DNA of 64,000 bases from Lamellibrachia satsuma (lineage: Eukaryota > Annelida > Polychaeta > Sabellida > Siboglinidae), in NCBI GenBank assembly GCA_033239005.1, contig BSQZ01000001.1, positions 19,547,000-19,610,999 of the forward strand, in the 5' to 3' direction. Shown here in pieces: positions 1-64,000 of this stretch. The notes beneath the pieces are model-generated. The model made no database searches. It saw only the letters and a program-made list of their open reading frames with translations, and was not told the origin of the DNA. Every line of letters starts with the position of its first letter. Positions within the stretch are counted from its first letter, which is position 1. Position numbers and translations under genes: made by a program.

Positions 1-933
1 TGAATAGTGGGCCTATACTAGTGCCCTGCGCGTGCCGGGCTTTGGGTCCAAGCCTTGCCCGGCCCGCAGCCTTCGGGCCGGGCCGGGCCGGGCCGGGCCT
101 GGGCCTACATACTGCGGGCCCGGGCCGGGCCTGGGCTGAAAACAATTTAAACACATCGGGCTTGGGCCGGGGCTGGGCCTAGTGTGAGCGGGCCGGGCCG
201 GGCCTGGGCTGGGCCTGGACATAATAAAATATTCATACAAAACACCGATTATTACTTTATTTTTTAATAAAACTTATCATAAATTGTAATTCCGGTTAAT
301 GAAAGCTTAACATTATTTCTTTAGTATTATATAGTTGCAAATTGAGACCTTGCATGGAATCTAATGGCCCCATAAGTTCACTTGGTTGGAAGTAGCCAGC
401 CCCAAATGTTTACTTTAGAAATATTTGCAGAGGCAATCAGGCCATGATTAACCATCAACTTATCACCCTTTGACCCTACCAGTGGACATTCTGTTGTCTA
501 GGTCTTCCCTCCAAACATTGCCCACCTGAATGACCTGCCAACTGCCAAGTGCCCACTAGGCCACTAGCCCACTACCCAGTACCCATCCCAGTTGGTAACT
601 GGTATTTCTCCCCAGTCTTAATTCATTCACCCTTGTACTAATTCACACGTCTGAACCTGTCTGTCTCAGGCTAGTGACTGCAGACCTGCTGGAAATGCCA
701 CTGGGTGTCATTGCCAGTGGGTGACATTTAATTGAAATATTATATTAAATTATGTTGAGCTAATTCAATTAACAATATAAATTGGGGGTATATCTTGCAT
801 ATGGGTTAAGTGAGGGTTAGATAAACAAATCTTCTACCCTAACCATAAGCCAATACATTAAAGCCAAATATAACAAATGTTATCATATTTAATAGTAATG
901 ACACTAAGAAGTTTTTCTTTATTTTTTCTTCAG

Positions 934-1059
934 GATATTCGTAAGTTTGAAGAAGTTGGTGGTGCTGGATTTTTAGAACTCACCCAGCACACTATGGAAC
1001 TTCAGCATAACAGTAGTACTCCACTAAGAGCTAAGGATATTATGCCCCATCCCATATAT
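934..1059 (+). pseudogene. hAT transposase exon remnant
   Basis: A pyrimidine-rich tract ending in CTTCAG (928-933) is followed by an open stretch starting DIRKFEEVGGAGFLELTQ and running to DIMPHP. This pattern (DIR-x-F, a GxGF core, then a PHP motif) resembles the region of hAT transposases that typically reads DxRPF...GxGFxxL...LPHPTTVSR. The frame then runs into the TA microsatellite, so the rest of the transposase is lost. The family resemblance is from memory and the fragment is short. Confidence 0.55.
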
Positions 1060-1061
1060 AT

Positions 1062-1179
<118 letters not shown>

Positions 1180-1807
1180 GTTTTTTTTATTTAATAAAAC
1201 AATAAGTATGTTTTACAATCTATTTGCTTTTTGTCTTTGTTATAAATTAAGATTTATCTTCTCTAAACTTAGCGGGCCGCGGGCTTACCCATCTTTGGCC
1301 CGCGGGTATGGGCCGGGCCTGGGCCTGAAACGTGCGGGCCGGGCCGGCCTGGACCAAATATTCACGGTCTGGGTCGGGCCTGGGCCGGGCCTGGGCCTAA
1401 ATTCTAGTTTGCGGGCCTGGGCCGGGCCGGGCTTGAACAATTATTGCGTGCCTGGCCTCTCACTGCTAATTGCGGCCCGGGTTTGGGATCAAATTCTAGG
1501 CCCGCGCAGGGCTCTAGCCTATACAGACTAGCTGTTATCTTGATTCTTACGAACCTCAATACATGTCTTGAAATAGCTACATATTATATAATATTGTTTT
1601 CTCTGGTCACTAGATGCGTGGATATGTTTCTGATCTTATGGCGCCCACGGTCAAAACGTACCAAGGACATTATTCTCATATAACTACAGCATCGGGCGCT
1701 GCACACACGCCTGTGTTGACACGACTACAAAACCAATACACATTCATGTGTACGCTATGAGTAGACAATAAGTGATACGTGCAATATTTGTGTTATTCAA
1801 ATCCACA

Positions 1808-2234
1808 TGCTGATATCCACTCGACGTTCATAAATGTATGTTTAACATAGGATTCTCAGAACGAGGCTTCCGTGCATTATCTGGATGGATATATCACGGT
1901 AATAAGACTACCTGATTGGTCTAGGGCATTTTACCATTATATATCAAACCAGATAACACACGGCAGACTCGTTCTGAGAATCCATCTGACGTTTGAATCA
2001 TTTCGAACGCGACCGAGTACACGCGTTGGCACAGACACGCGACTGTTCGAACGATTTGCGTGGTTTCTGTGATTGTTGTGATTTACGTAATCTGTGTCAA
2101 ACGTCTGCATCAGTTCCTTCGAACGGTAGGAATACTTCGTGACACTGGCCCAGCAGTATATTTACAAATGTAGGAAATAAAAAGGTAAGCTCGAATGTGA
2201 ATTTATGTTTGTGAACGTTGAGTGGATATCAGCA
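1808..2234. mobile_element. Short inverted-repeat element (MITE-like), about 427 bp
   Basis: The outer ends are inverted copies of TGCTGATATCCACTC followed by A/G and ACGTTCA (1808-1830 and 2212-2234). A second inner inverted pair, GGATTCTCAGAACGAG (1850-1865), matches the complement of 1968-1983. There is no coding potential. I could not see a convincing target duplication, so the superfamily is unassigned. Confidence 0.6.
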
Positions 2235-2465
2235 CAGCAAGCCGTTGTATAAATGTATTTATCCCGCGTTTAATATAACTTTGTCACCCAATGTTGAACT
2301 GATAAAATGAGAAAACACGTAAATGGTAAACAAATTCTGGTAAATAAAAAATCAATATAAAAACATAGCACGACCGTATCGTTTCAATCCCAAATATTTT
2401 AAATAAAAACGTCGTGAATGCTAACAAACAAAATCCTTCAACTATCGACTTGAGATAATATGTCG

Positions 2466-2479
2466 TGTGTGTATGTGTG

Positions 2480-2538
<59 letters not shown>

Positions 2539-2539
2539 A
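2466..2539. repeat. (TG)n(TGCG)n tract beside a TMC 3' splice site
   Basis: About 18 TG/TGCG-type units form a mixed tract that ends about 30 bases before the AG acceptor of the first visible TMC exon (2571). It lies in the intron on the coding strand, where UG repeats can bind RNA-binding proteins such as TDP-43 or CELF; that regulatory effect is inference. Confidence 0.9.
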
Positions 2540-2570
2540 TTCGTATAATCTATTACGCCGGTATTTGCAG

Positions 2571-2810
2571 GCTCGGGACGTTCTTCTCTCCCGGTCTCCC
2601 CGTCTTCAACGTCTTCAAGCTCGTCGTCCTGATGTATGTCCGCAGCTGGGCCGTCATCGTGTGCAACATACCACCAGAGGGCGTGTTCCGGGCGTCGAGG
2701 TCCAATAATTTCTTCTACGCCCTCCTCATCCTGATGCTCTTCCTCGTCACCATCCCCATTCTATACATCATCCTGCAGCTGCAGCCCTCTTCCGACTGCG
2801 GGCCATTCAG
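2571..2810 (+). CDS. TMC exon: TMC signature and a transmembrane helix
   Basis: The acceptor is TATTTGCAG; the exon starts with one base that completes a split codon and ends CCATTCAG|GTGAGT. It encodes about 80 residues including RSWAVIVCNIPPEGVFRA and a helix of about 20 hydrophobic residues, ending at CGPF. Its 3' edge is the source of the 28-bp array that follows. Confidence 0.95.
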
Positions 2811-5800
2811 GTGAGTCCTCCGACTGTGGGCCGTTCAGGTGAGTCCTCCGACTGTGGGCCGTTCAGGTGAGTCCTCCGACTTTGAGCCGTTCAGGTGAGT
2901 TCACTGACTGTGGACCCTTCAGGTGAGTTTACTGACTGTGGACCGTTCAGTTGAGTCCACCTACTGTGTACCGTTCAGGTGAGTTCACTGATTGCGGGTC
3001 GTTCAAGTGAGTTAAACGACTGTGGGTCGTTCAGGTGAGTTCACTCACTGTGGGTCATTCAGGTGAGTCCATTGACTGTGGGCCGTTCAGGTGAGTTAAA
3101 GGAATGTGGGTCGTTCAGGTTAGTTCACTGACTGTGGACCGTTCAGTTGAGTCGACTGACTGTGGGCCGTTCATGTGAGTCGACTGACTGTGGGCCGTTC
3201 ATGTGAGTCGACTGACTATGGGCCGTTCGTGTGAGTCGACTGACTGTGGACCGTTCAGGTAAGTTCACTGACTGTGGACGGTTGATGTGAGTCCACCGAC
3301 TGTGGACCGTTCATGTGAGTCCACTGACTGTGGGTCGTTCAGGTGAGTTAACCGAATGTGGGTCGTTCAGGTGGGTTAACCGAATGTGGACCCTCCAGGT
3401 GAGTCCACTGACTGTGGACCGTTCAGGTGAGTTCACTGACTGTGGGCGGTCCAGGTGAGTTCACTAACTGTGGACCGTTCAGTTGAGTCCACTGACTGTG
3501 GACCGTTCAGGTGAGTCCACTGACTGTGGACCATTCAGGTGAGTTCACTGACTGTGGGTCGTTCAGGTGAGTCCATTGAATGTGGGCCGTTCAGGTGAGT
3601 TAACCGAATGTGGGTCGTTCAGGTGAGTTCACTGACTGTGGGTCGTTCAGGTGAGTCCACTGACTGTGGGCCGTCCAGGTGAGTTCACTGACTGTGGACC
3701 ATTCAGTTGAGTCGACTGACTGTGGACCGTTCATGTGAGTCGACTGACTGTGGGCCGTTCATGTGAGTCGACTGACTATGGGCCGTTCGTGTGAGTCGAC
3801 TGACTGTGGACCGTTCGTGTGAGTCCACCGACTGTGGATCGTTCAGGTAAGTTCACTGACTGTGGACCGTTGATGTGAGTCCACCGACTGTAGACCGTTC
3901 ATGTGAGTTCAGTGACTATGGTCCGTTCATGTGAGTCCACTGACTGTGGGTCGTTCAGGTGAGTTAACCGAATGTGGGTCGTTCAGGTGGGTTAACCGTA
4001 TGTGGACCCTCCAGGTGAGTCCATTGACTGTGGACCGTTCAGGTTAGTTCACTGACTGTGGGCCGTCCAGGTGAGTTCACTGACTGTGGACCGTTCAGTT
4101 GAGTCCACTGACTGTGGACCGTTCATGTGAGTCCACTGACTGTGGGCCGTTCATGTGAGTCCACTGACTGTGGGCCGTTCGACACGTGAACCCTTCTATT
4201 CCGTTTCCAGCATCTGTATTTAACGTATGAAACACAAACACCGTTACAGGCCATCACACCAGAGTCGAACACAACCATCGTTACAGGCAATCACACCAGA
4301 GTCGAACACAACCATCGTTACAGACCATCACACCAGAGTCGAACACAACCATCGTTACAGGCCATCACACCAGAGTCGAACACAACCATCATTAAACATG
4401 TTCAAAGTAATACTGCAACATACAACAATATGTGCCTAACATCAGCCTTCAAACACAACATCAGCCCTCAAACAAAATCAATACCAGACGTTGCGAATTT
4501 TATTTGAACAGAGACTACGAGCGGTCATATGAGATCTTGATGGCTACCATCAAGAAACACTTACCGAATTGGCTGGTGGTCATACTCGACTACATTTCCT
4601 CGGCTGGAGTCATCATACCGGTCTTTATACTGCTCGTGTAAGTCATTTTCGTTCTGCTTCAGTAATCGTAATTTATCACCTCATTTAGACCCAAACGTCG
4701 ATCTGTAACGTTTTATTGTACACACTTTATAATGGCTTTGTGATCGCAACGAATAATATAAATATAAATGTTTTCGTTTAATAAATAGTCAATACAGCTT
4801 AATAGAATCACGTCAGGTCAGAACACTTTAAGTCTATTAAGCGGATAACTCACTTAAGCGGCGCCTTTTAAAACAGCGGGAAAAGGGAACGATTTTGTCC
4901 CAACCATCGATGTATTTAGCATCTCGGAAAGGAGGCTCAAAGCTTAGTCACCCGTGACGGTGCCGTGTTTAGTCACCCGTGACGGCGCCGTGCTTAGTCA
5001 CCCGTGACGTTGCCGTACTTCGTGGCTTAAAATCATATCACAAAGATAATGTCACTTCCCCATATACCCAACTGGTCCCATTCGATACATTTAATTCTAT
5101 TAAATGGCTGATTCTGTTAAGTGGAGTTCATTGTACCGTCACTGCTTCATGAGTCCCGACTGTTGCACTTTCAGAATATCATCCTACTACCTCTTTGTGC
5201 TGAGCAAGTCCCTCAACCGAGCAAATGCAGACCTGATGGCTGCCTTACGCTACGTGAGTGGTCCTTCATATATTCCCCATCAAACACTTCCGTAGGATGC
5301 TCCCAGCATTGGCCAGTTTGGGTGAATCGTTTGTTGGGGTGTAAGGGTAATTTGTTTCGATGTCGTCCGTGCGCACACACACGTCTTTTATATTCTTCTT
5401 CGTTCCCACCAAAAACAGGGGTAGTAGACATTTTTTATTTTTAAGGTTTTCGTTTCAGCAGAACACAGAATCCCAAGTAAAAAACCACCGTGTAATTGGT
5501 TGGCGTGTCAAGGAGTGCTGGGCGTGATGATTATATACTTTTTACCACGGCCCCAGACGTGCCAAATCTGCTAAAAAGAACTCAAATCTCCTTCATTTTG
5601 AACCAATTCATGCCATTTTAACAGCCACATATAGTTACATGCTTTTAAAGCTTTCCCCCATTTTTGCCCTGTCAAAACTGATTTAAAATGCACCAAGCGG
5701 TAACATTGAAAAGTGGCCACAGAATTCATGGAATGTTGAAACCTTCATTAAACTAATTCCGCACCTACACTCTCCCGTTTATTTCACATCCACAAGAGAA

Positions 5801-6272
5801 TATCATTCCTCTTAATTATAACTTGGCACCTCTGCAGCCGCGTAACAGGATAGAAATGCTTAAATCAACCACATTGTTGTATATGTCTTGTGCTATGCCG
5901 AACGTTTAAATTGTTCACATTAATCTGACCGTCACCCCGGGACGGTCGTAGCATTTCCATTTCCAAAGTCTTCGCCAATATCATATGTTTTCAGCTGTGC
6001 TTAGCAGGGTCAGTAAACTGCCTGGTCAATTCATGATTTCCTATATGTTGTCCAGCCAGTTTTTCCTCCGACGTCCCCATGTCCTCCAGGGCAGTTTTTG
6101 AAATGGTGTTGTATCCGGTGATGTGGCCTTGTTACCCGGACTGTAAGCCACAGCCTACACACAAAAACAGCTGTGGAAATATTTCAATTAACACGTATCG
6201 TAGCTCGAGAATTTCTAATGCGTTAACACTTTCAGGAAATGACGGAAGGAAAGAAGAAGATCTATGCCATGG
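2571..6272 (+). CDS. Transmembrane channel-like protein, TMC1/2/3-type (C-terminal exons, partial)
   Basis: Four exons are visible: 2571-2810, 4512-4637, 5175-5253 and 6236-6272. The phases agree at each junction (AG|A, GT|A, and a clean codon boundary), and the donors are GTGAGT, GTAAGT, GTGAGT and GTGAGT. The product carries the TMC hallmarks in order: a membrane-entry segment (LGTFFSPGLPVFN), the signature VFRASRSNNFF, a hydrophobic helix, the motif CGPF, another helix (ISSAGVIIPVFILLV), then SKSLNRANADL and a charged tail. Animal TMC1/2 proteins are pore-forming subunits of mechanotransduction channels in hair cells and other sensory cells. SKSLNRANADL and RASRSNN favour the TMC1/2/3 clade over TMC4-8. 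The N-terminal two thirds must lie to the left of the window. The end is not located: a frame from about 6779 (DQRPSDQMSQNPRW...) could be a last exon, but I cannot support it. The gene converges on fibrillarin. Confidence 0.93.
2811..4182 (+). repeat. 28-bp minisatellite x 49 made from the TMC exon 3' edge plus its splice donor
   Basis: Exactly 49 units of 28 bp follow the exon with no insertion or deletion (49 x 28 = 1372 bases, 2811-4182). The typical unit is GTGAGTCCACTGACTGTGGG followed by CCGTTCAG. The unit corresponds to the exon end (GACTGCGGGCCATTCAG) plus the donor GTGAGT. Roughly half the units carry a full CAG|GTRAGT donor; the others vary (TTGAGT, GTTAGT, GTGGGT, or CAT before GTGAGT). 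Units 13-16 match 33-36 and units 20-22 match 42-44, showing a larger block of about 20-22 units was duplicated. Reading past the first donor gives an immediate in-frame TGA. Confidence 0.97.
4242..4391. repeat. 37-bp tandem repeat, 4 units
   Basis: About four near-identical units containing CATCACACCAGAGTCGAACA follow one another in the same TMC intron. It is open in one + frame by chance of sequence; no gene is implied. Confidence 0.9.
4512..4637 (+). CDS. TMC exon: penultimate transmembrane region
   Basis: The acceptor is TTTGAACAG and the donor GTAAGT. The first base completes AG|A (Arg) and the last two bases (GT) are completed by the next exon. It encodes a segment beginning DYERSYEILMATIKK and ending in the helix VIIPVFILLV. 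It corresponds to the segment between CGPF and the last helix in TMC proteins. Confidence 0.93.
4944..5018. repeat. 25-bp tandem repeat, 3 units
   Basis: Three units of TTAGTCACCCGTGACGGTGC plus CGTGT, each with one or two changes. It lies within a TMC intron. Confidence 0.9.
5175..5253 (+). CDS. TMC exon: end of last helix and SKSLNRAN motif
   Basis: The acceptor is GCACTTTCAG and the donor GTGAGT. The 79 bases encode ISSYYLFVLSKSLNRANADL followed by MAALRY. The SKSL-x-RAN-x-x-L pattern is characteristic of TMC1/2 just after the last membrane helix. Confidence 0.94.
5254..6235. other. TMC intron, no recognised content
   Basis: Moderately AT-rich single-copy-looking sequence between two TMC exons. 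I see no repeat, RNA gene or supported open frame in it. Confidence 0.6.
6236..6272 (+). CDS. TMC exon: short charged segment
   Basis: The acceptor is AACACTTTCAG and the donor GGTGAGT. It encodes EMTEGKKKIYAMG with the last codon split. A lysine/glutamate-rich stretch with K(K/R)xY/F follows the last helix in TMC1/2/3 proteins. The phase matches the preceding exon. Confidence 0.82.
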
Positions 6273-8295
6273 GTGAGTGGTGCAGCACAGAACGCGTACT
6301 AGCTAGCCTCCATGCATCTTATTGCAATATGTTAAGATATGTTACGTTAGCTTGGTTGTCAGCTTTCATGCAACTGTGCGTTCAAAAGTAAACAATAAAC
6401 AGTAATTTAACATTTGACTAGGTGCTTCTGGAAGTATGTATTATAAGTCTTACGGATTTTCCTAAATTTTATGGTCTTACCAGAGAACGAGATATTCCTT
6501 GCGATTTTGTGCGGTTTTCACAAGGCCGTTTTGTATTATGGGATACAGGCCACGTTTATCAAACAATTTGAGGATAACACGTCTGAAGATTGACCCTCGC
6601 CGCAAATATTTTAGCTGTGCGCAGCCAGCTGCGCCTAAGTCTCGATTGATCCAATCAATAGATGTTATGGGCTCGTTTGCGATCTTGGGGATTTATAGTA
6701 CCAGGCGTGCACCACGATATAATGTGAGCTGTGTGTGATGTAATTCTACTGTACGTTGGTGTAGCTACTGCGTCGAAGACCAACGACCATCGGACCAGAT
6801 GAGCCAAAACCCCAGATGGCCAGCGGACATGGAATACACTGGCTTATCAAGTTCAACGAGTATTTATATGCGACTATGTGTAACCCACTCTCCGGGTTTG
6901 TCAATTTTGTGTTATATTTTAAACATATACAGCATGCAAGTTTCTACCACATTCAGCCGTTATAGGTAATATGTAAACAGGTTATTTAAAAAAAGTGCTA
7001 CTACTAATAATATTATAAGAACATCCAGAGAAATAACGTATAACTTCTGTAATAAGTTGTTACAACAGGCGCCAAGAGCAGTTTGGACGATTCTTGCCCG
7101 TTCTGCGTTTTCCATATAGAGTTTGTATGTACCTTCAAATGCACATCTCATGATCACGTCGTTGTTTGAATTTTTTAATTAGGTTTGGCCACTACTCACG
7201 GGCTTGCTTGGTCTTATGAACAGCATGGTTAAAACGTTAATATTCTTTCTAATTCAGGATTGCAATTTTATATACGAGGTTTACGAAGTTGTAAAGTAGA
7301 TGCTAGATTGTTTGTAATGACGTATAGATAGAGTATTCTAATGTGTGTCCTAACTGAATGGCAACGCGTGATGTAATTTTTCAATGGTTTTACCACAATT
7401 CACGATTGGTTATTTTGCTTGCTAAAATGTTTCAAATAAATTGCTATTTAATGCATGTAACTATGTTATGCTGATTTCACCTCTTTTTAGATGTACATTC
7501 ATTATTTCAAATGAGTACAAATACAAGAGACCACTTGCTATCAGAAATCTTAATCCAACACTGTTCTAAGGAGTGTGTATTGTAGTCACAAATATAACCA
7601 CATTATATTCAGGGATATCCTATTATCATCACACTCGATCATTTCCAAATCTGAACACCATTTTTCTCACATAACACATGATCATCATTCAGTACAATAA
7701 CTGAACATTTGGAACACATAAGGCCAGTGTTAAGAACACCTACATCATATATTTTGTGGCCACCAATTGTAAAGAACATTCATATTTAACAATAACGATG
7801 CCATCACGTTTCAGTTCGTAAAATGCACCAATTGGTACTGAATTATAACAAAATTAAATTGCCTTGTAAAACCACAATGAGAACTCATCTCAACAGCAAC
7901 AGTCTGTAGAGGTCAAACCAATTTTAAAGAAATAGTTTTTCTACGGACATTCCCACCCCGAGCTGTGTCTCATGATCTGTATGGACATAACGGTCAGTCA
8001 GTGACCTGACAACTGTCGACAGATATCATCTAACACTACATCTACTATCATACACAGTATCATTTTCTTCACTGTCACATACATCAACCAGTGTCTACAG
8101 AGAGTTGGATTCGATGATATCTACTAGATAGAGACCATCGCAGCAACATATATATTTTGTCAACGAGCTAGCATCAACACTGTTGGCTCCTCCGCAGTGG
8201 TGTACTTCCCAGTCATTGACCAATCGGTTGCTGCCTATAGCAAGACAGGTATGTGCAGGACTCTCAAGTCAACAACATCAATCTGAACACGACGA
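6273..8295. other. Region between the TMC exons and the fibrillarin stop
   Basis: About 2 kb of AT-rich sequence that must contain the 3' end of the TMC gene or its next intron, and the fibrillarin 3' untranslated region (read on the - strand). I could not identify a final TMC exon or a convincing polyadenylation signal. Confidence 0.5.
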
Positions 8296-8314
8296 TCACT
8301 TCTTGGGGGGAGCT
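8296..8314 (-). CDS. FBL: FBL last exon, 5 codons plus stop
   Basis: A 19-base terminal exon: the acceptor TTGCCTTTCAG is followed by A, GCT CCC CCC AAG AAG TGA. With AG from the previous exon this gives RAPPKK-stop, matching the RPPPK-type tail of animal fibrillarins. It is too small for automatic prediction. Confidence 0.93.
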
Positions 8315-11015
8315 CTGAAAGGCAAACAAATCTCAGTGTTAACACATATGGATTGCTTTCGAAAGTGTGTTTGCAAAATACTGGTCCTGCTTCACTGGCA
8401 CATTTTTATTAGGCACAGAGGAACGTATGGATGTACGCTTTGCAAATTATGCACAATGGACTCTTAACAGAATCAGTCGTTTAGTGCAATGAGATTTAAT
8501 GACTGGGACGGAATCATTCCCTATTCTTGTTGTATTAAAATGTGCCACTTAAGTGAATCAGCCGCTGAATAGAAACAAATTGCTCACACCTGTGATTCTA
8601 TAAGTGGAGTCCACTGTATCATAGACTGACGCAAAAACTACATACAGTGTTGGGCACGTAGCCCCAAGGGTTGTAGTTTCTGGGACAGGGAAAGTGACCA
8701 AGGAACAGGATCACACCTGTATACACATAAGCAGGCAATTCATTAAGGATTCTGGACATACAAAAATAGCAACTTTTTGTATTAATAAATATGCCGACTT
8801 TTGAGAAAACCCCAATACACAGCAGATGACACAAATACTATCTCAGCATTCACCTGTACTGTCCGACAACTACAGCGTGATCTCTCTCGAACGGCTCTAG
8901 CGTGATCTGTTCCCGTGGCTTGATCTTCTCCCCTCTCAGCTTGTTCACTTCGCTTGCAAACACGGCTTCTGCAGCGGCTGTCGAGTCAATGCAGTTCGCC
9001 TACAAAGAAACGTGTCACCTGTCAATGGCTTTATCAGGTGTCAGACTTCAGGTCAATTCCAATTCTGGAGTTGCAACTGGAGTTTTTTTAAAGTAATTGC
9101 AAATAGAGAAAATGTAATTGGTATTTTTCAATTACATCATGTAACGTTTTAATTCGATAAAATATAACGTGACACGTATTTCATAGTTGTTTACCACTGC
9201 AAACCATAATATACAGAAATTAAATAAAGCTGGTCTAAAATAGTTTTTTGGCGCTGAGTGTTTCTAAGGTTGCCCTTACTGTTATTTTGATATGGAATTG
9301 ATAATTGAAATATGTATTTTGTAAATGGTACACGTAACTGGTGTACAACTGGAACTGAAATAACATAATGGACCCAAGTCCGTCTCGTGTTCTATGGTGA
9401 CATTCACTTTTCCATTGCATTGACAAATGTTCACATCTGCAAGTCTGATGGCTTTGAATGCACTCAGGCATACCACTACAAGCAGATGACAGAAGTAGTT
9501 CAAAGTGGAAGATTCTTTATGCATTTATCACATACATATGATGCATTCGTAGCTCAAACATATTCCACTAGTACACACAAACCAGCAACAAAATGTCTAG
9601 AAAACATCTCTGAAGCTGGTTATAAATGCGTGTGTTTAAATGCAAGGAGCATAGTAAATAAGAAAAACGAATTAAACATTATGGTAGAAGATATTGACCC
9701 TCACATAACTGGTATAACCGAGTCATGGGCCAGCATAGACATAACAGATTCTGAATGAGGACTGACAGGATACGTAATGTTTAGGAGAGATCGAAAAGGA
9801 AAGAAACTATTCAGGCTTATGAAATAAAATTAGAAAGGGAAGCAGATTACGATGAAGCTGTTTGGTGCAAAACAGTTTCAAGAAATTCAACATTAACTAT
9901 TTGATTAGTTTACCGAAGTCCAAACTTAAATGAAGAGGATAACACAAATGGGAGATTTTAACCGTGGACACATATAATGGAAAGAGAATACAGGGGGTGA
10001 GGACCTACAATTTCTACTTTTAATCCAGGAGAGTTTCCTTACTCAGCACGTGCTAGAACCAACGAGGGGAGATAATGTATTAGATATAGTTTTGTCATCA
10101 CAAAAAGAATTAGTGGACAATGTAAAAATACATGAGCCATTGGGTAATAGTGATCATAATAAAATACATTTTGACATCAATGTAAAAGCAGAAAGTAAAT
10201 ATAAAAATACTTACAGGAGACACTTCCACAAAGGTAACTATGAAGATATGAGAAAATATGTAGCAAAGCTAGATTAGAATAACATGCTGATGAATAAGAC
10301 CGCAATTGAATGTCGGAACATTCTAAAATATGAAATTGAGAGTATCATTAATAAATACGTTCCCTTGAAAAAACAAGGAAAACGGTCTAGAAAGAAACAA
10401 TTGTCAAAAGAAGCTATTAGAAAAAAATAGTGTTTAAGCAAACTATGTGGAGGGTTTATAGGCATACCAGAAAGGATGAAGATTATGCAAATTACAAAGA
10501 GTCACTTAACCAAGCTACAACTGAAATTAGAAAATCTAAAAGAACCTTTGAAAAAAAATTGGCAGGTAATACAAAAATTACAGTAAGAGTTTCTATGCTT
10601 ACGTAAGGAGTAAACAGAAAGTTTGAGATAAGGTCGAACCTCTAGAAGACAGTGCATGAAATATAATATCACAAGGTTTTTAATGGTGGAAGACCTAAAT
10701 GGTTACTTCAATTCAGTGTTTACAGAGAGGATATTAGTTCATTACCAGTTCCAAATGCAAAATTTCAGAAGACAAATTCTTACTATTTAGGGCAGTTAAT
10801 TATAACTCCAGAAATGGTAGCTAAGAAAATAAAGGCAATGAAGGTTAATAAATCACCTGGAGTGGATGGAATTCCTCCAAAACTACTAATGGAAACAGTA
10901 CAAGAAATCAGTAAACCACTTGCAAGAGTGTTCAATGGCTGACTGACAGAAGACAGCATGTTGTAGTAGATGGACAGGTTTCAAACTGGAAATCAGTATC
11001 AGGACATTTATTATT

Positions 11016-11073
<58 letters not shown>

Positions 11074-14000
11074 ATATCAATGAGTTGGATGACAATATAA
11101 CAAGCAATGTACTGAAATTTGCGGATGACACAAGTGTGGTGATAAACAACATTTACAAAACTATCTAGACAAATTAGTAAATGGTCTGAAAATGTTATTC
11201 AATTTTTGGAAATGTAAAGGCCTACACACAGGACAAGGGATGTAAACTATAATATGGAGATACTGTTCTAGGTATCACTGTAAAAGAAAAGGACTTAGGA
11301 ATAACACTAAGTGCTGATATGAAAGTTTTAGAACAGTGTGCTATTGCAGCTTCAAGGGGTAATCAAATTCTTGGGTTGATTAGGATAAACATAACATAAA
11401 AGGAAAAAAGATAATTATGGGGTAAAAGCACTAAATCCGCTACAGGATAAATATTTAACCTGTAGTGGAGTCACTATTTCTAGAAAAATCCTCTTAAATA
11501 AACCCTCAACGCACTATCCTTTGCCGAGTGATTATCTAGATATTGTGCAGGATGTTTGGAACAGTAAAAAATAGTATTTCTGAGAGAAGTGAGAAACTTG
11601 TTTAAATTACCAAATGGCAAATCGACTGGTCAACAACATACATACTCTGTCTCACGATAACCACTGTAACTATTGACTGTTGTATGAATACGATACTGAG
11701 GCCTAAATTGCATCAGATTTCCTTCACCCTTGTAGGGTTCAGCTTACAGTTACATTTCACATTGGTGGCCATGTTACCGTTTTGCAAAATTATAAGAAAA
11801 CGTAACCATCAAAAATTCTAAGTCTTCACCAACCGCTGTCATCATCCCACTGAGATGCTGGTCGAGTTTTGTCAAAATTAGACATTTCTAACTCATGTAA
11901 TATGCCTGTATGTGCGATACCCCTCAATGTTTACCAATATTGGCATGAATTACGATGCATACGTGTCTAATCGCCAAAAAAATCACAAATATCCTTCCGC
12001 CTATTAAAATCATCTAAAAATCCACCATTTCACTCTCAACAGCTTCCACCAGCAAACCTGGCAATGTCTGTGCACAAATGCACTTATGTCAGATCGTATG
12101 AATTTTTTTAAAACGTGCTATATCCAAACTTACTAAGCCCTACATTCGTGTGTAACACACCAGGAAGTCTAACTGAGGCATGACCCCTGTAGCCTAGACT
12201 ACACCAACAGGGTAGAAGCCTACCTTTATAGAGATGACAACATGGCCGCCAGTTTTGAGGAAGTTGTGAGCGTTGATAGCAACGATTCGTGCCTGATCTG
12301 GCTGTGCAACATCAGCGAATATTGTGTCAACCATTCCTAGAACACACGGTACATAATATAAGCCAGTCAGTTCCAGTGTCGGATGTTCTTTTTAGCCATG
12401 CATTGCACAAATCTGCTTTGCATTGCATGATGGGATAGAAAGTAACACACATTCTCACTGTCATATTTTATTTGAACTAAACATGGCATAAGTTATCATA
12501 TATAAACTTTGTACCCTCTCATCTTTTTTCCTCATATTTTATAGGAACCAAATATGACATAAGTTTTGCTCACTCTTGACATACGATAAAAAACATGTAT
12601 TTTGTCACACGTATTAAAAAAAACTAAAAATTTCAACCTAAGAAAGGTTATGTCCAAATGTCTGGAACAAGTGGAAATATTGTGTTATATGTCCATAGGA
12701 CAGGAGTATATTTGTAGACCTGACCCAATAAAATGTTGTCTGTTGTACACAGAAGAAACTGAGAAGAATTTGCCATGTTGGTTTACTGAATGTGAAACTG
12801 CCCAGGCCAGTAAAATGGTTGTCTGATGGATATCCTGATACAATGAATTTTTTAACATATTTTTACCATATTTATCTTAAAAACTGTATTTATTTGTGAA
12901 GCACTGGCACATATGGCATGATATATGTTGAAAAATATATATATACAGGAATAAGACATTGCAAAAAAGACTTCTTATAGACATACTTTGTTAAATTTCT
13001 CTACATATAGTCCACTACTAAAGAGAAAACTTACCGACGAGCATCCTGTACTTGTGTGGGTGGCGAGCATCTTCAATGATGGGAATGATATTTGTTCGTT
13101 TCTTAGCCACGTTGATCAAGTCTCGACCACTGCGATGTGAGAACTCAACCGCATACACGAGGCCTTCCTATAACAGCAATATCACTCAAGTCAGATTGAC
13201 AAGAGTTCCATCTTTGTGGTCTCAATTCAGTACAAATACAATAGGTGTCATTTCTGGCAAGATGTGATTTCTGGAGCCAGAAATGAAAGAACTTAAAAGC
13301 TGCCTCCTCAATTCAATTATCCCATCATGAATCTGGTTAATTTATGATCAAATCTGCACTGTGTGAATACTTTAAGTAACATACAGTTGGTATTATAAAC
13401 AAGGGCATAAGTTTATTAAACCATCAAAAGAATTGACTTTGATCGTCAGGCGAGTTACTTGCAAAAGTGAATAGTCTCGATGAGATCACAAAAGTGTGCT
13501 GTTGGCTTTTAAATAGAGTTTTGGTTCAACCAAACTAAAATTAATTTATAATAATAAAACAGCATTTGTTTGCGACATAAATATAGCTGCTTTGGCCATT
13601 TAGTGGCTACTTACAATGCTAAGATGTGTATACATAACAAAACATCTCTGAAAAAGGTTATAGATGCGTATGTTTAAATGCAAGGAGCATAGTAAATAAG
13701 AAAAACGAATTAAACATTATGGTAGAAGATATTGACCCTCACATAATTGGTATAACTGAATCATGGGCCAACATAGATATAACAGATGCTGAATTAGGAC
13801 TGACAGGATACGTAATGTTTAGGAAAGATCGAATAGGAAGAAGGGGCGGGGGAGTTATTTTATATGTTAAAGAATCTATTCAGGCTTATGAAATAAAACT
13901 AGAAAGGGAAGCAGATTGCGATGAAGCTGTTTGGTGCAAAATTGTTTCAGGAAATTCAAAATTAACTGTTGGATTAGTTTACCGAAGTCCAAACATAAAC

Positions 14001-17000
14001 GAAGAGGACAACACAAAAATAAAAAACGCTATAAAGGAAGTTAGTAAAGGGGAATGTATCATAATGGGAGATTTTAACCATGGACACATACAATGGAATT
14101 CTCTAGAGAGCACAGGGATTGAGGATCAACAATTTCTATGTTTAATCCAGGATAGCTTTCTTACTCAGCACGTACTAGAACCAACCAGGGGAGAAAATGT
14201 ATTAGATATAGTTTTGTCATCACAAAAGAATTAGTGGACAATGTAAAAATATTTGAACCATTGGGTAATAGTGACCATAATCAAATACATTTTGACATCA
14301 ATGTAAAATCAGAAAGTAAAAATAAGAAAACGTACAAGAGAAACTTCCACAAAGGTAACTACAAAGATATGAGAAAATACTTAGCACAGCTAGATTGGAA
14401 TAACATGCTGATGAATAAGACTGCAATTGAATGTTGGAATATTCTAAAATATGAAATTGAGAGTATCATTGATAAATTTGTTCCCTTCCGAAAACAAGGA
14501 AAATGGTGTAGAAAGAAACACATGTCAAAAGAGGCAATTAGAAAAATAATGCTAAAACAAACTATGTGGAGGGTTTATAGGCGTACCAGAAAGGAAGAAG
14601 ACTATGCAAAATACAAAGAGGCACTTAATGCAGCTACAACTGAAATCAGACAATCTAAAAGAAGCTATGAGCAAAAACTGGCATGTAACATAAAAACTGA
14701 CAGCAAGAGTTTTTATGCATATGTCAGGAGTAAACAAAACGCAAGACAAGGTTGGACCTCTAGAAGACAGTGCTGGAAATATAATATCACAGGGGTTTTT
14801 AATGGCGGAAGACCTAAATGGTTACTTCAGTTCAGTGTTTACAAAAGAAGATATTAGTTCATTACCAGTTGCTGATGCTAAATTTCAGGGGACTAAATCT
14901 GACTATTTAGGACCGTTAGTTGTAACTCCAGAATTGGTAGCTAGGAAAATAAAGGCAATGAAGGATAACAAATCACCGGGAGTGGATGGGATTCCTCCAA
15001 AATTACTAATGGAAACAGTAGATCAAATCAGTATACCACTTGCAAGAGTATTCAACTTGTCATTAAAAGAGGGAGTTGTTCCGTTTGAATGGAAAGAAGC
15101 AAACATCATACCATTATTTAAAAAGGGTTCGAGAAATAAGTCAGAGAATTACAGACCAGTGAGTTTAACGTCAGTGATTTGTAAATTATTAGAAAGGTTA
15201 ATTAAAGACCATATGGTGGACTTCCTCGTTAAGCATAAATTATTAAATTCATCTCAACATGGATTCCTTAAAGCGAGGTCATGCTTAACAAATGTGTTAT
15301 GTTTTTTGGAAGAAATCACTAAGTGGATAGACGAGGGATCGCCAGTAGATATTATCTACTTAGATTTTCAGAAAGCTTTTGACAAAGTGCCACATCAAAG
15401 ATTGCTACTTAAATTAAAAGCCCATGGTATCGGGGATAGCATAACTGACTGGATAGAACAATGGCTGACTGACAGAAGACAACGAGTTGTAGTAGATGGC
15501 GAAGTTTCAAATTGGAAATCGGTTTTGAGTGGGGTACCTCAAGGATCAGTATTAGGACCTATATTATTCTTAATTTATATCAATGACTTGGACGACAGTA
15601 TAACAAGTAACGTACTGAAATTTGGACGACACAAAACTGTTTAGAAAGGTTAATACTGATGGTGATAAACAACATTTACAAAACGATCTAGACAGATTAG
15701 TGAAATGGTCTGAGAAATGGCAGATGCTGTTCAATTTTGGGAAATGTAAATGCCTACATACAGGACATGGGAACTTGAATGTAAACTATAAAATGGGAGC
15801 TACTGTTCTTGGTACTACTGTAAAAGAAAAGGACTTAGGAGTTACAATAAGCGCTGATATGAAAGTTTCAGAGCAGTGTGGTATTGCAGCTTCAAAGGGT
15901 AATCAAATTCTTGGATTGATTAGAAGAAACATAACATACAAGGGAAAAAAGTTAATTATACCTCTTTATAAAGCAATAGTTAGACCTCATTTAGAATACT
16001 GTATACAAGCATGGAGACCATATCGTAAGAAGGATATAGATACGCTTGAACGCATACAAAGGAGAGCAACTAAAACGATTCCAGAACTTAGAGACCTTAG
16101 TTATGAAGAACGCCTGAAAGAATGTGGTTTAACAACTCTAGAGACAAGGAGGTTAAGAGGAGATCAGATTGAAGTTTTTAAGATATTGAATGGGTATGAA
16201 AATATTGATAGAAATATGTTTTTCTCACTCAAGAAGGATAGCAGAACTAGAGGACATGAGGTAAAATTAGTAAAGGATCAATGTAGATTGGACATCAGGA
16301 AGCACTCGTTCTCACAGAGGACAGTAAATGAATGGAACAAACTGTCTACAGATTGTGTAACTGCTAGCAGCGTGAATATGTTTAAAAACAAGGTTGACAC
16401 ATATATCAGGAGGGCGGGTTATAAGTAGGTGAACATTGTTGGACTCTCGATAAGCCAATGGCTTCCTTGTCCACTTGCCATCTGGGCCTTTGGCTTGGAT
16501 GGCAAATCTTGTTAAATCTTGTTAAATACATGAATTTTAGATAAAGTATAATAAAATAATATTGACATAAAAATAAATTGTTTGTCCGATGATTTCATCA
16601 AAACTAAATGATTTCATCAAAACTAAATGATTTAGCATTTTGTAAGCTAGAAGTTTGATTTGTGAAATGAGCCTGAAACTAGATGACATTTTTTATTGTG
16701 GTACTAACTTTAATACTTGGAAAACATTCTAAAACTTGAATTCACAAGTTTTACATGCAATACTTACAGGCCCAACAATATCAGCAACATGGCTGACCGT
16801 AGTTCCTGATGCTGCCCCCAGGTAGAGTACCTTCTGGCCCGGCGCCATATGAATGTTGTCAACTCCGCCCAAAATGGCCGCCGCCAACTTGGAGCGAAAA
16901 GGATTCCATGCTCGGTATTCTAACTTTATTTCATTTTCCTTCAAGAAAAATTAAACCATTGCAGATGAAATGTGACGAAGCAAAATAAAAACAAGCTACC

Positions 17001-20000
17001 ACTTCAGAAACAGGTGTTAGTCTTAATTGTTTAGGGGCGACAGAAATCACATTTACACGCATTCATGAAATAAAGTAATTCTGTCCACCAGTGGTCGACA
17101 AGTAGACTCCACATTGTTAGTAAAACTACTTCATTGCACACTGCACACTGCCCTCATACATTAAGATAGTTTTACTTGAAATGTTTAAATACTGCTAAAT
17201 CTTTACAAAATTTGCAGTGATGGGACTACAGAGAAGTGGCAATGATGCACAGGAATTATTAAGTATGAAAGAAGACACAATGTGTGTTATAAATATTTAC
17301 TCTTGTCACATATTGACTGAAATGCATCCAAAATGGAATAAACATAATGCTTCCTTCCTAGTCATAGCTCATACCTTTACCAACCTCCTAGTCATAGCTC
17401 ATACCTTTACCTACCTTCCTAGTCATAGCTCATACCTTTACCTACCTTCCTAGTCATAGCACACTGGTTGATTCTGTCTACTGGGAATTAATCTATTTAT
17501 ATGTTCATGTGTATTTACAAATCAGAACTGCTACAGAACTTACAGAAGACGCGATAAACATCAAAGTTCACAATTTACTTATACAAGCAGTTTAACCACA
17601 CCTACCTCTACGACAATCTTCTTCTCTCCGTAGACAACCTCTCCTGGCACCAAGTTCTTCGTCACTAAAACGTCCTCTTTACCCCGAGCAATGAAAACAC
17701 CTGCAAGAAACAGCCACATCCACACATCAGACCTCATGACTTGAGGTGCACAGTCACTCTCACGGCCCACCTCTCGACCCATCCTCAATGGGCAAATTAC
17801 AAATGCACCCCGCACTTTCAAACCAGATTTTTATACAAAACATGTATTATGATATAATTCCATCCACAAAACCATGGCTGCAAGCAATATGTTAAACTAA
17901 ATTGGAATTAAAAAAAATGATATCTTTATTATGAGTTCCTGTTGCAATCATGCTGTACAAAATGTCCAACTCAATATCCATTAAAAATAATCCTTGATTA
18001 TGGAATGCAAGACGATTTGTCATTCTTACGTTTTATTGCAGAGAACGCGAAACCACTAGAGTCAATGCCAAAAATTGCTTGGTGTGTTGCACAGCTAGCT
18101 AACTTTTGCAAGTAGATTGATGACATTATTGTCTGTTATGTAGCAAATATTATAGAACATGGTGATAAATCATGTTGGCACAAGGAAAGTTTGTTTCTCA
18201 ATAATGTGGTACTATATGAGCAAACTCACCCTTGTGTTTGTGAGGTTCCACGATGACCTTCCGTCCTCCTCGCATGCCACCTGGAGGCAAAAAATGTAAA
18301 TGACCATATATGTATAGTATGAGGAATAGGGTCAAATTTGTATTGTATTTGAAATTTCAAATACTTTTTAAATATTCCAGAGTCACTCATCGTCTCCATG
18401 GTTGACTTCTGTATGACGTCACCCACCTCTTAATGGGCGCTGCAAGCAGCTGTAAATGTCTACCGCGGAGACTGGTGGAAGCAGTGTTCTACCTTAAACC
18501 CTAAAAGATTCTGGTCTGCCAGACCAGCAACGTCCAAAAGTTCCTGGTCTGGAAGCCAACGGCACAATGCGCGAGCGCAAACGGTCTGTATAACAACATA
18601 TTAACCACAAGCAGGTCAAAAATTGTACTGACAGGTGATTACTGTATGTCTGGTAGGCAGTAAGTGTTATTCTGATCATGTGTATGCTATTTGAGTTATC
18701 AGCTGACTTATGTTACTGGTAACTGGTTTAAAACTTACTGGGCTTGTACTATAAAAGGTTTGTAAATTTTGCAATAAAAATTATCAAATAAAGAGGTTTT
18801 TCTACTGTTCATTCATTTTATGTACGTGAACCAGCGGTCCAACCGTCCAGGACCCTTCTAAAACCATTTCTGGAATGTTAGTCAAAGTCAGACTAAATTG
18901 CAGCTTTTCGTAGCTCTACTAGTCTAGGTGGCCGTTTAAAATTTTCATGTGTACCCTGTATTGTCTGAATACAAATGATCACCGGGTACATTGCTTTCGG
19001 TAACTGCTTTATGCGACACAGCAATAACAACAGAAGATCCTTTATGCGACACAGCAATAACAACAGAAGACCCCTCTTAACCCGGTTTCTTTTTCAAACT
19101 GTTGAAACTGGTTAAGTCAGATGTTGTTAGTATCATTAGCGTTTATCAGTATCGTATCATGTTTTTTTCTAGATTTTGGCAGTAGATTTCGGCTCGGTGA
19201 CATTCCCCCAAAAACAGCATGGTATGTTTAGCCACGAGAACTGCACCAGTGGTGACGCTTTGATTCAATTACAAAAATCAATATTTAATGTGCGCTCTTT
19301 GTGAGTGGCAAGTTTTGCAATAAAAATGTTCAGGTGAACATGTGACCGTAAAAAACGCATTTTTAAACAGCTTGTTTCTTCCGGCGGCCAATTTTGATGA
19401 TCAGCTGGTGAATACTGCCGTACAATGCTGTATTTTGTCCAGAAAAGTAGACGGTCATGCGGGCCACTAACTCAAAAAAGTTACAGAAAACAAGCATTGG
19501 ATACAATTTTGAGTGTATACATTTGTAGTCATGGTCAATGGAGTAAAATTCGCTTGCTAACTGTAGAAATGTCGCGTCAGAGAATTTTGTTTGAACACTG
19601 TGTTTTCAGTACACAATTACAGCTGTGAAATGTCACAAATTGTTTCTTTACAACTATGTATTGTTATATACCCTGATACACATTGTATCATGACACAAAT
19701 AGCATGCATACCATCACGGCTTATTGTATCACTACCAACATCAATATAAACCTATGTGCATTTAGCTCCAACATGTGTAAATTAATTTATGCAACTTACC
19801 AGATCCATAAATTTTTTTATGAAATAATCAATGCAGGTCTTTGCTAAACTTGCCCTGGGTGTATGAGACTACACCTGAACTATTTGGCAAAATAAATTGA
19901 ATTACTCCGCGCTAGCCAGCCAATTACAGCATAGCGGAAAGCAGTTCAAACCGGAGCCAGTAGCTCGAAACTTTCACTCCTGATCCAATCGCCGCATAGC

Positions 20001-20838
20001 GAAGTTTTTGAAATTGTCTCTCGAAATTAATGTTCTTCCCAAAGTGGCTGCGTGATAAGCAGTGCACATTGTAATAAAGAACTTTATTATTTGGCCCATT
20101 TTAATTCTCTACTATGTCGGACTTGCATTGGTTGTTGCATAAATATCAAATATATAGTACAACTTAACATACTTATCTAACCTGCAGGAAATATTTGAAA
20201 AGAACTTGGATGACATTTGAAAAGGGTTTCGATTTGCACCATTTAAAATGTAATTGTATTTGAAGAAATACAAAGTATTTGCACTTAAAAAAAATATTTT
20301 CAAATGTATGCATGGCATCCAATTGAACACATGAAGAAAGACAGATTATATCAAACCCTTTCTTAATTAAAAATTTACATATGTAGCAATAAAATGTTAC
20401 ACTTAGCAACCGTATGATGACATCATCTTGTATAATGTGTGCAAGTATGCATGTGTTTTGACAACAAAATATAAAATACTTACCCCTGCCACCACCGAAT
20501 CCACCTCTGCCCCGGCCGCCACCCCGGCCACCACCCCTAGGACTGAATCCTGCAAAATATGTTGTTTTTTATACAAAAAAAACATGTCCAAAGTTTAACA
20601 CACAAAAATATCAAGTTCCAATGAAGATATTTGGCTCACAAACAATTCAATAATTGTCACATGGTACAAAACAAATAGTGGGTGACAGACTTACCCCTTC
20701 CACCTCCACGACCCCCTCTGAAGCCCCCACGGTCACCTCCTCCGCGCCCCCCTTTGAAGCCCCCACGGTCACCACCACGACCTCTGAAGCCACCCCCTCC
20801 ACGTCCCCCGAACCCCCCTCGTCCACGGGGTGAATATT
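8296..20838 (-). CDS. FBL: Fibrillarin, rRNA 2'-O-methyltransferase (nearly complete)
   Basis: Nine exons on the - strand, in transcript order: 20838-20695, 20549-20484, 18280-18230, 17700-17606, 16938-16768, 13167-13035, 12336-12224, 8999-8854, 8314-8296. Every junction is GT-AG and in phase, giving about 312 residues; human fibrillarin has 321. Fibrillarin is the SAM-dependent methyltransferase of box C/D snoRNPs in the nucleolus, methylating rRNA ribose 2'-hydroxyls and histone H2A glutamine. Visible parts in order: a GAR region of GGF/RGG repeats, the KVIVEPHKH segment, [34 protein letters not shown], the SAM-binding loop [23 protein letters not shown], the IEDARHP and DVAQPDQ motifs, [16 protein letters not shown], and [15 protein letters not shown] ending RAPPKK-stop. 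Exon 1 (the Met and a few residues before YSPRG) is not found. Introns carry two antisense CR1 copies. Confidence 0.97.
8854..8999 (-). CDS. FBL: FBL exon: C-terminal methyltransferase end
   Basis: Encodes a segment beginning [18 protein letters not shown] and ending [15 protein letters not shown]. The acceptor is CTTTGTAG and the donor GTGAAT. The conserved ERDHAVVVG ending identifies fibrillarin. Confidence 0.96.
9597..11420 (+). mobile_element. CR1-type LINE, copy A (ORF2 only, old and deleted)
   Basis: Closely related to copy B through the endonuclease and reverse-transcriptase regions: peptides [19 protein letters not shown], then [18 protein letters not shown], then [16 protein letters not shown] are readable. 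It lacks the N-terminal start, has internal deletions (for example most of the reverse-transcriptase palm between 10938 and 10940) and many stops, and is interrupted at 11019-11072 by a TA tract. It sits in a fibrillarin intron in the opposite orientation to the gene, as copy B does. Confidence 0.9.
11019..11072. repeat. (TA)n tract inside CR1 copy A
   Basis: A TA run of about 52 bases replaces the sequence TTAATTTATATCAATG found at the same place in copies B and C (codons of the LIYIND motif). Confidence 0.93.
11735..12190. repeat. Dispersed repeat shared with 30190-30650
   Basis: About 450 bp aligns in the same orientation, at roughly 65-75% by eye, with 30190-30650; shared words include AAAATTCT, CCATCAAAAATTCT and GCCCTACATTCGTGTG. 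It ends about 30 bases from the fibrillarin exon at 12224. No coding potential; the family is unknown. Confidence 0.75.
12224..12336 (-). CDS. FBL: FBL exon: DVAQPDQ motif
   Basis: Encodes [20 protein letters not shown] and, at its end, GGHVVISIK. The acceptor is GTTCTAG and the donor GTAGGC. This is the conserved core strand region of the methyltransferase fold. Confidence 0.96.
12337..13034. other. FBL intron between exons at 12224 and 13035
   Basis: AT-rich intron without a recognised repeat. I searched the - strand by eye for box C (RTGATGA) and box D (CTGA) pairs of an intronic snoRNA and saw none that convinced me. Confidence 0.5.
13035..13167 (-). CDS. FBL: FBL exon: [13 protein letters not shown] segment
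   Basis: Encodes [20 protein letters not shown] and [18 protein letters not shown]. The donor is GTAAG and the acceptor TTATAG. The segment holds the acidic residue of the strand that binds the ribose of SAM. Confidence 0.97.
13640..16530 (+). mobile_element. CR1-type LINE, copy B (near-complete ORF2, 5'-truncated)
   Basis: One reverse-transcriptase protein is readable across four reading frames: 13643-14234, 14234-14750, 14750-15620 and 15622-16428. The order is an apurinic endonuclease domain ([35 protein letters not shown]), a linker, then reverse transcriptase ([58 protein letters not shown]), then the thumb and C-terminal region. Frameshifts include a lost A near 14228, a 2-bp loss near 14742 and a 2-bp loss at about 15625 that destroys the FADD catalytic motif. 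The 3' end has the CR1 tail with repeated TCTTGTTAAA. It lies in a fibrillarin intron, opposite to the gene. Confidence 0.95.
16768..16938 (-). CDS. FBL: FBL exon: SAM-binding motif [10 protein letters not shown]
   Basis: Encodes 57 codons beginning [17 protein letters not shown] and ending [18 protein letters not shown]. It holds the glycine-rich SAM loop and the [17 protein letters not shown] signature of fibrillarin. Confidence 0.98.
17357..17462. repeat. About 30-bp tandem repeat, about 3.5 units
   Basis: Repeated units of CCTAGTCATAGCTCATACCT followed by TTACCWACCT in a fibrillarin intron. Confidence 0.9.
17606..17700 (-). CDS. FBL: FBL exon: [15 protein letters not shown]
   Basis: Begins with two bases that complete a glycine codon, then encodes [20 protein letters not shown] and [11 protein letters not shown]. 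The acceptor is TTCTTGCAG and the donor GTAGGT. Confidence 0.97.
18230..18280 (-). CDS. FBL: FBL exon: junction of GAR region and core
   Basis: 51 bases encoding [16 protein letters not shown] and a split glycine. The acceptor is TTGCCTCCAG and the donor GTGAG. It links the RGG-rich tail to the N-terminal part of the core domain. Confidence 0.95.
18281..20483. other. FBL intron, 2.2 kb
   Basis: Mostly unremarkable AT-rich sequence. It contains a 30-bp direct duplication at about 19010-19070 (TTTATGCGACACAGCAATAA). No RNA gene or mobile element recognised. Confidence 0.5.
20484..20549 (-). CDS. FBL: FBL exon: GAR region, second part
   Basis: 66 bases encoding [20 protein letters not shown] and RG. 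FSPRGG is a typical fibrillarin N-terminal motif, here repeated after YSPRGRGG in the preceding exon. The acceptor is TTTTGCAG and the donor GTAAG. Confidence 0.95.
20695..20838 (-). CDS. FBL: FBL exon: GAR region, first part
   Basis: 144 bases encoding [20 protein letters not shown] and then repeated DRGGF(K/R)GGRGG units, an RGG substrate of arginine methylation. The acceptor is TGTTGTAG and the donor GTAAG. The first codon is split (xAA), so a small exon 1 ending in phase 1 must lie upstream (at higher coordinates). Confidence 0.95.
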
Positions 20839-20908
20839 CTACAACAGAGAAGTGACAGTGAACTGATTTGTTGTCTCATAAGCAGTACCACCAGAGTAGA
20901 CAGATTGG

Positions 20909-21220
20909 TGCGTCTATGTGCCGTCTTTTCCTTTTTCGTTACAAAATGTTCAACGTGGAAAAGAAAAGTGCACACAATGTTTGATTTTCGTTTTCAAATT
21001 TGCTACAAGAAAACAAAAAAAACGAATACTAACTGTTATATGTGGTTTTGTAAAGAAAATTACAAAATCAACACGAAGATACTCAAACCATTTTATCGTT
21101 TTCACTGCATAAGAACAAAGAGTGACTACAGCGCCACTCGTTTTGGCATTTGTTTCGTTGATGTGCTAAGCGGCCACACACATAACAGAATTATGCACAT
21201 AACATGTATAACACACATAT

Positions 21221-21280
<60 letters not shown>

Positions 21281-21695
21281 TATGTATTCTCTGTATTTAT
21301 GTATGTATACATGCATGATTGTTATGTGCACATGTATGTTGCCGCTTAGCATACACAAATATGCACGCATGCCCATACCTATGTGTAGGTTTGTATGTAT
21401 ACATATATATACTAAATTTTTTTAGCGTGTTTGATCACTTAGCACCACTTCAAGAAAACAGATGCCAGAACGAAAAACGAGTGGCACTGCAGTCGCTTTT
21501 TGTTTTGATGCAGTAAAAATGGTTCGTTGTATTACTTTTATCTTTGTTGTTTTTCTAACCTTTATTACAAAAAACGTGTATAATAATCTGTATTTGTTTT
21601 TCTTACGTGAAATCTGAAAACGAAAAATTAACTTTGTGCACAATTTTTTATCTTTACGATACATATTTGAGAAAAAGACAGCACATGCACGGACC
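20909..21695. mobile_element. Large inverted-repeat element with a (GT)n loop, in FBL intron 1
   Basis: The left arm (about 20909-21180) and the complement of the right arm (about 21425-21695) align over about 250 bases, for example GCCACTCGTTTT on the left and GCCACTCGTTTTTCG on the complement of the right, and GTGCTAAG at both inner edges. The loop holds a GT tract and variable sequence. It starts less than 100 bases from the fibrillarin GAR exon. Confidence 0.72.
21223..21276. repeat. (GT)n microsatellite
   Basis: About 26 GT repeats at the centre of the inverted-repeat element 20909-21695, followed by GCGCGC. Confidence 0.96.
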
Positions 21696-23461
21696 CAGGT
21701 TTCAACACAACATTCTCTATGCGCTGAAAGCGAGCTAAATGTGCGAATTTGAGCATAAAAAAATTATTGTGCATGGTTATGGGAGTCGGTGTTTTGGCCT
21801 ATAACAGGTTCAGCCATTGGGCCAAACCAACCGTTTTCATAACCGATGAACCGTGAAGTATTTTCGGGCTCTGTGGGCCAAAATTATTAACTTATTCAAA
21901 CTGGGAAATGGGGTCAGTGAACCTTATTACGTTCGCTATTTTCGCTAATTGGACTGACTTGACTGTTTGAGACCTGGGTGTTGTAACTGGAAAGTGCTAT
22001 GCACTAAGTTACTGACATTTTGAACAAATGTTCCAATTATGAGCACTGTCAATGATAGTTAATGACAATCTAGCTTACAAAACGCATCACATAGTTGGTG
22101 CCCATATTTGGCTGCTTTTACTACTCCACAGAATAAATTTACGTTTCCATTCGTATTAATTAAATATGTAACATGTTATACCTTTGGAAAGCTCTATGAT
22201 TGGCCTGTTCAAATACACGTGAATAAGCGAGTAGGTTATATGCAGCGAATGAAAAATCGTTGTTACAACATGTGTTGTCTGGGCCGCCTGAGCTTCTTAT
22301 TTTCTAATCTGCCATTTTGTTTTCTCACTCCGTTCTGTGTCGGTTCACTTTAGGCGGGATTATTTAAAGTTTCCGCCTCAGTATTTTGGCAAACTTAATG
22401 ACAGCATCAGTGAATCACGCTATTATACTAGTTTAGACAGTTAGAATGATGCCACGGGCTTTTTTGAGGTAAATATCAACTAGTTGCCATCGCGATATCC
22501 ATCGGCTTCGACAGCCCGTACTGCCACGGTAAACAACATGGGACCAATGGACCTGTCTGAATCGGCATAGTCCAGTGTTGGAAAATCATAAAAATAAAAG
22601 TTCTCAACATATTTGATTCATTATTGTTTTATTTTGTAGCTAATATGTATGCCTACATTTGTCTTTTTCCTGTACATAGGGACATACAGACAGCCATTCA
22701 GTCATCATCATATGTAATTGTCTAGTAGCAGGGTGAAAAAAAAAAATTTTGCTTTCTTATTTTGATGAAATTCAAAAAGTAATATCTCCATGATATGATT
22801 ATGTGCTGTAGTTTTTATCATTTTATTATAATAATGTTTTTTAGCAACAAAATGATACCTCAATCACACTTGTGTGATAATTATTAGCAATGTTACGATT
22901 TTTTAATAGCACCCTTGTGAATAACTCAGATTTGCGTACACCGCAGTGCCCTGCACAGGACAGGCTTTGGGACCAAGTCCGGGCCTCTACTAAATAAAAT
23001 ATATAAAAAACATTGGGCTTGGGCCGGGGCTGTTACACTTGCATGTACTGAATGCACTGCATGCTGGAATGACCACTTCACACATTTGATGAAAAGAGAT
23101 TTGCTCACAAAATATTTGCATACAAAGACATTTGTTCGTGGGGCATTTGTTCACATTTTAAAAGTTGTAGATGCGTGTTTTGACAATTAATTATACAAGT
23201 ATTGTATCGTTATTGCGGAGGATAAAAGGAGTGTTGGATTCTCTGGGTATGTAGTACACTATGTGTTTGTACAACTGCATAATGCATTGCATAGCAATGC
23301 AAACACAGTACACACATTACACATTACTACTACATAGAGAATACAGATCTTATAGATGCATATTTTTGGCATGAATGCAGCCTTTTGCATAGATCTAATG
23401 GCCTCATAAGTTCACATGGTTGTAGCCTGCTCTAAATGTTTACTTTAGACATATTTGCAAC

Positions 23462-23788
23462 CAGGGTTGAAAAAATTATGAAAAAAATCGGATTTTTAAA
23501 ATTTAAATCAGATTTTTTTTATATTTTTTTTAAATCTGGTATACACAATGTCATAAAATATGTTACTATCAGGCTGTTTGGTGTCAACACAGGTACACAA
23601 GTGTGTGCACTTTGTGCTTTTGTATTAAAAAACACACAAAACTTTGTTGATCTCGATGCTTGAAAACAATTATTTGTGCTAAATTCATATAAATCAGCGA
23701 TTAAAAAACCGGAAGTCAAAAAAATCATAAATCAATTTTTTATTTTTTTTGGAGCAATTTAAATCATGATTTAAATCAAACAACCCTG
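23462..23788. mobile_element. Nested hAT MITE, 327 bp, with perfect target duplication
   Basis: Ends CAGGGTTG and CAACCCTG are perfect inverted repeats, and the flanks are the identical 8-bp TTTGCAAC (23454-23461 and 23789-23796). The interior is rich in AAATCA/TGATTTAAAT words. It interrupts the sequence that is continuous in hAT copy 1 near 425-435, which dates it after copy 2. Confidence 0.92.
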
Positions 23789-24832
23789 TTTGCAACTCTA
23801 GACAATCAAGCCATGATTAACCATCAACTTATCACCCTTTGACCTTACCAGTGGACATTCTATTCTCTAGGCTTTCCCTCCAAATCTTGCTGCCTGGCTG
23901 ACCTGCCCACCCTAATTGGTAGTTGGTACAACAACTGACATTACTTTTTCAGTAGATAGTAAACTAGGCTAGCGCTGCCGATCGCCAATTGTGCCACAGG
24001 CGAAACAGTTTCCCATGGCGCCCTCTAATCTGTAATTACCCAGCAATAAGCTAATGATTTAACTGCTCTCGGCCAAAGTTTGCGTCCTGGTGGGCAGCTA
24101 AAAAAATAATATTATAACCTGTAAAGTGTGGGAGCTAACTTCCTCGCAGTTTTTCAATTTGTTATCGGTTAAAATGATTCATAAATGCACTCGAGTGCCA
24201 AATAAACGTCCCTATACGCATATTTATTTGATGAAAAATGCCACCCTATATGCACCTTATTTGGCACTATACTATAATTAAATTTTAACATTTGTGCCAG
24301 CCTATATTCTCCAATAATCGTGGCAAATTATGCAGGGTATAATTTTAAGGAGAGCAATCATTCTTACTCCCTATTGTTAGCGCTAGTCGTGAATTTTGTT
24401 GGATCCCGTGCTTCTGAGGATCCTAGATTTTGATCCCGAAACGTTAGACCATTAAATTTCCATGATTAGATGAATTGGTCAGAATCTTTAGTTCTCTGGA
24501 GCTCGACATGGCATATTATTAGTTAAAATGCCATTATCACTGACCGTAAAATGGCCGCCGCGCGCAGCGCCTAAAACCAGTCTTAACCGGCTGGCTGTGG
24601 TTTCCCCTGAAACGGGCTTGCGTATTCAATTCAATAAGACTTTAAATGTCCATTTAAAAACGGAAATTTTCCCGGTTTTCCGCAGATATAAAATGTGGTT
24701 ACTATATCTGATGTGATGCAAATAAGCACAAAGTTTATGCATATTCGGCAGATAAAATCCCAAAATTAAAAAAGTTTTTCCGGTTCTGTGAAGAAATATT
24801 TGTCGAAAAAAAATTTGCTGTACGAAGTACTG

Positions 24833-25284
24833 TTATACTCTTTCAGTTCACTCGCTATTCATCATACAAGGTGTAGGGATGTATGTGCATTCTACAGAGT
24901 CTAAAATAAGATTCAAATGATGACGCCTTGCATTAAATAGTCTTGGCAGACTCATTTACAAAATTCCAGTCTCAATCAGTATAAATACCATTCAGGTGTA
25001 TGCCTGTGATACATACTAAAGAAACCATGGCCAAACCTGCACATGACATTTATAAATATATTCAACATTGCGTTTGCTTCTTGTTTCTTTCTGGTCAGTT
25101 TAAGTAGTGTTCCGGTGTAACAGGTATGTGCCATATTACATTTACGTAAATGTTTCTATTCATCTGCCATTCCCACTAAAAAGTAATGTATTTGACAATG
25201 GAATGGCAGGCTATAATAGTAATATACATCATTGGCATGTTCCATATTGCATCGAAAAAAACTACAGCTTATCAACCACAGTGA
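24833..25284. repeat. Left arm of a 450-bp inverted repeat
   Basis: Matches the complement of 27393-27846 over its full length with short indels, for example GTGTAGGGATGTATGTGCAT and CATTTACGTAAATG in both arms. Confidence 0.88.
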
Positions 25285-25449
25285 ACATCTAAGACATGGC
25301 GGCCATCTTCGAAACTAATACCAAAAAATTCATAAATAATAAAGGCCTCCCTCTAACTTAAAAAAGAAACTAGTTTCTTTTTTACTAGGCCTAATATTCG
25401 ATACATTATATAAACATAATATACGTATATTAAACATATAGATAGTCAC

Positions 25450-26060
25450 AAGAGAACATAACACCAATATAAATTAATACAACAACGTTTAATTATAAAT
25501 ATATAATACAAGAAAATCGAGCACACACTGCAAATCTCCAACACTGAGAACGTCACCATGACGATACAAGTGTCGCCCCAAATGTCCACCACCACTATTC
25601 TGGTCTTTGCGACAGTGTCCACCCGTTTCACTAAGAGTGAATCCGGGACGCTGCTCCTTCACCATACAGATCTTGAAGGCTTCCTCATGAAAGCGTTCTT
25701 AGCTGTCGGGAGACAGTGCATCGATTGCGTCAACACGGTCCGCCTATGGGCGATAATCGCTGAGTTCGCGTGATCATTCGCAGTGACGAAGTCTATCTGT
25801 CTCTGGCGCTTCGGCAGTAACATTGATTTCCGGTGGTCTGCACATATATCGTGTTTTGCCAAGTCTTCTTGGGCTTGGCGCAGTCCTTCCCGGTGACAAA
25901 CACGTTCTTGCTTTCGCGTGCACGCAAACTTTGCAGCGAAAGACGTGGCTTTTGCTATCGTGAATAAGCCATGCAAAACGTACGAACCAGTCCGCGTTTT
26001 TTCTTTCGTTTCTTTCCGCGATCTTCGCCGGCGGAAGTACATTTACGAATCATTTTAACC
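25450..26060 (-). pseudogene. Transposase-like remnant, unassigned
   Basis: The - strand reads from about 26058 as a lysine/arginine-rich start (MIRKCTSAGEDRGKKRKKKR), then, across frameshifts, FRC or FAAKFAC with cysteines, and a long tail containing FVTANDHANSAIIAHRRTV. A related, also broken copy lies on the + strand at 26540-26800, reading FRCIVCVHAKAKNVFVTGKD. The CxxC followed by K-x-FVTG resembles BED/TTF-type fingers seen in transposon-derived KIAA1586-like proteins, but this is a weak call. Confidence 0.4.
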
Positions 26061-26539
26061 GATAAGAAATTTAAAAACTGCGAGGAAGTGAGCTACCACA
26101 TTTTAAGGTTATAATATTATTTTTGTAGCTGCCCAGCAGGACACAAACGTTCGCTGAGAGCAATTCCATCATTGGCTTATCGCCGGGCAATTATAGATTG
26201 GGGGTGCGAAAAACAATTCCACGGCTGGCGGGCAGCTATGATTCATGGGTTCACCGCCGCTTACACGACAATGCGCGTTAACATGATCGTAAATGCGTTT
26301 CGCCAAATTGGCGAAGAGTTTTGTTTTCCTTTCGCCAAATGGGAAACCGTTTCGCCTATGGCGCAATTGGGGATCGGCAGTGCTAGCCTAGAAATTGCTT
26401 CGCCACTAAAAAAAAGACAAATATACCTGTGACTTTTTCGCACTGTACTATTATTTGTTTTGAACAATTTGCACCCCTATACTGTTATACGGCACAATAC
26501 TATTATTAAATTTGACACCCTACACTTTTATTTGGCACT

Positions 26540-26800
26540 CAAGAGTACTTCGGCGGGCAATGATCGTGGAAACGAAACAAAACGACGCAGCCACGTTTGA
26601 TCAAGGCGGACTGGTCTTTCGCTGCATAGTTTGTGTGCATGCGAAAGCGAAGAATGTGTTTGTCACTGGGAAGGACTGTGCCATGCCCAAGATGCTCTCC
26701 GCTTTCGAGACCAGGTTTCGATTGTGGGAAACACAACTGCGGGATGCAAATTACTTCCAGACACTCATAGAAAACAAACCAGCCACTCAGGACACATAGG
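26540..26800 (+). pseudogene. Second copy of the transposase-like remnant
   Basis: Reads FRCIVCVHAKAKNVFVTGKD in an open + frame starting near 26560. It is the inverted counterpart of the - strand remnant at 25860-26040 (shared words TTTCGCTGC and GGGAAGGACTG). Confidence 0.42.
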
Positions 26801-27392
26801 CCTTCGTAGCATTCATTGAGCTGCTGAGACGGGAGTTTGCTGACCGGTCGACAATCTCAGGGCTCGCAACAGGGAGTGAAAAAATTAAGCTGAACTTCGT
26901 GTAATGCAAGCCATGAACGCATCTAACAGATGGACATTTGGATGATGTGCTGAGGCTCGCAGGATCAAGTCTGCAGCCAGATGTGGGACACTTGGTGGTG
27001 CAGCAACTCTAGCATCAACGTCTCTAGCATCAGGCATCGGTGTCACATGGGTCAACATGGCATCAGCGGCATGCCAAGAACACGTAACATGAATAATGTG
27101 TTTTTGAACAGCATAGTGACCATCGAACTGTTGTTCAAAATCAGACCTATTTACAACAGCAACGTGTGCAAGTTGCATGCATGCGTGCGTGCATATATGT
27201 ATATCTGTGTATGTATATACATATATAAATATATTGTACGTGTTACAAGAAAGATAATATCCTTATGTGCGCGCGTGCGTGCTTCCATGTGCGTGCGTGT
27301 AGGTGTGTCCCGCTGACCTATTCCAAGTAACTAATTTGGCCCTCTGTTCAAAAAGGTTGCCAAACCCTGTCTTAGATACTCAGTGAGTAATA

Positions 27393-27846
27393 ACTCACTG
27401 TGGTTGATAAGCTGTAGTTTTTTTTATGCAATATGGAACATGCCAGTGATGTATATTACTATGTAGGCTGCCATTCCATTATCAAATAAATTACTTTTAG
27501 TGGGAATGCCAGATGAATAGAATCATTTACGTAAATGTAATATGGCACATACCTGTTACACCGGAAAACTACTTAAATTGAATAGAAAGAAACAAGAAGC
27601 AAATGCAATATTGAATGCATTTATATGGATGTCATGTGCAGGTTTGGCCATGGTTTCATTAGTATGTATCAAAGGCATACACCTGAATGGCATTTATACT
27701 GATTGAGACTGGAAATATGTAAATCAGTCTGCCAAAAGACTATTTAATGCAAGGCATCATCATTCAAATCTTATTTTAGACTGTAGAATGCACATACATC
27801 CCTACACCTTGTGTGATGAATAACAAGTGAACTGAAAGAGCACAAC
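27393..27846. repeat. Right arm of a 450-bp inverted repeat
   Basis: Complement of 24833-25284. Because 26040-26530 pairs with 23967-24290, the two inverted pairs are interleaved (a, b, a', b'). Confidence 0.88.
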
Positions 27847-28325
27847 AGGAAATGGACAGGGACAAGAAACTAGTGTCTTTTTTACTAGGCCTTAACACGT
27901 TATTTTATGTCATGTTTTGCATTTTGACGTTTTGCCATCTTAGTGTCTGCTAAAAAAATGGCTACAATTTTTTTTAACCTTTAGCCAAATTGGCTAAACA
28001 GATTTTAGGCCCAGGTAGACATTATACAATGTTTAGATATTAATGTTGTTTAATAAAACAATACGCATATATTACAGTTTATTTGTGTTTCATTTTTGTT
28101 ATAAGATAATAGGTTTCTTTTACAAATTTAGCGGCTTGCGGGCTTACCCATTTTTGGCCCGCGGGAAATGGGCCAGGCCTGAGCCAAACATTAATGGGTC
28201 TGGAAGGGCCTCAGCTTAAATTCTAGTTTGTGGGCCTCTGCTTGAAATTTTTTTGCAGGCCTGGATTCTAACTGCTAATTGTGGGCCAGGCTTGGGCTCA
28301 AATTACAGGCCCGTGCAAGGCACTA

Positions 28326-30189
28326 CTATACCACGGACATTTATCATTGGTCACTCCTAGGGTTAAGCATAAACATATATACAGATGAAGATACAAAGAA
28401 GTTAAAAACTTGACGATAGGCTGGAATTTTATTTTTCTATAACTATATTATTATTATATTCTTAGAATTCTACCACTACTGCTAACACTAATTCTGCTAT
28501 TACTAGTATTAGTGTGGGCCGAACTGACCACATAGCTGAATTCAATATTCGCCGAACCCATCACGGGCCCAATCATCCGGGACCCATGGTTACTATACGT
28601 GGGTCACCCCTATGCGGATACCAAAAAATTACATGTAGACCCATTAATATTTAATTATCGCCCTTTCCTGTGACCAATTCTCGTACCTTTTGACGTTTTG
28701 TGTTGTGGGCAGCCAAAAACAAAAACTGTTTGACGATAACAACAAACATACAAATGCCGAAACGGAAACAGAGTGGAGTAGGTTCAGCAACTAACAGTTA
28801 ACTAAAAGGACCCCAAACGACGCCTTCTAACACACATTGAAGCACAAACGAATCCCATTTACGCACGGAGCACATGCTCAAAACAATTTACGCACACCGA
28901 AATGCACATTTTAAGGCCTCATTATGTTGAAAACACGTTTTCTCAAGCACGCAACCACAATATTGAATTGTAATTGCACATAGCAATGCATCTATACACT
29001 GGCTTACTTTGTCACAAAAAGCATAATTTAATAAATACCTGAGTAAACCATATTTATCTGCGCCCTCTTCCGAACACGTGGTGGCTGCTAAATGGCGCAC
29101 GCGCAGTTGCAATTCTCGCATTTATTTCCGACCGGAGACTTGCCTCGGTTACGCGGGACAACTCTTTTCTGCACAGGGACAGTGGACACTCAAGTGACGT
29201 CACGTGTTGGTGAACTTGAAAGCCCTGACACATTAATTATTGTTTAGGTGCACAATCATCATTTAACATTTATACCCTGCTGATGCTTAATGGCAGAACC
29301 CTGAGCTCGTTTGCTACAGGAACACGCAAAGATCGAGTGATTGTTGGTAAAGGTCATTTAATAATTGTACCAAAAGAAAATATACTATGAATCAATGAAA
29401 AGTAGCTTGGCAGCTAGCACAAACATGCTCATCAAGAAAAATACAATAAAATACAATACATGTATATCAAATGAGATATCGCTTAGTTGCCAATACAAAG
29501 TTGCTTATTGAGAAACAATTATTAAATGACAGAAGTAGAAGTAGCAAAGGTGGGGCGGTCCTTTGTCCCACCAGGCCTCCAGTAATAGAGGCCCAACCCC
29601 CACCCCTGCTCGCATGCAGGCATGCACGGCAGGCAGACAGGCTGGCGCGCACAAACGCACGCACGAATGCACACACGAACGAACGCACGCACGCACACTC
29701 AAATAACGTTTTCCATTATTATTGTCACTATTAAATAAGCTCACAGACAGCTAGCTATAGCGTCATGACCAACATTGTCCACGTAACGGGCTGTTACGAT
29801 GAATGACGAGAGCGCGTATACGTACGTACAGCTGCCATGTGTACATTAGATAACTCTTTGTTTTGGTTTGTTCCATTGATTAATGCAATATTATTTATAT
29901 TACAAGTAGGTATAGACGTCACAACATGGCGATTAATTCGTAATGAAATGCTCTAATATTAATTAAATAAATTATATGATTTACCATTGTGTATAGGATG
30001 TCGTTCTGCACGCATACAACGGCTGTCTCCACGCTGCGTCAAGATATGTAGGCGACTCGGCAATTAAGGCCAACACTCAACAACATTGCGTTCTATTATC
30101 GTAGACTAGCATAGGCCACTTTCGACGCCGCTCGGTAGTGTTTCACGACAGCTCTGCCAGGCACGGACTCGTGGAGTCAGACCACAGTA
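28326..30189. other. Intergenic or intronic stretch with a GC-rich, CRE-containing patch
   Basis: Mostly AT-rich without recognised genes. At 29040-29215 the sequence turns CpG-rich and contains the palindrome TGACGTCA (29195-29202), fused with CACGTG. This could be a promoter of a - strand gene such as fibrillarin, but no exon was identified there. An ACGC-type simple repeat lies at about 29650-29697. Confidence 0.4.
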
Positions 30190-30650
30190 GAGAATTGCAT
30201 TGGTGGCTATGTTAACGTTTTGTCTGATTATAAGAAAACCTGACCATCAAAAATTCTGAAATAAATGTGCAGCAACTGCCATCATCTCATTGACATGCTC
30301 ACAAACTTTTATCAAAATCACATAGCTCCAGCTCTTTTAAAATGCCCCCACGTGCGACGTCCGTCAATATTTACAAAAATAGCCGTGTATTCATGCGCCC
30401 ATTTGGCCCAAAGCAGAACAATTCTCATAAATCCCTCCGCCAGTTAAACTCTAAAAAAATGCACTATTTCACAGCCAATAGCTTCTATAAACAAACCTGT
30501 GAATATTCCTGCTCAAAGGCACTCATGTCACATAATATGAATTTATTAAGTTCACATTTAACAATTTCACGTGCCCTACATTCGTGTGAAACACTAAACA
30601 GGAACGTCAACTGTGGTCTTACCCCTCGTGAGTAAAGGTGACTTTTTCAA
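30190..30650. repeat. Dispersed repeat shared with 11735-12190
   Basis: Same-orientation partner of the repeat next to the fibrillarin exon at 12224. Shared order of words GGTGGCYATGTTA, CCATCAAAAATTCT, CTACATTCGTGTG. The family is unknown. Confidence 0.75.
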
Positions 30651-31825
30651 AGGAGTTGGCGCTATGCTAATCCTAAGAGACGTGTTAACAATTACCTTGT
30701 GGCCAACTGGCGTACGCTTGTGCGGGCGATAGCATACGTATACACATGTCAACTATTCGTCATTCGCACGGAGTCTGCGTCATTTTGACATAGCCAATAA
30801 ATCTCCGTCCCGTGGATTGAAATCTCCGTTAAAATCGCGGTTCGATTACACAATCATCCAGGCACTGCATGGCACAGAGGTGCTAATTAAGTAACATTGC
30901 ACCAAAAGCGGTAAATCCACCGTTTTTCATGATGTGAGGGCGGTTGATAAGGATCTGGCGTCACGTACGGTCGTGAACGGGTAGTGTGGAAGGGAGTTTC
31001 CATCCTATCAGAATAATTATATTAATTTAATCTTGATGCACTTATGTTGCATCTTCTAGTGGTGGTTTGGTGGTATATTCGGATTCGAAATTAGTACGTG
31101 CGGTGTTTTAACCTTGAAATTGCGGTTTGGCGGTAGATTTTTACTCGAAAGGTGTAGAGCAGTAGATTTTGTAGAAGGCCCTATATTTTTACCGCTAAAG
31201 TGGTAGACTTGGTACGTGCCTCTGGCACTGCCGGCATACATACCAGGAACACGCAGTTACTACGTGTGTTCAAATGTTGATAATTAATTGCGTTATTGAT
31301 CGCCTCGTCCAGGAAGCTCAGCAAAGATCATGTAAGATATTTGGACGAAAAAAAACAGGTCGACGAAAGACTGGCTACAGTCTCACAGTGCACGTAAAGG
31401 CACAAAATAATGTTTTCAAGATGTACTTGAAATCAAGTGAACGGTGTGAAGGAAATGCAGGTCTTGTTTCTTATGCGCATATCAAATGGCTGGTGTATGG
31501 ACAACACTGAAAATGATAATATAAATCGCTAGCCGTTGCAATGTCAACACGATAGTTATAAAACAAATCTAAGTATATCATAACTGCCACGGTTCGCTTC
31601 TTTGGCGAGACCACCGACGCAGACCTGCCGCCAAAGCAGCACGGCCTCGATACTGTCAGGGGTGCTTTGGCCGCGCGGACTTCGCCAACAGTTGTTCGCC
31701 ATGTTGTTAAAGCTAATTAGTTGCTCCATAGCAACGCAGACTCTTAGCATTTTCCATGGATAACTGCCCTTCTCCGAGTAAAGGTGAACTGCAGCTCAGA
31801 AGCAAACTAATTAAAACTAAATTGT

Positions 31826-33043
31826 ATGATGGCGCCATGCAAACGGCAGTTAAAGGCCACAAGGCACTTAATTTGTGGCAGTTGCAGTAACTGGGTGGAC
31901 TTCGTCAAGCCTGGGTGCGCGAAGTCCTGGGCTGAGGTCCAGGCAGATAGTTTTAGTTTTGAGTGTAGGGGATGTACGAAGATAAAGGAACTAGAGGTGG
32001 AGTTGGAAGAGCTGAGGCTGCTCGTTGTGGCAATGGTGGGAAGGGAAAAGGGGGGTTGTGCCAGTAGTTCCCGTGGGGGAACAGTAGATGATAAAGTGGG
32101 GAAAGACCCAAGAGATGCTAGGGAGAGCTCACCGCAGCCTGGGAGGAAGCTGAGAAGAGGGAAGGTGACAGGTTGTAGGGAGACAGGACGTAAGGAGACT
32201 GGAAGGAAAGGAACGGGAGGGAAGACAACCGGAGTGAAGGAGAGGGGAGTAGGGGAGACAGGAGGGAAGGGGAAGGGAGTGGGGGAGACGGGAGGGAAAA
32301 CAACCGGAGTGAACGAGAGGGGAGTGGGAGAGACGGGAGGGAAAACAACCGGAGTGAAGGAGAGGGGAGTGGGAGAGACAAGAGCAAAGGAGTGGGAAGT
32401 GGGGGAGACAGGAGGGAAGGGGTCAGGACAGAATGTGAAGGAGGGGATCGAACGGAAGAGTTATTCTGCAGCAGTGATAGAGGGGGTGAGGAAGAGAGCA
32501 AGGGTGTTTGTGGGGGATTCGATAGTTAGGAAGACCGACAGAGTCTTAAACAAGGGAGATGATGTGGTGGTCTGCTTTCCTGGAGCCAAAATAGAGGCGA
32601 TAGCTGAGAGTGTAAAAAACATCGTAGGCTCGGGTAAGGGTGGATCTGTTTTAGTACACGTAGGGACACATAACGTAGAGAGGGAGGGTACAACTGCCAT
32701 AGTTAGGAAATATAGGCAGTTGGTCAGAACACTAAAACAGACGCGGGTTGAGGAGGTAATACTGTCAGGGATTTTACCTGTAATGGGCAGGAGGGGTCAC
32801 AAATATCGAAATTGTCGGGGGATGGCAATTAACATGTTAGTCCAGAAGCTATGTAGGGAAGAGGAAGTTGGATTTGTGGATTTATGGGGAAGTTTTGTTG
32901 GGAGGGCTGATATGTACATGAAGGATGGGCTTCATTTAAATGGAAAGGGGGCGGCAGTATTCGCAGACAAACTTTCAGCAGCAGTAGATAGTGACTTGGG
33001 TACAATGACAAATATTTTTGGAAGTAAACATTCTTTAAACTAG
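31826..33043 (+). CDS. CR1 ORF1 protein: PHD-like finger, repeat linker, SGNH esterase
   Basis: 405 residues, uninterrupted. Residues about 17-55 hold paired cysteines (CGSC ... FECRGC) typical of the PHD-like finger of CR1 ORF1 proteins, followed by a short leucine-rich helix. Residues about 110-215 are a low-complexity linker of repeated TGVKERGVGETGGK-type units. The C-terminal half is an SGNH/GDSL hydrolase: GDSIVRK (block I, serine), a block III that reads GTHN rather than GTND, and DGLHLNGKG (block V, Asp and His). Such esterases are known in CR1 and related LINE ORF1 proteins; their role in transposition (membrane or lipid binding) is unproven. Start chosen at the double Met 31826. Confidence 0.88.
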   Translation: MMAPCKRQLKATRHLICGSCSNWVDFVKPGCAKSWAEVQADSFSFECRGCTKIKELEVELEELRLLVVAMVGREKGGCASSSRGGTVDDKVGKDPRDARESSPQPGRKLRRGKVTGCRETGRKETGRKGTGGKTTGVKERGVGETGGKGKGVGETGGKTTGVNERGVGETGGKTTGVKERGVGETRAKEWEVGETGGKGSGQNVKEGIERKSYSAAVIEGVRKRARVFVGDSIVRKTDRVLNKGDDVVVCFPGAKIEAIAESVKNIVGSGKGGSVLVHVGTHNVEREGTTAIVRKYRQLVRTLKQTRVEEVILSGILPVMGRRGHKYRNCRGMAINMLVQKLCREEEVGFVDLWGSFVGRADMYMKDGLHLNGKGAAVFADKLSAAVDSDLGTMTNIFGSKHSLN

Positions 33044-33068
33044 AAATGCAGGGGGGGGGTACCTAGAG

Positions 33069-35664
33069 GTGTCTCAAGCAGAACAAGAGGCCATTAGCAC
33101 AGATAAACCAATATCAAATCATCCGAAAAACATCTCTGAAAAAGGTTATAGATGCGTATGTTTAAATGCAAGGAGCATAGTAAATAAGAAAAACGAATTA
33201 AACATTATGGTAGAAGATATTGACCCTCACATAATTGGTATAACTGAATCATGGGCCAACATAGATATAACAGATGCTGAATTAGGACTGACAGGATATG
33301 TAATGTTTAGGAAAGATCGAATAGGAAGAAGGGGCGGGGGAGTTATTTTGTATGTTAAAGAATCTATTCAGGCTTATGAAATAAAACTAGAAAGGGAAGC
33401 AGATTGCGATGAAGCTGTTTGGTGCAAAATTGTTTCAGGAAATTCAAAATTAACTATTGGATTAGTTTACCGAAGTCCAAAAATAAACGAAGAGGACAAC
33501 ACAAAAAACGCTATAAAGGAAGTTAGTAAAGGGGAATGTATCATAATGGGAGATTTTAACCATGGACACATATAATGCAATTCTCTAGAGAGCACAGGGA
33601 TTGAGGACCAACAATTTCTATTTTTAATCCAGGATAGCTTTCTTACTCAGCACGTACTAGAACCAACTAGGGGAGAAAATGTATTAGATATAGTTTTGTC
33701 ATCACAAAAAGAATTAGTGGACAATGTAAAAATATTTGAACCATTAGGTAATAGTAACCATAATCAAATACATTTTGACATCAATGTAAAATCAGAAAGT
33801 AAAAATAAGAAAACGTACAAGAGAAACTTCCACAAAGGTAACTACAAAGATATGAGAAAATACTTAGCAAAGCTAGATTGGAATAACATGCTGATGAATA
33901 AGACCGCAATTGAATGTTGGAATATTCTAAAATATGAAATTGAGAGTATCATCGATAAATTTGTTCCCTTCCAAAAACAAGGAAGGTGTAGAAAGAAACA
34001 CTTGTCAAAAGAGGCTATTAGAAAAATAATGCTAAAACAAACTATGTGGAGGGTTTATAGGCGTACCAGAAAGGAAGAAGACTATGCAAAATACAAAGAG
34101 GCACTTAATGCAGCTACAACTGAAATCAGACAATCTAAAAGAAGTTATGAGCAAAAACTAGCATGTAACATAAAAAATGACAGCAAGAGTTTTTATGCAT
34201 ATGTCAGGAGTAAACAAAACGTACAAGACAAGGTTGGACCTCTAGAAGACAGTGCTGGAAATATAATATAAATCTGATTATTTAGGTCCGTTAATTGTAA
34301 CTCCAGAATTGGTAGCTAAGAAAATAAAGGCAATGAAGGATAACAAATCACCGGGAGTGGATGGGATTCCTCCAAAATTACTAATGGAAACAGTAGAACA
34401 AATCAGTATACCACTTACAAAGTATTCAACTTGTCATTAAAAGAGGGAGTTGTTCCGTTTGAATGGAAAGAAGCAAACATCATACCATTATTTAAAAAGG
34501 GTTCGAGAAATAAGTCAGAGAATTACAGACCAGTGAGTTTTTTGGAAGAAATCACTAAGTGAATAGATGTGGGATCGCCAGTAGATATTATCTACTTAGA
34601 TTTTCAGAAAGCTTTTGACAAAGTGCCACATCAAAGATTACTACTTAAATTAAAAGCCCATGGTATCGGGGATAACATAACTGACTGGATAGAACAATGG
34701 CTGACTGACAGAAGACAATGAGTTGTAGTAGAAGGAGAAGTTTTAAATTGGAAATCGGTTTTGAGTGGGGTACCTCAAGGATCAGTATTAGGACCTATAT
34801 TATTCTTAATTTATATCAATGACTTGGACGACAGTATAACAAGTAACATACTGAAATTTGCGGATGACACAAAACTGTTTAGAAAGGTTAATACTGATGG
34901 TGATAAACAACATTTACAAAACGATCTAGACAGATTAGTGAAATGGTCTGAGAAATGGCAGATGCTGTTCAATTTTGGGAAATGTAAATGCCTACATACA
35001 GGACATGGGAACTTGAAAGTAAACTATAAAATGGGAGATACTGCTCTGGGTACTACTGTAAAAGAAAAGGACTTAGGAGTTACAATAAGCGCTGATATGA
35101 AAGTTTCAGAGCAGTGTGGTATTGCAGCTTCAAAGGGTAATCAAATTCTTGGATTGATTAGAAGAAACATAACATACAAGGAAAAAAATTATTTATACCT
35201 CTTTATAAAGCAATAGTAAGACCTCATTTAGAATACTGTATACAAGCATGGAGACCATATCGTAAGAAGGATATAGATACGCTTGAACGCATACAAAGGA
35301 GAGCAACTAAAATGATTCCAGAACTTAGAGACCTTAGTTATGAAGAACGCCTGAAAGAATGTGGTTTAACAATTCTAGAGACAAGGAGGTTAAGAGGAGA
35401 TCAGGTTGAAGTTTTAAGATATTGAATGGGTATGAAAATGTTGATAGAAATATGTTTTTCTCACTCAAGAAGGATAGCAGAACTAGAGGACATGAGGTAA
35501 AATTAGTAAAGGATCAATGTAGATTGGACATCAGGAAGCACTCGTTCTCACAGAGGACAATAAATGAATGGAACAAATTGTCTACAGATTGTGTAACTGC
35601 TAGCAGCGTGAATATGTTTAAAAACAAGGTTGACACATATCTCAGGAGGGCGGGTTATAAGTAG
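33069..35664 (+). pseudogene. CR1 ORF2 (endonuclease/reverse transcriptase), broken
   Basis: Starts MSQAEQEAISTDK and reads through the endonuclease motifs up to GDFNHGHI, then stops (TAA). It resumes with [12 protein letters not shown], keeps [12 protein letters not shown] and, after two deletions, [23 protein letters not shown] and the catalytic FADD in LKFADDTKLF, and ends RRAGYK-stop. The FADD motif is intact here but frameshifted away in copy B. Confidence 0.92.
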
Positions 35665-35765
35665 ATGAACATTGTTGAACTCTCGATAAGCCAATGGCTT
35701 CCTTGTCCACTTGCCATCTGGGCCTTTGGCTTGGATGGCAAATCTTGTTGTTAAATGTTAAAGAA

Positions 35766-38849
<3,084 letters not shown>

Positions 38850-38916
38850 GCATTCCTGAATTCCCGTTTATACAATTTCTAAACGTAAACCTCCAACTGC
38901 AATAAATATTATCAGT

Positions 38917-39685
38917 CTTAGACAGGTTGGTAAGATTAGAAAACAAAATGAACAATGTTGAGGGCAATATCTCCGTCTGCAGAGCAGAGCATATGGACAC
39001 TAGACAAAAAGTAGATGACGTACTTAACGAGGTATAGAAACATGGCACATTACTGCAGAAACAAGAAAGGCAGACAAAATACGCAGATGCTGTCCAGTTG
39101 AACAGAGACAATATTAATCTAACTGTCAGAGCCAGTCTACCTGTGGCATGTCCTGTCCAACATGCCCCAGAGGAAGTACGGCCTCCTAGAAATCGGGTTA
39201 CCGGTACAACAAATGCAATGACCACTCAGAAAGTGGCATACCACGTACAACAAGCCCCGCCTAAACCTAAGTCCTGTGATGGGAACAATGGACAGAAATG
39301 GACAGTGGTAGAAAAGAAAAAGAGAAACATTGTGTTTGGCACTGGTTGTGGCAGTGATCGTGTACAGAGGGCACCACCTCCTAGTAGAGATCTAGTAATA
39401 GAAAGGGTGTCAAAGGTAACAAAAGAGATTGATCTCAAAGATCACATTAAATCTAAAGGTGTGTGTGTTCGCTCATTGTCTCTTATGTCACACATTGATG
39501 CCAAGCATCAGACATTTAAACTAGAAATATCTAAAGATGATCTCACGAAGGTTTATAATCCTGACTTTTGGCCATGTGGCATCAACATTAGAAGATATTT
39601 CCCGCCCAAGGGAGCTGACAAACGAACTGGCAGTACACTGAGCAATGGTGAAACTGGTGTGAATTCAAGTCAAAATGAAACATAA
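38917..39685 (+). pseudogene. LINE ORF1 protein, one stop
   Basis: The frame from about 38917 starts with a coiled-coil-like stretch (DRLVRLENKMNNVEGNI), has one nonsense codon near 39036 and continues from 39098 as 195 residues. The C-terminal block VIERVSKVTKEIDLKDHIKS to CGINIRRYFPPK resembles the RRM-like C-terminal domain of Jockey-group ORF1 proteins, which bind RNA. Confidence 0.6.
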
Positions 39686-39687
39686 AC

Positions 39688-42600
39688 ATGATTGACAATA
39701 AAAAGAAACTCAAGTTTGGCTCTTACAACTGTAACCATTTTGGTGTTGACAAGTATGTTATTATGCAAACCTTGCTGGTGGAGTGTCATTTTTTGTTGAT
39801 ATAAGAACATTGTATGTATAAGACACAATTTATACAAAGATTGAACTCATTTAGTCCAAACAGTGTATGCCTTGTATCCAGCTCAATGGATGAGAGTGTG
39901 CCATTAATAGGCAGACCCTATGGGGGCTGTTCAATCATTTGGTCATCCAATATTAGATGTGAAGTGGATACAATAGAGTGCATATCTAAGAGGCTGTGTG
40001 CTGTGAAAGTGACAGTAGATGGTATCGAGTTTGTATTGTTTAACATGTATATGCCATGTGACAAGGGTTATGCAAATCATGATTTTTTTTAATATATAGA
40101 CGTTCTTAATGACATGAGTGATATTTGTAACAAAACTGCATCACAATATTTTGTATTGGGTGGTGACTTCAACACAGAATTAACAAGGGATACTCCCCAG
40201 ACAAGAGCTCTGCATTCATTTGTTAATAATGAACAAATGTTTTTATGTATTGATGCCGAATGTTCTAATATACCATATACATACTGTTCAAAGAGCAATG
40301 GCTGCAAGTCAACAATAGACCATTTTATGGTAACACAGAACTTGCGTGAATCAATTATCAAATATGAATCAGTGTTTATGAACAGTGATTTTTCTGATCA
40401 TGTTCCAATATGTCTTGAAATGCAAATAGATGTGTCATATCATGAATCATTTGAACGTAAATGTAAAACGAATGTAGCTTGGCATAAATGTACAGAGGTC
40501 CACATTCAGAATTACAAACGTGAGATTGCTATCATGTATTGATTTTAATCATGATGCTGTTAGTTATGTTGATTACCAATGTAAAATGCACACAGGTTTT
40601 TTCTCTGATTTGTATAATACTGTTGTAAATAGTTGCATTGTTGCCTCAGATATGTGTTTGCCAAAGACGGGTGCCAAGAAAGGGAGCAGCAAGGTGATAC
40701 CTGGTTGGAACGAACATGTACAGGCTCAACAAGATACTTCCTTGTTCTGGCATGATATTTGGGTGCAGTGTGGTAGGCCACATAATGGTGAAGTAGCCGA
40801 TATCAGGAGGCGTACTCGATCCAGGTATCACTACGCTGTGAGATATGTAATAAAGGAAGTAACAAGGATAAAAAGCAATAGAATGGCTGAAGCTATTAGT
40901 GAAGGTAATGATCATAACTTATGGAAAGAGGTGCACAGTTTAAAAAAATCTTGTCATTTTCTGCCTAATGTTATTGATGGTCATATAGGGTCAGAAGATA
41001 TTGCTGATTTATTTTCCTCAAAGTTTGAACAATTGTACAATTCTGTTGGATTTGACGAAGATCACATGCACTTATTAAAAAGTAGAGTTGACAATCTTGT
41101 TAGTAATATGTGTATGCATGAAAATTATGATAATGATGGTCACAAATGCCATCAGCAGCATGGTATTAATGTTGATGATCTCAAGAAATGTGTAAATTGC
41201 ATGAAACATGATAAAAAAGAAGAAAATGGCATATTTTCTAACCATATTATATATGGTACTGAAAAACTGTTTAAAGCATTAACCTTGCTCTACAATGGCA
41301 TGCTTATTCATGGTGTATCCCCAAGTGAGTTACTGCAAGGTACTATGGTGCCACTTCAGAAAGATAAAAGAAAAGCGCATCATAGCTCTGATAACTATAG
41401 AGCGTTGACCTTAGGCAGCATCATTGGTAAACTTTATGATGCTATTATTATCAAACAACAAACTGGAGTTTTTGACACATCTGATTTACAATTTGGGTTT
41501 AAAGATGGCTTATCTACAACAATGTGTACTTTTATGGTAAAAGAAACTATTTCATATTATGTAAATAATGGTAGTACTGTACATGTTTTATTACTTGATG
41601 CTTCTAAAGCATTCGATAGAGTAAATTATTGTATGTTGTTTCAAAAATTAATTGATAAGGGTATGTGCCCATTAGTTGTAAGACTTTTACTTCACATGTA
41701 CACACACCAGAAATTACAAGTTAGATGGAATGACGTAATATCAAACCAACTCAGTGTGAAGAATGGAGTTCTCCAAGGAGGTGTTATGTCTCCACTTCTA
41801 TTTGGAGTATACATGGATGGGCTGTTGGAAGAATTAAAAGACCTTGGTATTGGCTGTTATATTGGGCAACATCTCTGTGGAGCAGCAGGATATGCAGATG
41901 ACATTATATTACTATGTCCTACTAGTTCTGGGTTGTGAAAAATGATTGAGGTGTGTGACAAATATGCCAAACTACATGATGTGTTGTTTAATGGATCAAA
42001 AAGCAAATTATTGGTGTACAACAAGAAGGATGCTGATCCGCATTTTGAAATCAATGGTACAGATGTATCTACATGTGAGAAAACTATACATCTTGGAAAT
42101 GTACTTAGCACAACCGATAAGTATGAAATGGTGTTTGATGGTATCAAGAAATTTAACTGTAATGTAAATAGATTTATGTCTGAGTTTGGTTCACTTCAAG
42201 CTGTTGTCAAAAACAAATTGTTTCATCAGTATTGTTGTGCATTGTGCGGATCTCAACTATGGCCACTGTGGTATGACAGTGTTAACAAGATGTGCATACA
42301 GTGGCGTAATGCATTGCGTAAAGTATGGAAGCTATGTGCTTCCCACAGAGATTTAGTACCATTAATTGCTGAATGTGTACCTTTAGATGTGGCTTTGGTC
42401 TTTAGGTTTATAAAGTTTTACAGAACAGTAGCCTTGTCAGATAACATGATTGTTAATTATATTGCAAATACAATGACATTTGCTTATAGGTCAACTATGG
42501 GCCAGAATGTAAGACACATTATGTCCAAATATAACATGACCCACCCTGAACTGTTGTATATGCCTATGAGTGCTATTATGCATAAATGTAAAGAAATGTG
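39688..42600 (+). pseudogene. LINE ORF2 (endonuclease and reverse transcriptase), broken
   Basis: Endonuclease parts are LKFGSYNCNHFG, LGGDFNTEL, STIDHFMV and SDHVPI. Reverse-transcriptase parts are SDNYRALTLGSIIGKLYD, LLDASKAFDRVNY, LQGGVMSPLLFGVY and GYADDIILL. Stops or shifts occur near 39799 (LLI-stop where a CAA is expected), 40090, 40543 and 41936. The open piece 40520-41935 (472 residues) carries all palm motifs intact. Confidence 0.88.
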
Positions 42601-43194
42601 AAATAGCAATGTCAATGTCACATACTATGACAATGCAAACATGATTTGTGAATTGGTTGAAATGAAAGATTGTAACAATGACACTGTCTTTAATAAGGAA
42701 GAATGTAATGCTGTGATTTCATATCTCAGCACAATATAATTTGTTCTCTAGCTGCTATTTCTAACTTACACTTTGTTTAATACGTACATGTTTGTGGATC
42801 TTGAGTCCGAATAAAGATGATAATAATAATTAAAACATTAAGTGTACTATTGTTACTTTATATGTAATTTGAGATTGACAAGAGAATTGAGGCATTTTAG
42901 TTACACAAAGCATCACTTCTAGCTCCCTACGACTTAGCCAATGAAAATCGCCGTACTTTAAAAGATTGTCAAACTGTGTTATTATCACGGAAAGACCAGA
43001 TAGCTGGAGATGATCAGTCGATGGCGAAACAAAGAAGTTTGGAACCACTTGAAAAGAAATGAAGAGAAATGAAGCAAATCAGCCAAAACCATAATAAATG
43101 TGTTGTTTGGACCCTATTCTCTATCGGAGTGACGGACATAAGTACACAAACTATTATTACAACACAATTGAATGAATATTTATAAATAATAATA

Positions 43195-44085
43195 AAAAAA
43201 ATTATTAAATAAAAAAATTATTAAATAAAAAAAATTAGATTAGAACCAGATCATCGAAGCTGTCTGGGCTGTCTTGCATGAGTGAACGGTGAATGTAAAT
43301 ATGCTGGTTGCTTGGATAAAAGTGTTTGATAGGTAACTGTAAATATCTTAAAAATAAGGCGATATCGGCAGGGAGCCAATGCAATGATTTAAACCTTGAA
43401 GTTTCAAGATGTCCTTGAGAGCAATATTACGATAAAGGGAATTGCAACAGTCAAGTATACTGCTAACAAGAGCAGTCGCAATAGTTTTGGCGACAGCAAA
43501 ATATTTATACCAGCGAATACGACGACGGTCACGAATGTTATAAAAACAGCAACGGCAAGTTTGTGAATTATGCTGTCTAAGATTAACATTATTGTCAAAG
43601 GTGACCCCTAAATTCCGTGCTGAGATAGCCGGGGTGAAATTCTGGATCAGCATAGGTGTCGGGATAAAACCATCACGTTTACCACGCTCGCTTTGTGTGC
43701 CAACATTAAGAAACTAGTTCTATTTACATTTAACTTTAATTTGCTGTCAGTCATCCAGTGGAATACCTTCTGGAGACAATCCCTGAGTTGGTTTAAGGAA
43801 CAATTTGTATCAGGGGTAGCCAAGGAAAAGTAAATCTGTTATCATCTGCATATATGTGGTTGTCCAAGTTGTGTGTTTCAATAACTGAGCTTAGTGGAGT
43901 AATGTAAAGAGAAAAAACTAATGGTCCAAGAACAGAACCCCGAGGAACACCACATGAAGTAGGTAGGGCCGCAGATAAGCAGTTAACTATCTTCAACTCT
44001 TTAGTATCTGGTAGTTAAGTAAGATGAAAACCAGCTCAGGGCTGTGCCAGATATGCCAGTATTAAAAGCGGCATATAAAATTACA
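43195..44085 (-). mobile_element. 5'-truncated LINE fragment (L2/CR1-group-like)
   Basis: On the - strand the order is [35 protein letters not shown], a YADD variant ([10 protein letters not shown]), then ISARNLGVTFDNNVNL and a C-terminal part with ALVSSILDCCNSLYRNI. Frameshifts separate the pieces. The 3' end runs into a repeated TTTTTTATTTAATAA tail around 43195-43235. Confidence 0.82.
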
Positions 44086-44440
44086 ATTACATTCAACAGT
44101 GAAATAAAGCGAAACAAGAGTCACGGCTTTGTGGCTATGCACCTAAAAACATAATAAAAACTAACCCTTTGGAAATAAATCAAGCATATCACGCCAGAAT
44201 GTGTTCTAAAAGTTGGAGATTCCGGTCAATTTTTCCCCGGTTGACTGAGCTGACTGAACCAACGCAAAGTCTCAAACAAACGTTCTATTTTGACAGAAAG
44301 AGGACTAGTTTAGTAAACAAATGACAAAATATGTTACATGAATTGAACTTGGGCGCAAACAGCATGGCCATATCCTGTTGGCAAGTCTGGGAATAGGGGT
44401 TTACAGATATATTTTCATTTTGCGAGTGAATATTGCCAGA

Positions 44441-44528
44441 CTATGACACTCATGACGTAGGGTTATCCAACAGTCTGGCACAACCTATGACACTCGTGAC
44501 GTAGGGTTATCCAACAGTATGGCACAAC
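44441..44528. repeat. 44-bp direct duplication
   Basis: Two copies of a 44-bp unit beginning CTATGACACTCATGACGTAG, differing at two positions. Confidence 0.93.
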
Positions 44529-44767
44529 CTATGAAATTAAGCTGCAGTGTATTCAACAAGGTTTTCCTAGTAAACCATTGCCGTGATATTGTTAACTGTA
44601 GTTGACTTTGACTTTGATCATGACTTTGGTTTCCCTTTAATTACATTTACAAAGCTAATTCAGTTTGGTTAATTTATCAACATTGTTTATGTCTTTATTT
44701 ATGTCAAACATATTGTGTTATATACAAATATACGGCAGTTACACGTTCTAGGTTAAGTTGCTGCACA

Positions 44768-45022
44768 TGTACTTGGGGCGTGGTGGCGTAGCGGTTAGAA
44801 CGTCGGGTTCTAAATCGAGAGACCCCGGGTTCAAATCTTCTTGCTGCCCTATAGAAGCTTTGGCAATTTCGTTCATACCACGTTGCCACAGTTCACTCAG
44901 TGTGTACCTGCATACAGGCGGAGGTGGACAGCTGAACAAACAGTCTTCGTGCAGTAATTGCAGCGTGTCCGAATACTTCCCAGAGAAGTCGAGATGGCGT
45001 TGAAATAATAATATATTCGATA
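44768..45022 (+). mobile_element. tRNA-derived SINE, copy 1
   Basis: The tRNA-like head (about 44772-44845) has an A-box-like GTAGCGGTTAGAAC and a B-box GGTTCAAATC. It is followed by a body with AGAAGCTTTGGCAATTTCGT and CAGTTCACTCAGTGTGTACC, and a tail GTTGAAATAATAATA. The body block GGCAATTTCGTTCA recurs in the SINE at 63886. Confidence 0.82.
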
Positions 45023-47359
45023 AAACAACCACAGTTAGTACCAACCAAGAAATCGATTAGCTTTATATAGTTAGCTTTCTGTACCTAATATAACTTGCTC
45101 GTGTGCATTGGGTTGAGGCCGGGGACCATATACCCTGGAGTAATCTTAGACTGTTCCTGGTTGCCCCCAAGGATGTAGGTTTAGGGTGTTCGCATGAACC
45201 CCCTTTCTGCGAAACTTTTTTGGAAACGACAGTCCAGGTTCTAATCCATTGCACCGATACACATCCACACTGTATATATTTTTACAGACATATATCCCCG
45301 TAAACAACACTTGAAATAGCAATTACCCCCAGTATTTTAACCATCCGTTAAGCACGAATTGTAAGAAACACAATCTTGCTATCGAATTATACCCCGATTA
45401 CACGGTGCTATACGATCGCTATCCGTTACGTTACAAAGTTATATTTATACGACGCTATTAGAGATCGGGATTACGATCGCGATTCCACATAATTTATATT
45501 TTTAATGTGGTTCATTAAATGGGTCGGTCAGGATGTTAGAAGAGCACTCACTCACTCACTCACTCACTCACTCACTCACTCACTCACTCACTCACTCACT
45601 CACTCACTCACTCACTCACTCGCATGCTCCTTAGCTATGAGCGAAACAGAAAATTGCGTTTCACTAAGAATAAATCATAAAACACTAATAGAAACGCACT
45701 TACAACACAATTACACTTATAAACGCTCCTTATTAACGAACAGGTTTGACCGCTCATGAAGCAAAACATAATATTCATCATGAACTAGCTATTATCTTGA
45801 CTTCACTTTTACGCAGTGATCCGTTGGCAAGTCGTTACGTGCGCTGTATTACGGCATCGCAAAGGTCTAGGTTCTCGAAACGTTTGCTATTAAATTTGTG
45901 CCCAAATTGTAGGCTTATCTAACTAAATTGCACACCCGTAATCCTTTTTACAGTGGTGTTCATTTCAATGCGGCATGTGGACGACTATTTTTTCTCCACG
46001 CAGAGAACATAAATTGGTAAAAATTCTACCGACACAATTGTGTCCACAAATTGGCTTCCCTAAACGGTCTCGTAAAGGTGTTTACACGACCGATGTTCGG
46101 ATCGCGATTCAACGCGACAATGTGTTGGCCGGTCAATTGGCGATTAGTCGCTCGTGTAAACCGATCTTAATGCTAGCTAATTGGGGTATTTGAGTTTGCA
46201 AGCATTTGCATTTATCTTAAAAAAAAACAATCACAGTGACCCTTATTACTTCGGCTATGTTAAACCAGATTTAACATTATTTTTATTGCATGTACAGTGA
46301 GGTATAACATTATAGCAAAATAACATAAACAACACATGTTTCAATATAAAAATCCACCTAAAGAACGTCATACTTGTACAATTTCGTTTGCACATACTAG
46401 AAAGTAAGGTTTCACTATCAATTCAAGTACACGCGATTTAGTGTTCTTACACCACACATGTCTGCGAACATCTCTCACTGTTGTATGACGAAAACGAGAC
46501 GTCCCTACACAGGAGTATGCCCAATTAAAGATACAGTGTACACAGTTTTTTAATTGTAAAATCATATTACATAATATATGCTAGGCCGTAAATGTTGTGC
46601 TTGTTTTTTTCAACTGTATCTCTTTAATTTGAGTATCATGTTTCCATTGCATACTGAACAGCAAGGTCGATATTCGTAAACGTATAACGGTAAAATATTA
46701 TATTGAAATTACTGTTCATTAAATACATTTGACCAAGATGCTATAATCGATATAGTTTATAATATGTAACATGATTTTACGATGAAACGATCAGGCTGTA
46801 CCTTTAAGACCTAAATACGCATTTCAGGAGTATTTTTTAAATTATTGTAGGCCTAGTCGTGGTCACGATAACAGGTGTCGCGAGTAGTTCCGTGTGTCAA
46901 GGCTGTCAACATGCCAAGTCATCAGTGACATAATTGCGTCTTGCGTGCATGACACTACTCCAACTTGTTGTTGATATTACGTACAACGTCACAAGCCGGT
47001 GACGTCACAGGCAGATGACGTGACATACAAGTGGTCATTGACTTTTTTTTCAGCGAATCGGTTATAACATGTCAGTTTTTAATATAGTGTATGCGAAGTT
47101 CGATTCTTATGGTGGATAACGTCATTCGGTTTTGATGGTGGCCAACGTTATTCGGTTCTGATAGCAGATAATTCTACTCGAGCCGTAACCTGGCGCATAT
47201 TTTATGGCGGATAGCGTCAAACGACTATGACGTAACACCATTTGTTCTTGACGGCGGATGTTGTGTGTAGTATTCGTGGCATAACATCACACAATTCTGG
47301 CGCGTAATATCGCACGAGTGACGTCATCGAAATCGCTCAAAACCTAGTAGCGTGTAAAG
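45023..47359. other. Unassigned AT-rich stretch with CACT repeat and CRE cluster
   Basis: No supported gene. A pure CACT tetranucleotide tract lies at 45545-45620. From about 46980 the sequence holds TGACGTCA palindromes at 47000 and 47319 and many TGACGT/ATGACG half sites, next to the GC-rich island that starts near 47380. Confidence 0.6.
45545..45620. repeat. (CACT)n microsatellite
   Basis: About 19 perfect CACT units; it accounts for the Thr-His-Ser-Leu open frame. Confidence 0.97.
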
Positions 47360-47378
47360 TCACTGGAGTCTGACGTCA
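47000..47378. promoter_or_regulatory. Cluster of perfect CRE palindromes TGACGTCA
   Basis: TGACGTCA occurs at 47000-47007, 47319-47326 and 47371-47378 within 380 bp, with further TGACGTGA and TGACGTCAC-like half sites. The palindrome binds CREB/ATF bZIP dimers in animals. The cluster lies at the 3' edge of the proline-rich - strand frame; function here is inference. Confidence 0.5.
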
Positions 47379-47734
47379 TACCGGAAGTGAACGCGTCGTC
47401 GAGTGTCCGTCACTTCCTCGCTGTCTTCCGGTTGGGACAACTCAGTGGAGCGTCTGCGTTCTTCCTGAAACCCTTGCAACACCTCCATGAACGTCTGAGA
47501 ACCGGTGCGAGGGAAGGGGATTCTGGTAACCGGCGCCACCTCGGTCAATGTCAGTTCCCTCTTACGTCGGTCCGGGGCGAGAGAAACCCCGGCAACCGAG
47601 TGTCTACGCTCCCTTACCAATATTGACTGCAGCGGCTGTTTCGGTTGGCCGCCATTACAGGCGGAGCGCCGCCTGTTGGCGTTGAACTTATCCGCCACAT
47701 TCGTCCAGCGTGACCGAGCGGACGTCGGCGATGA

Positions 47735-47768
<34 letters not shown>

Positions 47769-48277
47769 GACCGGCCGGCCGGACTTCTCCTTCCGCTGAT
47801 GTCCGCGCTCCTCACGTCGTCTCTCGGAGAGCGACGGGCGAGGTCTGTGCCTATGCCAGACCCGGCGGTTAGCGTGTCTTTCGCCGTCACGAGTCGTGCG
47901 CTGTTGCTCCTGGCCACAGCCCGGACGGCGCACGCGGCCGATGCCGAATCTCCTCCGTTCAGGCGTTGGCCGTAGTCCGCCGATTGCACCCGGTAGCGCT
48001 GGCGCTTCGTTGCCCAGTTCATCGGCAACGTGCTGGTCGGCAGGAAACTACAACGCGTCAATACTGCTTGCCTTGTGCTGCGCCGTGCTGCCCTGTTCTG
48101 TGGCACTCCTGTCTGTACGTAGCGTCCATCTGCGCCAGTATCGTCGTCTTGCAATGTATTTACTGGATTCTGCAGCTCGCTGTCCCAACTATGACCATTC
48201 ACAACGCGAAAACACCTGTCCGCTGACGAAAACAGTCCCGTGGAATCAACCTGTTGACTCGGTCGATTACATCGCAT
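47360..48277 (-). CDS. Unidentified proline-rich protein, probable exon(s) in a GC-rich island
   Basis: A 305-codon - strand frame in a GC-rich island surrounded by AT-rich DNA. It has a run of ten prolines (from GCGGCGG repeats at 47738-47764), basic motifs RRHS and RRRST that fit AGC-kinase sites, and a charged C-terminal region (VLQGFQEERRRSTELSQ). No family is recognised. The true exon may begin at an internal acceptor (for example before 48040, CTGCCGACCAG) and end at a donor GTATGA near 47377 rather than at the stop. No signal peptide or membrane segment is seen. Confidence 0.5.
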
Positions 48278-50900
48278 TCACGTTTGTCATGCAATCCCAG
48301 CCCATGTATGGCCCGTTCACTCTTACGCTACTTGGAACAACACACCACGACGCTAACTCACTTGTCCGCTGCGCACAACAGTTCCACGACATCTAATATG
48401 ATCGCTCACGGATCCTAGCGCCACTGCGGATATGGTCGTAGCCTCGGTCCGGCAGTCACCGCAGTGTTGCTTCAGCCGAACTCGACGGCGACCGAAAGCT
48501 GCTGGTCGTGCGCTGGCGACAAGGACTCTCATGCAGCGAGCGATTTACGTCTTGGGCATAATCCATAATCCAGAGACAGCGGTGAATGAGAACTACTCGC
48601 CACGCGGAGTAGAACGACTGAATGCCTACACGAATTTGCATGACGTGCCTGTTGACTCTGAGCAACCAACAGAGCTGTAAATAAAACAAACTTTTGCCGC
48701 CGTACAGGCGCGATGTCACACAGTCCGATTCGTTGACTTACTCTTCTCCAAACGAGAAAATATATGGTGCCTGGATTTTTATTAATTTGTTTAGTATAAA
48801 ACATTTAAATGGTATGTATTAGGTTATTTATTCTGCTCGTGATCGTGAATGCTGTTCTTTTGTTCTACACAACTACAGAAATTGTGACCAGAATATGGGG
48901 CAGGAGACGCAGTGCACTGGGTTTGTGTGAACAGTGTCACGTGGCCTACTCTTGTTGTTTTTCCTCGTAGTTCCCTTTATGAAGGCGTGTGGATGACTAG
49001 TTATTGTTCTGTTGCACTGCTTTGTTGTCATTTTCACGGCTCCTGCTTCCTTTTCTCTCCATCTCTCGTCCTCCTCCGTCTCTGATCTCTTCGGTAATCA
49101 GTCTGTCTCCATCCGCAACAAGAGACCTGCCCATATCATCCGGCTTCTTACTATTCGGCAATAATGTCAAGATGGGTACCAGTGAACAAATATGTTGTTT
49201 TTACACTTTGAAATGCTCTGTACATTATCCAGCCAAAAAACATGTCCGCAAATTGCAAGTAATTTGATCTGAGCAAAATGACCTTTTCCGTTTTTCCTAA
49301 GCGTAGAACTAACATAACAAAATACTGACCATCTCAATAGTGTCACACTGATACCATTGTTGCATATACCTACATAATTACTGTAATTCTAGCCACAACA
49401 TCAAAGACATGTGTAAAATGTGTTTATTACGACACCGTTTCAAAATGTTTATTACGACACCTGCCTGAAAAAAGTATTGCAAGATATCACAAAACCGAAG
49501 TATTAATTACCCCCCCATGCCAATACACCTTCCCACATGATTCATGTGATTCTAGCTGTCGATAGTTGAAGTTTGATCCATAAATATGTTGGATGTCGTA
49601 ATGCACATTGCTTTATACATGGGAAATGACATCTCTTTTTTGTAGGACACCACAGAAAAACAGCCGTGCTAATAATAGTTTAGATCTAGATACTGTAACC
49701 TCTTAGCTTCTCATAAATCACAATGGCAATAGGAATTGAAAACTGTATGTTTTCAACAAAATGATGCGTTGGTACACCTTTTGAAATTCTTGCCCTATTA
49801 CGTAGCGTAACGTAGGCCATTTATGCATCAATATTCTATTGCATAATTATGCACTATTAGTTCCAATTAAACACTGACCGTGCGAGCAAACAGAATATGT
49901 CTTAACCCGTGACTAATAACTAAGCGCCTGTTTAAGCGTGTAGGGCTGAATACAACCCAAATAGACCGACATAATTGGCGTTGTAAAGTCGACTACTATC
50001 ACCAAGCAATAACGAGTAACAGCTGGTAGCACGTGTGCAACTTTATTCGGTCTCTGTTGCTATTAACAATAAGCGGATTTGGCCCCTTGAAAGGTCGAAG
50101 AAAGCAGTCACTTGCCAAGAGCTGAAGGCTGTTAGATTACCTACATGGTGCTGAATGCAAGCACTTCGGGGGTCGTCACCGAAGTAGAATTGACAAGTAA
50201 TACCGGTGAGGCAGCATGGTAGGTATTAGATTTAAGGGTACAAAGTCTGACCGTTTTTAGCGTAAAATAATGTTATATTGTATGCACTATATTTGTAATA
50301 TAGTATATACTCATGGGCGGATCCAGGGGGTGTCTATAAGGTGCCTGGGCACCCATTTATTTTCGCAGCATCGACGGTTATTCTCTGCGAAAAGCAGAAT
50401 CTCGCCTTAAGAGGCGCCAGCCACGACACCTCCAATTTCGACACTGATAAGAACCACGGTGGTGTGGTTCTGGAGACGATTTAGCGACACAAAACAATAC
50501 CGACCTGTACGCCTCGAAGATAATGCAGAAACAAATTATTGCTATTATCGGGGAGCAGATTCAGCAGAAGATCATTTCCGAAGTGTTTTTGATTCAGATG
50601 AAACAAAGAGAAGTCCAGCTTTGTCCTGACATATGAAAAACAGAAAATCCCTGAGGAATTATTGTGGTTTTTCCAGTGTTACTCTTGAATTATATACACA
50701 GTCATCGCCGACAAGGTCGAACAGTTCAGCTTGGACTTCCGAAAGATGCACGACGAAGCGTAGGATGGCGCTTTGTATATGGCCAGAAAGACGAATGGTG
50801 TACAGTAGCGAATGTAGGAAAGAGAGTAGCAAGGAAAAAAGTAACCGAAAAAGGAACAGGAAAAAAGTAACCGGAAAAATGACAGGTTATTTTGATTATT
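48278..50900. other. Unassigned stretch downstream of the GC-rich island
   Basis: The first 400 bases remain GC-rich and could hold the 5' part or promoter of the - strand proline-rich frame. The rest is AT-rich. At about 50318-50370 GGGCGGATCCAGGGGGT and CCTGGGCACCC look like the end of a decayed DNA transposon. A short + frame at 50664-50870 is not recognised. Confidence 0.4.
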
Positions 50901-50905
50901 ATTAC

Positions 50906-50906
50906 A

Positions 50907-50942
<36 letters not shown>

Positions 50943-51051
50943 CACAACACACACACACAACACACGCACACGCACACGCACACGCACACGCACACGCACA
51001 CGCACACGCACACGCACACGCACACGCACACGCACACGCACACGCACACGC

Positions 51052-51096
<45 letters not shown>
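50906..51096. repeat. (ACGC)n / (ACACGC)n / (AC)n compound microsatellite
   Basis: ACGC units (50906-50942), then about 16 ACACGC hexamers (50961-51060), then AC repeats to 51096. It directly abuts a CR1 3' tail. Confidence 0.96.
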
Positions 51097-51098
<2 letters not shown>

Positions 51099-51102
51099 AA
51101 AA

Positions 51103-51205
51103 GTGGTTGGACTCTCGATAAGTCAATGGCTTCCTTGTCCATTTGTCATCTGGGTGTTTTGTTTTGTTTTGGATGGCAATCTTGTTAATTCTTGTTAATT
51201 TTTTA
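51103..51205 (+). mobile_element. CR1 3' tail fragment, copy D
   Basis: About 100 bases match the 3' ends of copies B and C: TTGGACTCTCGATAAG, CAATGGCTTCCTTGTCC, then GGATGGCAATCTTGTTAATT and a second CTTGTTAATT. This is an extreme 5'-truncation, typical of LINE insertion. Confidence 0.9.
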
Positions 51206-51320
51206 TGACATAGCCCTATTTGAGCAATTAATAAATATTGCACGATTAATTGAAATGTGGATGTTTGTGCGTGTGTGCGTGAATGCGTACGTGCGTACAT
51301 CAATCAAGTAGCAGTCGCAT

Positions 51321-56029
<4,709 letters not shown>

Positions 56030-56039
56030 TCGGCGGTCC

Positions 56040-58440
56040 ACCGAAACGACCCTTAACGTGTAGCCTCTGCTGTTGACCCTTAGCGTGTAGCTGCTAATGG
56101 CGACCCTTAGTGTGTAGCCGCTACTGTCGACGCTTAGTGAGTAGGCGCTGATGTCGACCCTTAGTGTGTAGCCGCTACTGTCGACCCTTAGTGTGTAGCC
56201 GCTAATGTCAACCATTAGTGTGTAGCCGCTACTGTCGACCCTTAGTGTGTAGCCGCTACTGTCGACCCTTAGTGAGTAGGCGCTGATGTCGACCCTTAGG
56301 GTGTAGCCGCTACTGTCGACCCTTAGCGTGTAGTCGCTGCTGTCGACCCTTAGTGAGTAGCCGCTGATGTCGACCCTTAGCGTGTAGCCGCTGATGTCGA
56401 CCCTTAGTGAGTAGCCGTTGATGTCGACCCTTAGCGTGTAGTCGCTGCTGTCGACCCTTAGTGTGTAGCCGCTACTTTCGACCCTTAGCGTGTAGCCGCT
56501 ACTGTCGACCCTTAGCGTGTAGTCGCTGCTGTCGACCCTTAGTGAGTAGCCGCTGATGTCGACCCTTAGTGAGTAGCCGTTGATGTCGACCCTTAGCGTG
56601 TAGTCGCTGCTGTCGACCCTTAGCGTGTAGCCGCTACTTTCGACCCTTAGCGTGAAGCCGCTACTGTCGACCCTTAGCGTGTAGTCGCTGCTGTCGACCC
56701 TTAGTGAGTAGCCGCTGATGTCGACCCTTAGTGAGTAGCCGTTGATGTCGACCCTTAGCGTGTAGTCGCTGCTGTCGACCCTTAGTGTGTAGCCGCTACT
56801 TTCGACCCTTAGCGTGTAACCGCTACTGTCGACCCTTAGCGTGTAGTCGCTGCTGTCGACCCTTAGTGAGTAGCCGCTAGTGTCGACCTTTAGTGAGAAG
56901 CCGCTGATGTCGACCCTTAGCGTGTAGCCGTTGATGTCGACCCTTAGCGTGTAGCCGCTACTTTCGACCCTTAGTGAGTAGCCGCTACTGTCGACCCTTA
57001 GTGAGTAGCCGCTACTGTCGACCCTTAGTGAGTAGCCGCTACTGTCGACCCTAAGTGAGTAGCCGCTACTGTCGATCCTTAGCGTGTAGCCGCTACAGTC
57101 GACCCTTAGCGTGTAGCCGCTACTTTCGACCCTTAGCGTGTAGCCGCTACTGTCGACCCTTAGCGTGTAACCGCTGATGTCGACCCTTAGTGAGTAGCCG
57201 TTGATGTCGACCCTTAGTGTGTAGCCGCTGATGTCGACCCTTAGTGTGTAGCCGTTGATGTCGACCCTTAGTGTGTAATCGCTGAAGTCGACCCTTAGTT
57301 TGTAGCCGTTGATGTCGACCCTTAGTGTGTAGCCGCTGATGTCGACCCTTAGCGTGTAGCCGCTGATGTCGACCCTTAGTGACTAGCCGTTGATGTCGGC
57401 TCTTAGCGCGTAGCCGCTACTGTCGACCCTTAGCGTGTAGCCGCTACAGTCGACCCTTAGCGTGTAGCCGCTACAGTCGACCCTTAGCGTGTAGCCGCTA
57501 CTGTCGACCCTTAGCGTGTAGCCGCTACTGTCGACCCTTAGTGAGTAGCCGCTGATGTCGACCCTTAGCGGGTAGCCGCTACTGTCGACCCTTAGTGTGC
57601 AGCCGTTTATGTCAGTCGGTACCGTGTAGCTACTACTGTCAACCGTTAGATTGTAGCCGCTACTGTCGACCCTTAGTGTGTTGCCGTTTATGTCAGTCGG
57701 TACCGTGTAGCTACTAATGTCGACCCTTAGTGTGTAGCCGCTACTGTCGACCCTTAGTGAATAGCCGCTACTGTCGACTGTTAGCGCGTAGCCGCTACTG
57801 TCGACCCTTAGCGTGTAGCCGCTACTGTCGACCCTTAGTGAGTAGCCGCTGATTTCGACCCTTAGCGGGTAGCCGCTACTGTCGACCCTTAGTGTGCAGC
57901 CGTTTATGTCAGTCGGTACCGTGTAGCTACTACTGTCAACCGTTAGATTGTAGCCGCTACTGTCGACCCTTAGTGTGTTGCCGTTTATGTCAGTCGGTAC
58001 CGTGTAGCTACTAATGTCGACCCTTAGTGTGTAGCCGCTACTGTCGACCCTTAGTGAATAGCCGCTACTGTCGACTGTTAGCGCGTAGCCGCTACTGACG
58101 ACCCTTAGCGTGTAGCCGCTACAGTCGACCCTTAGCGTGTAGCCGCTACTGTCGACCCTTAGCGTGTAGCCGCTACTGTCGACCCTTAGTGAGTAGCCGC
58201 TGATTTCGACCCTTAGCGGGTAGCCGCTACTGTCGACCCTTAGTGTGCAGCCGTTTATGTCAGTCGGTACCGTGTAGCTACTACTGTCGACCCTTAGTGT
58301 GTAGCCGCTGCTGTCGACCCTTAGTGTGTAGACGTTGATGTCAATCGGCACCGCGTAGCTACTACCGTCGATCCTTAGACTGTAGCCGCTACTGTCGACC
58401 CTAACTTGAAGCCGCTGCTGTCGAACCTTACTGTGTAGCT
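56040..58440 (-). repeat. 27-bp minisatellite, about 89 units
   Basis: Units of GTCGACCCTTAGTGTGTAGC followed by CGCTACT repeat over 2.4 kb. Because 27 is divisible by three, one - strand frame stays open, encoding SSGYTLRVD repeats: 57383-58540 is open for 385 codons, and after a single TAG at 57380-57382 the same frame continues to about 56027. A variant block with SYTVPTDING recurs at about 57595, 57895 and 58245, showing higher-order duplication. A + strand reading has stops in every unit. Confidence 0.96.
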
Positions 58441-59514
<1,074 letters not shown>

Positions 59515-59582
59515 TTAAAACAGTTTACCCTTTCATTTGGGACCATTTTAAACGAAACGTTGTTCGTGACACTGACATTCCT

Positions 59583-59799
<217 letters not shown>

Positions 59800-59810
59800 T
59801 CCAACTGTTT

Positions 59811-60123
59811 AAATTTTAATTGAACATAAAGTCCTTGATATAATATCATTATCCATGGAGTGTTATTGACGGTGTTACCATGACAATATTATAGTCGAGA
59901 TTATATTGCCACAATGTGGGATAAAAAACAGGTGTGAACAGCAGAGAGTGGGAGAGAATGGCAGAAGAACAAGAAATGTGGAGACAGTTCGTCGAGAGGG
60001 CGGAACATAATGTGTGATGGGCTCCAACCACGAGGGATTTAGGAGAAGATAAAGATATCGTCGTGAGGAGATATTGACCGGGAATGTGGTCTTGGGTAAT
60101 AAAGTCGGGTAGGATTTTGTTCG
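59811..60123. other. Unassigned
   Basis: Short single-copy-looking stretch; no gene or repeat recognised. Confidence 0.4.
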
Positions 60124-60398
60124 AAGGCTGGTCGCTCTAGTGCAGACTGAGGCATGTCGCTCTAGTGCAAACTGAGGTATGTCGTTCTAGTGTGGACTGA
60201 GGCGTGTCGTTGTAGTGTGGACTGAGGCATGTCGTTCTAGTGTGGACTGAGGCATGTCGTTCTAGTGTGAACTGAGGCATGTCGTTCTAGTGTGAACCGA
60301 GGCGTGTCGTTCTAGTGTGGACTGAGGCATGTCGTTCTAGTGTGGACTGAGGCATGTCGTTCTAGTGTGGACTGAGGCATGTCGTTCTAGTGTAGACT
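60124..60398. repeat. 25-bp minisatellite, 11 units
   Basis: Eleven units of GAGGCATGTCGTTCTAGTGT plus GGACT without any indel; the first units are the most divergent. Confidence 0.95.
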
Positions 60399-60418
60399 GA
60401 CCCACGGCCCATCGGTGC

Positions 60419-60477
60419 CCACCTCACCCGGTAGCTCGGCGGTTAGAGCGCCGGACTGTCGATTGAGAGGACGGGGG
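60419..60477 (+). mobile_element. tRNA-derived SINE head, copy 2
   Basis: CCGGTAGCTCGGCGGTTAGAGC is an A-box-like segment and GACTGTCGATTGAGAGGACG matches the SINE at 63886 (GACTGTCGATCGAGAGGACG). The following B-box region has been expanded into a tandem array, and the SINE body is missing. Confidence 0.78.
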
Positions 60478-60638
60478 TACAAGTCCACCTTATGCCGGGG
60501 TACAAGTCCACCTTATGCCGAGGTTCAAGTCCACCTGATGCAGGAGTACAGGTCCACCTTCTGCCAGGGTACAAGTCCACCTTATGCCGAGGTTCAAGTC
60601 CACCTGCTGCAGGGGTACAGGTCCACCTTCTGCCAGGG
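60478..60638 (+). repeat. 23-bp minisatellite x 7 derived from the SINE B-box
   Basis: Seven indel-free units of the form TACAAGTCCACCTTATGCCG plus GGG. Three unit types occur in the order A A B C A B C, so a 69-bp block was duplicated. Type B contains a good Pol III B-box, GGTTCAAGTCC (60522-60532 and 60591-60601). Confidence 0.95.
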
Positions 60639-60717
60639 TACTATCGATAATAACCATAGTTGGCAAAGCAAATACTCGTGTCACTGTGGTACTATAAATA
60701 AACATGTTTTTCAACTA

Positions 60718-60718
<1 letters not shown>

Positions 60719-60756
<38 letters not shown>

Positions 60757-61628
60757 GTCCCGTAACCCGTAGTGTTGTTGGGGCACCACCGATGACATTG
60801 AAACCAGCTGTCTCCACTTCGTCCTGTCGTCTGCCACCATTTGAGTTTCTGAGAAGTCTACGCCTGTCCACTCTTTGATGTTGTCCTCCCACCTCTTCCT
60901 CTGTCTTCCTTGTCTTCTTGCTCCCATAACGGTGCCTTGCAGGATGGTCTTTGTCATGCCGGATGTTCGTGAGATGTGCCCATACCATTTCAGCTTCCGT
61001 CTCCTTACCGTCGTTAGGAGATCTTCATAGGGCCCGATGGCTTGTCTGATTCTGTTGTGGACCTCTTTGTTGGTTTTATGGTTCTTGTATGGGATGCAAA
61101 GGATATTTCGATAGCACTTCATTTCCGTGGCTTGTACACTTCTTTGTAGTTCGGCTGTAAGAGTCCATGTCTCGCATGCGTATACAAATATTGACACGAC
61201 ATGTGATCGCATCAGTATGATTTAGGATCGAAGGGTGATGTTTTTATCTTTCCATATTGGTTTCAATCTTGTCATCGCTGCTGTTGTCTGGGCAATCCTT
61301 GAAATGATCTCAGGTTTGGAACCCTCATCCGTGATAACTGAACCCAGGTACTTGAACTTGGCACTGTTTCTAATCTTTGTCCATTCACTGTGATCTTCCT
61401 ATTGATGCCATTGGTGTTGTTGGTCATTAGTTTGGTTTTCTCAGCACTAATTTCCATTCCGCAGGATGCAGATGTATTGTCGAGGCGGCTCACTAGGTCA
61501 GCTCCTGTTCATCCCCTGCTAAACCATCGATATCATCTGCAAAGCGTAAATTTTTTATTGTCCTGCCTCCGATGCTAACTGTTCCTATGTGATCTGCAAG
61601 GGCGCCAGTCACGATCCTCTCTAAAAAT
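60719..61628 (-). mobile_element. 5'-truncated LINE fragment (RTE-like), with (ATG)n tail
   Basis: On the - strand, from 61628 down: LERIVTGALADH, the catalytic LRFADDIDGLAGDEQEL, then GMEISAEKTKLMTNNTNGI, then YACETWTLTAELQRSVQATE and LKWYGHISRTSGMTKTILQG, ending near 60754. Frameshifts separate the first part from the 152-codon C-terminal piece. The 3' end is a GAT/ATG trinucleotide run (60720-60756). RTE is my best assignment of clade. Confidence 0.87.
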
Positions 61629-61710
61629 AAGTTAGATTGTATTATTTATTTATCGACCTAACATCAACACTAGTCAGTTAGAGCAGCGTCATTCACATAT
61701 TCAACATGTT

Positions 61711-61960
61711 TAATGATCTACCTCCACGGCTACACGTTAGCGCCACCCATCAAGCCTTCCGAATGATCTACCTCCACGGCTACACGATAGCGCCACCCAT
61801 CAAGCCTTCCGAATGATCTACCTCCACGGCTACACGTTAGCGCCACCCATCAAGCCTTCCGAATGATCTACCTCCACGGCTACACGATAGCGCCACCCAT
61901 CAAGCCTTCCGAATGATCTATCTCCACGGCTACACGTTAGCGCCACCCATCAAGCCTTCA
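61711..61960. repeat. 50-bp tandem repeat, 5 units
   Basis: Five units of GAATGATCTACCTCCACGGC followed by TACACG(T/A)TAGCGCCACCCATC-type sequence, indel-free. Units alternate between GTTAGC and GATAGC. Confidence 0.97.
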
Positions 61961-63885
61961 GAACACTGTTGACATTCCAATGACTCGGACATTTTATTTA
62001 TTTAACTTATTATTTATTTAACTTGTTTCAAATGCCTTATCTGATTAACTTATGTTCACCTGTCTATTAAACACATGTTTAGCCTTTCAATTTATTTTAT
62101 ATTATTTAATGCAATCTTGTTACCACCTTTGAGCAGGTTTTTAACCAGGAAACATGGCGCGTTATAAATGTATAATAACAAATAATAATGAATCAATTAC
62201 GGTGTTGGGACTGGTTTTTCCTGGCTATTCAATATTCCGTGATACTATCACAATACTATCGCGATAGAAGTTATGAAACTATCGCGATACTATCGCAATT
62301 GTTATACAGTTATAGAAAATATATCCTCGATAGTCTTCTCATTAGGGATTAACTTTACATTCCGATCGAGCGTCTCTCGTAATGCGCTTCTCACGACTAC
62401 TCCGAATATCTTTCTTTATTGTTAATTTTTTCAAGGAAAGCGTCATGACAGACGACTTTACCGGCTGTCAGCAAATTCTCACAGAACCAACAGAAACCAG
62501 TACCAAACGCCATAAGCAGAGACGCGAGATATTGCCGATTTCTGCATAGTGACCTGTGTGCAAACTGCGACAGATTTGATAGAAATAGGGTTTAACAAAG
62601 GATGTTTTCCCATATGAGTCGACCATAATGTCTGTCTTCAATCATCATGTCGCGTTGAGAAGCAACACAGCAGGCGATGACACTTGAAGTATTATTACTC
62701 GCAGACATTAGTTTAACAGATGTTCCGCAAATCCTGTTCAACAACAGAAACGATTTTTCTGTTCGCCATTTATCCACTCGTGCGATTGATTTAAATGTCG
62801 CGTCGCGATAAGTCGCGAGCCCAGGCTATCAGACAGGCGACACAACACGGTCGCGTGATTAACTCGCTCGGCATCACGTGACGTCTCTTGTCGTTACGGT
62901 TGACGTACATTCGAAGATTATCAACGCGCACGCGGCGAGCGGTGATTGAAGAGAAGAATTGTCGTTGAATAATGTGAAAATTGTCGCTTAGAGGATCCAT
63001 TTGGTTTAACCTTGCCGCACGCCGCGCGCACTTGGCACGACACGGAACTCAAACAGAAAATTGTGTTAAGCTAATAATTATAACGTTAGTTTCTTAAGTT
63101 AGTTGGCGAAATAATGTTTTGTTAAATTGTTTATTTGAATAATGCCAAACCGTCGGCTAACGATTAACTGTGATTTTGTTATATAATTGTCATGGTTTGT
63201 CATGTCAATAGATTCAACGAATCATGGTTTCTTCGCGATATATATAATCAAAAGCATAGCACAAAGCTATAGACGTCTTCTTTCGTAGGGATAGAGTAGA
63301 GTTTTACAGTTTTATTTTGAGGCTGTTGATCCACATAGAGGAAAGGAACATCCGCCTCAAAGATGTATAAAGAACGGAACGGTACAAAAACCGTCCATAA
63401 TAGAGGTAGTTGATTTCTGATTACACTGACAGGTATTCTAGTGTCACTTTAATTCCTAACTGGAGTGTGGTGAGGTGAGCGATCCGCTCGAATGCTTGAG
63501 GGAAACTTGTGTGGATCTCGGACATTCCTCTGCTGAAGGCGAACATGCTGCAGTAGTAAACGGTTTGTTGGTCGAGGCCGCATTCCCATTTTACTGTGTC
63601 TTCTGGTGCGTCATTTGTGCTGATGCGATTTATGGATCCGTTGCCTGGTTCGGGACATATTCTTGTTCCTTGTGTATGTCGGTCACCACGCTCGTCTCCG
63701 CGTCTCTTTCGAGGAGGGAGGCTGCTTCGGTTCAGAAAGTCCGTCGCGAAGTGAGGCGCTGCAGAAATAACCCGTGACGCTTCTAATGCATAATACATTA
63801 CGTGTGTCGACTATGTGTCGACGGATTTATGACACGTAATTATGTACTTTAAATTTATAGAGTCAAAACAATGATGTATTCAGTG
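61961..63885. other. Unassigned stretch with CpG-rich patch
   Basis: No supported gene. 62230-62340 repeats ACTATCGCGATA-type words. 62800-63060 is rich in CpG (GTCGCGTCGCGA, CACGCCGCGCGC) and contains CACGTGACGTC, so a promoter is possible. A - strand frame at 63421-63798 is unrecognised. Confidence 0.45.
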
Positions 63886-64000
63886 TAGAGCGGTGGTCTA
63901 GTTGTTAGACCACACGACTGTCGATCGAGAGGACGGTAGTTCGATTCCACCTACCGCCTCGTCGAAGCTTGGGCAATTTCGTTCACGCTACTTTGTCTGT
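63886..64000 (+). mobile_element. tRNA-derived SINE, copy 3 (cut by window end)
   Basis: The tRNA-like head reads GCGGTGGTCTAGTTGTTAGA (A-box region) and GGTAGTTCGATTCC (B-box), followed by GAAGCTTGGGCAATTTCGTT, the same body block as copy 1. Confidence 0.85.

Follow-up and report, generated by a model that had tools for sequence, protein, structure and literature searches.

The TMC gene and its intron

The window, as the term is used here, is the whole 64-kb stretch of DNA analysed, positions 19547000-19610999 of contig C1. Near its start lie three exons of a TMC gene (Table 1). When exons 2571-2810, 4512-4637 and 5175-5253 are spliced together they remain open and in frame, and the resulting protein matches TMC-1 (7usw) with E 5.2e-38 and TMC-2 (8tkp) with E 3.6e-35, both alignments crossing the CGPF|R junction gap-free. 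The three-exon splice also scores 42.8 bits against the Pfam TMC profile, PF07810, for which the cut-off is 25. Homology upholds the TMC exon and the junction between 2810 and 4512 that the original prediction had proposed. The residues CGPF, with which the first of these exons ends, were found in TMC-1, in TMC-2 and in all six (6/6) of the homologues returned.

The same junction can be compared with TMC genes elsewhere. A protein search of the organism's own genome gives eight TMC matches, of which three are the exons above and five lie on two other contigs. The five paralogue matches run unbroken through the junction residues, and stop only at the end of the next exon; therefore, these paralogues are without this intron. 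In four of the six protein-database homologues, on the other hand, TMC similarity is lost directly after CGPF (as judged by eye), from which we infer that the intron is present in other animals too. Compared in this way, the host intron probably predates the array that it contains.

Table 1. Features of the TMC locus, with positions counted from the first letter of the window, and the two arrays found at the ROCK locus.
Feature	Position	Strand	Description and basis
TMC exon	2571..2810	+	240 nt, ends ...TGC GGG CCA TTC AG|, phase 2; taken as repeat source; spliced homology, Pfam TMC
Native junction segment that was duplicated	2789..2816	+	22 nt exon + GTGAGT; 19/22 plus GTGAGT match to unit 1
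Minisatellite, 49 x 28 bp	2811..4182	+	consensus GTGAGTCCACTGACTGTGGGCCGTTCAG; 80.7% of the 1701-bp intron
Exact block, 90 nt	3167..3256	+	recurs 20 units (560 bp) on; segmental duplication within the array; exact repeat
Exact block, 76 nt	3307..3382	+	recurs 22 units (616 bp) on; segmental duplication within the array; exact repeat
Second, unrelated tandem array of the same TMC intron, 37 bp x 4.4	4231..4394	+	Tandem Repeats Finder
Next TMC exon	4512..4637	+	acceptor ...TTTGAACAG|AGACTACGAG, donor CTCGT|GTAAGT; gap-free protein alignment across CGPF|R
Further TMC exon	5175..5253	+	ISSYYLFVLSKSLNRANADLMAALRY; donor TAC|GTGAGT; own-genome protein match 19552169-19552252 of the contig; splice checked
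Two junction-spanning tandem arrays at ROCK donors	L027:4592-5837 and 7661-7892 (contig C7, 1500001-1510000)

The remainder of the window holds several other features. Upstream of the TMC exon, two GC-rich stretches of GGGCC(G) repeats, recognized by eye at 1-250 and 1260-1510, lie on either side of an (AT)n tract and a short open reading frame, an arrangement that looks like an inserted element. A fibrillarin-like gene, identified by eye, lies downstream of TMC on the minus strand (about 8860-20870), and in it a 36-bp repeat at 20703-20773 codes for RGG. One LINE-like element is present in several copies, some degenerate and some fuller, at about 9600-11400, 13638-16428 and 33039-35664; the element contains an RVT_1 match within 14694-15644 (E 1.3e-25), and its third copy follows a frame that resembles GDSL lipase at 31814-33043 (37.6 bits, cut-off 32.9). 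A 27-bp minisatellite of 88.7 copies at 56047-58439, whose unit length is divisible by three, carries on its minus strand two long open frames (451 and 389 codons) in which nine residues recur, and which may be coding. Finally, two tRNA-like stretches at 60420-60480 and 63890-63960 resemble the head of a SINE by eye; a scan of the 64-kb window against Rfam gave no matches, these stretches included.

The exon as the source of the array

When the intron is cut in register from position 2811, it yields 49 adjoining 28-mers that extend to 4182 without an indel. Tandem Repeats Finder reports the array at 2794-4180, with a period of 28, 49.5 copies and 0% indels. The exon copy at 2783-2810 shares the register of the array, and may be numbered unit 0. 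Unit 1 shares 19 of the last 22 bases of the exon, and then reads GTGAGT, whereas the six exon bases 5' of those 22 (before 2789) match GTGAGT at only one position in six. Since the match drops to 1/6 upstream of 2789, the copied piece comprises 22 nt of exon and 6 nt of intron. Both the composition of the unit, put earlier at about 22 exon-end bases joined to GTGAGT, and the count of 49 units without an indel are borne out.

We also searched the 735-Mb genome (279 contigs) for a 23-mer of the unit, allowing up to two mismatches. At least 31 matches were found, that is, the native junction and 30 within the array, these counts being lower bounds; the reversed control pattern gave none.

Unit 1 and the exon differ at three positions, all of which are synonymous third positions (TCT/TCC, TGC/TGT, CCA/CCG). 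Counted over the 22 exon bases, units 1-3 agree with the exon at 19, 19 and 17, and units 4-49 at 12-17. To judge from the presence of CGPF in its homologues, from the synonymous differences, and from the nearest units being most alike to it, the TMC exon is the source of the repeat. The exact 90-nt and 76-nt blocks that recur 20 and 22 units further along the array (Table 1) count for its having grown by exchange, and such internal block duplications are consistent with length polymorphism or somatic instability.

The second array of the same intron has a 37-bp unit that holds the acceptor-like sequence GTTACAG|GCC, which is no obvious copy of the real acceptor.

Junction arrays elsewhere in the genome

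In order to survey the genome for this architecture, we sampled contigs 1-20 at a fixed position, which gave 20 stretches of 10 kb each. In one of the 20 (L027), a gene for the kinase ROCK has junction arrays at two of its five donors. When four exons from the stretch are spliced, they match ROCK1 with E 5.7e-114 over 182 residues, and a fifth ROCK exon was recognized upstream by eye (L027:3845-3919). At the first junction, the exon tail ending in CATCG|GTCAGT is followed by copies of itself at a spacing of 62-66 bp, making about 20 with the native one included (19 matches including the native, along with one copy that has a deletion inside a 123-bp step). Here the exon and the array consensus differ at two sites, both of which are again synonymous (TTT/TTC, CAT/CAC). 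At the second junction, a 58-bp unit ending in CACTGACAG|GTA is present in 3.9 copies.

The larger ROCK unit also includes a stretch rich in pyrimidines that has TAG and ACAG, and each of its copies thus resembles a 29-nt micro-pseudoexon with both splice signals.

Most donors have no such array. Kinase exon ends gave none over a donor in 20 stretches of 500 bases, these being the first 20 of 139 listed matches (profile end <=255, open frame <=150 codons); on visual inspection, a donor is present in about 15 of the 20, while L044, L045 and L051 have no exon end and L049 and L060 are ambiguous, so that the effective n is smaller. Nor is there a junction array at either of two SHOC2 donors, at any of four fibrillarin donors, at any of eight other TMC donors, or at the remaining three of the five ROCK donors, where SHOC2, fibrillarin and the upstream TMC exons of L020 were recognized by eye. 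Outside the TMC array, 2 of the 39 places examined therefore have a junction array, both of them in the ROCK gene. The habit of forming junction arrays is real, and uncommon per junction. Because the same architecture occurs in the unrelated ROCK gene, it speaks for a mutational habit rather than a function in TMC.

Tandem arrays in general were surveyed over 304,000 bases, which take in the window and its 40-kb upstream flank. There are 85 of them (period 9-120, at least 3 copies, a few of them resembling microsatellites), covering 24,460 bases. The heptamer GGTRAGT appears in the consensus unit of only one of the 85, which is the TMC array itself; since the ROCK arrays have other donors, enrichment for GGTRAGT says little about the class of minisatellites called mirages, described below. 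Among the open frames listed beside tandem arrays, only SHOC2 and zinc-finger coding repeats came up by eye.

Comparison with known systems

Minisatellites at exon-intron boundaries, named mirages, have been described in the globin and Adh3 genes of amphioxus, where Adh3 data and RT-PCR suggest no interference with regular splicing (PMC3087553). The lancelet PGBD5 gene carries similar repeats, and troponin C is mentioned in this connection too (PMC3902484). As in the TMC array, the repeat units of the amphioxus mirages (Adh3, BflGb6/BflGb9, troponin C, PGBD5) span an exon-intron boundary and duplicate a splice signal beside the authentic junction (PMC3087553, PMC3902484). Among the mirages both boundaries of exons are affected, and the units range over 10-160 bp (PMC3087553, PMC3902484), with 10-72 bp reported for Adh3 and about 150-160 bp for the globins (PMC3087553). 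Copy number differs: the TMC array has 49 units, as compared with 6 and 3 in the haplotypes of BflGb6 (PMC3087553).

The units of the TMC array hold both sides of the boundary together with the splice signal, and the array adjoins the authentic junction. Recurrence of the pattern in another gene of the same genome is found in ROCK, at two donor junctions. By these features of its sequence, the TMC array is best read as a long further case of the mirage-type minisatellite already described. In the literature searched, the term mirage is used in this sense for lancelets alone. As to whether the present genome is that of a lancelet, a search of it for the GFP family, run with no positive control, gave no match, and COX1 was likewise missing from the assembly. 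Boundary minisatellites as such go beyond lancelets, since they are reported in human genes (PMC2812944).

In the human case, genes in segmental duplications contain minisatellites that have been expanding recently, some of them at an exon-intron boundary, and these may form novel introns (PMC2812944). The human units resemble that of the TMC array in being short, averaging 30 bp, but their copies average four, and they mostly lengthen exons or make introns via cryptic splice sites (PMC2812944). They often go with alternative transcripts, and long donor arrays inside an existing intron are absent from the description given of them (PMC2812944). Tandem duplication of AGGT proto-splice sites, discussed as a route to new introns (PMC3087553), shares with the TMC array the production of extra splice sites from a duplicated AG|GT; in TMC, however, the duplication lies inside an existing intron.

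Two further reports concern minisatellites within introns. Earthworm metallothionein has intron minisatellites, as well as exon-4 duplications that are missing from the transcript (PMC12783039), and an abalone TSSK1-like gene has an intron minisatellite with a 27-bp unit and a variable copy number (PMC6905558). Like the TMC array, these repeats lie in introns of coding genes; as reported there, they are not described as copies of an exon-intron junction (PMC12783039, PMC6905558).

Donor sites and the case for a function

Each boundary between units repeats the donor of the exon, so we ask how well these donors have been kept. The array has 48 internal boundaries, and 22 of them read CAGGTGAGT, which is identical to the native site. 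In all, 24 boundaries have CAGGTRAGT and 43 keep GT, which is gone at the remaining 5/48. When the native donor is counted in, CAGGTRAGT is present at 25 of 49 sites; on either count, the statement that about half of the units keep CAG|GTRAGT is correct. The predicted duplex with the end of U1 is -11.9 kcal/mol for CAGGTGAGT, as compared with -5.3 for CATGTGAGT, which is the commonest decayed form of the donor in the array (9 sites).

The original prediction suggested that these repeated donors might serve as a decoy, a U1 snRNP platform or a poison-exon switch. On such a reading they would tune the output of TMC, and three observations could be taken in its favour. The first is the supply of consensus donors itself, for beyond the 25 in the array and at the native site there is no other CAGGTRAGT 9-mer on either strand of the 64-kb window. 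The second is conservation: of the 28 circular six-base windows of the unit, the one comprising the GTGAGT columns is the least variable (0.069 vs 0.207 elsewhere), and the donor 9-mer is the least variable nine-base window. As one-in-28 evidence, this low variability would hint weakly at constraint. The third is that use of a later donor creates a stop codon, at 2812-2814, in each of the six cases tried (k = 1, 2, 3, 10, 25, 48), just as had been stated of AGG TGA.

The stop, however, comes of itself: a phase-2 intron that follows AG and starts with GTRA always reads AGG TAA or AGG TGA when a later donor is chosen. Because it is automatic for any such intron, we rule out the stop codon as a designed poison element. 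Half of the TMC donors have decayed, moreover, and the ROCK array is without conservation specific to the donor (0.077 for GTCAGT, 0.071 for the exonic 27 nt), while the recurrence of the architecture in that unrelated gene also goes against a function particular to TMC. We therefore regard a functional donor array as quite unlikely. Of the original interpretation, what stands is that a real TMC junction was copied 49 times over, that many of the donors are nearly identical, and that later choices make a stop; the decoy, the U1 platform and the poison switch are left unsupported.

RNA structure was considered separately as a means of masking the donors of the array, and was dropped. In a first fold of 2571-3300, the native donor was the most open of 17 (0.57), which was not borne out by local folding of all 49, where the native donor ranks 4-10 in mean openness and 17-36 in full opening. 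When the first 20 units were compared with 60 column-permuted arrays, no unusual RNA structure was found (z +0.33). RNA folding gives no clear reason for the choice of the native donor.

A second reading of the boundaries treats the array as a string of introns. The TMC exon has AG as its last two bases, so that a unit begins with GT and closes with AG, and every boundary joins a 3' to a 5' splice site, in effect an exon of zero length. A splice from the wrong donor might then be corrected by a second splice, which would remove whole units without trace. GT at the start and AG at the end are both present in 31/49 units, CTNAY is present in 31/49, and GT, CTNAY and AG occur in order in 17/49; the 58-bp ROCK unit also runs GTA...CAG. 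The pyrimidine content ahead of the boundaries has a mean of 0.50 and a maximum of 0.625, only a little below the values of the real acceptors (0.56 at 4511, 0.625 at 2570), so that this measure barely separates the two. The boundaries are without a clear polypyrimidine tract. Introns are usually longer than 28 nt, so several units would have to leave together, and in the larger ROCK unit the donor is not preceded by AG. Recursive splice sites, or ratchet points, have the same joined CAG|GTRAGT as the TMC unit boundaries; the array differs from them in its want of a clear polypyrimidine tract, and in being 49-fold where ratchet points are single. A search for literature combining recursive splicing with repeats returned none. 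We give little credence to such self-correction; were it true, arrays of this kind would be self-correcting and safe to expand.

Tandem arrays are error-prone, and one globin mirage is described as aberrantly assembled in a supplement legend (PMC3087553), but an inflated copy number or a misassembly is very improbable here, given that the units differ (only 1/48 adjacent pairs is identical), that the array lies inside a 34.6-Mb contig of a 279-contig assembly, and that independent arrays occur in ROCK.

Probable origin and persistence of the array

We consider it likely that the TMC array is a mirage-type minisatellite, formed by tandem duplication and unequal exchange, which the gene tolerates, its first donor probably being used and errors probably going to nonsense-mediated decay (NMD). 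The seed would have been one tandem duplication over the end of the TMC exon and its donor, that is, over 22 nt of exon and 6 nt of intron. From this seed, slippage and unequal exchange would have extended the array further into the intron, with subsequent duplications placing copies about 20 units apart. Purifying selection would keep the coding copy fixed, while the intronic copies would drift and many of their donors decay.

In such an array, the donor most likely to be used is the 5'-most one, at the edge of the real exon. A pre-mRNA spliced from a later donor would meet an immediate stop and would probably be removed by NMD; NMD has been argued to provide new Drosophila introns with a shelter for imperfect splicing (PMC2809761). 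Because the products of later donors are probably cleared in this way, the array may be tolerated rather than used, and would have no selected function.

Two of the results above go against parts of this account. The donor columns are the least variable of the TMC unit, a hint of constraint that is not repeated in ROCK. At 37 of the 39 other places there is no array, and both positives fall in one gene.

Significance

Most work on how one 5' splice site is chosen when several are identical uses engineered duplicates. The TMC intron constitutes a natural test of this choice, in which the native donor is accompanied by 24 consensus copies (22 of them identical 9-mers) at multiples of 28 bp. The two further junction arrays of ROCK, in the same genome, add cases from which a rule of donor choice could be drawn. 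If the host is not a lancelet, then mirage minisatellites would extend beyond the cases that we found under that name.
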